DNA of 64,000 nucleotides from Caldilineaceae bacterium (GTDB lineage: Bacteria; Chloroflexota; Anaerolineae; Caldilineales; Caldilineaceae): contig JAPKMW010000069.1 in the NCBI GenBank assembly GCA_026645575.1, positions 1 through 64,000 on the forward strand, in the 5' to 3' direction. A model generated the notes under the pieces. The model searched no databases. It worked only from the letters and a program-made list of their open reading frames with translations, and was not told where the DNA came from. The first letter of the stretch is position 1. Every line of letters starts with the position of its first letter. Positions 1 to 64,000 of the stretch are shown here, in pieces. Position numbers and translations under genes: made by a program.

Positions 1-13
1 TGGATAAAGTTGT

Positions 14-853
14 TTGTTCACAACTTCAGCTTATACCACCTTCTCAACTGACAGCTTTTCCTTTTCAGACAGATTCTTAGTCGCTTCCTTTAATCACATG
101 GTGCAACAGTTGCGCGAAACAGTCATCTACCGCGATCTGTTGGGGCGCACCGTTTCCGTACCGGTGCGCGATCAGTTGCGTCAGGCCTTTCATGCCGGCG
201 AGCTACAGTTGTCTGGGCAAGCCGTCATGGCCACTGTGTTGATGAGTGACATTCGCAACTTTACCACCATCTCGGAAAAAGCCGACTCAACCACCGTTTT
301 GCGCTGGTTGAATGAATATTTCAGCGAGCTGGTGCCGGTGATTAGCGGCAACAATGGGGTACTCAGCAGCTTTGCCGGCGATTCGTTGGTCGCCTTTTTT
401 GGCGTCCTGCCCAAACCAGGGACGCTAGCCGAAGGCGCCTATAGCGCTTGTCTGGCGGCGACCCAAATGCTGGCGTTGATCGAGCAGCTTAACGAGCGCC
501 GCCGCCAACGGGGCGAACCGCTGTTGCTCACCGGGATTGCCCTCCATTCCGGCATTGTGACAGCGGGTGGTTTGGGTTCCAGCGAACGTGTCCAATATAC
601 GGTCGTGGGTGATACAGTCAATGCCACAAGCCGCCTGGGTGAATTTACAAAGAATTTCAAAGAAAATGTCATTGTTGCCAGTCAACAGACTGTGGAAGCG
701 CTAGGGGGACAGAGCAACGATTTTTATCTGGAAGCGCTGGGCAGTCACGAACTCCGGGGGAAATTGACCCCCATGACCATTTATCGCCTCGAAGCCGATG
801 CGCCGCTCTACACCTTTGCCCGGGTTGAACGGCGCTGGCAAGGAGAGTCGTGA
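14..853 (+). CDS. Class III adenylate/guanylate cyclase domain protein (5' part lost or disrupted)
   Basis: Predicted to make a cyclic nucleotide from ATP or GTP. Metal-binding aspartates are visible in SDIRNF (about D79) and AGDSLVAFFG (about D123), and the transition-state Asn/Arg pair in GDTVNATSR (about N203, R207). The short stretch before the catalytic domain (LVASFNHMVQQLRE) looks like the end of a HAMP linker, so the full protein was probably membrane-anchored. Only a TTG start with an in-frame stop just upstream (5-7) is available; a frameshift or a window-edge artefact is likely. ATG at 98 is an alternative start for a soluble fragment. The position that is normally a purine-selecting Lys before the second metal Asp (KF-G-D) reads Ser here, so substrate choice is uncertain. 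It is translationally coupled to the next gene by a TGATG overlap. Confidence 0.8.
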   Translation: MFTTSAYTTFSTDSFSFSDRFLVASFNHMVQQLRETVIYRDLLGRTVSVPVRDQLRQAFHAGELQLSGQAVMATVLMSDIRNFTTISEKADSTTVLRWLNEYFSELVPVISGNNGVLSSFAGDSLVAFFGVLPKPGTLAEGAYSACLAATQMLALIEQLNERRRQRGEPLLLTGIALHSGIVTAGGLGSSERVQYTVVGDTVNATSRLGEFTKNFKENVIVASQQTVEALGGQSNDFYLEALGSHELRGKLTPMTIYRLEADAPLYTFARVERRWQGES

Positions 854-2916
854 TGGCAAAAACTTTACCCTGGCTGGGTCGCCTGCAACGATTCTTTTCC
901 CGCGAGGCCGCCTTTTTACCCAAGCGACTTGTGCTGGTGACACTCTTGCTTCTGCTGATCTATTTGGTGCTGCTGATCCGCACCGATCAGCAGATCCGTC
1001 ACACCGCGCTAGGCTTTGTCGAAGCCAATCTACAATCAAAATTAGTGGCTGATTATGAACAAGCGGCAAAACCGCCCGCACCATTGGCGCCGTTGCGGCT
1101 GGAAATCCTACGCGCCAAGTTGCAGGATGAAAATCCGACCTGGTCAGAAGCGGAGGTTGATAGGGCATTGCAACGGGCGCTCGCGGCAGCGGCTGCCCCC
1201 ATTCTGCAAGCGACGCCGACACCCTATCCGACAACCCGCATGATTGTACAGGCGGACGCTGTTGTCAATGAGCAATGGGTTTTCACCAATCCCACGTCTG
1301 TTGGCGCTATTCATCCGGCCAGCCAACAACGGAGGCCGGTCACAGCAACCGTAGCGACGCCGATCGTTCTTGCACGCCAGCCGGCTCCTACTGTGGCGAC
1401 GAGCGCAACGGCGCCGGCGGTAGCCTTTGCCTTTGCACAGCCGACCCATGAGCCGCCGCGTGAACAACCGGCAGCTTCCTTTCCCACACCAACCCTAACA
1501 CCGGCGGTGATCACCCTGCTTGTACCGGCGCCCATACCGATGGCGCAGTCGACAGCCGCAGTAGTGGCTGCGCTAAACAACACGACTTTCTCGGGCAAGG
1601 AGACGCTGAACCAACCATCGGTCGCAACAATAGCGCTGACAACGGCAACCAGCACACCAACCAATGTGCCGGTTACTCACCTGGCGGCATCACAACCGGG
1701 CGCTGACGAGGCCACCGTTCCCATGCCCACCGTAACCGCCATCGCGCTATGGACGCCACCCATGACTGCCACACCGACGGCAACCTGGACACCGTCGCCG
1801 ACCCCAACAAGCACCGCGCCCGCCACCGTTCTTTCCGAAAGCCAGGAGGCGCAGCCCAATGCCATAGCGGTCACCGTGACGGTCACGGTGACCGCCATTG
1901 CCACCGTTCCCTCACTTGTCCTGGCGCCGCTCTTTCCCACGGCTAGCCCTGGGTCAACATCTGGCCCCCTGCTAACGGCAACACCCCTGCCCTCACCATC
2001 CGCCACGGCAACACCGACCATCGCGCCGACGCCGACCTTGTTGCCGGCCATTAGCGGGTTGACCGCGCAGGCAGCAGAGGATAAAGTTGTTTTGGTCTGG
2101 GAGCCGGCGGTGGGCAGCATCGTTGGGTATAATCTCTATCGTAGTGCGAGTATGGCTGGCTCGCCGGGTGAACGGCGCAATGGGGCGCCGCTGGCAAATG
2201 CCACCCATGTTGATACTGTGGTCCTCGATGGTAGGAACTACTTCTATTATGTAACGGTCGTTGATCAACAAAACAGAGAATCGTTGCCCAGTTCGGTGGT
2301 TGCGGTGACCGTTGCCGACCGCACCCCGCCCCACACCCCCAATCTACTTTCCCTGCATTTAAGCGGCAATCAACTTCAACTCCGCTGGCAGGCCAACAGC
2401 GAGGCCGATCTGGCGGGCTATCGCCTCTACCGTAGCACAAACTGGCCGGTGGATCGCGCCCAGGGGCCAATTCACGGCGCCACCTTGCTCACTACCCCCG
2501 GTTATCTGGATCAAGTGGAGCTGAACGGGGAAACGTACTATTATGTCTTTACCGCCGTTGACCAGGCCGGCAATGAGTCGCACCCCAGCATCGACGCCCA
2601 AATGCCCACCATTGATTTGGCTGCGCCGGCAACGCCGGTCGGGCTGACGGCAACAGTTCAACAGGGACGCGTCGAACTGCGCTGGCTGGCCAACAGCGAA
2701 CCTGACTTGGCCGGCTATCGGCTCTATCGATCTGATACGCTGCCGGTTGATATCACCGCACAACCTGTTCATGATCAACCCTTGCTCACGGCGCTTATCT
2801 ATCATGACCAAGCCGTCGCAGAGGGTAAGACCTACTACTATGTGATCGTTGCCGTGGATGGCAACCAAAACAGCTCGCCACCCAGCACGCTGGTTACGGG
2901 AAAGGTAGAAGGGTGA
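853..2916 (+). CDS. Membrane-anchored fibronectin type III repeat protein with Thr/Pro-rich stalk
   Basis: Start taken at ATG 853, overlapping the TGA of the cyclase gene and preceded by AAGGAGAG; a GTG lies one codon upstream. One hydrophobic segment at about residues 25-45 anchors the protein, with the C-terminus presumably outside. Residues about 100-395 are low-complexity, rich in T, P, A and V (many TPTP-like runs), typical of an extended stalk. Three FnIII-like domains follow (about 400-495, 497-590 and 592-687), each with the GYxLYRS strand and a YYYVxTAVD strand. Coupling to a cyclase suggests a sensor or scaffold for the same envelope pathway, but that is inference. No catalytic motif is seen. 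Confidence 0.8.
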   Translation: MAKTLPWLGRLQRFFSREAAFLPKRLVLVTLLLLLIYLVLLIRTDQQIRHTALGFVEANLQSKLVADYEQAAKPPAPLAPLRLEILRAKLQDENPTWSEAEVDRALQRALAAAAAPILQATPTPYPTTRMIVQADAVVNEQWVFTNPTSVGAIHPASQQRRPVTATVATPIVLARQPAPTVATSATAPAVAFAFAQPTHEPPREQPAASFPTPTLTPAVITLLVPAPIPMAQSTAAVVAALNNTTFSGKETLNQPSVATIALTTATSTPTNVPVTHLAASQPGADEATVPMPTVTAIALWTPPMTATPTATWTPSPTPTSTAPATVLSESQEAQPNAIAVTVTVTVTAIATVPSLVLAPLFPTASPGSTSGPLLTATPLPSPSATATPTIAPTPTLLPAISGLTAQAAEDKVVLVWEPAVGSIVGYNLYRSASMAGSPGERRNGAPLANATHVDTVVLDGRNYFYYVTVVDQQNRESLPSSVVAVTVADRTPPHTPNLLSLHLSGNQLQLRWQANSEADLAGYRLYRSTNWPVDRAQGPIHGATLLTTPGYLDQVELNGETYYYVFTAVDQAGNESHPSIDAQMPTIDLAAPATPVGLTATVQQGRVELRWLANSEPDLAGYRLYRSDTLPVDITAQPVHDQPLLTALIYHDQAVAEGKTYYYVIVAVDGNQNSSPPSTLVTGKVEG

Positions 2917-2918
2917 AG

Positions 2919-3093
2919 ATTGGCTACCCTGTGGATGTCGATACCTCTGGTTGTAATCTGAGCGCAACCCCACTCTACCTGACTTCACTGGGCGGCAACA
3001 GCAGCCACTGGGTGGTGACCGGCGCCACGGCGATCTACTTCCCCACCAACAGTGGCTTCCGCGTCTACATGCGTCATAATGGCCCGGTAGTGA
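2919..3093 (+). pseudogene. Remnant of a secreted or tail-type protein domain
   Basis: Directly after the FnIII gene a reading frame encodes about 58 residues resembling a compact beta domain (VDVDTSGCNLSATPLYLTSL, then a GATAIY-type stretch and a GFRVYMRH strand). I recall such segments in large Chloroflexota and cyanobacterial surface proteins, but cannot name the family firmly. The frame then decays into a Pro/Arg-rich out-of-frame translation. The only available start is a GTG inside the previous gene's stop region, so I read this as debris, not a gene. Confidence 0.4.
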
Positions 3094-3139
3094 AACACCG
3101 GCGGCACAGACCATCCGCGGCTTCCTTCATCCGCTGTAG

Positions 3140-3343
3140 TGTCTGGGCAGCACCGCCTACACCGTCAACGGCACCACGGAAACCGGCGAAACCCGCTACT
3201 TCCCCTGGGGCAAGGACCGCTTCACCAGCGGCCAAACGTTGACCAGTTACAAGTTCACCGTTTGCCCTGAGCGTGCCGAAGGGGCCAACGCAAGGAAACC
3301 GGCCCGGAGTTCAAACCCCACGCTGACAATCAAAGTTGGCTAA
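3140..3343 (+). pseudogene. RHS-repeat protein C-terminal fragment (copy A)
   Basis: This frame reads GSTAYTVNGTTETGETRYFP, then WGKDR and SYKFT, which matches the conserved end of RHS/YD-repeat core domains (RY-PWG ... YQFTGQRE). It lacks a start, is bounded upstream by an in-frame stop (3137-3139) and loses the GQRE motif into an unrelated tail. It is a decayed 3' piece of an RHS gene. A second, slightly better preserved copy lies at 4508-4637 (tandem duplication with the adjoining nuclease gene). Confidence 0.7.
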
Positions 3344-3387
3344 AGCCCAACTGCGCTGCCTGCGCAAGCCGGACTGGCGCAGTAACA

Positions 3388-3426
3388 AAAACAGGCATTA
3401 CACCGGCACTGGTGTAACGCCTGTTT
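3388..3426. terminator. Hairpin between RHS remnant A and nuclease gene
   Basis: Stem of about 16 bp (AAACAGGCATTACACC paired with GGTGTAACGCCTGTTT, one mismatch) with a short loop and A/T runs on both sides, suited to stop transcription from both converging directions. A related hairpin occupies the same place in copy B (4704-4743). Confidence 0.6.
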
Positions 3427-3445
3427 GCTGTCAATCGGTGCTTGT

Positions 3446-4462
3446 CTACGGGGTGACGTTGGGCATCGCGGCCAGAAACTCGGCCCAGGTCGTGGCATCC
3501 AGCGCCGGGTTGACGAGGGTATTCAGTTGGGCTAACGTGCAGAGTTGTAACCGGTCGTGGACAGGGGGCGGCACGGCGCCCAAACGCCGCTGCAACAGTT
3601 GCATCAAGGTTTGGCGCATTGCGGCTTCCCCTTGCTCGATCCCTTGCTCGATCCCTTGCTCGATCCCTTGCTCGATCCCCTGGTCAATCAATTCTTGCTT
3701 TAACTCCGTAGACAGTAAGGCTTTCATTTCATCGTTAGGGGTTTGTTGAATCACAAGCCGTTTCCACTCTTGTCCCAGTTCCAGGACACGTTCGGGTGTT
3801 AAGATTTCACTCATGGTAGCTCCTTCCGGTAACGACCAGACAGCCTGCAAGACCTTCAATAGCAACAACAAGTCAGCCGATAACTTCCAGAAGCGCTGCA
3901 ATAGGCGAAAGGCTTTGGCCTTTTCCTTCGACCGGCTGGCAAATGCCTTCACCAACGCATTGTGTGGTTCGTCACGCAACTCGTTAAGCGCCAACAACGT
4001 AATGTGCGCCACATAGATGTTCTGGATGCGATAGACGCCCGGCAGTTCTGTCTTCTCGTAACCAAACGCAGCCAACCGTTCCGATTGTGGTGTCTTCGCG
4101 CAGAGGATGAAGGCGCCTACTTGATCCTGCTTCAGTTCATGATTAGTGCGGTAGAAATAGTCATAGCCCACCGCTTGCCAGATCGCATCCAGCGTTAACG
4201 ATTCCGTATACTTGAACTCAATCAGAATCGTGGACGCATCCGTGTCGCGAATCCCATCCGGCAACAGCGCCCGTTGCGCTTCGGTCCACGTTGCGGTTTC
4301 CCGTCGCAGCAGCACCGTATCCACTTTCGGCGGTTCGCTGCCGATGGGCGATTCGCTCTTCACTAACACCTGCTCACGCCCAACCGTATCTTCAAAGCCA
4401 CGCGCCAGAAAGCGATGCCACGGCGTCAACCGCAGATTCAAGAATGACTCACTCATGCCCAT
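3446..4462 (-). CDS. PD-(D/E)XK family nuclease / Rpn-like putative transposase
   Basis: About 339 residues from ATG 4462 (ATG 4456 is an alternative). The catalytic signature is visible as an Asp in PKVDTVLL followed by the E-x-K motif in ILIEFKYTES, typical of the PD-(D/E)XK fold in Rpn/PDDEXK 'putative transposase' families. These are genome-multiplied endonucleases reported to promote recombination. The C-terminal third is helical and contains four consecutive GIEQ tetrapeptides coded by a 12-bp tandem repeat, then a conserved tail (LNTLVNPALDATTWAEFL). The same tail recurs in the truncated copy at 4763-5071. The gene sits antisense between two copies of an RHS fragment. The exact family (Rpn versus a DUF4351-like group) is uncertain. 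Confidence 0.75.
   Translation of the reverse strand: MGMSESFLNLRLTPWHRFLARGFEDTVGREQVLVKSESPIGSEPPKVDTVLLRRETATWTEAQRALLPDGIRDTDASTILIEFKYTESLTLDAIWQAVGYDYFYRTNHELKQDQVGAFILCAKTPQSERLAAFGYEKTELPGVYRIQNIYVAHITLLALNELRDEPHNALVKAFASRSKEKAKAFRLLQRFWKLSADLLLLLKVLQAVWSLPEGATMSEILTPERVLELGQEWKRLVIQQTPNDEMKALLSTELKQELIDQGIEQGIEQGIEQGIEQGEAAMRQTLMQLLQRRLGAVPPPVHDRLQLCTLAQLNTLVNPALDATTWAEFLAAMPNVTP
3629..3676 (-). repeat. 4 x 12-bp in-frame tandem repeat (GIEQ codons)
   Basis: The unit CCCTTGCTCGAT occurs four times without change, with a degenerate fifth unit at 3677-3688. On the minus strand it encodes GIEQ repeats in the helical linker of the nuclease. Unit number could change by slippage without breaking the frame. 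Confidence 0.9.
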
Positions 4463-4507
4463 AGTATACACCAACCCCTGGCAAATCAAAACAACAGCGT
4501 TAACCAA

Positions 4508-4637
4508 GACCGGCGAAACCCGCTACTTCCCCTGGGGCAAGGACCGCGCCCAGGGGGCTCCCGCCAGCGGCCAAACGCTGACCAGTTACAAATTCACCGG
4601 TCAACGCGAGGAGGCCCGTCTGGGGTTCAAACTCTAA
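4508..4637 (+). pseudogene. RHS-repeat protein C-terminal fragment (copy B)
   Basis: Encodes TGETRYFPWGKDR, a short insert, then SYKFTGQREEARLGFKL, the conserved RHS core end, followed by TAA. It is near identical at nucleotide level to 3182-3260 apart from the insert CGCCCAGGGGGCTCC-like segment. There is no start codon or upstream RHS body, so it is a fragment. A longer frame through this region is antisense to the nuclease gene and is not a real gene. Confidence 0.7.
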
Positions 4638-4703
4638 GCTGACAGCTAAAGTTGGCTAAAGCCCAACTGGATCGCTACGCGCTTCTCTGACTTGCGCAGC
4701 AAC

Positions 4704-4743
4704 AAAAACAGGCGTTGCACCTGTGCAGTGTAACGCCTGTTTT
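4704..4743. terminator. Hairpin between RHS remnant B and truncated nuclease
   Basis: AAAAACAGGCGTTGCAC pairs with GTGTAACGCCTGTTTT (about 15 of 16 positions). It is the counterpart of the hairpin at 3388-3426 and probably acts as a bidirectional terminator for converging transcripts. Confidence 0.55.
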
Positions 4744-4762
4744 CTGTCTAGTCGGGGTTTGT

Positions 4763-5071
4763 CTACGGGGTGGCGTTGGGCAACGCGACCAGAAACTCAT
4801 CCCAGGTCGTGGCATCCACCGCCGGGTTGACGAGCGCGTTCAGTTGGGGCAGCGTACAGTGGTGTAACCGTTCCTTACCGGTAGCCGGCATCTCACCCAA
4901 GCGGCACTGGAGGATCTGTTCAATCAGTTCCAGTTTGCCTTCTTCCCGTCCCGCATCGACAAGGGCGCGCTTGTATGCTGGGTTGATGTAAGCGTCAAGT
5001 TGTTTCGGCGACAGATTATACAGCCCGCAAGACCGCCAACATCTCTGGCCGGATCGCCTCAAAAACGCTCA
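4763..5071 (-). pseudogene. Truncated, frameshifted copy of PD-(D/E)XK nuclease
   Basis: Only the C-terminal part survives: the tail LNALVNPAVDATTWDEFLVA matches the intact nuclease at 3446-4462 almost residue for residue. Reading from ATG 5071 gives MSVFEAIRPEMLAVLRAV and a stop; the following frame continues LYNLSPKQLDAYINPAYKRA through to the conserved tail, so a frameshift lies near 5015. The catalytic E-x-K region is absent. The remnant begins one base before the ctaA stop codon region, so it may be transcribed with ctaA. Confidence 0.7.
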
Positions 5072-6019
5072 TTACAATGGTTGTTCAGCCAAGCGCGCTG
5101 ATTTCGTAGCCGCGATTGCCGCTGCCGGCTGGGCAAAGGCCGACGCCGTAAGCAGGATCAGCGCAATCCAGAGCAGATCCGCCGCCAGCAGATGAAGCAC
5201 CTGCATCCAGACCGGCGCTTTGAGCGCAACATTGATGACCCCCAGCACCAGTTCCAGCGCAAAGATTCCGATGAGCAGCCGCCCCCACCGTTGCACCGCC
5301 GGATCAGGGCGGCGGTTCATGACAACCCAAGTGATTGCAACCAACACAATGCCCACCAGCACCGCCAGCAGGGGGTGATAGATGCGCAAGGCGACCAGTT
5401 GCGCCACCATTGCCGACTCAGTAGGCGAAATACCGCCCCGGATCGCCAGGGTGTCACCCAGCGCAGTAATGGCGCCGCTGACGCCTAACAGCAAGAGCGC
5501 CAGCCAGGCCACCGCCAATAACCAACCGACCATGCCCTGCCCACGCCAGCGCCAGCTTTGGCCATAGGTCGCGCCCCAGGCCGTCAGGGTCAAGGCTGCC
5601 AGCAGCAGGAAGGTATTGACCAGATGACCCGCCATCCAATAGGCGCGCGCCACCGATTGGTCAAAAGCGACATACTCAAAGAGTACCAGACCGGCGCCCA
5701 GCAATGCTTCAGTAAAGATAAAAAAGAGGGAAACCCAGGCGCCCTTGCGCACAAAATGGCCCTTGGGATAAATGCGCAGCGCCCAGACGACCAACAACAC
5801 CACCACAATCAACGCCACCCCGCTGGTCAGTCGGTGGGATAACTCAATCAACGTTTCGATTGCCGGTGCTCGGGGGATCACTTCGCCTTGACAGAGCGGC
5901 CAGTGGCTGCCACAACCCGCGCCCGACCCTGTCGCCCGCACCACCGCGCCCCACAAAATTACTAGGATGTTATACCCCAACACCCCCCAGGCAAACGCCG
6001 CAAACCGTTTGTTTGTCAT
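5072..6019 (-). CDS. ctaA: Heme A synthase (COX15/CtaA family)
   Basis: Converts heme O to heme A for aa3-type cytochrome oxidases in the cytoplasmic membrane. The 315-residue protein has about eight hydrophobic segments. The first extracytoplasmic loop has the paired cysteines in GCGSHWPLCQG (C36, C43) and the catalytic Glu and heme-ligand His in IELSHR (E59, H62), which align with the C35/C42/E57/H60 set known for Bacillus CtaA. Second-half histidines occur in IYHPLL and VLHLLA. ATG 6019 is preceded by AAGGAAG. No ctaB or oxidase subunit gene lies nearby in the window, so the gene is isolated from its pathway partners. It implies aerobic respiration. Confidence 0.93.
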   Translation of the reverse strand: MTNKRFAAFAWGVLGYNILVILWGAVVRATGSGAGCGSHWPLCQGEVIPRAPAIETLIELSHRLTSGVALIVVVLLVVWALRIYPKGHFVRKGAWVSLFFIFTEALLGAGLVLFEYVAFDQSVARAYWMAGHLVNTFLLLAALTLTAWGATYGQSWRWRGQGMVGWLLAVAWLALLLLGVSGAITALGDTLAIRGGISPTESAMVAQLVALRIYHPLLAVLVGIVLVAITWVVMNRRPDPAVQRWGRLLIGIFALELVLGVINVALKAPVWMQVLHLLAADLLWIALILLTASAFAQPAAAIAATKSARLAEQPL

Positions 6020-6401
6020 TGTACACTTCCTTTTATTCCAGACGATTGCATTGGTTGTCGTTTAACGTTACCACCGTTCAACAGTCATCAGTAGACCGCA
6101 ACAGCCCGCTCCTAGCCACACCCCCGCAGGGGTTCCCGGTGACTGGCGCAGGTCACGGACCTGCTGCGAGCGTTGCGGTCTACTGATCATCCAATCATCT
6201 ATTCAACCAACCGCTGATTGTTCATTTTACCACAATCACCCGCCATTGCTGCTACTAATGGTACATCGTAAAGCAGTGAAGACGGATGACGTACCGTTAT
6301 GAATGAAGTCCCGCAAATTTATGTATTGATCTTCAGGTAGCACTGCGCTTCAATGGATAAAATCTCGTATTATGCGACAAGGATAAAGGTAATAACCATT
6401 T
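6020..6401. other. 382-bp intergenic region between divergent genes
   Basis: Contains the inverted-repeat element at 6087-6187 and otherwise AT-richer sequence leading to the FG-GAP protein gene. A weak TTG-containing promoter-like area may lie at 6340-6395, but no clear -35/-10 pair is seen. No gene is supported. Confidence 0.5.
6087..6187. repeat. Inverted-repeat element, 16-bp termini
   Basis: ATCAGTAGACCGCAAC at 6087-6102 is repeated inverted and perfect at 6172-6187. The internal 70 bp is GC-rich and itself foldable (GGTCACGGACCTG). The size and terminal symmetry suggest a miniature mobile element or a large REP-like hairpin. Confidence 0.7.
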
Positions 6402-9400
6402 ATGCAAAAATTTCCCTCTCTTCTGATCGGCCTGACGTCACTCCTGCTATTGCTAACGTGGGGGGTGACGCCGGTGAGGGCAGTCAGCGTCACCGGGGCG
6501 CCCCTGGCCCAAAACACCTTTACTATTACCGGTGTCTCACCAGACGGTTCGTTCCTCGCCCCGTTGTCAACGGTGATCAGCGTCAAGGTTGATGCGACGG
6601 TTGATATGACAACTGTAAACCAGCAGAGCCTGGCCGTCCAGAGCAATACACGCGGCCGGCTCAGTGGCGCTTACAGTTATGACGACAATACGCGCACCAT
6701 CACCTTTACGCCCACCCGCGCCTTACTGCAAGGGGAGATTATTACCGTCATCGCCACCGATGGAATCAAGAGTACAACCGGACAGACCTTGACCCCCTAT
6801 CAGTGGCGCTTTACGGCCGGCTATTTGGAACAGCGCTGCATCCAAAGCTTTCAAGCCTACGAGGAAGATTTTACCAGCGTCTGGTCCAGCACCGGCGCCT
6901 GGGGGGATTCTGACAATGACGGCGATCTGGATCTGCTTATCTCCGGTCAAAGCGGTAATTTACGCACCACCTATCTTTATGTCAATCAAGGCGATGGCCT
7001 CTTCTTCCAGAACGCCGTCGGTCTACCAGGGATCCGCGAAGGGTCGGTGGCTTGGGGTGACTATGATAATGATGGCGATCTGGACATTCTCATCGCCGGA
7101 GAAACGCGCACAACACAAATTACCCAACTCTATAATAATGTCGGCAACAATGCCTTTATCAGCAGCAATCTTGCCTTTCCCGGCATCTGGCTGGGGGAAG
7201 CGTCCTGGGTCGATTACAACAACGACGGCTATTTGGATATCCTGATCGCTGGTCAAACCAACACAACTTCGATTGCTCGCCTCTACCGCAACAATCGGCA
7301 AGGTGGGTTTGATGAGATTGTGGTTCCCTTTACGGGCATCAACAATGGCGCCGCCGACTGGGGCGACTACGACGGCGACGGCGATCTCGATCTGCTGCTC
7401 ACCGGTGATAATGGCGCCGCACTTGCCATTCTCTACCGAAACGAGGGCAATGACACCTTTGTTAACGCCAACGCCAATCTGGTCGGTGTGCGCGATAGTA
7501 CGGTGGCGTGGAATGATTACGACCGCGACGGTGACGAAGATATTCTTATCTCCGGCAACACCAGCGCCTTTGTCGCTACTACCTTCCTCTACCGCAATGA
7601 CAACGGCAACTTTACCAATGTCAATCCGGGCATTGTCGGCGTCACCGATGGCGCTGTGGCCTGGGGGGACTATGACAACGACGGCGATGCCGATCTGATC
7701 ATCAACGGCAAAGATCAATCCGACCAATCGACGACCCGGCTCTATACCAACCGCAATGGCGTCTTTGTGCTGGCCCCCTATACCTTCCCGGCTGTCAGTC
7801 TGGGTTCAGTAACCTGGGGCGATTACGACAATGATTTGGATCTGGACATTCTCCTCACCGGTCTGGCCGATGACCAGATTGTCACCGGTATCTATGAAAA
7901 CGTTGACTGCCCGTCTGATGTGGTGATCACCAAAGCAGTTAGCCCAGCGCTGGTATATAGCAGCCAGCCGGTGACGTTTACGGTCAATTTCACCAACCTG
8001 GGACCGGTGACGGCGACCAAGGTGGTCATTACGGACATCATTCCCACTTTCCTCACCAACGTCAACGTGGTGACCAGCCCGATTGGCGCCGGTGTTACCA
8101 TCGTCGATAGTGGCGTCCAGCCGGGCTATCGCTGGCAGGTCAGCAATTTACTGCCCAATCAAGGTGGCGTCATCACCATCACCGGTAACATTGCACCGGA
8201 ACCGGGCGCGGTCTATACCAATACGGCACAAATTTTTGCCTCCAAAGATGTCAGCCTGACTAATAACAGCGCCAGCGCGGCTGTCATGGTCCCCTTCCAG
8301 GTGATTCAGACGGCGCCGCCAGGGGTGGGTATGGTGAGTGCGACCCCCACCGCTCTCATGGGAATGCGTTTTAACGCCAATATCAATCCCGCCACCATCA
8401 ATGGCAATACATTGAAAATCAGCGGCAGTCAAAGCGGCCCGTTGACCATTGCCGACGCCAATTATGACAGCAACAATCGTGCGTATACGTTCCGCACGCT
8501 CCAGGCATTGCAAGTGGGCGAAACCGTGACCATCGTCGCCACCGACGGAATTAAAAGTGCTGCCGGCGCGCCCCTAACACCTTATCAGTGGCAATTTGTT
8601 GTCGGGCGCACCAGCGCCCGCTGTGTCGGCGAATTTACCATGATGAACAGCGGCTTACCGGCGCTTGCTAATGGCGCCGTAGCCTGGGGCGATTATGACC
8701 GCGATGGCGATCTCGATCTCTTTCTGGCCGGCCAAAGTGGGGGTGGGCGGGTCAGTCAGCTCTACCGCAACGATGCGGGCAGCTTCAACCCACTGGCCGC
8801 CGCCTTTACGACTGTGGACGATGGCGCCGCGGCCTGGGGGGACTATGACAATGATGGCGACCTTGACCTGTTGCTTACTGGTCACACCGGTGCCGGCCCC
8901 ATGACCAATCTCTATCGCAATGATGGTGGCGGCGCCTTTACGCCCCTTACCCCAGCCATTGTCGCCATTGCCAACAGCGCCGTAGCCTGGGGTGACTATG
9001 ACAACGACGGCGATCTCGATCTGTTGTTGGCCGGCAACAGCAGCGGTGGGCGGATCACCCGCGTCTATCGCAACGACGATCTGAATTTTGTCGAGATGGG
9101 GTTCAATCTGCCAGGGGTCAACGACGGCGCTGTTGCTTGGATTGATGTAGATAAGGATGGCGATCTCGACCTCTTCTTCAGCGGCGCCGGCGATGGTGGG
9201 CGCCTAAGCGCCATCTATCGCAATGACGGAGGTGACTTCACCGACAGCAACGCCGGCCTCATTCCCGTGGATAAGAGCGCCGCGGCCTGGGGCGACTATG
9301 ACCGCGATGGTGATCTCGACCTGTTGCTCACCGGCAACACGGGCGCCGGTCGCGCCATTCAACTCTATACCAATAACGATGGCGTCTTTACCGGCATGAC

Positions 9401-12400
9401 TCCCGCCTTGCCAGCCGTCGAAAATGGCGCTGTGGCCTGGGGCGACTATGACAACGACGGCGTTCTTGATCTGCTCGTAACGGGTGATAGCGACAGCGGA
9501 CGCATTGCCGCCGTCTACCGCCAACAAGGGGGGGGCTTCACCGATTTTGGCGCCGGCCTGACTGGGGTCAATGCCAGTGCTGCGGCCTGGGGCGACTATG
9601 ATCGCGATGGCGACATTGATTTTGTGTTGACAGGCAGCAGCGCGAACGGGTCGTTGACCACATTGCGCCGCAATACAAACTGCATCTCTGACACACAAAT
9701 CAACAAAACGGTGAAACCGGCAACCGCCACAGCCGGCGCCGTCATCACCTATACCCTCGCCTTTAGCAATGCCGGGCCACAACCGGCGTTACGGGTGCAG
9801 ATTGCCGACCTGCTGCCGCCGGACATTACCAATGTGCAGGTGGTTAGCACGACATTGAGCGCCGGCGTCACGATCACCAACACACAAAATACATCAACCA
9901 AAGTCTGGCAGGTGAGCAACTTGGCCGTGGGGCAAGGTGGCGTCATCACGATGACAGCGACGGTGCTGCCGGGGGCGCCGGGTCTCGTCTTTACCAACAC
10001 AGCGCTGATCACCTCAACCCATGATATTACACTGACCAATAATACCGCCAACGCACCGCTGGGACGCCCCTTCCATATCACCGGCACCGTGCCGGGAACG
10101 CCCAATCTGGTGAGCATTCCGCTGGCGACAAGCGTGCGCGCCACCTTTGACGCCGACCTCGACCCGCAAGCGGCGACCGTGCAAAACTTGACCCTCTATG
10201 GGCAACAACGGGGCTTCTATAGTGGCACGGTGAGCTACGACAGCGTCAGCCGCACCCTCATGGTGACGCCGACAATGCCGCTGCTGCATGGCGAGGAAGT
10301 GCAAGTCACCGGGCTGGCGACTTTGCGTAGCCTCTATGGCGCACCACTATCCCCCTACCAATGGCGCTTTGTCGCCGGTGACTACCGGCCTGACCGCTGT
10401 ATTGAGGAGTTAAAACCAGTAACCCTGGCGCTGCCCGCCCTGGTGCGCAGTGCCGCAGCCTGGGGCGACTATGACAAAGATGGCGACCTGGATCTGGTGG
10501 TGATTGGCTCGCCTGACGGGGTGAACCGGCAGAGCCAACTCTATCGCAACGATGGCCCGAACGCCTTTACTGACAGTGGCGTCGTCCTTGCCCCCCTGGC
10601 CGATGGCGCCGCCGCTTGGGGCGATTATGATCGCGATGGCGATCTCGATCTGTTGCTCACCGGCGTTGGCGACAGTGGCCCGGCGACCCATCTCTATCGC
10701 AACGATGGCGGCAACTTCACGCTTATTCCGACCGGATTACCCGGCCTGACCAACAGCAGCGCGGCTTGGGGCGACTATGACAATGATGGCGACCTCGATC
10801 TCGCCCTGGCCGGCACTAGCGACGGCAGCAATGGCGCGACCTTTATCTATCGCAACAACGGGAGCAGCGGCTTTGTCAACAGCAATGTTGTGCTAACCGG
10901 TGTTTACCGTGGTCAGGTTCTCTGGGCTGATAGCGATAACGATGGCGACCTCGATCTGCTGCTGACCGGGACAACCAATGGTAGCACCGGCATCGCACAG
11001 CTCTATCGCAACGATGGCGGTAGCTTCACAAATCTCAACCTGGCGCTGCCTGCGCTCTACGACAGTGCCGCGGCTTGGGGTGATTATGACAAAGATGGCG
11101 ACCTTGATGTTGTCCTGAGCGGAACCAGTGATGGCGCCAGCCGCTTTACCCTGCTCTATCGCAACGATGGCAACAATACCTTTGTCGACAGCGGCGTTGC
11201 GTTGCCTGGGCTGAGTGATGGGTCAGTGGCCTGGGGTGATTTTGAAAACGATGGTGATCTCGATCTGCTACTGGCCGGCGCCAATGACGGTAGCACACCC
11301 ATGACCCAGCTTTGGATCAATCAGGGTGCGTCGGGCTTTAGCAATGGCGCGCTGTCCATCGCTGCCATCTTCAATGGCGCCGCCACATGGCAGGACTATG
11401 ATCGCGACGATGATCTCGATCTCTTCTTGCTGGGCCGCACCGCTGACAGTAGCCTGGCGCAACTCTATCGCAGCATGGACTGCGAGTCCGATCTGGCGTT
11501 GGTCAAAACCGTTACGCCGATGACCGCCCTGCCGGGCGAGGTTGTCACCTACACGATCAGCCTGAACAATGTCGGCCCCTATGCGGCTACCCGTGTGGTG
11601 CTGACTGATTTAATGCCGGTCGATCTCTTTAGCGACCTGCAAATCAACAGCACCCTGCCGATTACCCAAATTGGCGCACCCTACGTCATGCAACTGCCTA
11701 ACATCCCGTCCGGCAGTGGCGGCGTTGTCACCATTGTCGGGCGCCCCACCTTTGTCGCCGCCGGGTTGGTGATTACCAACACGGCCACTGTTAGCGCGCG
11801 TGAGGATGTCACCCGTACTAATGATAGCGGCAGTGCTGTTTTGACAGTGCGGATGCCGCAAGTCACGCTGAGTACAGCCGAGACCACGGTAGAGGAACAG
11901 AATAAGACGATCTCGGTTACGGTCGCCTTGGATGCGCCGAATCTGGCTGGGGCTGTGGTGGTCGCCTACCAGAGTAGTAGCGAAGGCACGGCTCAAACGG
12001 ATAGCGACTACAAGCCCGTTAACGGCGTGATCAGCATTCCCGCCGGCCAAACCACCGCCACCTTTGCCTTGCCGCTGCTAGATGACCTGGTGGATGAAGA
12101 TGACGAAACGATTGTCCTCACCCTGAACAATCCGAGCGGCGCGGCGTTGGGCGCCAATGCGACATTGACGTTGACGATCCTGGATAATGACCCTGTACCA
12201 GTCCTCAGCCTGGCCCATACCAGCACCGACGAATCGGCGGCATCGGTTAGCTTTGTTGTTGCGCTTAATGTACCCAGCGGACGCACAGTTACGGTCATTG
12301 CCAACACATCGAATGTAACAGCCATTGCCAATGAGGATTATGTCCCGTTGGTCAATCACCTTGTCACTATTCTACCCGGTCAGACCACTGCCATCGTCAC

Positions 12401-12557
12401 CGTGCAATTGATCAACGACGGCACGCCCGAAGGCACCGAACAATTCGCCCTGGGTCTCTCCTCGCCCGTCAACGCATCTCTGCTCTCCAGCCTCGGCGCC
12501 GCCACCATCAGCGACGATGACAAGGGCGGGGCGTTCCTGCCGCTCATCTGGCGGTGA
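6402..12557 (+). CDS. Giant secreted FG-GAP/VCBS repeat protein with DUF11 and Calx-beta modules
   Basis: 2051 residues with a Sec signal peptide (cut near residue 27, ...VTPVRA). The same cassette occurs three times: an SbsA-like Ig domain (about 38-140, 632-738, 1223-1330), then seven or so FG-GAP-like repeats with the Ca-binding loop WGDYDNDGDLDLL (about 150-500, 740-1090, 1332-1690), then a DUF11 domain beginning with SD-x-x-I/L-x-K (about 504-630, 1093-1220, 1694-1818). Two Calx-beta domains follow (about 1819-1930 and 1931-2040). The protein ends GGAFLPLIWR, a C-terminal motif I associate with secreted Chloroflexota proteins. It likely folds into three integrin-like beta-propellers on stalks and acts in adhesion or as a surface layer. 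Start ATG 6402 gives the signal peptide directly. Confidence 0.88.
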   Translation: MQKFPSLLIGLTSLLLLLTWGVTPVRAVSVTGAPLAQNTFTITGVSPDGSFLAPLSTVISVKVDATVDMTTVNQQSLAVQSNTRGRLSGAYSYDDNTRTITFTPTRALLQGEIITVIATDGIKSTTGQTLTPYQWRFTAGYLEQRCIQSFQAYEEDFTSVWSSTGAWGDSDNDGDLDLLISGQSGNLRTTYLYVNQGDGLFFQNAVGLPGIREGSVAWGDYDNDGDLDILIAGETRTTQITQLYNNVGNNAFISSNLAFPGIWLGEASWVDYNNDGYLDILIAGQTNTTSIARLYRNNRQGGFDEIVVPFTGINNGAADWGDYDGDGDLDLLLTGDNGAALAILYRNEGNDTFVNANANLVGVRDSTVAWNDYDRDGDEDILISGNTSAFVATTFLYRNDNGNFTNVNPGIVGVTDGAVAWGDYDNDGDADLIINGKDQSDQSTTRLYTNRNGVFVLAPYTFPAVSLGSVTWGDYDNDLDLDILLTGLADDQIVTGIYENVDCPSDVVITKAVSPALVYSSQPVTFTVNFTNLGPVTATKVVITDIIPTFLTNVNVVTSPIGAGVTIVDSGVQPGYRWQVSNLLPNQGGVITITGNIAPEPGAVYTNTAQIFASKDVSLTNNSASAAVMVPFQVIQTAPPGVGMVSATPTALMGMRFNANINPATINGNTLKISGSQSGPLTIADANYDSNNRAYTFRTLQALQVGETVTIVATDGIKSAAGAPLTPYQWQFVVGRTSARCVGEFTMMNSGLPALANGAVAWGDYDRDGDLDLFLAGQSGGGRVSQLYRNDAGSFNPLAAAFTTVDDGAAAWGDYDNDGDLDLLLTGHTGAGPMTNLYRNDGGGAFTPLTPAIVAIANSAVAWGDYDNDGDLDLLLAGNSSGGRITRVYRNDDLNFVEMGFNLPGVNDGAVAWIDVDKDGDLDLFFSGAGDGGRLSAIYRNDGGDFTDSNAGLIPVDKSAAAWGDYDRDGDLDLLLTGNTGAGRAIQLYTNNDGVFTGMTPALPAVENGAVAWGDYDNDGVLDLLVTGDSDSGRIAAVYRQQGGGFTDFGAGLTGVNASAAAWGDYDRDGDIDFVLTGSSANGSLTTLRRNTNCISDTQINKTVKPATATAGAVITYTLAFSNAGPQPALRVQIADLLPPDITNVQVVSTTLSAGVTITNTQNTSTKVWQVSNLAVGQGGVITMTATVLPGAPGLVFTNTALITSTHDITLTNNTANAPLGRPFHITGTVPGTPNLVSIPLATSVRATFDADLDPQAATVQNLTLYGQQRGFYSGTVSYDSVSRTLMVTPTMPLLHGEEVQVTGLATLRSLYGAPLSPYQWRFVAGDYRPDRCIEELKPVTLALPALVRSAAAWGDYDKDGDLDLVVIGSPDGVNRQSQLYRNDGPNAFTDSGVVLAPLADGAAAWGDYDRDGDLDLLLTGVGDSGPATHLYRNDGGNFTLIPTGLPGLTNSSAAWGDYDNDGDLDLALAGTSDGSNGATFIYRNNGSSGFVNSNVVLTGVYRGQVLWADSDNDGDLDLLLTGTTNGSTGIAQLYRNDGGSFTNLNLALPALYDSAAAWGDYDKDGDLDVVLSGTSDGASRFTLLYRNDGNNTFVDSGVALPGLSDGSVAWGDFENDGDLDLLLAGANDGSTPMTQLWINQGASGFSNGALSIAAIFNGAATWQDYDRDDDLDLFLLGRTADSSLAQLYRSMDCESDLALVKTVTPMTALPGEVVTYTISLNNVGPYAATRVVLTDLMPVDLFSDLQINSTLPITQIGAPYVMQLPNIPSGSGGVVTIVGRPTFVAAGLVITNTATVSAREDVTRTNDSGSAVLTVRMPQVTLSTAETTVEEQNKTISVTVALDAPNLAGAVVVAYQSSSEGTAQTDSDYKPVNGVISIPAGQTTATFALPLLDDLVDEDDETIVLTLNNPSGAALGANATLTLTILDNDPVPVLSLAHTSTDESAASVSFVVALNVPSGRTVTVIANTSNVTAIANEDYVPLVNHLVTILPGQTTAIVTVQLINDGTPEGTEQFALGLSSPVNASLLSSLGAATISDDDKGGAFLPLIWR

Positions 12558-12658
12558 GGGAGATAGGGGGACAGGGAGATAGGTTGCCCAGGTAATACCT
12601 GCCTCCCTGTCCCCCTATCTCCCTGTCCCCCTGTCTCCCTGTCTCCCTGTCTCCCTAT
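12557..12658. repeat. Purine/pyrimidine-striped simple repeat with inverted symmetry
   Basis: AGGGAGATAGGGGGACAGGGA (12557-12577) pairs with TCCCTGTCCCCCTATCTCCCT (12604-12624), followed by further CTCCCTGT units. It overlaps the stop region of the FG-GAP gene and may end its transcript. A similar GACAAGAAG-striped element is at 56091-56171. Confidence 0.8.
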
Positions 12659-12794
12659 GTACCATTCAATGGTACACCCCACAATGCGACACTTCTGGCC
12701 CTTGTGATGTACCCGCTTTCTGTCATACTGGTTGGCGTACAAGCAATGTTGTTACGACCAAATCATCAGTCGATCACGAAAGAAGGGTGCAGAG

Positions 12795-14363
12795 ATGTTA
12801 TTCGCCAAATTCAGCAAACAATTGATGCAATGGAGTTTAGCCGCCTCGTTGTTGGCCGGGTGCGCACCGGCAGCGCCATACGCATCGGCGCCGGCAGCCG
12901 AAAGTGCCGCCGGGAGCTACGCCGCAGCCGCACCGGCACAATTTGTGCAACAGGGCGAACAAACAGCCGGCATGTTCTTTGAAGATTACGGCGTTAATGG
13001 CTTTGTCGAAACGGCGCAGGATCATTTATCAACCTTTGCTGTTGATGTGGATACCGGCGCCTACACCGTGGTGCGCAGCTATCTCAATGACGGCAACCTG
13101 CCCCCCACCGAGGCTGTACGTGTTGAAGAGTTTGTCAACTACTTCGATTATCACTACCCTTTTCCAGCAGCAAATGAGACCTTTGGCATTGCCATTGACG
13201 CCGCGCCCTCGCCCTTTGTGAGTGACCCCAGCCATCGCATGGTGCGCATCGGCCTTCAGGGCTATGACATTCCGGCGGACAAACGCAAAGATGTGGCGTT
13301 GACCTTTGTCATCGATGTCTCCGGCTCGATGGACATGGAGAACCGGCTGGGGTTGGCCAAGCGCTCACTCAATCTTCTCGTTGAGGAGTTGCGCCCGACT
13401 GACGCCGTCGCCATTGTCGTCTATGGCAGCACGGCCCGCGTCGTTCTCCCCATGACCAGCGCCGTCGAGAAGAATACGATTATCGACGCCATTGGTCGCC
13501 TGGTGCCTGATGGTTCGACCAACGCTGAAGCCGGGTTGCGCTTGGCCTATGACCTGGCCTGGCGCGCCTATAACCCCGCCGCCGTCAATCGGATTGTGTT
13601 GCTTTCCGATGGCGTCGCCAATGTTGGTGAGACCGGCCCGGACGCCATTTTGGAAACGATTGAACAGTACGCTGCACAAGGGATCCTGATGACCACAGTC
13701 GGCATGGGTATGGGCAACTACAACGATACGTTGATGGAACAGTTGGCCGACAAGGGCGACGGTTTCTATGCCTATGTTGATGACATTGAAGAAGCGCGCC
13801 GTCTCTTTGTCGATGACCTGACCAGCACGTTGCAAACCATTGCCAAAGACGCCAAGATCCAGGTCGATTTCAACCCAGAGACCGTGGCAAGCTACCGCCT
13901 AGTCGGCTATGAAAATCGGGACGTAGCCGATGACGACTTCCGCAATGATGAGGTGGACGCCGGCGAAATTGGCGCCGGTCACAGTGTGACAGCACTCTAT
14001 GAAGTGGTATTACACGAAGGGGTACAGGATGCCCAGGCCCCGTTGGCGACGGTCTATGTCCGCTGGCAGGATTTACAAAATGGCGAAATCATGGAGCGCA
14101 ACCGCAGCCTGACCTTGGGTGAAATGACCGCCGCCTTTACCGATAGCGACCCCAGCCTCCAACTGGCCGTCACTGTGGCAGAATATGGCGAAATCCTCCG
14201 CGGCAGTGAGTGGGGCGCCGATAGCAACCTTGAACAGGTGTTGACCGAAGCCCAACGTATTGACGCCTTGCTCACCAACACCACCGGCGCCGATGCCGCC
14301 GTGACCGAACTGGTCGATCTGCTCTGGCGAGCGAACCAATTGCTGGCGGCGCAGGCACAGTAA
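12795..14363 (+). CDS. VWA-domain lipoprotein with DUF3520-type C-terminus (YfbK-like)
   Basis: Start set at ATG 12795, after AAGAAGGGTGCAGAG; an earlier frame extension lacks a ribosome site. A lipobox LLAGC (Cys23) predicts a lipid anchor on the outer face of the membrane. After an Ala/Pro-rich linker comes a von Willebrand N-terminal region (DYGVNGFVETAQDHLSTFAV). A VWA domain follows with the complete metal-ion site DVSGSMD (about residue 174), the Thr-loop GSTNAEAG, and ASDGVAN-like sequence. The C-terminal region (about 400-522) resembles DUF3520. Such proteins bind partner proteins through the metal site; their role is usually unknown. The next gene encodes a second VWA lipoprotein, suggesting they work together. 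Confidence 0.88.
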   Translation: MLFAKFSKQLMQWSLAASLLAGCAPAAPYASAPAAESAAGSYAAAAPAQFVQQGEQTAGMFFEDYGVNGFVETAQDHLSTFAVDVDTGAYTVVRSYLNDGNLPPTEAVRVEEFVNYFDYHYPFPAANETFGIAIDAAPSPFVSDPSHRMVRIGLQGYDIPADKRKDVALTFVIDVSGSMDMENRLGLAKRSLNLLVEELRPTDAVAIVVYGSTARVVLPMTSAVEKNTIIDAIGRLVPDGSTNAEAGLRLAYDLAWRAYNPAAVNRIVLLSDGVANVGETGPDAILETIEQYAAQGILMTTVGMGMGNYNDTLMEQLADKGDGFYAYVDDIEEARRLFVDDLTSTLQTIAKDAKIQVDFNPETVASYRLVGYENRDVADDDFRNDEVDAGEIGAGHSVTALYEVVLHEGVQDAQAPLATVYVRWQDLQNGEIMERNRSLTLGEMTAAFTDSDPSLQLAVTVAEYGEILRGSEWGADSNLEQVLTEAQRIDALLTNTTGADAAVTELVDLLWRANQLLAAQAQ

Positions 14364-14369
14364 AAAATC

Positions 14370-14438
14370 GTAGGGGCGTCCGCTTGCCGGCGCCCCTGTT
14401 TGTCCAGAAGCCGGGGCGCAGCCACCGCACGCCCCTAC
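14370..14438. repeat. GTAGGGGCG-type inverted repeat
   Basis: GTAGGGGCG at 14370 and CGCCCCTAC ending at 14438 frame a GC-rich, foldable interior between the two VWA genes. It shares its ends with the larger element at 25493-25574, so both belong to one repeat family. Confidence 0.65.
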
Positions 14439-14460
14439 ACCCTACTTTATGGAGGCTCTT

Positions 14461-16416
14461 ATGAAAAGCAGAATATCTTATCAACAAACACTATTTCTTT
14501 TATTCACCGTTGTCTCCCTACTCCTGAGCGCCTGCGCTGGATTGACGGCCCCCGCTGCCCCCGCTAGTGAAGCGCCGGCGGCGGGCGGTGAGAGTGCGGC
14601 CCCGGCGGCGGCTCCACCGCGCGCCCCGGCAAGCAGCAGTGACAGCAGTGCAGCGCCGGCAGGTGGCGCCAACTACCCCACGCAGAGCGAACCTGTCACG
14701 GCGGGTGTAACCGATGACAATGAGCAGTGGGCCGACTACCTGGATTACCTCAATCGTCACACCTATATCTATGCCAACCACCGTGATGTCAGCGAACGGT
14801 ACGTCATTACGGTCGTCGATGAAGCTTCACGCGCCGTTCATGATGCCACGGTTGAAATTTACAATGGTGACACGCTACTCTTTAGCGGGCGCACGGATGC
14901 TGGTGGCCGTGTTCTCTTTCACCCGCTGGCGCTAGAGGGCAATCGCCAATGGCAACGCTTGCGGGAATATCGGGTTGTTGCAACCAAAGGCTTTGTCGCT
15001 CGCAGTGAGACCTTTGCCCGCTATGGCACCGACCAGTGGACCATCACGTTGACTGATCCGGCCCGGCTCGACTATGCCCAGCTTGATCTGCTCTTCTTGA
15101 TGGACGCCACCGGCTCGATGGATGATGAGATCAACAAACTCAAAAACTCGATGGCCGATGTTGCCGACCAGATCGCTGCCCTGCCCGAACGGCCCGACGT
15201 GCGCTATGGGCTGGTTGCCTACCGGGATCGAGGGGATGCCTTTGTGGTGCGCCCGTATGATTTCACGCCGAATCTCCGTGACTTTCAACGCAACCTGGCG
15301 GCGCTACGGGCTGACGGCGGCGGCGATGAACCGGAAGCGCTCAACGCCGCCCTGCACACTTCGCTCAATGAGTTGAGCTGGCGCGATGAAGAGACCGTGC
15401 GGCTGATCATCCTGGTCGCCGATGCGCCACCCCACCTCGATTACAACTGGGAAGGCTTTAGCTACGACACCGACATGATCGACGCCGTGCGCCGGGGCAT
15501 CAAGATCTTCCCCGTCGGCGCCAGCAATCTCAACGGCGATGGCGAGTATATCTTCCGCCAACTGGCCCAGTTCACTGGCGGCAAATTTGTCTTCTTGACC
15601 TACGCCGACGGCAGCGACCCCAGCAGCGGCCCCGGCACCGAGACCGAACACGATGTAGAGAACTATTCGGTCGATACGCTGGATCGGCTGGTGGTGCGGC
15701 TGGTGCGAGAGGAGTTGACCAAGTTGTCAGCGCTGGTTAATGGTGGGCCACTGGCGGTCAACGGTCAACAAACCCAAGCGCAACCGTCGCCCATCCCCAC
15801 GCCGACGTCGCGACCCAAACCGCAGCCGGTCTCCTGCACCATTAACTTCAAGGCCGATTGGAGCGATTGTGGTTGGGTGACAGGAGTGCAGCAACTAGAG
15901 AACCGCTACGGTCAGGCGCTGTTGCAACTCACGCTTGACCCTGCTACCACCGGCTATGATCGCGCTCGCTTTGACATTACCTACGACGGCGCACCCGAAG
16001 GCTGGTCTGTCAACATTGGCGATTCGTACACCAACAATGGGCGCGGCGGCGATACCGGCCAGGAGTTCAATGACGCCGAGGTGCAGATTATCGATAGCCA
16101 ACTGCTGGTCTACGGCAATGAGGACACCCGTGCGCGTGACGCCAAAGATGGTCGCCGCCTGCTCTTTACACTGGACGATGTTGTGCGCCGGGATGAAACT
16201 GTTGCCTTGGAAGTGTCTAACAACCGGTTGGGCATCAACTATGGCGGCGGCATCGAAGTGGTTGAGTCGCCCTATCTCTTTGCCCTCGACGGTCAACTAG
16301 ACCGGGCCGGGCTGGCAAACTACGAAATCTACGCCGCCTTCAACCGCACGATTGATGGCAACAGCAGTGGCAGCGGGATCAGCCAGGTCGTAGTGACGCT
16401 CTATCCGGCGCGGTAG
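14461..16416 (+). CDS. VWA-domain lipoprotein with carboxypeptidase-like and C-terminal beta domain
   Basis: Start at ATG 14461 with GGAGG eight bases upstream. A signal peptide ends in the lipobox LLSAC (Cys25), followed by an A/P/S-rich linker. Residues about 115-200 look like a carboxypeptidase-regulatory-type beta domain (VVDEASRAVHDATVEIYNG). A VWA domain starts at about 210 with an intact metal site (MDATGSMDDE) and extends to about 420. After a Pro-rich hinge (IPTPTSRPKPQP), a Cys-containing beta-rich domain (about 460-650) carries an NIGDSYTNNG loop. It is probably a surface protein involved in adhesion or assembly, in an apparent pair with the upstream VWA lipoprotein. Confidence 0.85.
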   Translation: MKSRISYQQTLFLLFTVVSLLLSACAGLTAPAAPASEAPAAGGESAAPAAAPPRAPASSSDSSAAPAGGANYPTQSEPVTAGVTDDNEQWADYLDYLNRHTYIYANHRDVSERYVITVVDEASRAVHDATVEIYNGDTLLFSGRTDAGGRVLFHPLALEGNRQWQRLREYRVVATKGFVARSETFARYGTDQWTITLTDPARLDYAQLDLLFLMDATGSMDDEINKLKNSMADVADQIAALPERPDVRYGLVAYRDRGDAFVVRPYDFTPNLRDFQRNLAALRADGGGDEPEALNAALHTSLNELSWRDEETVRLIILVADAPPHLDYNWEGFSYDTDMIDAVRRGIKIFPVGASNLNGDGEYIFRQLAQFTGGKFVFLTYADGSDPSSGPGTETEHDVENYSVDTLDRLVVRLVREELTKLSALVNGGPLAVNGQQTQAQPSPIPTPTSRPKPQPVSCTINFKADWSDCGWVTGVQQLENRYGQALLQLTLDPATTGYDRARFDITYDGAPEGWSVNIGDSYTNNGRGGDTGQEFNDAEVQIIDSQLLVYGNEDTRARDAKDGRRLLFTLDDVVRRDETVALEVSNNRLGINYGGGIEVVESPYLFALDGQLDRAGLANYEIYAAFNRTIDGNSSGSGISQVVVTLYPAR

Positions 16417-16441
16417 GATTGGGTCATTGGGTTCTTGGGTG

Positions 16442-16482
16442 ATAGCCGGGCTGTGGGCAGTTGACGAGTACAGCCCGGCTAT
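16442..16482 (+). terminator. Hairpin after VWA lipoprotein gene
   Basis: ATAGCCGGGCTGT (16442-16454) and ACAGCCCGGCTAT (16470-16482) form a perfect 13-bp stem 26 bases past the stop codon. There is only a weak T-rich trail, so termination is plausible but not classical. Confidence 0.55.
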
Positions 16483-16512
16483 GTTGGTTGTAAAGAGTGA
16501 GGGGCCATACCA

Positions 16513-17114
16513 TTACGCACGTGGCATAAATTCCTGTAATTTGACTACAAAATCAGGCAGGATAAACACCTCTAGCGCAATATCTACCAACTGGTTGAGC
16601 GACCCTTCATCCTTGATCTGCGCCAGTTGTTGCTCAATGTACAGGAAAAGGGCCGCTTGCGATGCAAAACGCCGCTGAAGCAGACGCAAAATCATCGCCT
16701 GCACCGCCTCTTGCCGGCCCTCTTGCCGGCCCTCTTGCCGACCGATCACTTTGCCTTCTTCAATCCATTCATCAGCCATCGTTTGCACAAGTACACCCCC
16801 CTCTTTGGGTAACAGATCCGCAAATTTACGAATCACTTCCTCTTTGTCTACTTTGATAGCAGAACGACCTAGATAACGCAGTAACGCCACCCCATTTGCA
16901 TGCCCGTCGGCTGGCGCATCACTTCAGCCGCCAACGCCAGAATTTCATCCAGATGACCGACTAACGAATCCTTCGCCAACTGCAACTGGCCTAGATCGAG
17001 CAGATCTACCACCGGCGCCGACAATTGGTGGCGCAGAAAATCGGCCGCCACCGGCGGGTGGCTGAGGTATTGCTTGAAAAACGCATCGTGTGGGTTGACC
17101 GGTTCGTTTGCCAT
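16513..17114 (-). pseudogene. Rpn-family nuclease gene with internal deletion and frameshift
   Basis: The N-terminal part from ATG 17114 has the Rpn opening NPHDAFFKQYLSHPPVAADF followed by DLLDLGQLQLAKDSLV. It then jumps to HLDEILALAAEVMRQPTG, which in intact relatives lies some hundred residues further on, so the PD-(D/E)XK core is deleted. A frameshift near 16885 separates this from the continuation ALLRYLGRSAIKVDKEEV and the helical tail with GRQEGRQEGRQE repeats (16513-16880). No active enzyme is expected. Confidence 0.75.
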
Positions 17115-17177
17115 AGCCAACACTATACCACAGCAGGTTGTATCACAACGAACCGGCCTTACTTGAGACACCTACGA

Positions 17178-17345
17178 TTACGACTTTTCGTTTTCGCCCT
17201 CAATATCTGTGATTGATGTGGCGTTGATGCCAATTATAGGAAGACGTTGGACCGTTTCTTTGGCCAGTTGTTCGCGTCCGGCATAGATGGCGCGGTCATT
17301 ATAGCTGAAGGCTTGCAGGCCAAGGTAGGGATTCGTCAAGCCATT
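17178..17345 (-). pseudogene. Remnant of an nSTAND1-type NTPase N-terminus
   Basis: A 55-codon frame reads NGLTNPYLGLQAFSYNDRAI followed by YAGREQLAKETVQRL. This matches the NPY-GL-AF---D---GRE signature that opens the novel-STAND (nSTAND1) ATPase domain of large WD40/TPR signalling or defence proteins. It ends at a TAA well before any Walker A motif. It lies between the Rpn pseudogene and the glycosyltransferase gene, so a much larger gene was probably lost here. Confidence 0.55.
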
Positions 17346-17362
17346 GACACTATCATCAGCGT

Positions 17363-18958
17363 CTATGGCTGATACCGCCAGATCGACCCCGCCGGTTCCA
17401 TCTGTTCCGCCGGCCAGTAGGAGAACTTTTCGCTAAAGAAGACGGTCCGTTGATCGGCGTTGCGCATGACAATCGCTTCCACTGTGGGGCTGTCACCCAC
17501 CACCTCAGGGTAGAGCGTGGCGACCAGCCGTTGATACCAGGGAAATTGATACAACGCATAGTTGATCAACACCACATCTGGTGCTTCTTCCCGCAAAACG
17601 CCGCCACCCCAGGCCACATACCAGAGGGCAAAGGTTTCGGCGTCGGCGCTACTGATGATGATGCTGTCGGGTTCGATGACCTCAAGAACGCCCGCAACAA
17701 ACTGGTCAACCTGGCGATCCTGCCGCAGCGATTGGGTTGACCAGCGCCAACTGATCAGGCCGACCAGCCCCATCACACTTACCACGGCCAGACCAAGCGC
17801 TACCCGTTCCAGGGAGAGCTTGGCTGATTGCGGTCGCACTCGCTGCCACCAGGGCAAGCCTTCTTCCTTCACCCAGGTCATGATCGCCCCATAGCCCACG
17901 CCCAGCCAGATCGCCGCCAGCCAGATCACCGGTAACAGGTAGATTTCACTGTCCCGCGTGTAGTAGTTAATCGAATAGACGCTGACCGGGATGAGCCAGA
18001 TCAGACTAAAGTTGCGCAGATCACTGTGGTGGCGGTCCCAGTGCGACAAGCCGAAGAGCGCCAGCGCCAGTCCGACCGGCGTATATTGAATGGTGATCGT
18101 GCTGGCCCAAGCGGCAATGCGGCTGAGGATGGTGGAGGAGGGGGCGCTGAAGAGATAGGCCCGGTAGGCGGCGCCACTCACCAGCCACCAAAAGCCTTCC
18201 CAGTTGTCCGGGTAGCCCCAGTTCACCGGTGAGGGGGGCAGCATGGCCGCAGCCAGGGGGATGCGCAGGTAGATGAGCAAGCCGGCCACGCCCCCTAGCG
18301 CCATGATCGCGGTTGTCTGCCAGAAGGCCGGCCAATGGCTACCGGCTTGCCGCCAACGGTAGTAGAAAACCGCCGGCAGGAGCAGAAAAAAGGTGAGATG
18401 ATGGGCTACGCCCAGGGCAATGATCACCGCCAGCCACCAGCGTTGCCCCGGCTGGACCAAGAGCGCCCACCCCAGCAGTGCGATCAGCAAACTGTGCAAC
18501 GCATAAACTTCGGTGATGATTGCCTGACCCCAGGCCAGTGGCGCCAATGCCCAGGCTAGACCAGACAACAGCGCCCAGCGCCAGGGGTGTTCCGCATTCG
18601 CCACCAAGGTCATGACGACGCGCACCGTTACGCCGACACTGGCCGCCCCCAGCAGACAACTGAACAGATTGCCATACCAGGCAAAGTTATCCCCCCGCGC
18701 CACCCAACTACAGAGGCGCAGCCAACCTTGTAAGAGAAGGATGTAAAGCGGATAGCCAGGAGGATGGGGTACGCCATTGGTGAGGGCGGCGGTCAACAAC
18801 TCGGCGCCGTCAGCGCCAAAGTGCGCCCAAGTCAATCCTGGCGGTGCGCTAGCAAGATAGAGGAAGAAGGCCAACCCCGTCGCCAACCAGGGGACGCCAA
18901 CCACCAGCCGGCTGGGGAAGGCGGATTGCTCGTTAAAACGTTGTAAGAAAGAGGCCAC
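17363..18958 (-). CDS. DUF2723 (GT117-like) membrane glycosyltransferase
   Basis: 531-residue polytopic protein with roughly ten hydrophobic segments. The first outer loop has the signature ADGAELLTAALTNGVPHPPG followed by YPLY (about residues 49-72), the hallmark of DUF2723, a lipid-phosphate-sugar-dependent transferase family related to protein O-mannosyltransferases. The Asp and Glu of the loop are the likely catalytic residues. A second landmark is GQAIITEVYALH. The soluble C-terminal part is short. It probably glycosylates secreted proteins or lipids, which fits the many Thr/Pro-rich exported proteins in this window. It is a single gene with no close operon partner. Confidence 0.85.
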   Translation of the reverse strand: MASFLQRFNEQSAFPSRLVVGVPWLATGLAFFLYLASAPPGLTWAHFGADGAELLTAALTNGVPHPPGYPLYILLLQGWLRLCSWVARGDNFAWYGNLFSCLLGAASVGVTVRVVMTLVANAEHPWRWALLSGLAWALAPLAWGQAIITEVYALHSLLIALLGWALLVQPGQRWWLAVIIALGVAHHLTFFLLLPAVFYYRWRQAGSHWPAFWQTTAIMALGGVAGLLIYLRIPLAAAMLPPSPVNWGYPDNWEGFWWLVSGAAYRAYLFSAPSSTILSRIAAWASTITIQYTPVGLALALFGLSHWDRHHSDLRNFSLIWLIPVSVYSINYYTRDSEIYLLPVIWLAAIWLGVGYGAIMTWVKEEGLPWWQRVRPQSAKLSLERVALGLAVVSVMGLVGLISWRWSTQSLRQDRQVDQFVAGVLEVIEPDSIIISSADAETFALWYVAWGGGVLREEAPDVVLINYALYQFPWYQRLVATLYPEVVGDSPTVEAIVMRNADQRTVFFSEKFSYWPAEQMEPAGSIWRYQP

Positions 18959-19053
18959 TGTACCCCTGCTCTAAAAACAGCGGCGCGGATGTCGATTACA
19001 CCGATAACGTTGGCTCAATCGTGCTTTGAGGGCAAACGTAGGGACTTGTCAAC

Positions 19054-19114
19054 CATCTTCCGGGAAGGTTTGACGTCACGATCTTGTCAACAAGTCAGAC
19101 CTTACCGGAAGATG
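19054..19114. repeat. Inverted repeat, 21-bp arms
   Basis: CATCTTCCGGGAAGGTTTGAC (19054-19074) pairs with GTCAGACCTTACCGGAAGATG (19094-19114) at 19 of 21 positions. It lies between the DUF2723 gene start and the end of the SH3b operon, and may be a terminator for the latter or a repeat element. Confidence 0.65.
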
Positions 19115-19201
19115 CCAGTGTCACTTCGTGGGTTCCCGTCACTCCATAACGTCAAGGCAAAACAACAATCCGCGCCACCAAAATCCGCGCCCCTAGCATC
19201 G

Positions 19202-20269
19202 TTACCGGAAATCAGGCAAGCTGACTGGCGGCATCCCGATACTAATCCCAGCGGTGACCGGTTGGATATTGTCCGCCCCGGCCACAGCCAGGTTCTCCAA
19301 CACTGTGCCGTTGATCAATTGGGCCGAAACGCTCACCTGGACACTGGCCGAGACAGCCGCGCCGGCCTGTAACTCCGGCCAGCGGAAGATGACCACGGTA
19401 CGGCTGACCGGTACGGTCTCGGTCAAAAATTCGCCGGCAGTCAATGGAGCGGCGCTCAGAAAGCCAAATTCTGCCGGTAGTTCATTGCGCACCTCCACAT
19501 TGGTTGCTGGGGTTGCGCCAGTGTTGTTGAGCTGATAGATCAGGGTGATCGTGCTGCCTTGCCAAGCATAGGGCGGCTCTTGTTGCACTTGCAACTCCAG
19601 CAGACCGGCGGCGGTGGGTACTGTCGTTGTCGGCACGACATTGGGATCGACGGTGGGCACAGGCGTCGGCGGGGGGGACGTCGGGATGGCGCCGTCGATA
19701 GCAATCAGCACATTGGCCTGACCCAAGTCAAAATTGGGCGCAATAAACTGCGCCGCCATCCAGCCATCTTGGGTTGTGCCGCTGATACAGCAGGCGCGCC
19801 ACCAGTCGCCAAACTCGTTGCGGCTGAGGATCGTCACCGTCTCGCCCTGTGAAACGGTGCCGATGACTGGGAAGGTGGTGCCTGGCCCCTGGCGTACATT
19901 CAAACGGGGCACCGTCACCGAGCCGGTAAAGCCGGACACGGCTGTAGGCTGCGGGACAGGTGTGTTGGTCGGCGGCGGTTGATTGTTATCATCGTCATCA
20001 TCATTATTGTCCGGCACAGGCGTGGCCGTCGGTTGATTATTGTCATCATCATCATCGTCATCATCATTGTCCGGCACAGGCGTGGCCGTCGGTACGGGTT
20101 GCGACTCAGACGTTGGCGTCGGCGGCGGCACCGTCTGGTGCAGCGGCGCCGCCAGACCGGTGGTGACATGGCTGACCAGGAGGAGCGTCAACGCCACGCT
20201 GACCAACCCGCTCCAATAACGGCGCAGCAACTGTCCAATTTGTATCATAGAAGCAATCCGATGATTCAT
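19202..20269 (-). CDS. Secreted SH3b and DUF11-domain protein with Asp/Asn-rich spacer
   Basis: Start at ATG 20269 with GGAG upstream; the longer frame overlaps the preceding gene. A twin hydrophobic signal ends ...TTGLAAP. Next is a Thr/Pro linker carrying two near-copies of PVPDN followed by runs of Asp and Asn, which would bind cations or stay unstructured. An SH3b domain follows (RLNVRQGPGTTFPVIGTVSQ), then a DUF11-like Ig domain (QGSTITLIYQLNNTGATPAT). SH3b domains commonly bind cell wall or other envelope polymers. It is the third gene of an operon with the sugar transferase fusion and the sortase-like gene; it may be their substrate or partner. Confidence 0.8.
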   Translation of the reverse strand: MNHRIASMIQIGQLLRRYWSGLVSVALTLLLVSHVTTGLAAPLHQTVPPPTPTSESQPVPTATPVPDNDDDDDDDDNNQPTATPVPDNNDDDDDNNQPPPTNTPVPQPTAVSGFTGSVTVPRLNVRQGPGTTFPVIGTVSQGETVTILSRNEFGDWWRACCISGTTQDGWMAAQFIAPNFDLGQANVLIAIDGAIPTSPPPTPVPTVDPNVVPTTTVPTAAGLLELQVQQEPPYAWQGSTITLIYQLNNTGATPATNVEVRNELPAEFGFLSAAPLTAGEFLTETVPVSRTVVIFRWPELQAGAAVSASVQVSVSAQLINGTVLENLAVAGADNIQPVTAGISIGMPPVSLPDFR

Positions 20270-20282
20270 GGTCAATCTCCAA

Positions 20283-21944
20283 TTAATAAGCGCCATCGCC
20301 ACGGATAATCGCCGGGAGGGTCCGTAGCATGATACTAAAATCTCGACGTAGGCTATAATGTTCAATGTAGTCCAGTTCAAGCCGCAGCCGGTCGGTCAGG
20401 GAAAGATTACCACGCCCATTCACTTGCATGGGGCCAGTCAAGCCTGGTTTGACGGCCAGCCGTCGCCGTTGATAATCTTCATAAAGTTCGACAAGACGCG
20501 CATCTTCGGGACGGGGGCCAACCAAACTCATGTCGCCAATTAAGACATTATAGAATTGCGGCGTCTCGTCCAGGCTGGCGCGGCGCAAGATGCGCCCCAC
20601 CCGCGTCACTCGCGGGTCATCCACAAGCTTATAGACCGGTTCGGGCAGCTTTTCCAAATCGACCAGCTTGGTCAACTGTTCATCGGCGTCGTTCACCATA
20701 CTGCGTAGCTTGACAATGCGGAAAGGGCGACCATACTCGCCAATCCGCGTCTGCCAGTAGAAGACCGAGCCGGGGGAATCGAGTTTAATGGCAATGGCCG
20801 CCACCGCAATAATGGGCGCCGAAATGACCAGCCCCACTAGCGCGCCGACAATGTCAACCGTGCGCTTGATCAGCCGCTTCCAACCGGGGATGAGCGGCTG
20901 ATGCAAATCCGCCGGCGCGCCGGCAAAGCGAACCGTGCCGACGACAAAGCCGGCGCCCAATGCCAGCGCCCGCGCAAAGAGCATTCCCACGCTCCCCAGC
21001 GTCAGCGTCGGCGCTTTCTGCGCCACTTTGCGGAGAAACGGGAACCCCGTGCCGATAAAGGCGAGAATCAGCCCAATCACCGGCAGCCAGAGCCACGTCA
21101 ACAGCGGCCAGATCAACCCGGCCAGCGCCAACGGCAGCAAGCCCAGGATGCCCACCAGCAACAGGATCTGGAGCTTAAGCGCTTGGGGCGTGTGGCTATC
21201 ATGCACCATGCGCTCCGGGTGCCAGCGGGTCAAGAGCGCTTTCCAATAACCAATATAGTATTTACGCCGGGCATAGTCCCACAGATCACGATCATGGGCG
21301 TGGTAGACCTGAGCGTCCGGCACAAAGCGGAGTTCGTAGCCCTTTTGCGCCAACCGGAAGCTGAATTCCTGGTCTTCCACCGACGCGGTGGTAAAGGTGC
21401 TATCAAAGCCGCCATTGGCGAGGAAGATGTCGCGCCGATAGCCGGCTGAATAGGTATCGATAAAGTCGATGGCGGGCTGTTGCCGCATCCGATCATAGCG
21501 ATCTTCATATTCAAGCTGGACAAAGCGCGGTGTAAAGGTGGGCCGGTTGGTGAGGTAGGCGCCTTTGATGCCGACGACATCGGGCTGGGCCAGGCCAGCG
21601 ATCATGGCGGCGATCCAGGTGGGGGTGGGAGCGCAATCCGCATCGGTAAAGAGCAGCAGAGCGGCCTGCGCCACCTGCGCGCCATGATTGCGCGCGGCGG
21701 CTGGGCCGGCATTGGCCTGCTGGACCAGCCGGGCTTGCACTTGCGGATGAGCCGTGATCCACGTTTGCACAAGCGCGGCCGTGGCGTCTTTAGAACCGTC
21801 ATCCACAATAATCACTTCATAGTGCGCAGAGGGTGTTGTTTGCGTAGCGAGCGCATCGAGGCAGCTTGCAATCGTCGCCACGCCGTTGTAGACGGGCACG
21901 ATCACCGAACAGATCAAGCTGGTTGCATTCGCCTGATGATTCAC
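20283..21944 (-). CDS. Fusion of GT2 glycosyltransferase and bacterial sugar-phosphate transferase (WbaP/ExoY type)
   Basis: The N-terminal half (1 to about 235) is a family-2 glycosyltransferase: SVIVPVYNGVATIASCLDAL, VDDGS, and the metal-binding FTDADCAP. A hydrophobic region with three or four segments (about 250-335) follows. The C-terminal half (about 355-553) is a complete initiating sugar-phosphate transferase with KRTVDIVGALVGLVISAP, KLRSM, DETPQFYNVLIGDMSLVGPR and KPGLTG. This part normally moves a sugar-1-phosphate to undecaprenyl phosphate as the first step of polysaccharide synthesis. A single chain that starts a repeat unit and also carries a second transferase is unusual. It lies 2 bp after the sortase-like gene and 13 bp before the SH3b gene. 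Confidence 0.88.
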   Translation of the reverse strand: MNHQANATSLICSVIVPVYNGVATIASCLDALATQTTPSAHYEVIIVDDGSKDATAALVQTWITAHPQVQARLVQQANAGPAAARNHGAQVAQAALLLFTDADCAPTPTWIAAMIAGLAQPDVVGIKGAYLTNRPTFTPRFVQLEYEDRYDRMRQQPAIDFIDTYSAGYRRDIFLANGGFDSTFTTASVEDQEFSFRLAQKGYELRFVPDAQVYHAHDRDLWDYARRKYYIGYWKALLTRWHPERMVHDSHTPQALKLQILLLVGILGLLPLALAGLIWPLLTWLWLPVIGLILAFIGTGFPFLRKVAQKAPTLTLGSVGMLFARALALGAGFVVGTVRFAGAPADLHQPLIPGWKRLIKRTVDIVGALVGLVISAPIIAVAAIAIKLDSPGSVFYWQTRIGEYGRPFRIVKLRSMVNDADEQLTKLVDLEKLPEPVYKLVDDPRVTRVGRILRRASLDETPQFYNVLIGDMSLVGPRPEDARLVELYEDYQRRRLAVKPGLTGPMQVNGRGNLSLTDRLRLELDYIEHYSLRRDFSIMLRTLPAIIRGDGAY

Positions 21945-21946
21945 CG

Positions 21947-22612
21947 TTACTCCCCCGTCCCTACATATTCAGCAACAGCGAAGATGCGATGGGTGGTGGT
22001 GAAATCGGGCCAACCGGTAATCAAGGTTAACTGTGGAACGGTGGTGGGTGCGACATAGGTCTGCGCCAGAGCGTTGTCTTCCTCGGTGGCGCCAACCAGC
22101 GGAATGGGTTCGCTCACCTCAGTCACCCGATAGACAAAGACCTGCCCCTGTTCATCCATAAGCTGCACTTCCTGACCAGCCGTAATATCACCCAATGCCA
22201 ACGGGGCAAAGAGTGCATCGCCGCTGGCTTGATGGCCGGACAGAATGGTGTTCCCCGTGCCGCCGGCGCCAATGCTGTTGGCGTGCCAGCCAATGCTATC
22301 CAATGGCACAATCCACTCGGTGGTGCGTTGGCCGTTCGCTTCTGTTACTACCCAGCCCATGTCCGTGACTGGTAATTCCAGCGCCAGATCAGGGACACGC
22401 AACTGAACAGGCGGCAAGCCCGCATAGGGTTCAGCCGTAGCTTCTTCAGCCGGGGTGGGTGTCAAATCAGGTATTGCGGCGGGTGCTTGAATTGGCTGAC
22501 AGCCCAGTACGAGGACAAGACTGACCAGCAGAACGAGTACTAAACTTGCACGGCTGCGGTAACAATGACGATAATGCATGTGCAATCGGATCTTCTTGCT
22601 GGGTTGACTCAT
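21947..22612 (-). CDS. Sortase-fold lipoprotein lacking the catalytic cysteine
   Basis: 221 residues; start ATG 22612 has AAGGAAT six bases upstream. A signal segment ends in a lipobox-like VLGC. The sortase domain is clear: WHANSIGAGGTGNTILSGHQ with the catalytic His (about H127), DALFAPL, and the final strand pair with the conserved Arg in THRIF (about R209). Where the family has T-L-x-T-C the sequence reads LTLITGW: the Cys codon is GGT (22013-22015, Gly200), one base away from TGT. The protein should therefore not perform transpeptidation unless the change is a sequencing error. It leads the operon with the GT2/WbaP fusion and the SH3b protein. Confidence 0.85.
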   Translation of the reverse strand: MSQPSKKIRLHMHYRHCYRSRASLVLVLLVSLVLVLGCQPIQAPAAIPDLTPTPAEEATAEPYAGLPPVQLRVPDLALELPVTDMGWVVTEANGQRTTEWIVPLDSIGWHANSIGAGGTGNTILSGHQASGDALFAPLALGDITAGQEVQLMDEQGQVFVYRVTEVSEPIPLVGATEEDNALAQTYVAPTTVPQLTLITGWPDFTTTHRIFAVAEYVGTGE

Positions 22613-22943
22613 ACGCTATTCCTTTGTCATTCAAACCAGATCGTTTCTGCTTCCCGTAAAGGGTTGTCTGCCTACTACTGTCGCCTGACAAATAGTGCCA
22701 GATGACAAAACGCCCTGTCGCCCATTAGGGAAGCATTGCTGGTGACCCAAAATTTGTATCAAGCTGCCATTGTATGCGATGTGCTGGAATTGCGCAAAGC
22801 ATCGGGGTGATATTGAGAAATTTCAAATTTGAATGCGGGCTTTACGGATTCGGCGAATTGACGCGGATTTTCTCACGATTTGATCCGCCAATATCGGCCC
22901 AACCGTAAAATCCGCATTCGATTGAGAGTTCAACACGAAGCAG
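22613..22943. other. 331-bp intergenic region upstream of the sortase operon
   Basis: Holds an imperfect inverted repeat, GAATGCGGGCTTTACGG (22831-22847) against CCGTAAAATCCGCATTC (22903-22919), which may end the HEAT-protein transcript. It also holds a TGACCCAAAATTTGT box (22743-22757) like those at 29421 and 34141. No gene is supported; the 115-codon frame here is a shadow. Confidence 0.5.
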
Positions 22944-23486
22944 TTACTCACAACGGACGCAAATTTGCGCATGGCGGCGCAATTGGCCCACGACCTCGAT
23001 CTCCGTCTCGAAGTCACGGCGCACCGGCACATTCTCGACGCCGCAAAAATCACAGCGCCCGCGCTGCGGAAAGCGCGATGCCATCGCTTTTGCCATCGCC
23101 ACTTGTTCCTGCTCAGCGCGTACACCGGCAAACAGCTCGACAAATCGGCGCACCTGGGGGTCGGTTTCATGCTTTAGCGCACGGGTGAGGATAGGTTCAA
23201 AGGCCGGATCATCCGGTCGCCCGCCATCTTCCAGTGTATGCCAGGCTGCTCGCCGCACGCGCACATCGGGATCTTCCATCATGCGATAGAGCGCCAGCCA
23301 CACCTCATCAATGCGCCGACGCACATGACAGGGACACAGATTCTGCGCTGCCACCTGGCGATCCGCCGGGTCGAGACTACATGATAGTTCGAGCAAACCA
23401 TCGATTTCATCGCCGCGGGTGCGCTGTTCCCCCGGTCGAAATGCCGCCTTTTGGTGTTTATTCAACCCTTTCTGTTTGCGCATCAT
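22944..23486 (-). CDS. HEAT-repeat protein with C-terminal zinc-binding cysteines
   Basis: Start chosen at ATG 23486 (MMRKQKGLNK), which has CAGGAGCC upstream; the frame extends further but without a ribosome site. The middle has HEAT-like helical repeats (RRIDEVWLALYRMMEDPDVR, VRRAAWHTLEDGG, and DPAFEPILTRAL). The C-terminus has a CxxC pair in RCDFCGVENV and a second in ICVRCE at the very end, forming a probable zinc ribbon. HEAT scaffolds bind other proteins; no enzymatic motif is visible. It is a single gene flanked by inverted repeats. Confidence 0.7.
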   Translation of the reverse strand: MMRKQKGLNKHQKAAFRPGEQRTRGDEIDGLLELSCSLDPADRQVAAQNLCPCHVRRRIDEVWLALYRMMEDPDVRVRRAAWHTLEDGGRPDDPAFEPILTRALKHETDPQVRRFVELFAGVRAEQEQVAMAKAMASRFPQRGRCDFCGVENVPVRRDFETEIEVVGQLRRHAQICVRCE

Positions 23487-23904
23487 CGGCTCCTGTTCTG
23501 TAAATCGTCTAGAGTTGCGTGGTCGCTTGGTCGCGTCGTCGCTTAGTCTGGACAACATGACGGCTTTTCATCGTTATAGGGGTGTCCTCTCATAACGACT
23601 GACGTGAAAATTTCTACCGCCAAGGCCGCGAAGAGCGCAAAGAAAAGCCTTAAGCGACCCTTTGCGCTCTTTGTGTGCTTGGCGGTAGAAATCTTCATTG
23701 TTTTCGGTGCCGCCAAGATTTACGTCGTTACCGCTTTTCGTCAGTGTAGCACATACCGGTAGTTTTTACGAGTTATTGAGCGTTAAACGAGGTTTTATTT
23801 AGCGCCAGGTGTGCGGAACGTACTGCGGAGCCACATAGGCAAGAATTCCAGCATATCTCCCCCTTCGTGAGTTAAATTCGTGCAAACCGTTTGATCCACC
23901 ACCG
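23487..23904. other. 418-bp intergenic region
   Basis: Contains the strong inverted repeat at 23610-23692 and AT-rich sequence near 23750-23800. No coding frame with a ribosome site is supported. Confidence 0.5.
23610..23692. repeat. Large inverted repeat, about 33-bp arms
   Basis: The segment beginning ATTTCTACCGCCAAGG (23610) is repeated inverted at 23660-23692 (ending TGGCGGTAGAAAT), with a few mismatches and a 17-base loop. A further partial copy (CGCCAAGATTTACGTC) follows at 23713. It is a candidate miniature mobile element; similar 'ACCGCCAAG...GAGCGCAAAG' sequences are common repeats in this type of genome. Confidence 0.75.
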
Positions 23905-25392
23905 TTACTCGGCCACCGGGTCGCGTAAGAACTCTTCGTCGAAGAACGCATCGTAGACGCCGGTTTGCAACAATTCATCAAAGCGGCGGCTGATCGTTTC
24001 CACTACTGGCGCCCCTGGCATTGTTGACGATGACTGCCAGAGCGTCAGGTTCGGGAGCGCATAACCATCGCGCCGATAGCTGATTGTGATGGGTTGCTCA
24101 TCGATCTGAAAGTCAATTGTGGTATGGATCGATCCGGACTCATCGCTGTGGTCGGCGCCTAGACGTTGCGCCTGGAATTCCTCTTCCAAAAACGCAGCGA
24201 GTTTATCAAGCATCTCCGCTTTGACCGGCGCCAGGCCATAGTTCATCTCCAGCCCCTCACCAATGCGCCAACCGCGGAGCGGCCACGGAGCAAAGTCTGT
24301 GCGTGCGACCAGCCGATCATAGCCATCTGCTGGCTCCCACGCAAAGTGATGATCAAGCCAAGCCGCGTTGATGTCGTCCATTTGTTCATAGTAGGTGGGC
24401 TGCGTGTTGTAGCGCATCTGTTGGCGATCCACCGGCAAAATATCGATTGCGCCAGTGACAAAATTGTAAACGATCAGGTGGAGGACTTTCCCCAGATGGG
24501 TATAGGCCGGGGTGTGGACATCCAGCCAGCCCACGCGAACAAAACTCCGTTGATCGGGTGAAAAGCCTACCGGCAAGTGTGAGCCGTCGAGCGTAAGGGA
24601 GTCAGCATCGCCATGTGGCGACGGGAGATCAACCGGGTAGAGGGTCAACGTCTGTAGATCCAGGACGCAGTCATCACCCAACAGGAGCCAGCGACCGCCA
24701 GTCAAGCTTTGGCGCTGGGTAAACCAATCACGGCTACGATAGTCGCCGTTGCTTGATCTGGCGTCCGTCACTGCGCTCGTCGTTTGATCAAGCCAATCAA
24801 CCGGTGCATGGTCGGCGCTGGCACAGAGGGGCAACGTCTTGATCTGCCCCTCCCCTTCGTAGACCAGATAGAAGTGGCTGGCATCTTCAGCGATATCGGC
24901 GTTAATGATCAAGGCGTTGGGAGTGCCGGTCTCTGGCAAGGTCACGGTGGTGATCGCGTTATACCGTTGCGTCGTAACTCCTGGAATGGTGATCGGCTCC
25001 TCTTGGTAGTGGACACCATAGACCACGTCCAGCATTGAGGTGTACTCATTCTCGTAGGTCAACACCGTAAAGTTGCCCACCTGTTCCATCTGGGGCGTTG
25101 GCTCAAAGAAAGCGGCGCGGTAGTAGTAGACAAACCCCACCCCACTCAGCAACAGTAGTCCAACCACACTCAGATTGAAGCGCCACCCCTGGTGGATCAT
25201 GATCGCGCCCAGCACCAAGCCCACCAGGCCAAAGATCGGCATCACCACCAAGACGACAAAATAGGCGCGGCCCCCCTCGAAGTTGCTGATATGCCATGCC
25301 TCGGCCATCAGATCACCGACGATGGCCGCCAGCACCAGACTTACGACTAACCCGATCAACGCCCCAGCCACACCCCACAAGAAACTTTTCAT
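23905..25392 (-). CDS. Membrane-anchored protein of unknown function
   Basis: 495 residues. Three hydrophobic segments at about 5-27, 44-66 and 72-92 are followed by a large soluble region with no recognised motif. That region is rich in aromatic and Asp residues, and phrases such as WLLLGDDCVLDLQTLTLYPV and FSPDQRSFVRVGWLDVH resemble the blades of a WD40/TolB-like beta-propeller. The topology suggests that the propeller-like part faces the outside. The start at ATG 25392 has GAGGGA upstream. I do not recognise the family. Confidence 0.6.
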   Translation of the reverse strand: MKSFLWGVAGALIGLVVSLVLAAIVGDLMAEAWHISNFEGGRAYFVVLVVMPIFGLVGLVLGAIMIHQGWRFNLSVVGLLLLSGVGFVYYYRAAFFEPTPQMEQVGNFTVLTYENEYTSMLDVVYGVHYQEEPITIPGVTTQRYNAITTVTLPETGTPNALIINADIAEDASHFYLVYEGEGQIKTLPLCASADHAPVDWLDQTTSAVTDARSSNGDYRSRDWFTQRQSLTGGRWLLLGDDCVLDLQTLTLYPVDLPSPHGDADSLTLDGSHLPVGFSPDQRSFVRVGWLDVHTPAYTHLGKVLHLIVYNFVTGAIDILPVDRQQMRYNTQPTYYEQMDDINAAWLDHHFAWEPADGYDRLVARTDFAPWPLRGWRIGEGLEMNYGLAPVKAEMLDKLAAFLEEEFQAQRLGADHSDESGSIHTTIDFQIDEQPITISYRRDGYALPNLTLWQSSSTMPGAPVVETISRRFDELLQTGVYDAFFDEEFLRDPVAE

Positions 25393-25760
25393 ACGGTTGT
25401 CTATCCCTCTCTTTTGCTGCTTGAACCTGTTACCGTGATTTTATCAACCCAGCGTCCGAAGGGCGTCCGAACTAGGAATGTATGTCAGTCATCGTAGGGG
25501 CGCACCCTTGCGGTCGCCCCTGAAATGTCAGCAGGTGGATGACCATCGGGCGACCGCAAGGGTGCGCCCCTACGAATCTTTGCTACTGTGCTATCAATTA
25601 TTGGCATAAAGGTGGCGGCTACGGTTTGAAACGTTTTACGCACCATTGCCGACTAGTTCTATAAGCAGCGCATTCACCACGCACCCCACCGAATGACGTG
25701 GCGAACGGCTGCCCGAATCAACGTTGCCCATTGGTGTATTCAACGAAAGGAAATCAACGT
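25393..25760. other. 368-bp intergenic region between divergent genes
   Basis: Holds the GTAGGGGCG-type element at 25493-25574. The segment 25590-25755 leading into the protease gene includes GAAAGGAAA as ribosome site but no convincing promoter pair. Confidence 0.5.
25493..25574. repeat. GTAGGGGCG-type inverted repeat, perfect 27-bp arms
   Basis: The arm begins CGTAGGGGCGCACCCTTGCG (25493) and its exact inverted copy ends at 25574, with a 28-base loop. Perfect arms indicate recent movement or strong selection. It shares its ends with the element at 14370-14438. Confidence 0.85.
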
Positions 25761-27242
25761 ATGAAGCTGTTCACCCCGTTGCTGGTCTTGTTATGCTTGC
25801 TGACTGGCCTGATCCTTGCCCCAGTCGGCGCCAGAGCCGCCCCCGATGACCCGACCATTGTCGGCGGCGACCCCATGCCTGATCCCAATCCTTATGTCTG
25901 GCAAATCAGTCTGCAACAAGAGGGCAGCCATATCTGTGGCGGCTCGGTGATCGACGGACAGTGGATTCTGACTGCAGCCCATTGTGTGGTGCAAGAGGTT
26001 GGTCAGAACCAGGTGGCCGATTTATGCAGCGCCGAAAACCTGGCGTATCTTCAGGAAAATGTACGGGTTATTGTGGGCATGCGCACCTTGAGCGCCACAA
26101 CGGCGGAGAACAGCTTCGCCGTGGCCGGCTGTGTGGCCCATCCTGGCTATAATCCCGACGCCCAACCGAATGACATTGCCGTCATTCGGTTGGCGACCCC
26201 AATTGCCAATGCCGATGCCTACCTGATTCCCTTGCTACTCAACGGCGATGAACGCATCCTCGCCACCCCAGGCGCTTGGACAACGGTGAGCGGGTGGGGC
26301 AACATGGTTCCCCAGAATAACGCGAGCAGCCCCGATGTGTTGATGGCGCTGGATCTCCCGCTGGTGGATCAGGCGGTTTGTCGGGCCGTTTGGGGCGCCC
26401 ACGGTGTGACCATTGTGGACAGCATGGTTTGCGCCGGTTTTGCCGCCGGGGGCAAAAGTTCCTGTCAAGGCGACAGCGGCGGCGCCTTGGTGATCGACGA
26501 TGGCTTTGGCAGCTTTGTCCAACAGGGCATTGTCAGCTTTGGCCCCAAAGTCTGTAATGCCGCTGGTCTACCGAGCGTCTATACACGCGTCTCGGCCTAT
26601 ATCGACTGGCTCCAACAGACCACCGGCCTGGATCTCACCACCTATCGCGCCCCGGATTTGGTCGTCGAACGGATAGAGCTGACCCCAACCGGCAACCTGG
26701 CCGTTGTGGTCAGCAACCGAGGAACGGCGCGGGTGGCGCTGGATCAAGGCTTCTGGGTTGATCTTTATATTGCCCCGCGGTGGCTACCAGAACAGGTGAA
26801 TGAAACCTGGAACTTTGTCGGCAACTTTGGTGCAGCTTGGGGTGTTGACGAAACTGGTTTTATCTTGTTACCTGGCGAGGAGATCACCTTAACATTGGGC
26901 GATAGCGTCTACTGGCCGACCCTGAGCAAACTGCCGTGGGTGCAGGTCGGTGATGCGTTTTTCCTCGACATCAGCCCGGAAACGCCGCTCTATGTGCAGG
27001 TGGATTCGGCCAATGCCGACACCGACTATGGGGCGCTCTTGGAAACGCATGAGATCTTTGGCGAAGCCTACAACAATATCGCCGGCCCCTTCTTCTTGCC
27101 AGAGCAACCAACCGTTAGCGCCAGTGTGATCCTGCCCCAACGCGCCTATCTACCGCTGGCTGTTGCAACCGGACAAACCCATCAGCGTCAATCAGCGTCG
27201 GCCTCTGCCGCGACCAGCAACCCGCTCCCCATTCGCCCCTAA
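25761..27242 (+). CDS. Secreted S1-family serine protease (chymotrypsin fold) with C-terminal extension
   Basis: Start at ATG 25761, preceded by GAAAGGAAA; a longer frame has no signal. The signal peptide ends near ...VGARA. The mature enzyme opens with TIVGGDP, as in trypsinogen-type zymogens. The catalytic triad is visible: LTAAHC (H74), PNDIAVIRL (D138), CQGDSGGAL (S239). The pocket residue six before the Ser is Ser rather than Asp, so cleavage after Arg/Lys is not expected. After about residue 295 there is a beta-rich domain (CARDB-like: PDLVVERIELTPTGNLAVVV) and a tail with RAYLPLAV, the same style of C-terminal motif as in the FG-GAP protein. Followed 21 bp later by a small exported protein. 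Confidence 0.9.
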   Translation: MKLFTPLLVLLCLLTGLILAPVGARAAPDDPTIVGGDPMPDPNPYVWQISLQQEGSHICGGSVIDGQWILTAAHCVVQEVGQNQVADLCSAENLAYLQENVRVIVGMRTLSATTAENSFAVAGCVAHPGYNPDAQPNDIAVIRLATPIANADAYLIPLLLNGDERILATPGAWTTVSGWGNMVPQNNASSPDVLMALDLPLVDQAVCRAVWGAHGVTIVDSMVCAGFAAGGKSSCQGDSGGALVIDDGFGSFVQQGIVSFGPKVCNAAGLPSVYTRVSAYIDWLQQTTGLDLTTYRAPDLVVERIELTPTGNLAVVVSNRGTARVALDQGFWVDLYIAPRWLPEQVNETWNFVGNFGAAWGVDETGFILLPGEEITLTLGDSVYWPTLSKLPWVQVGDAFFLDISPETPLYVQVDSANADTDYGALLETHEIFGEAYNNIAGPFFLPEQPTVSASVILPQRAYLPLAVATGQTHQRQSASASAATSNPLPIRP

Positions 27243-27263
27243 CCCTAGACGGAGAAAGAACCT

Positions 27264-27713
27264 ATGTCACAGAACAAATCCCGTTTCCGTTTTCTGAGCC
27301 TTACGCTCCTGAGCCTGTTGCTCTGCTTGTTCATCGGCAACCTTGCCCTGGTCACGCCGGCCCATGCCGACCTGCCGCCCCGTCCCACCCTGCCGCCGGA
27401 TGAGGATGACGACGAACCCGCCCGCCCCCTGGTCGCCCCGCTGATCCTCAGCACCGATCCCAACCGGAGCGATCTCTGGTCGGTGGTGCAGTGGCAGGGC
27501 GCCGCCGGGAACTGGCATGATGTCGCCGGGTGGCGCGGCGTTGTGGTCAAAGGGCGCACCATCTGGTGGGTCGAACAGAAAGATTTTGGCAAAGGCCCCT
27601 TCCGCTGGGTGATCCAGCAAGGAGAGGGCGGGCCGGTGGTCGCAACGAGTCAACCCTTTACGCTGCCGAGTCAGCCGAAGCAGGCGTTGGTGGTGGCGGT
27701 GGGGGTGGAGTAG
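27264..27713 (+). CDS. Small exported protein of unknown function, protease operon partner
   Basis: 149 residues with a clear signal peptide ending ...TPAHA, then a Pro/Asp-rich linker (PPDEDDDEPARP) and a compact Trp-rich domain (WSVVQWQGAAGNWHDVAGWR, then WWVEQKDFGKGPFRWVIQQG). The Trp spacing suggests a small beta domain. AGACGGAGAAAGAA precedes ATG 27264. The 21-bp gap from the protease gene implies co-transcription, so an inhibitor, pro-domain-like chaperone or substrate is possible, without direct evidence. Confidence 0.7.
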   Translation: MSQNKSRFRFLSLTLLSLLLCLFIGNLALVTPAHADLPPRPTLPPDEDDDEPARPLVAPLILSTDPNRSDLWSVVQWQGAAGNWHDVAGWRGVVVKGRTIWWVEQKDFGKGPFRWVIQQGEGGPVVATSQPFTLPSQPKQALVVAVGVE

Positions 27714-27750
27714 AAGGTAGTTTTTTGTAAAGCTAACAATTCACCTGGAA

Positions 27751-27814
27751 GGTGTGTGGCACTGGCTACTTATTAGTTGAATCGACAACCTGACCCTAGC
27801 CAGTGCAACACACC
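27751..27814. repeat. Hairpin element of the 'GGTGYGYRGCACTGG' family (copy 1)
   Basis: GGTGTGTGGCACTGGCTA (27751-27768) pairs with TAGCCAGTGCAACACACC (27797-27814), one mismatch. It is followed by GCATGAGCGTCAGC, and a related hairpin with a related trailing sequence (CTAAGTGAGCGTC) is at 39791-39856. It lies between convergent genes and could terminate both. Confidence 0.65.
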
Positions 27815-27838
27815 TGCATGAGCGTCAGCAAAAGGTTA

Positions 27839-29212
27839 TTACAGCGTAGGTGTATCTGGTGGTTGAACCAATTGATAGCCACGACCAAATTTGGTTTCAA
27901 TATATTTCCATTCATTGGTATCAATTTTGGCGCGTAACCGCCGCATGATGCCTGTCAGCCGTTCATCACTGCTGCCATTTTCTTCATCTGGGAAAAGATG
28001 CTGTAATAATTCATCTTTGGTGCAAACTTGACCGGCATGTTGCAACAGGTGTTCTAATAGACGAAACTCAAGGCGAGCTAACTCCTTGTCTTTGGGCAGA
28101 GGCAGGCCATTGCGAATGACTAATCCCCCGCGGATCGTAATCCCTTTTTCGCGTGGCTGATGGCGAATAAATTGAGCAAAGAGGGAAGAAAAGATTTCTA
28201 GTCGATTCCCAAGTGATGCCGGTACTACTAAGCCGATTGGTTGCAAGTAAGTTTTAGCAACCTCATAGTTTGGGACAGATGCTTCTTGAAAAGCAGTGGC
28301 AGCCAGAAGCGCTTGTTCTTCAGCCCGAAGACTTTGCCAAAGTTCGTTACAGTTCCGCTGCAAGCCGGGTACAGTCAGCAAAATTTGTTCCCATTCAGCA
28401 ACCGTTGCTTGTATGGGCAAGAGACCTTCAGCAAAGGCCGAGTAGGCATCTTTGAGAAAGGCCGGGAGACCACCGCAGATCTGATATAGTTGCTCTATCA
28501 CCACTGGCGGCAAGGCCAAATCATAACGTTTCATGACTTGCGCCGCTATCCATTGGGCATCCGTAAAATCCATCGGTTCGACCCAGTAGGTGTGCCGGCT
28601 CATCAATTCATAGAACTCATCATATTCAGCAGGGTTGCGTAACCGAGCCAACGGATAACGGGTAAAGGCGATATAAGAAAGCTGATCTTTAAAGAGATCC
28701 CGTAAATTGCGCAAACTATTTAAGGTTTCCGCTTCCAAGCGCTGGCAGGCGGTATCGAAGCGATCAAAGAGCCAAATCACATGTTGATCATCGCGATTGA
28801 GCAGGAGTTGGTGTGCGCTTTGTAAGGCGAGATAAAGATCCAAAACATCAGGTGTATTGGGCAATTCAGCGCGAATGGCTTTAAGGGCGGTGCTCAATTC
28901 AGCGTGATGCGCAACCGCTTGCTGGACGGTGTGCAGCATAACACGGTATAGATTCGCCGTATTGACAGCGGGTAGGCCATTTACATTCAGTAACAAGAAC
29001 AGATAGCTGTTTTGTCCCGCAGGCAACCATTGTTGGGTAACACCGGGGCGATTGGCAAGATAGCCGGCAATGTTCGATTTGCCACTGCCGCTGCTGCCGA
29101 TAACGACACCGCTCTCGCCTAACTTAACCCAACGCAAAATCTCCTTTACCGCTTGGGTGCGGTAGGTGGCGGGGAAAACGGCATATTTGTTCGGCAATTC
29201 ATGGGTGCTCAT
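27839..29212 (-). CDS. P-loop ATPase with C-terminal OmpR/PhoB-type winged helix (STAND/MalT-like regulator)
   Basis: Start at ATG 29212 (MSTHELPNKY) with GGAAG upstream; the longer frame runs through non-coding AT-rich DNA. Walker A is GSSGSGKSN (residues 39-47) and a Walker B-like strand is HVIWLFDRFD (about 160). The middle is a helical AAA/STAND-type ATPase. The last 95 residues are a Trans_reg_C winged helix (FRLLEHLLQHAGQVCTKDEL, RRLRAKIDTNEWKYIETKFG, RGYQL). There is no receiver domain, so it is not a normal response regulator; ATP-driven switching is more likely. It is divergent from the giant receptor gene across a 531-bp region and probably controls it. Confidence 0.82.
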   Translation of the reverse strand: MSTHELPNKYAVFPATYRTQAVKEILRWVKLGESGVVIGSSGSGKSNIAGYLANRPGVTQQWLPAGQNSYLFLLLNVNGLPAVNTANLYRVMLHTVQQAVAHHAELSTALKAIRAELPNTPDVLDLYLALQSAHQLLLNRDDQHVIWLFDRFDTACQRLEAETLNSLRNLRDLFKDQLSYIAFTRYPLARLRNPAEYDEFYELMSRHTYWVEPMDFTDAQWIAAQVMKRYDLALPPVVIEQLYQICGGLPAFLKDAYSAFAEGLLPIQATVAEWEQILLTVPGLQRNCNELWQSLRAEEQALLAATAFQEASVPNYEVAKTYLQPIGLVVPASLGNRLEIFSSLFAQFIRHQPREKGITIRGGLVIRNGLPLPKDKELARLEFRLLEHLLQHAGQVCTKDELLQHLFPDEENGSSDERLTGIMRRLRAKIDTNEWKYIETKFGRGYQLVQPPDTPTL

Positions 29213-29743
29213 AGAGGTGCTTCCTTTCTTCAATTTTGCGTTATGGATAATATATTGTATATTATTCGTTAGCATCCTGAAAACATGGCGTTTTCCTGTC
29301 AATTTGGTGACAAAAGCTGGTTTTTCTGTGTAAAGTAAGGTGGCAACGGCGATGCAACAGCCACTTCCGCCCATCTTCTAACGCAAACCTTAGCAGAAAC
29401 GCCGTAATTTATCATAGTTCTGACCCAAATTTGTCATTCCTTGACCGCAAGCTCGTGATATGATCGTGCTTGTCCAGCACAAGTGATTTCCGTCAGTTCA
29501 TCGAACGCACAGAAATGACTGAACTGGATAAGCTTTGTATTCGCCAACAAGCACGGATCAGCCAGCGAACGCATTCACTCTTGCCTATTGGTCATGGTGA
29601 GGCACACTGGCTGATCTGTCAACATTGGCGAATACAAAGCTGAAGAAACACTAACTATCTGCTCTCCAAACTTATTTTCCGTCCGCAGATCATAATCAGA
29701 TAACGCCTTCGTCAAAAATGAACCAAAGGAGCCTTGTAGAATC
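29213..29743. promoter_or_regulatory. 531-bp divergent control region
   Basis: Lies between the ATPase regulator (minus) and the receptor-like gene (plus). It contains a box TGACCCAAATTTGTCAT (29421-29437) that recurs as TGACCCCAATTTTGTCAT at 34141, upstream of the ECF sigma gene. It also has the long inverted repeat at 29531-29641. AACCAAAGGAGCC gives the ribosome site for 29744. Promoter positions cannot be fixed by eye. Confidence 0.5.
29531..29641. repeat. 111-bp inverted repeat upstream of the receptor gene
   Basis: AGCTTTGTATTCGCCAA (29531-29547) is perfectly inverted at 29625-29641. Next to it, GATCAGCCAG (29556-29565) pairs with CTGGCTGATC (29607-29616), giving a two-part stem with a 41-base loop. 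It could be a miniature element, or a leader structure about 100 bp before the start codon. Confidence 0.75.
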
Positions 29744-32700
29744 ATGAACGCACTCTCTGGGCCACAAAACTCACCTGACAAAGTTCGCTTTATCGATCCT
29801 AATGATGAAGTAGATTTTAATGACGATTGGAAAAAATTGCTTCATGTCGCTTTTGAAAAGGCGGATTGGATTTATGTGATCAAACGTTTGTCCGGCTATA
29901 GCGGTGCACAAACTTGGAGTATTCAGCCACAAACAGGTCCAACATCGCAATTATTCGTGGTTAAATTTGATGAACCTAGATTTTTACAACGAGAGTATCG
30001 CAAGGCAACAAATGATGTGACTGGTGGTGCCTTGTTTGGCAATCCAATTACGCCCGAAGGTGAAATTGTACGTATTCCCGGTAATCGTTGGGCCTTAATG
30101 AAATCAACGTTAAAAGGCATGAAGAATTCGGATACGTTAATGGATCATCTCCAAATCGAAGGGGCTACCTACATTGAAAGAATCTTAAGGAGCGTTTTTA
30201 CTCGTGACAATCGATTACCTGCAAACATTCAAAAGAGGACAGTAAGTTACAGCACTTATTACGATCGTCTTTTACCCGAGCATTTTCGCTTCGACGGTCT
30301 CAAAGGTAACGATGAAAATGCCTATAAAATCGAAGCTACGCAACTGCAACCGCGGCATATTGCGGTCATCGAAAAGGATATTCTTGCAAATGGACGTAAT
30401 GTTGAACTACGGGAGTTTTATCTGGAAAAGGTAAAACCAACGGTTTGGACCCTGCGCACCGACCGACCAACAGAACATAGACCACCAAGAATTCGCATTA
30501 AGTATCGCCCTGCTGAGGGACAAGCTCTACCCGTCGAATATGATCAACCTATTCCCTTGTTATTTGGCCAAAACCCCCAATCTAGGCTCGATCTGCTGCG
30601 CGGTTACGCTACCGATGTGTTGAGGATCACCAAAACTGACAGAAAGACCTTTGCTTATCGCAATATCAAATTTCCCAATCCGCTCTATTTTTTGTCTGAA
30701 CTTCTCAGCAAACCCAACGAATTAAAGATTACTTTGATTCACGGCGATTTGAATCTACGCAATATTCTAATCGCCATTTACAAGAATGAACAAGGCGAAG
30801 TAACCGATATTAAGGATTGGTTGATCGACTTTGCGGATACTGATATGGGGCCGGTGTTGTTAGATCTGCAATGGTTGGAAGTACAAGTCATTCTTTGGTT
30901 TCTGGCTCCGGCCATCAATAAAGCACAGTTAAACATTACGGTCTTGATCGATCTCTTTTCGGCCTTGCATGAATGTTCGACTGATTATTCTGCTTGTTTG
31001 AACCCCCACTTACAGACCTCCTACACCATTTTGCGCCATATTCGCTTGTTGGCTAAAGAGTATCTAGTAGATGATTGGAGTGAGTATTATCATGGATTAG
31101 TTTTGGCACTGTTAGGTGCTTTGCGCTTGCGTGAATCAGTCACTGATTTTGATACGTATGCACCGCGAGTCGCTTTTTTGAGTGCGGCTATTGTGTTATC
31201 ATGGGCGGCTGTCGTGCCATCAGATGATCTGAAAACGATTTCGGCACCGCTACAGTTGCCGCCAAAGCCGCCATTGCCACCACCACCGCCACCGAAGCCA
31301 TCCATCAATCCAGACAAGTGGCGCAATGTGATTTGGCCGATTGAATCCTTGTCTATCGATGGTACGGCTGCGCCCAAAGCGATTATACTAGTGATGGCAA
31401 ATCAGGTAACTGTAGCCACTGCTGTTGCTGACAAAACTGGTCACTGGCAAGCTACTTTCCCTTTGCCGGAGATCGGCTCTTACCAAATCGTTGCAAAGGA
31501 TAAAAGCACGGACGCGGAGTCTGTACCATTGATTACGTCTGTCAAAACCCCTCCGCAAATTGATCAAGCTTCTGTACCGCAAGAAGTTCTTGTGCGGAAG
31601 AAATTTAGTTTGATGGGAAGTGCCCAGCCCCGCGCGATCCTTCAAGTGATCGCCAATGGAGAAATTATAGCCTCTCCCACGGTCGACAGAGCAGGCCGTT
31701 GGCAAGCTGAGGTTGTTCTCAATAAACCTGGAGAATATCTCTTATTTCTCCAAGATGAAAGCAATAGGGCAGTGTCTGAGAAAGTATCGATTACTGTTCT
31801 GCAGATGAAACTCCCCCTAAGAATGGTTGCACTGATTACAACCCTATTGCTCGCTATTGTTGCAATGTTGTTTGCAGCACTTATGAGGAAACCACCAGCA
31901 GATTGGACTACTCCAACTGCAGCTTGCACTACGATTAAGAATTTTGGCCTTACTATTGGTGCCAGCGATAATTCAGGCCCTTATAGTTTCGAAGAAAATG
32001 GCAATATTGTAGGCTTTGAGATTGATTTGCTCAGAGAAGTGATCAAAGATTGTGTTGAACTGGATGCACCTGCTTCCATTGAACCATATTTGGTAATCAT
32101 TCCCGTCAAACCAGCAGGCCGTCAACAAGCATTACAAGATGATCAAGTCCAAATTGTAGTGGGTAGTGTTTCTAATATACCAGAGCGTTGTCCTACAATC
32201 GATTGGATCTGTACAGATGCATATGCATTTGACGAGCAAGTGTTGGCAGTCCGTAAAGATGGTTCAATTCAGGAATATTGTGATCCTGATTTATCGGTAA
32301 TTGCGGTCATCACCGGCACTACTGGTTATACCACATTGTCTGAATATGAAATGGCATGCAACTATTCCAAACCAATCGAAACCAAATTAGCAACTAGCCG
32401 AGAGATAGCATTGCAGTGGGTAGCTAACTCAACGGTTCAGGCTTATAAGGCTGATGGCGATCTTATCCGGTTTATCATCGAACGTGATGAAGAATTTAAG
32501 GATCTCACAATTGTCCCTGGCGGCCCGGTGGAACAGATTGGGATGTGGTTGCCTGCAACGAAAAAAGGGTTAAGCGCGTTGATAGACAACACAATACGTC
32601 AGATGAAAAAGGATGGAAGACTCAAGCATCTTTGTGAGCAGTACTTTACGGGCTATAGTAAAGATTGTAACACCTTTCCAATCGGACGTGCGTCACAAAT

Positions 32701-33937
32701 CTATCCACTTGGGCTTGCAATTGCCGGTGGGGGTGATAATAGCCCTCTCGCTCGTGATCAACGAATTGCTCTTGACTTTGCATTTGATGTCTTTAACACC
32801 GAATTGAAGAAAATATTAATTCAGTTCAGTAGAGAACACAGAGATGCTGGTAGTGACAAGGACTCGGCTGTGCAAGCATTTAGGCAATTAATTGCTGAAA
32901 AAGTAATTGCCTTGATTGGTCCAACCTATTCTTTTCAACTTTTTGCCATTTTTCAGGATGAAACCATCAAGAATGCTGAAATTCCTCTGGTTTCCACCTC
33001 GGCCACAGCGTTGCACGCCGCTCATCCTAATGCAAGTACAAAGCTCAATCATTACAACTTCCGTACCTCATCCGGTGTAATAAACTATGCAGGGTACGCC
33101 GTAGATGCTCTGCTAAACGATGATGTTAATATCAAGAGTGTCGTTGTGGCTTACCGCGCAAATGATGAGTTTACAGATACTGAATACAGTGCCTTTAAAG
33201 CAAGCGTAGAGGCATATCCAAATCGGATAACATCTGCTGCCTACCTTAGTTACACCAATTCGATCACCGAGTTTACGAAGATTGTATCCTCTGTACTCGA
33301 AATCAAGCCCGACTTGTTTATTCTTTCAGGTTTGTTTGGTGATGGCAGTGAGATTTTAAAGCGACTAACGGAGAGTGACGGCTATACTGGAAAAATGATC
33401 ATTGGGAATGGCCTCAATACCACTGAAATCTTTAAATATTGCAAGCTAAAGTGTAACGGCATCTATATTGCCCAAGCTTACAGTCCTGCCTGGGAAAATG
33501 AGGGCAACCAAGTCTTTAGACAACGCTATGCAGAATACTACGATCAACATTATAAAAATAATCCCCTGCTTCCTCAAGAGCCATCGCAGATTATGGCACA
33601 GATGTACACGGCTGTTCAGGTGATTGCAGAGGCTTTACTTGTGATTGACAAAGATCGTGAAGCCAATGGCCGGACCCGCTTACGGGATCTCAATCTAAAC
33701 GATCAGGAAGAATTAGCTATGCTGCGCAGGGAGTTGAATGAAACACTATTGACTAGCGAGGAGGAACAAAGTTCAGGCAGTATCATGACCTTTGACACCC
33801 CTTTAGGTAAAGACACCTGGTTTGATCAAGATGGAGACATCCAACAAAACAGATTTTGTGTTGCTGAAATTCAGATGCAATCTGAAGAGAGTGGAAGTTT
33901 TGTAATTCAAGATGGGTATGGTCTCGATTGTAAATAG
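29744..33937 (+). CDS. Single-pass receptor-like protein: APH/kinase-like domain, Ig-like repeats, TM, SBP_bac_3 and Peripla_BP_6 modules
   Basis: 1397 residues without a signal peptide. Residues about 30-500 form an aminoglycoside-phosphotransferase-like kinase fold: LFVVKFDEP (ATP-lysine strand), the Brenner-type catalytic loop IHGDLNLRNILI (about 331-342) and the metal-binding IDFADTD (about 361). A run of Pro (PPPPPPKP, about 515) leads to two bacterial Ig-like repeats (about 528-685). One transmembrane helix follows (about 690-714). Outside is a polar-amino-acid-type binding domain (about 728-975, IGASDNSGPYSFEENGNIVG, then FEIDLLREV) and then a branched-chain-type Peripla_BP_6 domain (about 985-1395, VIALIGPTYSF, PLVSTSATAL). 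The gene is visibly more A+T-rich than its neighbours, which suggests transfer. It likely couples extracellular small-molecule sensing to phosphorylation inside. ATG 29744 has AAAGGAG upstream. Confidence 0.82.
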   Translation: MNALSGPQNSPDKVRFIDPNDEVDFNDDWKKLLHVAFEKADWIYVIKRLSGYSGAQTWSIQPQTGPTSQLFVVKFDEPRFLQREYRKATNDVTGGALFGNPITPEGEIVRIPGNRWALMKSTLKGMKNSDTLMDHLQIEGATYIERILRSVFTRDNRLPANIQKRTVSYSTYYDRLLPEHFRFDGLKGNDENAYKIEATQLQPRHIAVIEKDILANGRNVELREFYLEKVKPTVWTLRTDRPTEHRPPRIRIKYRPAEGQALPVEYDQPIPLLFGQNPQSRLDLLRGYATDVLRITKTDRKTFAYRNIKFPNPLYFLSELLSKPNELKITLIHGDLNLRNILIAIYKNEQGEVTDIKDWLIDFADTDMGPVLLDLQWLEVQVILWFLAPAINKAQLNITVLIDLFSALHECSTDYSACLNPHLQTSYTILRHIRLLAKEYLVDDWSEYYHGLVLALLGALRLRESVTDFDTYAPRVAFLSAAIVLSWAAVVPSDDLKTISAPLQLPPKPPLPPPPPPKPSINPDKWRNVIWPIESLSIDGTAAPKAIILVMANQVTVATAVADKTGHWQATFPLPEIGSYQIVAKDKSTDAESVPLITSVKTPPQIDQASVPQEVLVRKKFSLMGSAQPRAILQVIANGEIIASPTVDRAGRWQAEVVLNKPGEYLLFLQDESNRAVSEKVSITVLQMKLPLRMVALITTLLLAIVAMLFAALMRKPPADWTTPTAACTTIKNFGLTIGASDNSGPYSFEENGNIVGFEIDLLREVIKDCVELDAPASIEPYLVIIPVKPAGRQQALQDDQVQIVVGSVSNIPERCPTIDWICTDAYAFDEQVLAVRKDGSIQEYCDPDLSVIAVITGTTGYTTLSEYEMACNYSKPIETKLATSREIALQWVANSTVQAYKADGDLIRFIIERDEEFKDLTIVPGGPVEQIGMWLPATKKGLSALIDNTIRQMKKDGRLKHLCEQYFTGYSKDCNTFPIGRASQIYPLGLAIAGGGDNSPLARDQRIALDFAFDVFNTELKKILIQFSREHRDAGSDKDSAVQAFRQLIAEKVIALIGPTYSFQLFAIFQDETIKNAEIPLVSTSATALHAAHPNASTKLNHYNFRTSSGVINYAGYAVDALLNDDVNIKSVVVAYRANDEFTDTEYSAFKASVEAYPNRITSAAYLSYTNSITEFTKIVSSVLEIKPDLFILSGLFGDGSEILKRLTESDGYTGKMIIGNGLNTTEIFKYCKLKCNGIYIAQAYSPAWENEGNQVFRQRYAEYYDQHYKNNPLLPQEPSQIMAQMYTAVQVIAEALLVIDKDREANGRTRLRDLNLNDQEELAMLRRELNETLLTSEEEQSSGSIMTFDTPLGKDTWFDQDGDIQQNRFCVAEIQMQSEESGSFVIQDGYGLDCK

Positions 33938-33982
33938 GTCAGTATTTTCGATGAGTTTTACAAGGTAACGATTCATCTTGAT

Positions 33983-34030
33983 ATACTCGTAAACGTTCTT
34001 AAGTAAAGAATGTTTACGAGTATATTTTTT
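33983..34030 (+). terminator. Rho-independent terminator after receptor gene
   Basis: ATACTCGTAAACGTTCTT pairs with AAGAATGTTTACGAGTAT (stem about 18 bp, one mismatch, small loop) followed by a T-rich run (ATTTTTTAT). It is 45 bp past the stop codon and is the clearest intrinsic terminator in the window. Confidence 0.85.
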
Positions 34031-34328
34031 ATCTCATTTCACTAGAATGCAGAGGAGTATAGAGCTTCCTTATTGCATGCTGTGTTATTGCATAATCATG
34101 TTTTATTATTAATCCTACAGTAACCTTATATCCGCGCTTTTGACCCCAATTTTGTCATAATCACCACAAATCATCACCAGATTACCCCGAAATGATCATG
34201 ATTTCGGCACATCACAACTGCTATAGTACCTGTAACAGAAAGCTTCACAGTAAGGTAATCGTTCTAGATTATCCTGAATCTTACAACGTACAAATCATTG
34301 CTGTTCCAACCCAAACAGGAGCTTACTC
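34031..34328. promoter_or_regulatory. 298-bp upstream region of the ECF sigma gene
   Basis: Contains the shared box TGACCCCAATTTTGTCAT (34141-34158) and a small inverted repeat CCGAAAT-GATCATG-ATTTCGG (34187-34207) that could be an operator. AT-rich tracts at 34085-34125 could hold a promoter. No gene is supported; the small frame at 34192 lacks a ribosome site. Confidence 0.45.
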
Positions 34329-34988
34329 ATGTTACACCACCATCAAGCTTACCAAACAACTCAACCTCCACCAACCCTCGATTGGCATAATCTCTATGAT
34401 GCTTGCCTGAGTGCTGATCCAACAGAGCAGGCGGCAGCCTATCAACGCTTGAGTGAACTACTGCTACCACAGGCGCGCTATTGTCTCTATCACCGACCGG
34501 GCTTACAAGTTGATGCGGCGGATTGTGTGCAAGAGGGGCTACTTGACATTTGGGAGAAACTCACAAGCCGGCGCGGACCGCGCCAACAGGCGCAAAGTTT
34601 CAAGCAGTGGTGCATCACCATTATCCGTCGCCGGGTTTTCGATCTGTTGCGGCGGCGGGCCAATCGGGTACAACAGATGCCGCTTGGGGAAATAGCAGAA
34701 GGCGATCTCAGCGGTGATACCGTGGTTGACCCCACAGTGGTGGTAGTTGACCGTGTTGTCCTTGACGGACTTATGGGCGAGCTATTCAACCATACGGGTC
34801 TCAATGCGATCCAGCGCCAGATTCTCTGGTTGCAATGTGTGGAAGAGCAAGAATATGGCGAAATCGCCAAGCGACTTCAACGCAATGAAACCACGATTCG
34901 GGTCAATCGCCATTGCGCCATTGTGGCTTTGCAGAAAGACACAGTGTTTATGACACAACTCGGCGCTACTTTATCAACATTGCCATAA
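34329..34988 (+). CDS. ECF-type sigma-70 family RNA polymerase sigma factor
   Basis: 219 residues; ATG 34329 has CAGGAG upstream. Region 2 is recognisable (AADCVQEGLLDIWEKL, SFKQWCITIIRRRVFDLLRR, about 62-118), and region 4 as a helix-turn-helix (NAIQRQILWLQCVEEQEYGE, IAKRLQRNETTIRVN, about 158-205). Between them is an acidic linker. No classical anti-sigma factor with a zinc motif follows; instead two small membrane proteins come next, of which either could hold the sigma factor. It probably directs transcription of the downstream envelope genes. Confidence 0.87.
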   Translation: MLHHHQAYQTTQPPPTLDWHNLYDACLSADPTEQAAAYQRLSELLLPQARYCLYHRPGLQVDAADCVQEGLLDIWEKLTSRRGPRQQAQSFKQWCITIIRRRVFDLLRRRANRVQQMPLGEIAEGDLSGDTVVDPTVVVVDRVVLDGLMGELFNHTGLNAIQRQILWLQCVEEQEYGEIAKRLQRNETTIRVNRHCAIVALQKDTVFMTQLGATLSTLP

Positions 34989-35078
34989 TTTCTCACCAGA
35001 TTGTCACCCGTTGAGCAGGTAACCGGCTGTGTCGGCATGGTATGTTATCGCTATCGAGAACTTACCCAGGAGGAAATT

Positions 35079-35198
35079 ATGACTGCTTCAACACCAACCC
35101 CACCCCGTCCACCAACCGGTTGTCTGTACCTGCTGTTGATGATTGTTGCGTTGCTTTTTGTGCTGAACCAGCCTGCTGCCATTGAGGACGATAACTAA
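35079..35198 (+). CDS. 39-residue single-helix membrane peptide
   Basis: Starts at ATG 35079 with a strong AGGAGGAAA site. It has a Pro/Thr-rich N-terminus, one hydrophobic helix (GCLYLLLMIVALLFVLN) and an acidic end (IEDDN). It lies between the sigma factor and a second small membrane protein, each with its own ribosome site. The strong ribosome site argues that this is a real small gene. Function unknown; an anti-sigma anchor is one possibility. Confidence 0.6.
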   Translation: MTASTPTPPRPPTGCLYLLLMIVALLFVLNQPAAIEDDN

Positions 35199-35210
35199 AA
35201 AGGAGTGTTT

Positions 35211-35468
35211 ATGTCAGACCATGAATTGAACGGGGCGCTTGTCGCCGTGAATGTGGAACTGGAACATCTCAAAGCGCGTGTGCGCGATTTGGAACGGGAA
35301 CGCAGCAATGCCCCCTCGTCGCCATTGCCCGATACGCTGTTGCTCAGTCACGATTTTATGAAACGCGCCTTTACCGTGTGGGGACATAATCTCGTTGCCG
35401 GACTCATTGTTGGCATTCCGTTATGGTGTATTTTCTTCTTCATCGGTGTCGTGACCAGCGGGAGCTAG
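35211..35468 (+). CDS. Small membrane protein with N-terminal coiled coil
   Basis: 85 residues from ATG 35211 (AAAGGAG upstream; a GTG two codons earlier is less likely). Residues about 8-35 form a charged coiled coil (VNVELEHLKARVRDLERERS), and the C-terminal third is a transmembrane segment (LVAGLIVGIPLWCIFFFIGV). The topology allows cytoplasmic dimerisation below the membrane. It follows the 39-residue peptide by 12 bp, so both are co-transcribed. Family not recognised. Confidence 0.65.
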   Translation: MSDHELNGALVAVNVELEHLKARVRDLERERSNAPSSPLPDTLLLSHDFMKRAFTVWGHNLVAGLIVGIPLWCIFFFIGVVTSGS

Positions 35469-35500
35469 GCGCCAGGCGGTCTACCAACATGACGGAAAGA

Positions 35501-35616
35501 TAACGACTAACCCCTCTCGCACCCAATGGCGGTTGCCTGTCAGGCGCGCTCCCCAGTTTGGGGAGGGAACAGTTCCTCCCCTTACCAGGGGGAGGTTAGG
35601 AGGGGGTTAGTCGTTA
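35501..35616. repeat. Inverted-repeat element, 14-bp termini
   Basis: TAACGACTAACCCC (35501-35514) is inverted at 35603-35616. The interior contains further pairs (CTCCCCAGTTTGGGGAG) and an AGGGGGAGG stretch. It has the size of a miniature element and lies between the sigma cluster and the RDD gene. Confidence 0.7.
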
Positions 35617-35644
35617 CGCGGAAAGCATCGATAGCGTATCCCGC

Positions 35645-35684
35645 CATCGCTCACTGGCGGTTCCCCTGTCGCCAGTGAGCGATG
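35645..35684. repeat. Short perfect hairpin before RDD gene
   Basis: CATCGCTCACTGGCG (35645-35659) and CGCCAGTGAGCGATG (35670-35684) form a 15-bp perfect stem with a 10-base loop, directly upstream of the ribosome site AAAAGGAAA of the RDD gene. Confidence 0.7.
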
Positions 35685-35707
35685 CTTAGAAAAAAGGAAA
35701 CTCACTC

Positions 35708-36157
35708 ATGACAACCTACCCATTCCCTACACTCACCCAAACCCGCGCTGGTTTCCGGCGCCGTCTGCTGGCCTACCTGATCGATAGCGCATTGGTCGGG
35801 CTGCTCAACGGGGTCTTGGGGTATCTCTTGGGCATCGGCTACGCGCTGATCGGGGTACAGAATGAAACCACCCTCCTCCTCCACGGTTTGCTGGTGGGCG
35901 TGGTGACCGCTTGGCTCTACTTTGCCGGCATGGAAAGTTCTCCTGAGCAGGCTACCCTGGGGAAACAACTAGTTGGCATCAAGGTGACCGATCTGGCGGG
36001 TCATCGCCTTTCTATGGAAATTGCCACGCGCCGTTTCTTTGCAAAATTTCTCTCCGGCATCCTCTTGGGGGCTGGTTACTGGATGGTGGCCTTACGCGAG
36101 GACAAGCAAAGCCTCCATGACAAACTGACTGGCTGCTTGGTTCTCAAACAGCGCTAA
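35708..36157 (+). CDS. RDD family membrane protein
   Basis: 149 residues with the family marks: an RRLLAYLIDSALVG segment carrying Arg and Asp in the first helix, GKQLVGIKVTDLAGHRLS, and the final KQSLHDKLTGCLVL. Three to four transmembrane helices. RDD proteins are small membrane proteins of mixed or unknown role, some linked to ion exchange. Start ATG 35708 follows AAAAGGAAA. It sits in the sigma-factor cluster, just before the HtrA-like protease. Confidence 0.85.
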   Translation: MTTYPFPTLTQTRAGFRRRLLAYLIDSALVGLLNGVLGYLLGIGYALIGVQNETTLLLHGLLVGVVTAWLYFAGMESSPEQATLGKQLVGIKVTDLAGHRLSMEIATRRFFAKFLSGILLGAGYWMVALREDKQSLHDKLTGCLVLKQR

Positions 36158-36298
36158 ACGCCCTTCCCGTCTGCTTCTTTCCTGTGACCCAAGCTGGTTG
36201 ATAAGCGCTTCCCTTACCGCCTATCATAACCCGCTACTGTTTTGTCATTTTCTAGATCACTACGTTATAGGCTTATTTCAGAAGGATGGAAGCCAATG

Positions 36299-38251
36299 AT
36301 GAATACCGCTTATGTCGCCACTGTACGCCTGCTTTTGGCCGGTCTCCTGGTCGTACTGTTAGCCTGCTATTCGGTACTCGTAGCGCCCATCGCCCAAGCC
36401 CAAGGCGCAAGCGATGAGTTGACCAACGCCGCCCTCGCCACGGTGTTGATCCTGGCGCTGGATCGCGATAACGACGTTCTGTCGCGTGGCTCCGGCGCGC
36501 TGATTGCAGAGGATGGGCTGGTCTTGACTAGTCATCATGTCATTGCTGATAACCGTCGGCGGGATGGCCGGGTGATCATCCTCGTCCCCGATCACCCGAC
36601 GCCCAGCCGACTGGAAGATTTTACCCCCTACCTGGGCTTGGTCTTACCCGATCGCAGCAACCCCCAGGCCGATCTGGCGCTGGTGCAGATTGATCAGACT
36701 TTTGCGGAAGAGCCGTTACCGGCAGAGACCACCTTTCCGGCCTTGACCTTGGGCGATTCAACCCAATTGAGCGTTAATGATGAGATTCACGTTTTGGGCT
36801 ATCCTGGTATGATCGGCAGCACGTTGCTCACGGTTCCCGGCCAGATCATCGGTATGAATGAAGAAGATGGGCTGCCCTGGCTGCTGACCAATGCTACCAT
36901 TGCCAGCGGCAACAGCGGCGGCGTTGTCCTCAACCAGGCCGGCGAATTGGTTGCGATCCCGACTATGACGGCCAACGATGAACGCTCCGGCAACACCATC
37001 AGCTATTTACGCCCAATCCAGCTAGCGTACCCCCTTATCGATGACGAGCCTGACCCCACCGACACGAATGATCAGGTTTTCTGCGCCGATGATTTCACCT
37101 CCAACAGGAACGGCTGGCCACTTGGTTTTAATGATGGTGAACTGCTGACACGCGAAACCGTGCTGGCCGGCGGCGTCTACCAAAAGTTTGCTCACTTTAA
37201 GCAGGCTGGCGCTTATACCTGGATCAATGCGCCGGATTGTGAAGTCAAGCATTTTTACCTACACGTTGATGCCACTGTTCGCCATGCCACTGACGCCGAC
37301 ACCGGGATTGTGCTGATCCTGCGCAACCAGAAGCGTCAGGACGGCAACGATCATTATCGGGTGGTCTTCTATCTGGATCGCTCCTTTGAGATTGATGTAT
37401 CTCACGAAGGGAAAAGGCAACTCCTGCAAGAACGCACCACCACCCGGCCGCTCACGTTGGCGGACGGGGAGTCCCATCGCCTGGAGGTGCTGTTGGTCGG
37501 CGGCCAGCTTACGGCTTTTGTCAATGGCGAAAAAATTGCGAGCGTCTTTGATGAAACCCTTACTGGCACTGGTGGCATTGGTCTTGGTCTTGTGGGCAAC
37601 GCCGATGAAGAGATCACGGTTGCCTTTGACAACTTTGTCGTGAAAAAGCATACAGCGCCCGGCGTCCTTTTCTACGACTTTTTTGACGATAACCATAACG
37701 AGTGGAAATTGAGCCGCATCAATAATGCCGAGGTCGATTGTGAAGGCAAAATTGTTGATGGTCGCTTAGCGTATCGCCTTACCGCCAAAACCGATCCCCG
37801 TGTCTGTCGTTTTGGTGCGCCAACGCTGACCGCAGAGGATTTCTGGTTACGAATCGACACGATCTGGCTAGAGCGTCATGTCGAGGGGAGTTGGCTTGAA
37901 ATTATCTTTCGTCATGATAGGCAGATCGGTCATTGGTACTATCTACGTCTGAAGCAGGATGGCTCCTATTTCTTGGGGAAGTATGACCAGAACGAGTGGT
38001 ACACACTGCAAGATTGGACAAGAAGCACCGCCATCAAGCAGAGGCGCACCCAGACCAATACTGTCCAACTTTGGGTGCGCGGCCCCTATATCACCCTGAC
38101 CATCAATGACACTGAATTGATCACCGTCGAAGATGACCAACCGCTCACGGCAGGCCAGATTCTTCCCGGCATCGGCGGCGATACGGGGGTGGATACAGTC
38201 GTTGCTTTCGACAACCTGATTGTCCGTGAAACCCCGCCGCCCACCGAGTAA
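36299..38251 (+). CDS. Membrane-anchored HtrA/DegP-like serine protease with two LamG-like domains
   Basis: Start at ATG 36299 (ATG 36296 just before) with GAAGGATGGA upstream. A signal or anchor segment ends near IAQAQG. The protease domain has the triad TSHHVIA (H80), QADLALVQI (D125) and ASGNSGG (S206). No PDZ domain is present. Instead two similar beta-sandwich modules follow (about 255-450 and 455-650), each starting YDFFDDNHNEWKL or DDFTSNRNGWPL and running through VFYLDRSFEI- and YYLRLKQDGSYFL-type strands. These resemble LamG/DUF1080 carbohydrate-binding folds. The duplication is internal. An envelope stress role with sugar or glycoprotein binding is plausible, in line with the nearby ECF sigma factor. 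Confidence 0.85.
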   Translation: MNTAYVATVRLLLAGLLVVLLACYSVLVAPIAQAQGASDELTNAALATVLILALDRDNDVLSRGSGALIAEDGLVLTSHHVIADNRRRDGRVIILVPDHPTPSRLEDFTPYLGLVLPDRSNPQADLALVQIDQTFAEEPLPAETTFPALTLGDSTQLSVNDEIHVLGYPGMIGSTLLTVPGQIIGMNEEDGLPWLLTNATIASGNSGGVVLNQAGELVAIPTMTANDERSGNTISYLRPIQLAYPLIDDEPDPTDTNDQVFCADDFTSNRNGWPLGFNDGELLTRETVLAGGVYQKFAHFKQAGAYTWINAPDCEVKHFYLHVDATVRHATDADTGIVLILRNQKRQDGNDHYRVVFYLDRSFEIDVSHEGKRQLLQERTTTRPLTLADGESHRLEVLLVGGQLTAFVNGEKIASVFDETLTGTGGIGLGLVGNADEEITVAFDNFVVKKHTAPGVLFYDFFDDNHNEWKLSRINNAEVDCEGKIVDGRLAYRLTAKTDPRVCRFGAPTLTAEDFWLRIDTIWLERHVEGSWLEIIFRHDRQIGHWYYLRLKQDGSYFLGKYDQNEWYTLQDWTRSTAIKQRRTQTNTVQLWVRGPYITLTINDTELITVEDDQPLTAGQILPGIGGDTGVDTVVAFDNLIVRETPPPTE

Positions 38252-38258
38252 CACTGCC

Positions 38259-38315
38259 GCTCGTAGCCAGTCCGTGACTGGCGTTCCAGCCGCCAGTCAC
38301 GGACTGGCTACGAGC
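38259..38315 (+). terminator. Perfect 25-bp hairpin after protease gene
   Basis: The arm GCTCGTAGCCAGTCCGTGAC... (38259-38283) is exactly inverted at 38291-38315 around a 7-base loop. It lies 8 bp past the stop codon. The very strong stem may end transcription, but there is no T-run, and the sequence AGTCCGTGACTGGC recurs in form near 6140 and 39898 (GTCACGGACCTG, GAGTCCGTGACTCG), so it may also be a repeat-family member. Confidence 0.7.
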
Positions 38316-38364
38316 AACCTACATAGCGATTGTTCAACCATTGGATGCACCGAAAGGAAAACCC

Positions 38365-39654
38365 ATGTTCCGTAGCCATTTCCCATCGTTCCGCCTGTTG
38401 GGCCTCTTGCTCTTTGCCCTTTGGCTGGCCTTTGCCGGCAGCGCCCAAGCGGCAACACCACCCGAATTTCGTACTCATGCGCAACAGCCCGACCTGCCGG
38501 CCGATTGGCAACGCATTACCAATGAAGCAGAAGGTTTCCAGCTTGCGATCCCCGACCAGTGGCAAGCGCTGAAACTATCCGAATCGGCCATTGGCTCGGG
38601 CCTATCGTTGAGCGGCCAGCAAAACCCGGCGTTGCAACCGTTCGTGGAGAACCCCTTCTTTCGACAAATGATGGTCGATGGGTTAAAGTTTCTGGCCTTT
38701 GACCTATCCGATGCAGCCCTTGACTATGCCATGCCGGCGAATGTCAACCTGGTCAAAGTCACGGTTGGCGCTGATCTGCCGCTCACGGCCTTGCAAAAGC
38801 TCAACGAACGGCAACTTGTTGCCCTGGCCGATCCGGATTATGACTTGAAAAGTGAAATTCTCCCCCTGCATGGACGCGAGGTCATCCTCTTTCAATATGT
38901 CGTGAAACAGAAAATGGCCTTTCAGCCGGCCGAATTGGTCGCTATCCATCAGCTTTTGGCCGTGAATGAAGGCAGCCAATACATTCTGACCATCAGCGTT
39001 CCACTGCCCGCCTTCGAAGAGTACAGTGAGACCGTAAGTAGGATACTGGCAAGCTTTCAATTGCTCGCTGCGCCACCAGAGCCTACAGCCAACCCATTGC
39101 TGACGCCAACCCTCACTGTAACACCAACCGTCACCCCGATTCCTGCCGTTGTCGCTGTTGTGCAGATCGCCAAACTCAATGTCCGCAGCGGCCCCGGTAC
39201 AGGCTACGCCATTGTGGGCGCGGTCAGCCAAAACGACCGCCTGCCGGTAACAGGTCGCCCCCGTGGGCGCTGTGATTGGTTCCAAGTCCAACTCCCCTCC
39301 GGTCAGCTTGGTTGGATCGCCGGCCCGCCCACCTATTCAACGCTGGAAGGCAATTGCACCGATGTGCAGGAAGTGATTGTCACGCCCCCGCCGCCCCCGT
39401 CGTCGACCAACCCCTGTGTCCGCTTTGATAATCACTTTAACAAAGTGGCCGATGTTACGCTGACCAGTCCCGGCAATGCTGGCTTTAGTCAAAAGTTCAA
39501 TATTGCGCCCAAGGGTCGCCAAACCCAATGTCTCTCCCCAGGTCGCTATACCTTCTCGGTGGGGGTGCCGGGAATCGGCAACGTCAATGGCGAGTTCACG
39601 CTGGAACGGGGCGGTAGGCTGCTGGTCGTGCCGATATATCAAACGTTCAATTAA
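38365..39654 (+). CDS. Secreted protein with PsbP-like and SH3b domains
   Basis: 430 residues from ATG 38365, preceded by GAAAGGAAA. The signal peptide ends ...AGSAQA. Residues about 40-230 read like a PsbP/DcrB-type domain (NEAEGFQLAIPDQWQALKL); this match is weak. After a Pro/Thr linker an SH3b domain is clear (AKLNVRSGPGTGYAIVGAVS, RCDWFQVQLPSGQLGWIAG). The end (about 345-430) is a compact beta domain with two Cys pairs (NPCVRFDNHFNKVADVTL). SH3b domains bind envelope polymers. Last gene of the sigma-factor cluster. Confidence 0.75.
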   Translation: MFRSHFPSFRLLGLLLFALWLAFAGSAQAATPPEFRTHAQQPDLPADWQRITNEAEGFQLAIPDQWQALKLSESAIGSGLSLSGQQNPALQPFVENPFFRQMMVDGLKFLAFDLSDAALDYAMPANVNLVKVTVGADLPLTALQKLNERQLVALADPDYDLKSEILPLHGREVILFQYVVKQKMAFQPAELVAIHQLLAVNEGSQYILTISVPLPAFEEYSETVSRILASFQLLAAPPEPTANPLLTPTLTVTPTVTPIPAVVAVVQIAKLNVRSGPGTGYAIVGAVSQNDRLPVTGRPRGRCDWFQVQLPSGQLGWIAGPPTYSTLEGNCTDVQEVIVTPPPPPSSTNPCVRFDNHFNKVADVTLTSPGNAGFSQKFNIAPKGRQTQCLSPGRYTFSVGVPGIGNVNGEFTLERGGRLLVVPIYQTFN

Positions 39655-39690
39655 CCATTCCACAACCGCAACCAGCCGAACTAGGGTGTT

Positions 39691-39755
39691 ATCAGGAAGA
39701 CGCGGAGCGCACAAAGAAACACTATCATCCTTCGTGCGCTCCGCATCTTCTTGAT
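39691..39755. repeat. Inverted repeat, about 25-bp arms
   Basis: ATCAGGAAGACGCGGAGCGC (39691) pairs with the segment ending GCTCCGCATCTTCTTGAT (39755) at about 22 of 25 positions, loop about 15 bases. It is of the 'GCGGAGCGCAC' repeat type. Confidence 0.65.
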
Positions 39756-39790
39756 CAGTATCAGGTCAGTATTATGATGGGTAACGGCTC

Positions 39791-39856
39791 AGGTGCGCAG
39801 CACTGGTCGCACGGTGGTCGGGTTGACCAGCTACCCCTGACCAGTGCCACGCATCT
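39791..39856. repeat. Hairpin element of the 'GGTGYGYRGCACTGG' family (copy 2)
   Basis: AGGTGCGCAGCACTGGTC (39791-39808) pairs with GACCAGTGCCACGCATCT (39839-39856), 15 of 18. The stem and trailing GAGCGTC resemble copy 1 at 27751-27814, which is also between convergent genes. Confidence 0.6.
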
Positions 39857-39994
39857 AAGTGAGCGTCTAAAAATAACTTCCCGATTTGCTCAATGCGAGT
39901 CCGTGACTCGCCCCAGCGCCCGCGAGGGGACGCCCCTACAGGGGGGGATGCTATTCTTTGGAGTGGCCTTACTGAGTGAGTACGGCGCTACTCT

Positions 39995-41449
39995 CTAGGG
40001 CAGGGCGCGTGAATGCTTGGTATGCGAAAAGCCCAACGCCTCTTTTTCCAGCCACCAATAAAAGCCGTTCCCGTCAATCGCCACGGCATTCCACGCCCGA
40101 TGCTCGGCGTTGATGGTCAACCAGTCGGCTACCAGATCGACGGAACCAGCCGCAATCCGCTGACCCATCGCCTGGGCAATGGCGTTACCAACCGGCTCAT
40201 CCTTGGGGGCAAATAGCTCGGCTGTGGTCGGCTCCGCTTTGAGCGAACCATAGCCCAACAATGCTGTGAGCGGTCCCCCCTTTGCCTTGGTAAGCTTTGC
40301 CCATTGGCTACCGGGACTGGCAGCGGGATTATCAAAGTTTAGGCTCAAGACAGAGCAACCGGCGATCAGCAAGGTGCGCAGTCGCAGATCCGGCGTCCAG
40401 AAAGGCAACAGATCTTCCGCCTTTGCCCAGCATTCAGAGTGACCAGTACTTGGCACAAAGACCGCCAGACAATTGCTCCTGTACAGTCCATGACCGGAGT
40501 AATAGAGCAGATGGGCCGTGTTCCGCACCAACGCTTTACTGACCACCCCATTCACGGTCACAGCCAGCACTTCCAGACCGCCGCTGCGCAGCAAAGCCAT
40601 TGCATCCGGCGCCTCATTGCCAACAGCGCCACTGGCATGGGGCCGGTGGGTGACGGGGTCGATGGTGTTTGGTTGCTGTGCATGGCCGAATGCCAGCCAG
40701 GTGGCGCCCGCCAACCCCTGCCGCAAGTGAGCATCACTGGTGGCAGGGCCGCTGTGATCTATTGCTTCGTTGGCACGGATAACCGTGGCAATTTTCAGTA
40801 CACCGGCTTGCGCCAGACCTGGAATCCCCAACTCGGTCAGGGTCACTGTACGGCGGAAAACCGATTTGCCGGGTGCATCCGCACTCATCGGTGCGTCAAC
40901 AAGCTGCGTGTCCACTGCGACTGGCGCTGGTAGGCTGGTCTGTCCGGCGGCATGGTTGGGCAACCGCGTCGAGACCCCAACGGTGACCACGCTCGGCGTA
41001 TCATTCAGAAAGCCAAAGCCCTCGACCTGAAGATTCACCGTTTGCGCGGCGCTTGATAAAGCAATCACATCTTCATTCCAGTCGAGGGCGCGGCTATAAT
41101 CATCGGTCATCAAAGCCACATGAGTAATTGTAAAGGGTGAACTTTCCTGCAACAGAAAAATGCGCTCCAGCTCCGCCATTGTCTTGGGGCCAACCACGCC
41201 GTCCGCCGGGGCAAGGTGGTGATCCAGCTTGAATTGCGCCACCGCCCCGGCTGTCTCATTGCCAAATTTACCGTCGGCTCCCCATTGCGGCAAGGGGTAT
41301 TGCAAAAAGAGTAGCGCTTCTTGAATCTTGCGCACCGCCGCCCCCTCTTCGCCAACGGTCATCCGGTGTTCGCCATCGTAGCAAGCTTCCAACACTGGGT
41401 CGCCGGCAAAGCGGCGGGATTGTAGATCGTGTCCGTCACCGATAGGCAT
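39995..41449 (-). CDS. Peptidoglycan-binding domain plus caspase-like peptidase, operon gene 6
   Basis: 484 residues, no signal peptide. Residues about 33-97 are a PG_binding_1 domain (GAAVRKIQEALLFLQYPLPQ, GADGKFGNETAGAVAQF, GVVGPKTMAELERIF). After a beta-rich linker, the C-terminal part has a clan-CD cysteine-peptidase pattern. One hydrophobic strand ends in LLYYSGHGLY (H320). A second strand ends in LLIAGCSVLS (C365), the usual His-Gly and Cys spacing of caspase- and gingipain-like enzymes. A closing Gly-rich GPLTALLGYGS follows. This could be a toxin-like or self-processing protease delivered with the assembly. Last gene of the operon, 18 bp after the hemopexin gene. The caspase-like call is from motif spacing only. 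Confidence 0.65.
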   Translation of the reverse strand: MPIGDGHDLQSRRFAGDPVLEACYDGEHRMTVGEEGAAVRKIQEALLFLQYPLPQWGADGKFGNETAGAVAQFKLDHHLAPADGVVGPKTMAELERIFLLQESSPFTITHVALMTDDYSRALDWNEDVIALSSAAQTVNLQVEGFGFLNDTPSVVTVGVSTRLPNHAAGQTSLPAPVAVDTQLVDAPMSADAPGKSVFRRTVTLTELGIPGLAQAGVLKIATVIRANEAIDHSGPATSDAHLRQGLAGATWLAFGHAQQPNTIDPVTHRPHASGAVGNEAPDAMALLRSGGLEVLAVTVNGVVSKALVRNTAHLLYYSGHGLYRSNCLAVFVPSTGHSECWAKAEDLLPFWTPDLRLRTLLIAGCSVLSLNFDNPAASPGSQWAKLTKAKGGPLTALLGYGSLKAEPTTAELFAPKDEPVGNAIAQAMGQRIAAGSVDLVADWLTINAEHRAWNAVAIDGNGFYWWLEKEALGFSHTKHSRALP

Positions 41450-41467
41450 TGTGCATCTCCTTTTTGT

Positions 41468-42811
41468 TTAGCCATTGGTCGGGCCAATTTGCATGTGGAT
41501 GTGATCCTGATGCTTGGCCCGCAACGGTTGACTGGGCGGCGGCGCGTCGATGTAGTCGGGATGGATGACAAAGCCGCCGACATCGCCGATTTCTTTGCCG
41601 GGCCATTGGTTGTTGGCGCCAATCCCATTATTTTCACATTCAAAGGTCCCAAAGCGCCAGGCGGTGAGGAACAAGCGGTGAGCCAGTGGATCGCTGACTG
41701 GATCCAGACGCAGCGGTTGCCCCGGAACGGCCGGTCGATTGCCCCAATCGCGTTGAATTTTCCGATCAAAACTCGCCCCTTGGCTGACGCCATCCACACC
41801 GGAAAGATCAAGGGCGCGTCCCTGGTTATGACAATCGGTGGGCGCACCAGTGCCGTGCCCAATGCCTTTGTGCCGCAGAATCGTGACATCGGGTTCGGAA
41901 GCGTTCAGCCAACGGGTTAGCCGGTAAAGTGCCACCACCATGCGTTGATCGACATTGTCGATCAAGGGGGCCGGGCCGGCATCGTTGATAAACTCGACGT
42001 TGTTGATCGTCGCCGGCTTGATGACAACATGAGTGGCCGGAGCCGGCGACGTAATCGTCGTCTGCCAATCGCCAACATACGGGGTCTGGGTCGGACTGAG
42101 CGTAAACTTGCCGTTCTGAATGAGATAGCCCATCACTTTGTTGGCATCAACCAGGGTCAGATCGCGGGCAGGCGTCCACATACCAGACGGTACTGGATCG
42201 AGGACAAGGGCATCAATCTGCCCGCTCTCATCAACCCCATCCAGGGCGAGGTCAAAGCGGCGGTATTCGTCGTCTTTGAAGAAGTACGCTTTGTTGCCCC
42301 CCTGGTAGAGCGCCCCGTCGAGGCCATCCGGCCAGATGCCGTTCCAGTTGCCGGCAATCGGCTTGGGGTAGTTGTCATCCATGCGATCCAGCGTAATGTC
42401 ATAGCGCAAATATTCGCCGCCACGGAAAAAGTAAAGCTTTCCGTTGCCCCAGTTGAAGGCGGCATCAATGCCGTTTGTCCAGGGCATGTTCCAGTGGCCG
42501 GCAATGGTAAAGGGCTGGTTGGGCGGCAGATACTCAGGATCGACCCCATCGTTGGCGACATCATAGCGCAAGTACTCGGCGCCATAGAAGAAATAGACTT
42601 TGCCAAAGCCCCAGTAGACCGCGGCGTCGGGGCGGGTCGGGCGCAATCCGGGCCAGTTGAAGGCAATCGGCTGCGCCCCCTGATCCCGTGCGCCGCTGAC
42701 AAAATCATGGCGCAGATAGTTAATGCCCGGCACGCCAGGAATCACGGTCTCTTTTTCAAAGAGATAGACTTTGCCGTTGGGCCAGGCCAGCGGCGCTTTA
42801 ATCTTGGTCAT
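41468..42811 (-). CDS. Hemopexin-repeat protein with M15-like zinc peptidase domain, operon gene 5
   Basis: 447 residues, no signal peptide. Four hemopexin-type repeats fill about 10-215, with the marks KVYFFYGAEYLRYD, KLYFFRGGEYLRYD and KAYFFKDDEYRRFD, and would form one beta-propeller. The C-terminal half (about 270-447) has a zinc site like D,D-carboxy/endopeptidases of family M15: DCHNQGRALDL (H328, D335) and HQDHIHMQIG (H437, H439), which match the SxHxxGxAxD and HxH patterns. It could cut peptidoglycan cross-links or peptides. A propeller fused to such a peptidase is unusual. Lies 38 bp after the 530-residue gene. Confidence 0.72.
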   Translation of the reverse strand: MTKIKAPLAWPNGKVYLFEKETVIPGVPGINYLRHDFVSGARDQGAQPIAFNWPGLRPTRPDAAVYWGFGKVYFFYGAEYLRYDVANDGVDPEYLPPNQPFTIAGHWNMPWTNGIDAAFNWGNGKLYFFRGGEYLRYDITLDRMDDNYPKPIAGNWNGIWPDGLDGALYQGGNKAYFFKDDEYRRFDLALDGVDESGQIDALVLDPVPSGMWTPARDLTLVDANKVMGYLIQNGKFTLSPTQTPYVGDWQTTITSPAPATHVVIKPATINNVEFINDAGPAPLIDNVDQRMVVALYRLTRWLNASEPDVTILRHKGIGHGTGAPTDCHNQGRALDLSGVDGVSQGASFDRKIQRDWGNRPAVPGQPLRLDPVSDPLAHRLFLTAWRFGTFECENNGIGANNQWPGKEIGDVGGFVIHPDYIDAPPPSQPLRAKHQDHIHMQIGPTNG

Positions 42812-42849
42812 CTTGTTATCATCCTTTTGAAAAGCAAAGAATTACGCGT

Positions 42850-44442
42850 TTATCCTACGTCAGTTGCCTCTTCCATGACATCAAAGCGCAGGCGGCGGGC
42901 CGGTGGTGACAGGAGGGGCCGGCGTTGGCGTTGCAGCCACAGCACGGGCGCGCCACTCATATCACGCGCTAGTTGCCAGCGGCGTTCCAGTTCGATCCCG
43001 TTGCTGGGAATCGCCAGGGGCTGAATGGTTGGGCTTTGCAACACGGCAGCCTGCGTCTTGGGCATGGCGACCGGCTGCTGGCGGGAGAGATCCACCAACT
43101 GGCGCTGCACCAGCCGCCGTTCGCCGGCCACCTCATCAATTTCATAGGGATGCCAGTAGGGGGCAATACCCTGCGCCGGGACATAGGCGTATTCCTTGGC
43201 GGTGCGCGCATCGCCGGTGGGGTTGCCATTGTTAAAGCGGGGATGCGCCGCCTCATCCACCGCGGTGACCGGGAGCGCCGCTACCGCCCGCCCATCAATG
43301 GTCCGTTCCACGGCCCAGAGCAGGTTGGCCTCTTCATCAAGACCAAACTGCACCTGTTCCAGCGCACCGCTCTCCAGCGGCAGTTCGGCCACATGCCATA
43401 AGAGCAGATCAGACGCCGACAGCCCCGGTTCACCCGCCGCCACGCCATCGACCTGGAAGAGCGTCCAATCGGGCGGGGGCTGCAACCCCGGCCACCGCTT
43501 GTCGCCGGCAGCGTTCGTCTCTTCGCTCGTGTAGGTGCGCCCAAAGGCATCCGTCACCGTCAGCGCGGCCAACGCCACCTGATGACCGGCGCGATGACCC
43601 ATTTGGGATGAGACTGGGAAGAGAAACCAGTCATCGCTGTGGGAAAAGATCAACTCGGTGAGCAACGCTGTCGGTGTATGCGCGCTGTCAGGCGCATAGC
43701 CGCCAATATCGACGGCCGCGTCTTCAATCTGCCACCAGCGATTGGCCGGCGCCCCCGGATAGTGCAACTGGGTTGGGATAGCTTCGCCGGGTTCAACCAG
43801 CGCTTCGACGCCGCCGGCCAAGTGTGTGGCGTCCACCGAATGCCAATCCAACCGGCCACCGCGGTGTTGCTGCACCACCAACTGCTGATCGCCGGCAGCA
43901 AAAGCATTCGCGGGCTGCTGTTGATAGATCAGCGCTTCGTTGTCCCAGGCCGGTGTGTTATCAGGCGGGATCTCGGCGCCAAAGTCCGCAACGGTTAGGC
44001 CGAGGTCGTCTCGCCGACGCCAGAGCGCTCGTCCGTCCACTTGCCCTTTGAAACCTTCATAGGGCGGTGGCGGCGCAGCAAAACATACCTCAGCTTGCGC
44101 CAACAGATCGGGGCGCAGGGCGGCCAGCCGTTTGCCAATGCGCACGCGCCGGCCCATCGTCCACCAGTCATCGACCTCCGCTTCGACAATCGCCTCTGCC
44201 GGCGTTACCGTCGGGTCAAAACGGGGGCCAACGGGCGCGCCAGTGGCGGTAATGGCTTGACTGCGCAACATATAGTCAACCCAAACCGGCGAGGAAGCAT
44301 TTTCCCCCTGCTGTTCCCCCATCTGCCACTGGCGTCCCAGGAACCAGACGGGGTCATGAAGCGCAGCCTGAAAACCTGCGGCCAGATCACTTTCCTGTGG
44401 AGACGGTTCCAGGCGTGCATAAGTCATAAAATTGGTTGCCAT
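42850..44442 (-). CDS. Conserved protein of unknown function, operon gene 4
   Basis: 530 residues without signal peptide or membrane helix. The N-terminus carries the strongest landmark, LHDPVWFLGRQWQMGEQQGE near residue 30, which I recall from uncharacterised proteins encoded next to large partners in other bacteria. The remainder is rich in Trp, His and Pro with many short beta strands (DWFLFPVSSQMGHRAGHQVA), suggesting a structural protein made of beta domains. The start at ATG 44442 lies 15 bp after the 1511-residue gene. No catalytic motif is visible. Function is not assigned. Confidence 0.65.
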   Translation of the reverse strand: MATNFMTYARLEPSPQESDLAAGFQAALHDPVWFLGRQWQMGEQQGENASSPVWVDYMLRSQAITATGAPVGPRFDPTVTPAEAIVEAEVDDWWTMGRRVRIGKRLAALRPDLLAQAEVCFAAPPPPYEGFKGQVDGRALWRRRDDLGLTVADFGAEIPPDNTPAWDNEALIYQQQPANAFAAGDQQLVVQQHRGGRLDWHSVDATHLAGGVEALVEPGEAIPTQLHYPGAPANRWWQIEDAAVDIGGYAPDSAHTPTALLTELIFSHSDDWFLFPVSSQMGHRAGHQVALAALTVTDAFGRTYTSEETNAAGDKRWPGLQPPPDWTLFQVDGVAAGEPGLSASDLLLWHVAELPLESGALEQVQFGLDEEANLLWAVERTIDGRAVAALPVTAVDEAAHPRFNNGNPTGDARTAKEYAYVPAQGIAPYWHPYEIDEVAGERRLVQRQLVDLSRQQPVAMPKTQAAVLQSPTIQPLAIPSNGIELERRWQLARDMSGAPVLWLQRQRRPLLSPPARRLRFDVMEEATDVG

Positions 44443-44457
44443 CAGCTTTATACCTCA

Positions 44458-47400
44458 TTAAACAATGGAATTGAACAACGGGTAGGGTTCCAAATAGGCG
44501 CGCCGTGGGCCGGATGTCGGCAGCCAGAGCGTCGGCGTCAGCGCTTGCCAGGCGCCTAAATCTTCGCTGCGCGCCATGCGGGCGTGAGCCAACTGCCGTG
44601 TTTGCTCAACGATCTGTTGCACCAGCGCCGCATCGAGCCGTTGCCGGGGCTTGGGCGGCACAGCTAGCAGAATGGCCTGCGGGGCGCGGGCGCTAGGAGC
44701 GTTAAAGCCAATGGCGGCGCTGCTCGTGCGCTGCGGCATGGGGATGGCCTCGCTAAAGGCATCGACCAGGCCGACCGCCACCTTGTCGCCGGCCCAAGCA
44801 TCTGTCGGGCCGTAAGTCGCCACCAAGCGCTGGGTGCGCAAACCCAGCACCGATTCATCAACGTGCCGTTCATGGGGTGTGTCGCGATTGCGCAAATTCT
44901 CCGCGACAAGCTGCTGCTGCCAGGGGTCGCCCGGTGAACTGCTCCAGGCGGTCAGCGGCGTCGCCAATTCCAGTTGTAACGCTTCCAGCCGCGCCAGGTT
45001 GGCTCGCGTCGCCGCCACCACCGTCAACCACTGTTCATCCAGCGTGCTTTCCACTTGTCCGATCTGCACGTTACTAGCAGCCAGCAGCCCATCACGCACC
45101 CAACAGGCCAGGATCGCCAGGCGGGCGTTGGGGGCGGCGAGGGTGGCAATGGCCTGCCCCAACGCGCTGATCCCTGTCGGCGCTACGGGGGCATCGTCAA
45201 GCCGTTTTTGCAAGAGATCGGCCACGGTTTGGGCGAGCAGCGCCAGGTCGGTGGCTACCGGCGACGGGGGCAACCCTTGTAACAAAGCGTAGATTGCCGT
45301 CCGATCCCCTGGTTGGCTGATTGGAACCACTCCCCAGGTTAAGGCGCGGCGCAGGTGTAACGCACGGGTGGCGTCATCGGGCGCGGCCAGCAGCTTCGCG
45401 ATCAAGGTGTTGCAACTATCGCGCAACCGGCCATACCGTTCCTGCAATTCAGCGGTAATGGCAGCGTCGGCAGCGGGTTGCGTCGCTGTGCTGCTCAGAT
45501 CGCGCCCCCCAGCCGGTCGGCTCCCCAAGGCGACGACCAGTTGTTGCGCCAGCGCCTGTTGACGAGGGGCCATGATCACGTCCGGCTCTACGCCCAAGCG
45601 CACAGCGGCCAGTTCGCGCAAAAATTGCGCCGAGAGGGCCAGCGTTTCGTGCGGGGCAAAGCCCAACTCTGCCAGCGTCACCCGACCAATCCCCTGACCA
45701 GCAGGATCAAGGGCCAGCCAGGACCAGTCGGCGCCCAGGTGGGTTGCCAAGAAGGCCGCTACCGATGGGTCAGCCAGCCAAATCGGGTCGGCATCTTCGG
45801 CAACGTCCGGGAGGGGTTGATAGGGCAGCGTCGCCAGCACCAGGCTTTCCAGTTGATAACCGGAAGGCGGTGTGCGCATAAACTCGAAGTGGGGTGGACG
45901 GGCAAAGCCGGCGGCGGCTTCCATCGTCTCCGCCGCCCGATCAATTTGCCGGTTGACCACCTGCATCACGCCGTCGGCCATGAGCAGATCACGGTAGGTG
46001 TCCAGGGCGTCGGCGAGCGTTTGCAGAGCGTCCTGTTGGGTTGGCGTCAGGGGAAAGGCCGGATCACCCGCCAGCAAGCCGCGCACGGCCTTGAAGCCAT
46101 CACAGACCTCATGCGGGTCTTGGCGTTCCGGGTACATAGCATAGGCCGCGCTGGTGCGTAACTCTTTCACGCTTTGGTGGCGACCGATAATATTCTCAAC
46201 GTGACGGCCAACAATCTCCTGGATCTGAAACCCCAGCCGCACCTCTTCGGCCAGCGCCTCGGCCAGGCGCACCTTGCGCGAAGAGAGATTCATCGCCCAT
46301 GGATTGCGCCCTTCGCCATTGACCGCCCCGGCGCGCTGTGACGAGAGAAATTTGTCGCGCAGGATCAGCGCTGCCAGGGTTTGGTTGTAGGAGGGCGTAT
46401 GTAAGCGTCCCGCCGCGGTCGGGCCGGGCTGTCCGCGAAAGGGGCCATCCACCCAGCCATAGACGCCCAGGCGATGGGCGCCACGTTCGCTGGCGCTCTG
46501 CTGTTGGAGCCGCTGCCAGGCAAACCCAGTGACCCACGGGTCGATGCGGTGGGTGGCGCTGTCGAGCGTGGCGCGCAGGGCGCGTTCCAACTGGGTGCGC
46601 CGCGCCGCCGGGATGTTCACGGTAAAGCGCTGAATCTCGCCGGTCACTTCGTCTTTGACCTCCCCCAGCCACGCCTCTTGATCAAATTCCTTGGCCAGAC
46701 GCAGTGCGCTGCGTTGCTGGGCGCGGGCCACCTGCTCCTGAGCCGGCGGCATAGCAAGTTGTTGCCAGGGCGCCGCCTGTTGGGTGGCATAGATCAGCAG
46801 CCGGAGCAGCAGGCTATCGGGCAGGGTGCTGAGTTGATATTCCCCCTGCTCATCCAAGACCCACCAGCGTTCAAAGATCCGGACCAGATCCAGTTGTTCC
46901 GGCGGTTCATTGGCGCCCACCTCGAAGAGCAGTTCCAGGAAGCGCGCCAGCGGCAGCCGACCATGATTTTCGCGTTCGCGCCGGCGGTAGAGCATGGCGG
47001 TCGGTTGCACCAGCGGCAATTCACGGCGGCGGAAGCCCAGATGGGCGTGACCGGTGGCGAGATAGATCGCCTGCGGCTCACGCCCCAAACGGTCAATGGC
47101 AGGCTGGTAGAATTGGCGCGCATTTGCTAAAAACGCGTCTTGGCGCTCTTGATCCAACCCGAACGCGGTGATGTAGGGAGCCAACTGCACCCACGCTGGG
47201 CTGAAGTGGCGTTGCAGATAGCGTTGGCTGACCGCGTTTTGGCCCAACAGTTGCATAAATTGCTCCGTTGTCTTACCCACAACAGAACGACGGCCTTGTA
47301 CAACCGCAGCCCATTCGGCGCACAGTTCACTCAGGCTGTGCGCCATTGCCTCTTCCAGCGCGGCTTGGGCTTGCGCTTCGGGCTGAAAAACCAGGGTGCT

Positions 47401-48993
47401 CTGCCACTGGCTCAGGTCGGTCACCGGTAGCAGGCCATAGGGTTGGTCGCTGATGCGTAATGGCAGGAGCGGGCCTTCGGGGCAGAAATGGGAGACCATC
47501 CAACTGCCGACGCGATAACTCTCCTCGCCGACCTGCCACAGGTCATGCAGCCAGTGACCCCAGAGCGCCGGCCAGAGCGCCTGCACCAGCCGCTGACTAT
47601 CGCGCGTGTCGTCAAAGCGATCAGCGCCGGGGAAGAAGGGTAGATCCGGCGCATCGCCGATCAAATATTGTTGCACCTTGCTGCCGACGCTGCCCAGCAG
47701 ACGCAGATTGGGGTCAGCTTTTTGGCGCAAACGCATCTGTGCCACCTGGCGCCAGCCAGCGTCATTGGTGGCGAGATCGGCGGCGGGCTGGCCCTGGATG
47801 GTGTTGGTCGGTGCGCCCAGTGGCAACACGCCCAATTCGCCGGCATCGACTTGGGTGCGGAAATGTGCCGCCGGGGCTTCATCACCAATGCCCACCACAT
47901 AGAGTGCGGTGATATTTTCGGGCGTCATGCCTGCCGGCAAGAGCCATTCCCCGGCCAGCCCCACCGCTTTGGCCGTTGCCCAGTTGCTCCACCACTGTTG
48001 TCGATCAGTGGCAGCTTCGGTCGGCAGGGGCAGTGTCAGCGCCGCAGGGTCGATCACCTTGTCGGCATCCATTGGCAAACGACCGATGGCGTGTTCCGTC
48101 ATACCATCGATGGCGACTTGGCTAACGGCGACCACCTGGAGTTCCGGCGGCAGCCCCCCGACACGGTTGGGTTGTGCTTGGGCCGGCATAGCGTCCGGCA
48201 ACACCAGGGTGACGGTTGCGCCGTCGAAAGCAGTTTCAATATTGGCAACCAACCAAGCTGCGCGCGCCGGCGTCACTTGGGCGCAGAACTGCTGCCAGGC
48301 GATCCCGACTCGGTCGCCCGGATCGGCGCCGTCGAGCCAGGTCGTCATGGGGGCGTCCGGTTGCTGCACCGCGTCCCAAAAGGCGCACAGGGCTTGTTGT
48401 TCACCGGCGCTGACATGGGCATTATCCCGACAGATCGACGCCTCATCAGGGATAACGCGCAAGGAAAGTTGCCAGCAGGCGCCATCGGCATTGAACTGGG
48501 ACCCTGGCTCATCAAAGAGCGTCTCCAGGCGCACCGGCAACAAGACGCCGACATCGTCAAAGGGGTAGGGGCGGTCGTCCGCCGGCAACCCAAGCCAGCG
48601 GCGATGGCCGGCAAAGAGCAGTTCCTGCAAGATGCTCTCATCTCCACCAATGGCCGCCCGCACCTGGTCGAGATAATCGCGCGGCGGGTCGCCAGGGAAA
48701 TGGGGCAGGGTTTCAATGGCGGCGGCTTGGGCTTCGCTCAAGGTTGCGACTTGTCCCAACGCCCGCAGTGCGGGGTCATCGTCCACGGCCAGTTTGAGCG
48801 TCAGACGGATCGACCAGAGCCAATCCGCCCCTACGGCCAGATAGGTGCGGTCACTGACCGACCAATCATCCTGTTGCAGGGCGTCCCATTCGCTTTGCAA
48901 GGGGGCGCGCAGGTCGTTGGCTTCCTCACCCAACGCGACCAGCGCCGCCTCGATCATCTGTTTACGCGCATCACGGTAGCGATAGCTGTTCAT
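44458..48993 (-). CDS. Very large protein of unknown function, operon gene 3
   Basis: 1511 residues, no signal peptide, no membrane helix. The N-terminal part (about 1-350) has the phrase GVLLPVRLETLFDEPGSQFN followed by an acidic region and SLRVIPDEASI. This is a pattern I recall from big hypothetical proteins sharing an operon with the 530-residue type. The middle has LRISDQPYGLLPVTDLSQW and HLGFRRRELPL. The last third is helical with many Leu/Ala/Gln runs. It overlaps the upstream gene by 4 bp (ATGA), so the two products are made in step. A structural or scaffold role is likely; no enzyme motif is seen. Confidence 0.65.
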   Translation of the reverse strand: MNSYRYRDARKQMIEAALVALGEEANDLRAPLQSEWDALQQDDWSVSDRTYLAVGADWLWSIRLTLKLAVDDDPALRALGQVATLSEAQAAAIETLPHFPGDPPRDYLDQVRAAIGGDESILQELLFAGHRRWLGLPADDRPYPFDDVGVLLPVRLETLFDEPGSQFNADGACWQLSLRVIPDEASICRDNAHVSAGEQQALCAFWDAVQQPDAPMTTWLDGADPGDRVGIAWQQFCAQVTPARAAWLVANIETAFDGATVTLVLPDAMPAQAQPNRVGGLPPELQVVAVSQVAIDGMTEHAIGRLPMDADKVIDPAALTLPLPTEAATDRQQWWSNWATAKAVGLAGEWLLPAGMTPENITALYVVGIGDEAPAAHFRTQVDAGELGVLPLGAPTNTIQGQPAADLATNDAGWRQVAQMRLRQKADPNLRLLGSVGSKVQQYLIGDAPDLPFFPGADRFDDTRDSQRLVQALWPALWGHWLHDLWQVGEESYRVGSWMVSHFCPEGPLLPLRISDQPYGLLPVTDLSQWQSTLVFQPEAQAQAALEEAMAHSLSELCAEWAAVVQGRRSVVGKTTEQFMQLLGQNAVSQRYLQRHFSPAWVQLAPYITAFGLDQERQDAFLANARQFYQPAIDRLGREPQAIYLATGHAHLGFRRRELPLVQPTAMLYRRRERENHGRLPLARFLELLFEVGANEPPEQLDLVRIFERWWVLDEQGEYQLSTLPDSLLLRLLIYATQQAAPWQQLAMPPAQEQVARAQQRSALRLAKEFDQEAWLGEVKDEVTGEIQRFTVNIPAARRTQLERALRATLDSATHRIDPWVTGFAWQRLQQQSASERGAHRLGVYGWVDGPFRGQPGPTAAGRLHTPSYNQTLAALILRDKFLSSQRAGAVNGEGRNPWAMNLSSRKVRLAEALAEEVRLGFQIQEIVGRHVENIIGRHQSVKELRTSAAYAMYPERQDPHEVCDGFKAVRGLLAGDPAFPLTPTQQDALQTLADALDTYRDLLMADGVMQVVNRQIDRAAETMEAAAGFARPPHFEFMRTPPSGYQLESLVLATLPYQPLPDVAEDADPIWLADPSVAAFLATHLGADWSWLALDPAGQGIGRVTLAELGFAPHETLALSAQFLRELAAVRLGVEPDVIMAPRQQALAQQLVVALGSRPAGGRDLSSTATQPAADAAITAELQERYGRLRDSCNTLIAKLLAAPDDATRALHLRRALTWGVVPISQPGDRTAIYALLQGLPPSPVATDLALLAQTVADLLQKRLDDAPVAPTGISALGQAIATLAAPNARLAILACWVRDGLLAASNVQIGQVESTLDEQWLTVVAATRANLARLEALQLELATPLTAWSSSPGDPWQQQLVAENLRNRDTPHERHVDESVLGLRTQRLVATYGPTDAWAGDKVAVGLVDAFSEAIPMPQRTSSAAIGFNAPSARAPQAILLAVPPKPRQRLDAALVQQIVEQTRQLAHARMARSEDLGAWQALTPTLWLPTSGPRRAYLEPYPLFNSIV

Positions 48994-51965
48994 GGATGGT
49001 TTCCTCCCTGGTTGCCAAGACTTTCTAAATGGGCGCCGCTGATGGCCACGCGCGTCGGCTGGTCGATGGTGGATTGGGCAAAGGCGGCGCTGTGGCTTGT
49101 CGTGACCTGCGGGCGCTTCTGTTCATCGTTGCGAAAGCGCAACTCGGCGGGCGGCTCGTCCAGCACCAGCCAATATTCGTCCAGCTTGCTTGGCGTCACG
49201 TCAAAGGCAAAGAAGGTGACTTCCGGTGTGATCATGCCGGCAAAGATCGGCCCAAAGTGTTTACGCTTGTCGCGCCATTCGGTCATGGCTGCCTGCCAAG
49301 CCGCGCTGCCTACAGGATGGGGCGACGCCGGCATGTCGAGTTGCGGCAGCGCCGTCAACAGGGCATTGAGCGGCGTCTGCTCCGGTTGATTGGGATCAGG
49401 CGGCACATCGGTATCGACTGCCGGGTCCGGCTTGACCAGGTAGACCAGCGTGGCCGGATAGCGCCGGAAGAGATCGCTGCGAAAGGCGATGACCAACCGA
49501 CTGCCAGTGGCATTGGCCGGGTCGCTGGGCTGGATGGTCTGGTGGCTCAGGTCGCCCAGCGCGTTGGCGGTGGCCTTCGCCCATTCGGCTAGCGGCTCAA
49601 TGTCGGCCTGGCGCTGTTGGGTGGCATAGTTGACCTGGCCCCAGAACATGCGCAAGGGGGTGCAGGTGCGTTCTACCGCCAGATCGCGCCAACGCATCTC
49701 GCTAAGAAATTGGCTGTTGAGGCCGACCAGGTAGGCGTCGATAAAGGCCGGGTTGGTCTGCAACGCGGTGATCGAATCCTTTTCCAGCGCACCGACGCCG
49801 GGCAAGAGCCACTCTTTGTCATAGCGCCGCAGCAGTTCCCAGGTGGGGAAATCCAGCCCGATGGCAAATTCGGGGCGGGTTAGCCGGCTGCAATCGACCC
49901 CCTTAAGCATGGCGCAGAGACGCACCCGCGCCGGGGCTGTAGGCAGACGTGGATCAAGGGCGGCATCCAGCGCCGCCGCCAAGGCGCCAAGGTTGATCGG
50001 CTGCTGGTCAGGTTGCGGTGGAGGCGGCAACAGGTCGATTAGGTCGTCGCAAAAAGTTGCGCGATTTTCAATCGGCAGATGGAGATTGGCAAGCAGCTCT
50101 TCACAGGGGCGTCGCGCCATACAACGGCGCAGCGCCTGCCAGAGGGCGTCATAAAATTGCATCTGTACGCTGTCACTTTCCAGCAGACGAGCGTAATATT
50201 CCAAGATTTCCAAACCGGAACGTACACCGATCTGGCGGATGATCGCCTCGCCTTCGCAAGGCAGCTCTCGCTCCGGCAGGCGCGCCTGTAACAGGTTGCT
50301 CAGTTCAAAGAACAAGTTTTCGCCAAATTCCTGGCGCACCAGTGGTAGATCGGCAAACTGACCGGCTTGTACCAGTTCTGTGTACACGCGGCGGTACTCG
50401 CTACTGAGTTGCTCAACCACGGTCCAGAGTTGGGCAACGACATCGGCCAGCCATTCCTCATCCAGGTGCAGCAACTTTTCCAGCGGCGGCAGATCCAACG
50501 TCTGGACGATGGCGTCGGTGTGGGGCAGCCCGACGGGCGCTCGCTCCGGCAAGGGGGCAGGCTGATTGGCGGCGTCTAGTGCAACGCGGCGGTTCAGCCC
50601 ACCGCCTGGCTCGGCCAGATGACGGGTGCTGGTGCTGCGGTCGCGCAGCAGGCGTTGGGCCGCGCTGGAGAAGAGCGCAGCGGGCAGCGGGCTGCTGTCG
50701 CCAGTGACCCGATCCAGCACCACGCCACCATCGGCGGCCAGCAAACGCGCCATGAGCGGCCCCAGGATGCGCAAGCGTTCGTTGGGATCGCTGGGCAGCC
50801 GTTGATCCCACAAGCGACCGGCGGCCCATAAGCCCAGGGCGAGATGGTTGATCCGTTGACCAGCCTCGCGCAGGGCGCCCGCTTGCTGGACAGCAGCATC
50901 CATCAACACCTCTTGCGCCTCGACGCCCAGCCAGACGCCCAACCCGGCCACGCCGCGCGCCCGCGGGTCGTCGGTCAGTTCATGGGGCCAGCCCACTTCA
51001 ATGTGATCAGGATCGGGCAACCAGGGGCGCCCATAGGGAGGCAGGCCGATAGTGTTTGGCAGGGCATCGTTCAACTGATCGACATCCGCAATGACTTGCG
51101 CCAAAATCGCCGGGTCAGGCGCAACGGGGTCTTGCAGCGAAGTGATGGCGCCGCGCACCTCCATCGACAAGGGATCAATCCCACTGCGGCGGTAGTGTAA
51201 TTTGGCTTTGCCCACATCGGCCGCGGGCGGAATATGCAGGGCGGCGGCTAGTGTTTCAAAATCGCCAGCCTCGGCGGTCCAAAAGCGCCAAGCGTGAAAA
51301 GCCGGCAAGACCCCCTTGCGCCCAAACGTGCGAGTGACGGTGGCGCCGTTGACGCGCCACATTGGTTGGCCCTCGTCGTTAAAGGCGGGTACGAGGACGG
51401 CCTGATACTCATGTTGGGGCAGCAGCCCCATTGGTTTACCGGCCGCATTGCGCGTGGAACCACGGGGCGAGAGAATGCGTGCGATCTCCTGGTTGCCATC
51501 AAACTGGGTGTGCGCCCAAAGATGGGACTCGTCTAGGTTATGTTCCAGCAAAACGGCATCATCCACCTTGGTGACCACGCCTGCTTCCACCTGCAACTCC
51601 TCCCCTGTGCCAACCAGCAAGACCAGCCAGGGGCGGAGCCTCTGCTGCGGGTCGTTGGGCAGAGGGGTGTAGCGCCAGGGGAGATCGGCCTCCCATAGGT
51701 CAAGGTGGACAAACTTGGTTGTTTCGGCATCGCGGGCCAAAGGCGCGGGCGCCGTGTGCTTGATGGCGCCTGTTTGCAAGCCGGCCACATCACCGGCGGT
51801 CAGCAGGGTAAAGGGCGCTTCACCAGTGGCGGTGTGATTCTGGTGGCTGTCGCGCAGGGTCAGCGTCACTTTGCTGCCCAAGCGGGCGCCTTGTTGTTCG
51901 GCCTGTTCAAAGAGCTTGGAACGCCGCCACGGTTTGAAGGTTAGTTTTTCGGGTAAAGGTGCCAT
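48990..51965 (-). CDS. Large protein of unknown function, operon gene 2
   Basis: 991 residues, no signal peptide. Landmarks near the N-terminus are FVHLDLWEADLPWRYTPLPN (about 86-105) and RLRPWLVLLVGTGEELQVEA, suggesting a beta-rich domain that contacts the other operon products. The middle is helical (LEKLLHLDEEWLADVVAQLW) and the C-terminus again beta-rich with FFAFDVTPSKLDEYW. It starts 1 bp after the DUF6603 gene's stop and ends in a 4-bp overlap with gene 3. No recognised domain; function not assigned. Confidence 0.65.
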   Translation of the reverse strand: MAPLPEKLTFKPWRRSKLFEQAEQQGARLGSKVTLTLRDSHQNHTATGEAPFTLLTAGDVAGLQTGAIKHTAPAPLARDAETTKFVHLDLWEADLPWRYTPLPNDPQQRLRPWLVLLVGTGEELQVEAGVVTKVDDAVLLEHNLDESHLWAHTQFDGNQEIARILSPRGSTRNAAGKPMGLLPQHEYQAVLVPAFNDEGQPMWRVNGATVTRTFGRKGVLPAFHAWRFWTAEAGDFETLAAALHIPPAADVGKAKLHYRRSGIDPLSMEVRGAITSLQDPVAPDPAILAQVIADVDQLNDALPNTIGLPPYGRPWLPDPDHIEVGWPHELTDDPRARGVAGLGVWLGVEAQEVLMDAAVQQAGALREAGQRINHLALGLWAAGRLWDQRLPSDPNERLRILGPLMARLLAADGGVVLDRVTGDSSPLPAALFSSAAQRLLRDRSTSTRHLAEPGGGLNRRVALDAANQPAPLPERAPVGLPHTDAIVQTLDLPPLEKLLHLDEEWLADVVAQLWTVVEQLSSEYRRVYTELVQAGQFADLPLVRQEFGENLFFELSNLLQARLPERELPCEGEAIIRQIGVRSGLEILEYYARLLESDSVQMQFYDALWQALRRCMARRPCEELLANLHLPIENRATFCDDLIDLLPPPPQPDQQPINLGALAAALDAALDPRLPTAPARVRLCAMLKGVDCSRLTRPEFAIGLDFPTWELLRRYDKEWLLPGVGALEKDSITALQTNPAFIDAYLVGLNSQFLSEMRWRDLAVERTCTPLRMFWGQVNYATQQRQADIEPLAEWAKATANALGDLSHQTIQPSDPANATGSRLVIAFRSDLFRRYPATLVYLVKPDPAVDTDVPPDPNQPEQTPLNALLTALPQLDMPASPHPVGSAAWQAAMTEWRDKRKHFGPIFAGMITPEVTFFAFDVTPSKLDEYWLVLDEPPAELRFRNDEQKRPQVTTSHSAAFAQSTIDQPTRVAISGAHLESLGNQGGNHP

Positions 51966-51966
51966 G

Positions 51967-54900
51967 TTAGAAGACTCCTGTCAGATCAAGCGCCTGTTCG
52001 GTGGCGGGCAGGGCCAGCCCACCGCTCTGCTGGGCTTGGACGAAGGCTTGCACGCTGTTGAGCGCCGTTGCACTGGTGCGTTGACCGGTGTGGTCATGGG
52101 TGTGCCACGCTTCCTGGCTTACGCTCACCCCTGCCTGGTTTGAAACGATCTTGGCGCCGCCAGCGCGTTCAGCTAAGACGTTGTTGAGCGCGCCGTTGAC
52201 ATAGAGCCGGACGACTAGATCGCGGAAGCGGCTGCGTTGGGGCAATTTCACCAGATCGATTTGGATGGGCGTCTCTGTGCCAGTCACGTCGCTCAACATG
52301 CCGGCGCGCAGGCGCAGACCGGACTGTTGCTTGACAAAGCGGCTATTGTTGAGTGCTTCGCTGTCGTTGAGTTTTAGGAAGCTGCCGACGCCAAACCAAT
52401 CGTCTTCGGGGACGCCGCCCAGGTTGCTGCTCACCGTCAGGGTGTGGCGGCTGCCCAGATCAATGCCCTCGGCTTTTTCGATGGCGAGGTTGAGCGGCAC
52501 CCGCTTCTGCTCCCAGATCAATTCGCCAACGGGCGCCAACAGGTTGCTTTCACGGGCATGGGGGGCAAAGATGACGCTGCGATCTTCGCCTTCGATGCGC
52601 AGATTCTCCGGTTTGCTCAGTTCGCCCTTGCGCAGTTCCGGCTGGAGATATTGGGGTAGGTTGGGAATCGGGGCGATCTGCTCCTTGGGGTTGCTACTCA
52701 GTTCAATGGTGACATTAGCTGAGACCTTGACAAAGAGGATGCGGACGCTGGCGCGGGCGGCCAAGACCAATGGCCCCGGCCCGCTCAACTGCCCCTCCAC
52801 CCGCACACTACAGAGCGAGACGCCAAAGACTTCGACATCAAAGCCGGCATCGACACGGGCGATAAAGTAGAAGGGCTTGAACTGGATGAGCGCATCAAAG
52901 CCAAACCAGCCGTGCGCAGAGATAGGGCCAATTTCGATGCCCGCTTCGGTGCGCGACCCCAACTGGAAGGTGTTGGAGGTGAGCGCCAGATACATCTCTT
53001 GTTTGAGCCAGACAACGCCCAGGGAAACGCTGACGCCAACGCGCGCCACCCGTGGCAGTTCCATGGCGCCGGGGTTGAAGGCCGGATGAAAGCCACCCAC
53101 CGTAAAGAGAAAATAGCCGTTGACGCCATAGGCAATGCGCAACGCTACGCCGCCGGTAATGCGGAAGATGCCCAACACATGGGAGTTGACCAGCGCCGCG
53201 TCAAAGAAGATGAGCGATTTGGTAAAGTCAATGCCGCCGATAAAGTCCATGCGCAGATAGACCAGGGCAACGTCTTCGGAACCAATGACCAGCCGCGCCG
53301 AGCCGGCAATAAAGATTTTACGCGGGCCGGGCAACTCGATAAAGACGCCGACATCAAGCTTCAGCAGGGCCAGCCAGTTGATCTGCAAGGTGGGGCCGAT
53401 GAGAAAGACCCCCTTTTCCACCGGGAAAAACTCGCGCATGTCACCCAGCAATTTGGGGGCATTGCGCATGGGGTCGTCATTAAAGAGCACATCCCCGGCC
53501 GCGCCGCTGGTCAACCGCTCGCGCAACAGGTCGGTGTCGGCGCGGCGATTGATGCCGACCAGCCCGCCAAAGCCGGAGACGGCAAAGCCAAAGCCCAGTT
53601 GAATGCCCGGCAGCGGCAGCCGAATGCCAATGAGCGCGACAAAGGCCGGATCGCCACCGGGGAGCGCCTGGTAGATGCCATAGGCAAAGGCGCCAATGCC
53701 CAACACCTTGAGTTGCAGGGCGCCGGCAAATTCGTTGTCGCTGATCAGATTGAGAAAGCCGCCGCCCTTGACCGGGCCAGCATCTAGTTCCAGACCAATG
53801 CCCTGGGGTGGCAACAGCCCGCCATTGTCGCCCTGCCAGCGCCCAAACCAAACGCCGGCGCCATCCATCGCCGCGCGCAGCGGCCCAAGCTGGGCATTGG
53901 CGCCATAGCGGAAGAGCGCCCGTAGGTGAAGCCCCCCTTCTTTAGGGGCGATTTCCAGCCGCGTCACCACCGTATCAAGGTTGAGACCAGCCCCGCTGCC
54001 GCCGATCTTGAGGTTGAGTGGCGTAGCAAATTGCACGCCCAGCGCCGGTAAGCCGTCGGCGCTGCCCTGGCCGGTCAACCCCTGGCCCTGGACGTAGCGC
54101 ATCTCAACATCGGAAGCGAATTTGAGTTGGGTCGGCAAGTTGAGGCCAAAGTTGAGAAATTTGAGAAAATCTGGCTTGAGCGCAAATTGCACCTTAGCCA
54201 ATTGGAGCGCAAGGTCAAAGCGCGGGGCGCCGCTATGCAGCCGTAGCCCTAACGCCACCGTCTGGATGGCAAAATGCGTCCCCGCTGGCTCACCAATGAG
54301 CAGGGCGTTGGCATTGGCGGGTTGCTTGCGTAGGAAGATGCCAAAGTCGCCGTCGGATGGGGCTGCGCCATCAATGCCCGTGGCACTGAATTTGATCTGA
54401 ACGCGCTGCAAGCCGGTAGCGCTGCTGGTAAAGGTCAGTTGCCAGCCGTTGCCCAGATCGACCGAGCGCGCTTTGAGGCTTTCGGCGGCTTTGATCCCGA
54501 CTTCGACGCCCAATTCATTCAGTTGTGCAAACGCATCCGGGCCATTAAGCGCCAGATAACCGATGGCGCCTTCTGCCGCAGGGCCGGCCTGTGTCTTGAA
54601 CTCTTCCAGCGTTAGTGGCAGGGTAAAGGGCAGTGGCAGCCGCAACGGGGAATTGATCAGATCGATCAACTGGTCAAGCGTCACGCCCGGTTCGCCGGCT
54701 ACGGGTAAGGCGGCAAAGCCTTCCTGACTGTACTCCAGGGTCAGCAGGGCTTGGGGTGAGGAGAGCAGTAACAAGGTCAGCGCCTGCAACGCTTTGACAT
54801 CGTCTAACTTCTGCACCTTGTTCAACAGTAAATTAAGTGCATAGTCGCCCGGCTCCGTCAGGAGATCCTGGAGCGCGGCCCAGTTGATGGCAAAGGCCGC

Positions 54901-55197
54901 CGGTTGGGCGCCCTCCCATTGGAAGCTGATGACGCCCAGGAGGGTCAATGCTTCGGCCAAGCGGGGGAAGCTCATCTGAAGGGCGCGCACCACCAACGTT
55001 TCATGCAAGCGGGTGTCATTGGTGATGGTGCGCAGGGTCGCCAGCCAGCGGGCAATGCCTTCGCCACTGGGATCCACACTCACCGCCCCCAACACAGCCA
55101 GCCGGTCGCCGATGGGCAGCAGGATCGGCGGCGGTGGCGGGTCGCCGGCCAGACTCTTTTGTAGCACCTGGGTAAGCGATTCGAGGATATTTGCCAT
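51967..55197 (-). CDS. DUF6603-type large protein, operon gene 1
   Basis: About 1076 residues from ATG 55197 (an ATG 16 codons earlier exists, in sequence that looks intergenic). There is no signal peptide. Residues about 230-760 consist of many repeated amphipathic strands with GFGFAVSGFGGLVGINRRAD and FLIGPTLQINW, resembling a long beta-helix or open beta-barrel-like sheet. I connect it with the DUF6603 family, known only from bacterial hypothetical proteins. The C-terminal 250 residues are a separate beta domain (IAPIPNLPQYLQPELRKGEL). First gene of the six-gene operon, so presumably made in the largest amount. Confidence 0.7.
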   Translation of the reverse strand: MANILESLTQVLQKSLAGDPPPPPILLPIGDRLAVLGAVSVDPSGEGIARWLATLRTITNDTRLHETLVVRALQMSFPRLAEALTLLGVISFQWEGAQPAAFAINWAALQDLLTEPGDYALNLLLNKVQKLDDVKALQALTLLLLSSPQALLTLEYSQEGFAALPVAGEPGVTLDQLIDLINSPLRLPLPFTLPLTLEEFKTQAGPAAEGAIGYLALNGPDAFAQLNELGVEVGIKAAESLKARSVDLGNGWQLTFTSSATGLQRVQIKFSATGIDGAAPSDGDFGIFLRKQPANANALLIGEPAGTHFAIQTVALGLRLHSGAPRFDLALQLAKVQFALKPDFLKFLNFGLNLPTQLKFASDVEMRYVQGQGLTGQGSADGLPALGVQFATPLNLKIGGSGAGLNLDTVVTRLEIAPKEGGLHLRALFRYGANAQLGPLRAAMDGAGVWFGRWQGDNGGLLPPQGIGLELDAGPVKGGGFLNLISDNEFAGALQLKVLGIGAFAYGIYQALPGGDPAFVALIGIRLPLPGIQLGFGFAVSGFGGLVGINRRADTDLLRERLTSGAAGDVLFNDDPMRNAPKLLGDMREFFPVEKGVFLIGPTLQINWLALLKLDVGVFIELPGPRKIFIAGSARLVIGSEDVALVYLRMDFIGGIDFTKSLIFFDAALVNSHVLGIFRITGGVALRIAYGVNGYFLFTVGGFHPAFNPGAMELPRVARVGVSVSLGVVWLKQEMYLALTSNTFQLGSRTEAGIEIGPISAHGWFGFDALIQFKPFYFIARVDAGFDVEVFGVSLCSVRVEGQLSGPGPLVLAARASVRILFVKVSANVTIELSSNPKEQIAPIPNLPQYLQPELRKGELSKPENLRIEGEDRSVIFAPHARESNLLAPVGELIWEQKRVPLNLAIEKAEGIDLGSRHTLTVSSNLGGVPEDDWFGVGSFLKLNDSEALNNSRFVKQQSGLRLRAGMLSDVTGTETPIQIDLVKLPQRSRFRDLVVRLYVNGALNNVLAERAGGAKIVSNQAGVSVSQEAWHTHDHTGQRTSATALNSVQAFVQAQQSGGLALPATEQALDLTGVF

Positions 55198-55324
55198 AGA
55201 CAGTTCCGTTCTGGAATGAACCGCAAGGATGCCAAGAACACGCAAAAACGCTCTGCGCCCTTTGCATCGCTACGGTTACGTAGATCGGTTAACACTGGCT
55301 TTACGATAGTCGAACGCTGTGTGG

Positions 55325-55374
55325 AAAGGAAGCGTTTTTTTGCCAAAAAGTTGCCAACTGGGGACGCTTCCTTT
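55325..55374 (-). promoter_or_regulatory. Hairpin in the leader of the six-gene operon
   Basis: AAAGGAAGCGT (55325-55335) is perfectly inverted at 55364-55374 (ACGCTTCCTTT), with an A/T-rich interior and inner TTGCC/GGCAA-like pairs. It lies about 130-180 bp upstream of the DUF6603 start in the divergent region shared with the toxin-antitoxin pair. It may act as an operator, attenuator or upstream terminator. Confidence 0.5.
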
Positions 55375-55439
55375 ATCTGAGTCATTGCCACAACAATAGA
55401 CAAGACGACGATTGCTTGTATTTGACAAAGCAAACACAA

Positions 55440-55466
55440 TTGACACAAAATAATAACGTTTAATAC
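55440..55466 (+). promoter_or_regulatory. Candidate promoter of the toxin-antitoxin operon
   Basis: TTGACA (55440-55445) and TAATAC (55461-55466) with a 15-base spacer, shorter than usual; a second TTGACA occurs at 55422. The region is AT-rich and 24 bp before the antitoxin start, with AAGGAG (55477-55482) as ribosome site. Confidence 0.45.
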
Positions 55467-55489
55467 AACATACAATAAGGAGCTTATTA

Positions 55490-55726
55490 ATGACGCTAAG
55501 AACAACTGTCTATTTAGATGAAGGTGTCGCCGAACGAATACGACGTTTTATTCCCCAGCGTGGTCTTAGTCAGTTGGTTAACGACTTGTTACAACAAAAA
55601 GCGGCCGAACTGGAACAAGCGGAAATCGAACGCCAGATGCGTGAGGGTTATCTAGCCGTGCGAGAGGATCGCAAGGCGCTCAACGAAGAATGGCAGATCG
55701 TTGACGGTGAGGGGTGGCCGGCATGA
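55490..55726 (+). CDS. Ribbon-helix-helix antitoxin of MazEF-type pair
   Basis: 78 residues. The N-terminus RTTVYLDEGVAERIRRFIPQ followed by GLSQLVNDLL has the strand-helix-helix pattern of Arc/MetJ-like DNA-binding antitoxins. The rest is a charged helix with Gln/Glu, apt to wrap the toxin. It presumably represses its own operon and neutralises the downstream MazF-like toxin, whose start codon overlaps its stop (ATGA). Confidence 0.85.
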   Translation: MTLRTTVYLDEGVAERIRRFIPQRGLSQLVNDLLQQKAAELEQAEIERQMREGYLAVREDRKALNEEWQIVDGEGWPA

Positions 55727-56067
55727 ACTACCCTCACCGTGGTGAAGTGTACTGGGTTCAGTTAGATCCAACCATTGGCTCCGAAATTGCCAAAACGCGA
55801 CCGTCGGTCATCATTTCCAATAATATCGGCAATCAGGTGGCGGATCGGGTCATTGTCGCACCGATGACGACCGCCAATGTGGGCAAAGTCTACCCGTTTG
55901 AGGTGAAAGTGGAAAGCGGTGAAGGCGGGGTTGCACAACCCAGCAAAATTTTGCTCGACCAGATTCGCACCGTCGATAAAGCACGTCTAGGGAATCGGCT
56001 TGGGCAACTACCGGCAGCACGGATCGAAGAAGTGAATCGTGCAATCCGGTTGAGTTTGGCCGTGTAG
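55723..56067 (+). CDS. MazF/PemK-type endoribonuclease toxin
   Basis: 114 residues from ATG 55723, overlapping the antitoxin stop; a GTG three codons upstream is less likely. The family core is clear: RGEVYWVQLDPTIGSEIAKT, RPSVIISNNIGN, VIVAPMTTAN, and SKILLDQIRTVDKARLG with the conserved late strand. The Arg and Thr residues expected at the active site are present. It cuts mRNA at short sequences when freed from its antitoxin. The pair lies head-to-head with the six-gene operon and may stabilise that locus. Confidence 0.9.
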   Translation: MNYPHRGEVYWVQLDPTIGSEIAKTRPSVIISNNIGNQVADRVIVAPMTTANVGKVYPFEVKVESGEGGVAQPSKILLDQIRTVDKARLGNRLGQLPAARIEEVNRAIRLSLAV

Positions 56068-56090
56068 GAGACGGGAAGACAAGAAGAAGG

Positions 56091-56171
56091 GGAGACAAGA
56101 AGACAGAAAACAGAAGGCAGAGGTCGGGAAATTTCCACCGATGCAGACTATCTTCTTGTCTTCTTGTCTCC
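56091..56171 (+). repeat. GACAAGAAG-striped inverted repeat after the toxin gene
   Basis: GGAGACAAGAAGACA (56091-56105) is exactly inverted at 56157-56171, within a longer run of alternating GACAAGAAG / CTTCTTGTC units. It may end the toxin-antitoxin transcript and the converging glycosyltransferase transcript. Same style as 12557-12658. Confidence 0.7.
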
Positions 56172-56205
56172 TTGTCTGTATATACTTCAAGGTGCCACCT
56201 GCGGA

Positions 56206-58833
56206 TCAGGGCGCTACCACCGCCACTGTCCCCAACACGGCGCCGCTGACCGCCTGTCCATCGGCTTGGGTGACGGGAAGGAGCGTCTGGCTGCCGTCCG
56301 CCCCAACTTCATAGAGAGTGACGTAGATCGAATAGGTTCCTGGTTGGGCGTCGGGCGCAATGGGAACGTGATAGCGGTCATAGATGCGATCCCCTGGCGT
56401 CCAGAGGGTGGTGGGATAGCGGTTGCAGCCTGGTTCGCCATCGCGTTGACCGGCCTTGCGCGCATCGGTGAGATCGATGATCTGGATCGAAACATCATAG
56501 TTGACCGTTAACGGTTGTTCTGTCTGCCAGTAGAGTTCGACTTCCAACTCGCCACCAGGCTTCACCTCTGCGACATCAATATTGTACCCAAGCAATCCAA
56601 TGTGGTTATCAAAGCGATAACCGGTGGGGTTGGGGACGGGTTGCGTACCGAGTGGCCCATTGCGGGTAAAGGGCGCCAACCGTTGGCTGTTGTAAAAATC
56701 GGTAAACTCCTCTTCACGGATAATGCGGGGCGTCGCGGTCTGTTCGGCAGGCAGGCGCTCTTTGTGGGCATAAATTTCCAGGTGGGGCTGCTCATTCGTG
56801 GTGACAACGCCCCAGAGGTAATGGGTCTCCTGTAGCTGGCGGCGCTGTTCATCGACAATTGGGCGATCTACCGGCAGTGGATAGGGAACCAACAAGTAGT
56901 AATTGGGGTCATCGCGTGGACAAAATTCCTCGCCGCGCAAGTACCAGTCGGGAACAGAGGAGAAACGGTCGTTGCTGTCAAAGCGGCCCTGTAACGTGCC
57001 TTGGGCATAGAGCGCGCCGATGCTCTTCCAGCCATTGCGCAGGGGAAAGCCAAAGATCGACTCAAAGGCGGGTGTTGTGTAGCTGGTCCAATAACCAGCA
57101 GGGCGATTTTCGTCCCAAGTGTGCAAGACTTCAACCCGGTTGACGACAAAAAGTTGATAGACGTAGTTGCCGAAGATCAGCACCAGTAACGCCATCGCCG
57201 GGGCCAGCAGCCAGCGCGCCGACCAACCGCCCCAAGCGTTGCGCATGGCCGTCCAAAGCTGCCCAATCACCATGCCGGTCACAATAGCCCAGGGAATGAA
57301 AAAAATATAGACATGGGTGCCTGGCTTGACCACAAAAAAGATAACACCCAACAGCGGCGCACTAAACCAGAGCCAGGCGGTGCGTTCGTTTTGCGGCAGG
57401 CGCGGGGCAAACCAAACGGTGGCAAAGAGGGCGACCCACAGCCAGAGCGCCAGCCGCCCCGGTAACTGAAAAAAGGCGGCGGAATCGATCAAGAGCGCAG
57501 CCATCACCCCTGTCAGCAACAGCGTCAAGAGGAGCGCCAATGCTTTTGGCGTATAGCGCCAGTACGCACACACCAGGCCAGTCATAGTCAGGATGACCAG
57601 CAAGCCAAAATAGTAGCTGCTGCTGTAGAGTGTTGACCGCCCTGCCACAATCGCCAGCCCTTCCGGCATACTGCGCCCAGCCAACCGATAGCCGAAGATG
57701 TAGGCGAAGGTGTCGCGAAAAAACTCAGGATCAAGAATAAAGGGTACATAAAAGGCGGCCAGGAGCGCAACGCCCATCAGCAGTGGCAACGTCAACTGGC
57801 GCGCTACTAGCCAACTCTTGGCGCGCCAATCGCCCGCCTGTTGTCGCCAGTAACAAAGCAGCAGCCAGAACGCTGGCACAACAGCGATCACCGCTTCGTA
57901 GTGGGCAAGTAAGCCGGTTGCCAACAGCAGCGCGGCCACCAGAAAATAACGCCCGCTGCGTGGTCGATCCAGGGCGTGTTGCATGGCCAGCCCGGTCAAC
58001 ACTACCAGCAAGAAGATGAGACTCTGGTACTGCAACATACGGCCAAAAGCCATCAGGTAGCCATCGACCATCACCATCGCCGCCGCCCACCAGCCGGCCA
58101 CCGGGCCAAACCAGCGACGCGCCAGCAAGTAGGTTGCCAGAACACCCGTCCAACTGGCAAGGGCAAAGGGTAGATGGGCGGCAAACTCGGTCAGCCGGCC
58201 GGTCAGCACATAGAGCGCCGTTCCCATCAGGATCTCGCCGGGGCCTTTTTTGTGGACAAAGAGCGCTCGCTCCCAACCCTGGATCACATCGACAGAGCGT
58301 AATGCGACAATGGCTTCGTCGCCATGCAGTTCGGCATAGCCGATATTGGTAAAACGCAGGTAAGCCGCGCCGGCCAGCAACGCCAACAGCGCCAGGTTTG
58401 TCCAGTCGAACCACTGCCACCGCTCGCCTATTGCCACCGCGACCGGTTGCCCACGCCGTAGCCCGACAAGAAACAGGAAGAGCAGAATAATCCCATGAAA
58501 CGTGAGCGCAACTTGCAGAAAGGTTAAACCGCCGGGGAGATAACTCAGCCCTAACAGCGTCAACACCAGGACGCCATAGCCCAGACCAACGCTATAGACC
58601 AGCCGTTCACCAAAACTGGGCGTACCGGCGCGATTGCCAAGCAATAACTCGGCCAGGAGCGCACCTGGCAACAACGCCGCTAACCCCAAGGCCGCCCAAC
58701 TTTGCAGCGGATCAGGCGCCGGCAGGAGGAGTAAGAGATCACAAAGCAGCAGCGCCGCCGGTGTAAAGGCGAGTGCGATCCATGTTTGTCGCGGCATGGT
58801 CGCCAGACGCACGGCGAAAGAGTTTTTTACCAT
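56206..58833 (-). CDS. GT39/ArnT-like membrane glycosyltransferase with C-terminal periplasmic domain
   Basis: 875 residues. About twelve hydrophobic segments cover residues 15-560. The first large outer loop has GYAELHGDEAIVALRSVDVI (catalytic Asp about 172) and the following KKGPGEILMGTALY, as in the PMT/ArnT fold that uses polyprenyl-phosphate sugars. The soluble remainder (about 570-875) ends with a beta-sandwich domain (LGYNIDVAEVKPGGELEVEL, YWQTEQPLTVNYDVSIQIID), which recurs in many Chloroflexota glycosyltransferases. It probably glycosylates proteins or lipids at the outer face. It follows the radical SAM gene on the same strand with a hairpin in between. Confidence 0.88.
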   Translation of the reverse strand: MVKNSFAVRLATMPRQTWIALAFTPAALLLCDLLLLLPAPDPLQSWAALGLAALLPGALLAELLLGNRAGTPSFGERLVYSVGLGYGVLVLTLLGLSYLPGGLTFLQVALTFHGIILLFLFLVGLRRGQPVAVAIGERWQWFDWTNLALLALLAGAAYLRFTNIGYAELHGDEAIVALRSVDVIQGWERALFVHKKGPGEILMGTALYVLTGRLTEFAAHLPFALASWTGVLATYLLARRWFGPVAGWWAAAMVMVDGYLMAFGRMLQYQSLIFLLVVLTGLAMQHALDRPRSGRYFLVAALLLATGLLAHYEAVIAVVPAFWLLLCYWRQQAGDWRAKSWLVARQLTLPLLMGVALLAAFYVPFILDPEFFRDTFAYIFGYRLAGRSMPEGLAIVAGRSTLYSSSYYFGLLVILTMTGLVCAYWRYTPKALALLLTLLLTGVMAALLIDSAAFFQLPGRLALWLWVALFATVWFAPRLPQNERTAWLWFSAPLLGVIFFVVKPGTHVYIFFIPWAIVTGMVIGQLWTAMRNAWGGWSARWLLAPAMALLVLIFGNYVYQLFVVNRVEVLHTWDENRPAGYWTSYTTPAFESIFGFPLRNGWKSIGALYAQGTLQGRFDSNDRFSSVPDWYLRGEEFCPRDDPNYYLLVPYPLPVDRPIVDEQRRQLQETHYLWGVVTTNEQPHLEIYAHKERLPAEQTATPRIIREEEFTDFYNSQRLAPFTRNGPLGTQPVPNPTGYRFDNHIGLLGYNIDVAEVKPGGELEVELYWQTEQPLTVNYDVSIQIIDLTDARKAGQRDGEPGCNRYPTTLWTPGDRIYDRYHVPIAPDAQPGTYSIYVTLYEVGADGSQTLLPVTQADGQAVSGAVLGTVAVVAP

Positions 58834-58883
58834 TGTGTACCTTATTGCATTACGACTCGACTAGAAGTGAAGGGGGTGAGATC

Positions 58884-58946
58884 GTAGGTGTAGGTTTGTA
58901 ACGGCATAGCTCCTGCGAAACCCATGTGGTTGCAAACCGCACCTAC
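58884..58946. repeat. Imperfect inverted repeat between GT39 and radical SAM genes
   Basis: GTAGGTGTAGGTTTGTAAC (58884-58902) pairs with GTTGCAAACCGCACCTAC (58929-58946) with one bulge. The right arm overlaps the radical SAM stop codon, so it may act as its terminator. Confidence 0.6.
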
Positions 58947-60025
58947 TGATCCAGCGCCACATCCAGCACTACTTTGGCGACTGTAGGCGGGTGGAGGAGC
59001 ATGTTGGCATAGTTGGCGTTGGCCATGGGGCAGGCGCATTCCTTGCGTTTGATGCTACCACGCAGTTGCTCCATTGCTTGACTACGCCAGAGCGGGGTGA
59101 TGTCATAGTTGTGGTCGCGCAGGTTGCCCACCGCTTCGGCACGGATGCAACAGCTCCACAAGTCGCCATTGGGGGCAATGTGGGCGCTGGCCCAGCCGGC
59201 ATAGCAAGGGATGACTTGGTCGCGTTCGTGGAGAACACGCTTGGCAAGCTGGTAATACTGGGCGCGAAATGCTTGTGTAAAACGGGCAATGCCCTTGGCT
59301 GGCGCTTGTTTGGCTTGCTGACTGAGGAAATCGGCAATGGGATCGTAATCGTCCGGGCGCGGGGTAATGCCCCAACCGACCGTGTCCAGTTCGACCCGCT
59401 CTTCGGCCACCTCGGTGATGTAGCTGTCCGGCTCTAAAAATTTGAGACCAGCTTGGATCTCTTTGAAACGGTGAACATTGAAGCGGCTGATGACGGTATG
59501 GATGGTCAGCACCAGATTCTTGTGGGTCTTTTGCAATTCTTTGAGTTGTTGCCACGTTTTCATCGAAAGCTTCCAGTTGCCCTCGACGCCCCGAATGTCA
59601 TCATGTTCATCGCCGATGCCATCCAGGCTGAGGTTGATGCCGATACTGCTGGTGGGGCATTCGCGACACATGCGCTCGGTCATCGCCAGCACCCGGTCGG
59701 TCAACATGCCGTTGGTGGGGATGGTGATCACTTCGGGCTTGCAATGGTTGTAGGCGCTAATCACCAAGTCATCTAAATCATTGCGCAAAAATGGCTCGCC
59801 GCCGGTAAAGGTCATATAGAAGGGCGACTGCCCCAAGCTGGCAAAGACCTTGTCCCATTCCGCCACCGTCAGATCATCATTCGGCTTGCGCCAGACATCG
59901 CAGGTGCGACATTTGCTGTTGCAGCGAAAGCTGATGCTGATGACAATGGAAAAGGGTTTGATCGCCGGCCAGCCAAAGGTGCGAAAGGCCCAGTAGAGTG
60001 GTAGTTTGGGAATGAGTCCGAGCAT
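58943..60025 (-). CDS. Radical SAM/SPASM-like enzyme
   Basis: 360 residues. The radical SAM cluster motif is [12 protein letters not shown] (C35, C39, C42), followed by the glycine motif [11 protein letters not shown]. The C-terminal part has the cysteines of an auxiliary cluster ([11 protein letters not shown] and [12 protein letters not shown]), as in SPASM/twitch maturases. Substrate unknown; related enzymes modify peptides, cofactors or lipids, or act in B12-independent biosynthesis. A short hydrophobic N-terminal stretch may bring it near the membrane. Start ATG 60025. Confidence 0.85.
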
Positions 60026-60061
60026 TTTTCCTTTATCGGCGTTTAGCTATGTTGAAACGGG

Positions 60062-60541
60062 TTATCCGTTTTCAATAATGTGAGTGGACGCTGGGGAATC
60101 GGGAAAATAGAGTTCGTCCATCTCGTTGAGATGTTGTTGGCGCTCTTCTTCCGTTAATTCCCGCCATTCCTGTGCAGCAGGGCTATCATATTCTTCCGGC
60201 GGGCGTACAAAGCCCGACGCCATTAATCGTCGAATGACTTCTTCACGCGGTAAATCTTTATGGGTGGGCTTTTGTGCTTGATTAGGTCGGCGGTATAAGA
60301 ATTCCGCTTCATCGTCTCGCATTTTATATGTTTCGTGAGCCTGAACTGCTACCCACGATCTTCCATCATCTTCTTTGACTTCATCTTCGGTTACGCTTGC
60401 TTTGTAATCAAGAAATTGCACAAATTGCCAGACATCGCGCAACTGCTCTCGGTTCAAATGAGCTAACGCTCCTTTCACCATTTCAACCGTAACCAACGGC
60501 GTTGCCGCCTCTGCTGTTTGGGTAAATGTCAATTGTGTCAT
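60062..60541 (-). CDS. Small acidic protein, paralogue of 62039-62362
   Basis: 159 residues from ATG 60541. Residues about 30-50 read AHLNREQLRDVWQFVQFLDY followed by K and an acidic stretch, matching the motif LRPAQLAEVWKFIQFLDYKD of the gene at 62039-62362. The remainder is very rich in Glu, Arg and Asp with a PREEVIRRLMASGF helix. Such 'VWxFIQFLDY' proteins look like antitoxins or DNA-binding partners of PIN- or nucleotidyltransferase-type toxins. It flanks the nucleotidyltransferase gene on the downstream side. Function inferred from position only. Confidence 0.6.
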   Translation of the reverse strand: MTQLTFTQTAEAATPLVTVEMVKGALAHLNREQLRDVWQFVQFLDYKASVTEDEVKEDDGRSWVAVQAHETYKMRDDEAEFLYRRPNQAQKPTHKDLPREEVIRRLMASGFVRPPEEYDSPAAQEWRELTEEERQQHLNEMDELYFPDSPASTHIIENG

Positions 60542-60635
60542 GGTGATCGTGTCCGTTTCTGTGCTAACCCCAAATCGATCCATCGCTATTCCATAGCCCA
60601 AGTATACCCTACAATGGGCAAAGAACGGATTTTCA

Positions 60636-61598
60636 TCACCCTTGATTTTCGTCATTTGCGAAAAATGAAACTTGAGGTAGCGCTTTGACCTTTTTGACGA
60701 CGGTTTCGACCTGCGGCATGGCCTCACAAAACCGGGCATAAAGTCTTTCCGGCGAACGGCTAAATTCCTCGACCATCGCCGCCCGCACAGTCGCGTCGGT
60801 TTTCCATTGGTAGAGTTCTTGCACAAAGGGCGCTTCCGCCGGCAGATGACTGGCATAAAAGGCCAGAACATCCACCTTTTTGTAGAGAAAAGAACCCGTT
60901 GCACAATAACTCTTCGCTGCCACTGCATTACGCAGCGCCCGCACCGCCTGCTGCACCCACTGGATCTGACCGCTCTTGGCTAACTTGAAGGCATCGAAGG
61001 AATCCGGGTGTAAGCTGGCATAAAGTCGCGGGCTGAGGTTGTCTAAGAATTGCGCCGTGTACTGCTGGGCCAACGGTGCAAAGAGCCGCCCCTGCAATTG
61101 GCGGCGTGTCTCTTGTAAAAAGCCGGTTGGATCGTACAAGACGTTGCTTTGCAGCAGGATCGAATGTTCAAACGAGGGGTGGTCGGCCAACCGGGTCAAT
61201 TCATAGGCGGCATAGCGTTGATCGACAAAGCCAAACTCAATATTCGCTGGTAGCGCCGCCGAAACTTCTGCCATGATGGCCTCATTAAAGCTCCACCAGG
61301 CGTACTCCTGGCGCGGCAACGGCGGACGGCAACAGGCAAAATCGTCATACAACGGCGGTCCCTGGTCATAAACAAAGGCCAGATTGACCAGATACGTCGC
61401 GGGCGATGTGACATAAATTCTGGTGTCGATGTCCGAGGAAGGAACTGCTTCGCCCTTGGCAAAGGAGCCAATTTCCAAGATGCCAACCACACGCGTTGGC
61501 TCCCCGAAGGCAGCCGCCAACGCGTCAACATACCGCTGCAATTTGGTTGGGTTGGTTTCCAGCTCGGAGTGTTCTGGTGAAAATGCGGGTTGCATCAA
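60636..61598 (-). CDS. MNT-type nucleotidyltransferase
   Basis: 320 residues. The nucleotidyltransferase signature GSFAKGEAVPSSDIDTRIYV (G44-S45 and D56-x-D58) is intact, so metal binding and NMP transfer are possible. The C-terminal two thirds are helical with many Leu and Ala residues. It overlaps the upstream helical-protein gene by 4 bp (ATGA), as in HEPN/MNT toxin-antitoxin pairs where the transferase modifies the partner. It is longer than the usual 100-150-residue MNT antitoxins, so a free-standing role, such as transfer to tRNA or small molecules, is also possible. Confidence 0.72.
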   Translation of the reverse strand: MMQPAFSPEHSELETNPTKLQRYVDALAAAFGEPTRVVGILEIGSFAKGEAVPSSDIDTRIYVTSPATYLVNLAFVYDQGPPLYDDFACCRPPLPRQEYAWWSFNEAIMAEVSAALPANIEFGFVDQRYAAYELTRLADHPSFEHSILLQSNVLYDPTGFLQETRRQLQGRLFAPLAQQYTAQFLDNLSPRLYASLHPDSFDAFKLAKSGQIQWVQQAVRALRNAVAAKSYCATGSFLYKKVDVLAFYASHLPAEAPFVQELYQWKTDATVRAAMVEEFSRSPERLYARFCEAMPQVETVVKKVKALPQVSFFANDENQG

Positions 61599-62005
61599 CG
61601 CAAAGTTGCGACGAACGAAACCGGGGCTTCCGACTGATTGGCTAATGGTAGTGGCTCGTCATCCAACAAACCGGCGATGGCGATGAGTCGATCCGACCAT
61701 TCTCGTGCTTTGTCCGCTACGCCGACACGTTGTGTCGCATCCTGCGCAATATCAGCCCAGGCAAAACGCCAGCGGACTAAAGAGCGTTGCAGTTCGACCA
61801 AGATAAACTGTTGATCCAGGGTAGCTGATGGCGCGGCCCAGTCAATCATGGCTTTCGTTTCATCAAACAGATCAGTAATAGCTGCTTGCTCTATCTCACT
61901 TTGTATAAATGCGGATGTGCGCCCAAGGTTAGAGGCAATATTCCCCAGTTGAATGGCTACACGGTCGCGTAAGAACCTTTCGCGCAACGTAGAAAGATCA
62001 CGCAC
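61595..62005 (-). CDS. All-helical protein coupled to nucleotidyltransferase (HEPN-like candidate)
   Basis: 136 residues of predicted helices (LSTLRERFLRDRVAIQLGNI, ITDLFDETKAMIDWAAPS, LVELQRSLVRWRFAWADIAQ). The classical HEPN Rx4-6H motif is not seen, so the family is not proven. Its small size, helical nature and 4-bp overlap with the nucleotidyltransferase support a two-component module. Start ATG 62005, 33 bp after the paralogous acidic protein gene. Confidence 0.6.
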   Translation of the reverse strand: MRDLSTLRERFLRDRVAIQLGNIASNLGRTSAFIQSEIEQAAITDLFDETKAMIDWAAPSATLDQQFILVELQRSLVRWRFAWADIAQDATQRVGVADKAREWSDRLIAIAGLLDDEPLPLANQSEAPVSFVATLR

Positions 62006-62038
62006 ACAGCCTCCGGTTTTCCATCAATCGCTAAGCCA

Positions 62039-62362
62039 TTACCAATTTTCTGTTGCTTTGAGAAATTCTTCCCCAGAGGCAAATACTTCAAGCGGCTCCT
62101 CCGGATGTAATTCTTTATATCTTTCGTTCTCTTGCACCATGCGCCAGGCTAATTCATCTTCAGTCGGGTCATCCAAAAAATCTTTGTAATCCAAGAATTG
62201 GATAAACTTCCACACCTCGGCCAACTGGGCTGGTCGTAATGATTGAAGTGATTCAACGACCATCTCTAGGGAGGGATCGGGCCGACACGCCTCTACAGAA
62301 GCCTGATCAGAAACTGGTTGCGCTTCTCTAGGATCTACTGTAGCTACAACAGCTATTGTCAT
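62039..62362 (-). CDS. Small acidic protein, paralogue of 60062-60541
   Basis: 107 residues, ATG 62362 with AAAGGAG upstream, so this is a well-supported small gene. The core PAQLAEVWKFIQFLDYKDFL is shared with 60062-60541; the tail is rich in Glu and ends KATENW. First gene of the apparent four-gene unit that contains the nucleotidyltransferase. A role as regulator or antitoxin is inferred. Confidence 0.65.
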   Translation of the reverse strand: MTIAVVATVDPREAQPVSDQASVEACRPDPSLEMVVESLQSLRPAQLAEVWKFIQFLDYKDFLDDPTEDELAWRMVQENERYKELHPEEPLEVFASGEEFLKATENW

Positions 62363-62381
62363 AATATTCTCCTTTGGTTAC

Positions 62382-62413
62382 ACAGCCCGTGCTAACGTTC
62401 AGCTACGGGCTGT
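62382..62413. terminator. Hairpin between B12-radical SAM gene and toxin-like module
   Basis: ACAGCCCGT (62382-62390) pairs with ACGGGCTGT (62405-62413), a perfect 9-bp stem. It lies just past the stop codon of the radical SAM gene. There is no T-run, so this is a weak terminator call. Confidence 0.45.
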
Positions 62414-62433
62414 ATTGTACACCAAATGGAAAA

Positions 62434-63906
62434 CTACGCCACCGCTTTCGCCTTCTCCGGCTGTGCATTCGGCGCTTGTTGATCCTTTGATCCCAGGAAG
62501 AAGCGCTTAAATTGACCGATGGTGCCGGGGATATTGAGCCAGTTGTCCTTCATCATCGCCTTTTCCAGCACCCGTTCGGGGCGGTAGAGGTAGAAGCGGC
62601 GATAGGCTTCGCGCCATTTCTTGATGACTAAGTCCGGATCATATTTGCCATCGTTCATGGTGAAACGCGACTTTTGCTCATGAATGGCAAAGTCGGTCCA
62701 ATTGTCGGCAAAGACCTGGCCGCCTTCCATGATCTGGTCGTACATGACCGTACCGGGGAAGGGGGCGGCGAGCATAAAGTTCGCCAGCTTGGGGTCGAGT
62801 TCGAGCGCCAGTTGGATCGTCTTTTCCATCGTCTCTTCGTTGTCGCCGGGCATGCCGAAGATGAAGAAACCCATGGTTTGCAGACCAGCGGCTTTGGCAT
62901 TCTTAAAGGCAGCGCGCACCTGATCAAGCGTTTGGCCTTTGCGGATCACATTGCGCAACATCTGCTCGTCGCCATTTTCAACGCCGAAGCCGACCCGTTT
63001 ACAACCGGCAGCTTTCATCAGTTGGAAGAGTTCCAGGTCGGTGTGGTTGACCTTCATGCCATGCACGGTGGTCCACGGCACGGTATTCAACCCCTCTTCC
63101 ACCAGGCGGCGACAAAGCTCTTTGGCGCGCGGCAACTTCAAATTCCAAATATCGTCGGTGACGCCGACTTCGGTGGCACCCAAGCCATTGACCAGCCACT
63201 TCCATTCGGCCACCACGCTCTCCACTGAGCGCGCCCGCCAGGTGTCGCCGGTAACGGGTTTGGAGCAAAAGGTGCATTTGTAAGGACAGCCGCGGCTGGT
63301 CAGAATGGTAAAGCTACGCGCCCCGCGGTCTAGCCCATCGGTGAGTGGCTGGAGGTTGGTGTAGCGATCGATCTTAAAGAGATCATGGGCCGGGAAGGGC
63401 AGCGCATCCAGATCGGGAATCATGGGACTCTCAACGCTGGAAACAATTTCATCCCCCTTGCGGAAGTGAATGCCGGGCAGCACGCCAGGTTTACGACCGG
63501 CGTCTAGCGTGTTGACCAGTTCCAGCAGGGCATATTCGGCTTCGCCCTTAAAGACATAATCGACATATTGATTATGGGGCGGTTGCATCGACTCAAAGGG
63601 CATGATCGTCAAGTGCGGCCCGCCCAACACGGTGATCAACCCACGCTTCTTGGCAAGCTGCGCCATTTGCCAGGCATCGCCAATCAACGGCGTGGTAGCG
63701 GTGATGCCGATAAGATCATAGGGCTTGCGCTGAGTTTCGGCCAGATCGATATAGTAATCAACGCCCACATCTTCAATGGCGGCATCGTAGATCATGCACT
63801 CGTGGCCACCTTCGCGCAAGACGGCGGCCAGGTAGCCTAGACCCAGCGGAATATGTTTGCGTTCGCTCCACACTTTGGCTTCCGGGCTGGCAAGAATAAT
63901 ACGCAT
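62434..63906 (-). CDS. B12-binding radical SAM protein
   Basis: 490 residues. The N-terminal domain (about 1-150) is of cobalamin-binding type ([50 protein letters not shown]). The radical SAM motif is [12 protein letters not shown] (C207, C211, C214), followed by GVTDDIW and [20 protein letters not shown], characteristic of this class. Such enzymes methylate or rearrange unreactive carbons of lipids, antibiotics or hopanoids, or in some cases work on nucleotides. The start at ATG 63906 lies 1 bp from the preceding gene's stop, so the two are an operon. Substrate cannot be named. Confidence 0.88.
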
Positions 63907-63907
63907 A

Positions 63908-64000
63908 TTAAATAGCCCCTTCCGCTTCGACCGCCTTGCGCAAAGCGGTCTTTTCCTTCTTCGGAACGAAAGTACGCATGGCGATGCGCATGTTGCGCGG
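63908..64000 (-). CDS. C-terminal end of an upstream gene (partial)
   Basis: The window edge cuts a minus-strand frame that reads [20 protein letters not shown] followed by AVEAEGAI and a TAA at 63908-63910. Its stop lies 1 bp before the ATG of the B12-radical SAM gene, so the genes are co-transcribed. Too short to name. Confidence 0.6.

Follow-up and report, generated by a model that had tools for sequence, protein, structure and literature searches.

A recurrent cassette of four genes for giant leaderless proteins, one of them DUF6603, with changing companion hydrolases

Four genes of a Caldilineaceae bacterium, which encode a DUF6603 protein and proteins of 991, 1511 and 530 aa, form a conserved unit. 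The unit keeps its gene order across phyla, the companion enzymes beside it vary from locus to locus, and a domain of about 120 residues is common to two classes of companion protease. We came upon these genes in a 64,000-nt stretch of contig JAPKMW010000069.1 (the window), in which an earlier reading of the letters (the original prediction) had proposed a six-gene operon of giant proteins working together. As a unit the first four of these genes do hold together, but the last two are variable companions whose place is taken by different neighbors at other loci.

The layout of the operon was as described: six co-directional genes run on the minus strand from 55197 to 39995 (Table 1), with gaps of 1, -4 (the ATGA overlap), 15, 38 and 18 bp and a total of 5,039 residues, where about 5,000 had been given. 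The first gene is indeed of the DUF6603 type (Pfam PF20248; 357 bits against a cut-off of 27), and the following three, said to lack known domains, have no Pfam match at E<=0.01 and no NCBIfam or PHROG family; for the operon proteins as a whole, NCBIfam added only sub-threshold matches to the Pfam results. As predicted, no signal peptide was seen, as judged from hydropathy alone over the first 45 residues: all six proteins lack a hydrophobic N-terminus, the best 19-residue Kyte-Doolittle mean being 1.09 for DUF6603 when read from its over-long TTG start and at most 0.56 for the other five. The reported absence of contractile-injection genes from the window also holds, with no such Pfam domain among the 26 window proteins scanned. 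Elsewhere in the window, the TCAD9 protein lies in a stretch of GC 0.42-0.47 against about 0.58 on either side, and two VWA proteins, one being of the YfbK type, come after the FG-GAP protein.

Table 1. Operon genes and other features of the window.
Feature	Positions	Strand	Product	Basis
Core gene 1	51967..55197	-	DUF6603 protein, 1076 aa from internal ATG	Pfam E 2e-106
Core gene 2	48990..51965	-	991 aa, no Pfam match	
Core gene 3	44458..48993	-	1511 aa, no Pfam match	
Core gene 4	42850..44442	-	530 aa, no Pfam match	
Companion 1	41468..42811	-	447 aa, hemopexin repeats and M15-like C-terminal part	Pfam Hemopexin; motif by eye
Companion 2	39995..41449	-	484 aa, PG_binding_1 and gingipain/caspase-like part	Pfam E 9.4e-11; motif level
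Next long ORF downstream of operon	38341..39654	+		
Divergent stretch directly upstream of operon	55490..56067	+	ORF 55714..56067 resembling a MazF-type toxin; may be preceded by a small antitoxin	By eye
TCAD9 protein	29744..33937	+	1397 aa, TCAD9 and two periplasmic-binding domains	
FG-GAP protein	6402..16416	+	2051 aa, 17 FG-GAP stretches, DUF11, Calx-beta, Big_5	

The conservation of the core became apparent from relatives of the 530-aa protein. Of 7,997 candidates scored, 540 were relatives at E<=0.001, with 50-99% identity among the 120 matches listed; the few with source names came from Chloroflexota, Pseudomonadota, Bacteroidota, Actinomycetota, Acidobacteriota and Planctomycetota. Scanning genome contigs with an alignment of this protein gave 83 relatives, 80 of which were kept as loci: 27 in Bacteroidota, 18 in Pseudomonadota, 14 in Actinomycetota, 8 in Chloroflexota, 3 in Cyanobacteriota, 2 in Planctomycetota, 2 in the archaeal Methanobacteriota, one in each of five further phyla and one without a phylum, for a total of 12 named phyla. 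At 63 of the loci at least 8.5 kb lies upstream of the 530-aa gene, leaving room for a full core, and at 56 of these the DUF6603, 991- and 1511-aa families are all found there on one strand. Ordered by ORF start, the genes follow the same sequence in 55 of the 56, the count for the remaining locus (L015) being upset because an over-long frame reaches the locus edge. In six of the seven incomplete loci the sequence runs out no more than 1.5 kb 5' of the 991-aa gene; in three of the six (L020, L033 and L042) a whole-genome search placed DUF6603 just past the edge. At the seventh, an archaeal locus (L040), the 1511-aa gene is present, with no match to the 991-aa family in the 2.8 kb before it. 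DUF6603 was present in all 50 carrier genomes searched, which cover 50 of the 80 loci, and in none of 14 controls. The proposed check of whether the same five or six families occur together in other genomes came out positive for the four large families, and not for the M15-like and caspase-like genes. Among the matches listed in the open-licence PMC literature, none describes such a cassette.

The cassette is patchily distributed: DUF6603 scored above its cut-off in 14 of 345 Bacteroidota genomes, and the 530-aa protein was found in 4 of 400 Chloroflexota genomes (both random samples, the latter including the genome studied here). In a tree of the 991-aa family with 65 rows (three of 68 members shorter than 780 residues were dropped), which comes from a quick search with SH-aLRT support only and in which long branches meet, the distribution of phyla needs at least 19 changes, against a minimum of 9 and a shuffled mean of 35.4, and a Methanoperedens sequence groups with a Niastella with full SH-aLRT support. 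These phylum changes, together with that grouping, make it likely that the cassette has spread by horizontal transfer. It is also carried on plasmids, in 14 of 72,556 plasmid records. On a Rhizobium plasmid (L085, 7060-19668) the 991-type gene is divided into two adjacent genes, and so is the 1511-type gene. The cassette of a haloarchaeal plasmid (L083, 910-20586) has a 3124-aa third gene with decapeptide repeats, and its last gene bears a lamin-tail domain; surface-type inserts occur in some core proteins. A viral origin was considered and rejected: the 530-aa protein has no relatives in viral contigs, 50,697 phage records yielded a single partial, weak match, and no PHROG was found for the core, the peptidoglycan-binding companion being the one to match endolysin families.

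The existing Pfam entry, PF20248, names one of the four core proteins only and gives it no function, and neither that accession nor DUF6603 is mentioned in the open-licence PMC papers searched. An AlphaFold2 model of the window protein (pLDDT 82.6) shows a helical N-terminus followed by about 30 long amphipathic beta strands. Its nearest solved structures (Foldseek, VIA) are the giant barrels SDBC and SprA, and also ApoB100, an open belt that ranks as high as the barrels, so that the model resembles closed and open forms alike; all of these matches are globally weak (TM-score by query <=0.16), and a viral structure library gave no convincing match. The alternation of oily and polar residues along the strands is 2.85, compared with 1.20 +/- 0.17 (0 of 2000 as high). 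Such alternation occurs in soluble beta folds too. From the model, the protein is predicted to form a huge beta sheet or barrel, oily on one of its faces, which would suit it to membrane insertion or lipid binding. It differs from SDBC/SlpA of Deinococcus, SprA and ApoB100 in its low global similarity and in lacking a hydrophobic N-terminus; by hydropathy, it does not have the Sec signal peptide of outer-membrane barrels, and it differs from giant beta barrels in being found in Gram-positive bacteria and archaea as well.

DUF6603 is more widespread than the cassette. Among the 14 Bacteroidota carriers, six have a strong neighbor of the 991-aa type, two a weak one and six none. The concern that the families might occur independently in unrelated contexts does not apply to the core as a set, but DUF6603 does have a second class without a strong 991-aa-type neighbor. 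This class is seen in eight Bacteroidota genomes (G089, G098, G115, G148, G206, G215, G357 and G369), where most frames are of about 1300-3200 codons and two have a weak 991-aa-type match just downstream. A fungal member of the family was also seen (P0233, Tricladium, 1801 aa).

For the other core proteins, PDB profile searches with the core profiles A1-A4 gave no credible match, and hhalign found no similarity of the core families to one another. No Walker A motif is shared within the core and no Pfam NTPase was found in it. In the 991-aa family, 23 of 68 members have, within a variable linker, a segment that is strongly hydrophobic and resembles a transmembrane one; no such segment is present in the window copy. 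Predicted structures, which had been proposed as a check on the operon, were informative about the nearest folds of DUF6603, but for the 530-aa protein the model had a low pLDDT of 61.7, which may reflect an input of just 24 rather similar relatives, and its Foldseek matches are meaningless.

Next to the core lie the changing companions. DUF6603 was recognized in 39 of 40 upstream stretches fetched, and in 24 of the 39 an ORF of 380 aa or more, running in the same direction, lies within 120 bp of its frame; the other 15 have no adjacent large companion. A Pfam scan of 20 of the 31 neighbors listed returned three S8 subtilases, three trypsin/NAL1-like proteins (only that of L132 above the cut-off), one PhoD just below the cut-off, one PLD, one patatin and one galactose-oxidase-like protein, as well as an M1 peptidase (L154) and a DUF4954 protein (L130) that are probably unrelated because of their larger gaps; eight neighbors matched no Pfam family. 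Two further PhoD relatives are above the cut-off. Proteases are the commonest named companions, and 7 of 81 sequences is the most in which any further neighbor family was seen. On a Nocardia plasmid an S8 gene lies downstream, and its C-terminus matches the peptidoglycan-binding part of the last gene of the window. Relatives of that part were also seen at L001, L009 (on the opposite strand) and L086, and apart from these the companion pair of the window was not seen with the cassette elsewhere. Since the neighbors change between loci, the two enzymes of the window look like its own version of the changing companion.

Both had been assigned from the letters, as a hemopexin/M15-like zinc peptidase and a peptidoglycan-binding/caspase-like protein. 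Pfam recognizes three hemopexin stretches in companion 1, with a PDB match to gelatinase A (E 1.3e-14); its C-terminal part carries, by eye, an M15-like zinc motif (HNQGRALDL ... DHIHMQ, that is, HxxxxxxD and HxH) and matched nothing in Pfam or PDB sequence searches. In companion 2 the PG_binding_1 domain was recovered by Pfam, and the caspase-like part is backed at the level of motifs: YYSGHG and AGCS are invariant in all eight aligned proteins (dyad H320 and C365), one of the seven homologues is named 'Gingipain domain-containing', and the His-Gly and Cys dyad is that of clan CD cysteine proteases, an assignment at motif level because the part has no Pfam score.

An all-against-all comparison revealed that two subtilases (L120 and L128) and the trypsin-like proteases share a C-terminal stretch of about 120 residues, which is also encoded on its own, in frames of 133 and 144 codons. 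It belongs to no credible Pfam family (the best of 13 members reached E 0.014, with scattered families) and matches no Pfam EAD. With a 13-seed profile, the 50 carrier genomes gave 17 copies in 12 genomes, every one of them on the same strand as the DUF6603 match and 1,263-3,344 bp upstream of it. The seeds came from carrier loci; a more independent view is given by the 345-genome Bacteroidota sample, with three copies, two of which (G083 and G260, neither a seed) adjoin DUF6603, and by a Paraburkholderia cassette that two more copies adjoin, again not seeds. For the third Bacteroidota copy (G079), the 19 kb examined contain no core gene. In total, 19 of the 20 copies found in the two genome sets lie 1.3-3.3 kb upstream of DUF6603 on its strand, a count in which copies elsewhere may be missed, as scoring in each genome covered a share of the first-look candidates (up to 88 per carrier genome and 12 per genome of the Bacteroidota sample). 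Seventeen proteins with the domain are 300 residues or longer; of these, 12 of the 15 non-subtilases keep the catalytic motif GDSG[SG], both subtilases keep HGTH and one of the two keeps GTSMA. The domain was not found in the window, in the subtilases L119 and L134 or in the PhoD, PLD and patatin companions tested, and hhalign of the domain with the other companions and with P0001/P0002 gave no match, under conditions in which the positive control, L123, was matched.

Four giant genes kept in order in unrelated hosts, beside enzymes that change and in some cases bear an attachment domain, look like a device that carries and deploys enzymes. Our preferred reading, which we hold tentatively, is that the cassette encodes a leaderless multiprotein machine that would assemble with a companion hydrolase and deploy it, with DUF6603 as its predicted membrane- or lipid-engaging part. 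We infer a rough scheme of loading, export and target entry. The companion enzyme would be loaded onto the core through the ~120-residue domain, and the complex would leave the producer without Sec, by lysis or some other export. A target could then be recognized through variable modules such as FG-GAP, lamin-tail or hemopexin, the giant beta structure would open or anchor in the target membrane, and the protease or lipase would act on the target. In the window version the enzymes would be the gingipain/caspase-like and M15-like proteins, which lack the domain. Tc toxin complexes are likewise built from several giant proteins without leaders, together with an enzyme and a part that inserts into membranes. 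The resemblance is one of working only, as the cassette has no Tc (TcA/TcB/TcC) or Rhs domain by Pfam or NCBIfam. A bolder form of this proposal, rather unlikely as a whole, is a new delivery machine in which a single-chain barrel of about 30 strands and three scaffold proteins carry swappable proteases or lipases, some loaded via a docking domain, the whole being unrelated to phage tails, Tc toxins and known secretion systems and shared horizontally among bacteria and archaea. Against delivery stand the upstream stretches without a large companion (15/39) and the neighbors without a Pfam family (8/20), the companions that lack the domain and the G079 copy that lacks a core, and, for the model of DUF6603, the weak fold matches, the rank of ApoB100 and the presence of alternation in soluble folds.

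Instead, the cassette might build a complex that serves the producer itself, as a carrier of lipid or a surface matrix. DUF6603 would be a beta belt like that of ApoB, or an anchor in the envelope, with the other core proteins as its coat; the companion enzymes would be displayed, or kept in store, to digest material or remodel the envelope, and would not be delivered to other cells. However, the predominance of proteases among the named companions tells against this, and surface display normally needs a signal peptide, which by hydropathy the window proteins lack; we think this unlikely.

Quite unlikely, in our view, is an intracellular conflict system for defence or suicide, in which the core would sense an invader and a protease or lipase on an adaptor domain would kill or disable the cell. 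The hosts, which we take to be often multicellular, would fit this, as would the PADLOC matches of two companions (a subtilase match and weak DrmC matches), but PADLOC matched no core protein, the cassette is found in few genomes and, to our knowledge, large beta proteins are not usual defence sensors. The closest parallel lies in VMAP-type ternary systems with EADs, whose variable effectors, as PMC7159879 describes them, are joined through a small common domain much as the swappable proteases and lipases here share an adaptor. Those systems are NTP-dependent, however, while in the core we found no shared Walker A and no Pfam NTPase that could serve as their NTPase or MoxR-vWA hub, and the companion domain matches no Pfam EAD.

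It is very unlikely that the cassette is an accessory of extracellular contractile injection systems (eCIS), supplying or maturing their cargo. The two have in common large leaderless structural genes with variable hydrolases, and hemopexin is among the eCIS-associated domains given in PMC8213781. Pvc16_N occurs in 24 of the 50 carrier genomes (0 of 14 controls) and a sheath in 27, and in the Bacteroidota sample Pvc16 accompanies DUF6603 in 7 of 14 genomes, compared with 64 of the other 331 (one-sided p 0.012, with no correction for kinship). However, about half of the carriers have no marker, the Bacteroidota genomes with a full core have Pvc16 in only three of six cases (p 0.10), and the eCIS genes are never adjacent, the nearest seen in the 50 carriers lying tens of kb from the cassette (G021). 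Of the sheath, tube, baseplate and AAA genes that make up an eCIS cluster none is among the 26 window proteins scanned, which also lack Pvc16 and other injection domains, and the link is a weak one. Finally, a chance operon of soluble proteins that have nothing to do with one another would fit the two window companions in part and the core not at all. This reading is already contradicted for the core, whose four families stand together in 56 of 63 loci from different phyla, and is extremely unlikely overall.

In summary, we have described a block of genes found in 12 named phyla, archaea included, that comprises three proteins without a Pfam, NCBIfam or PHROG family and one domain of unknown function absent from the open-licence PMC papers searched. 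The ~120-residue domain, present on different protease classes and found almost only beside the cassette, offers a way to test how enzymes are coupled to it. Should the cassette prove to be a delivery device, it would represent a new route by which folded enzymes are moved across membranes; a lipid particle or conflict system of this kind would be equally unrecorded.
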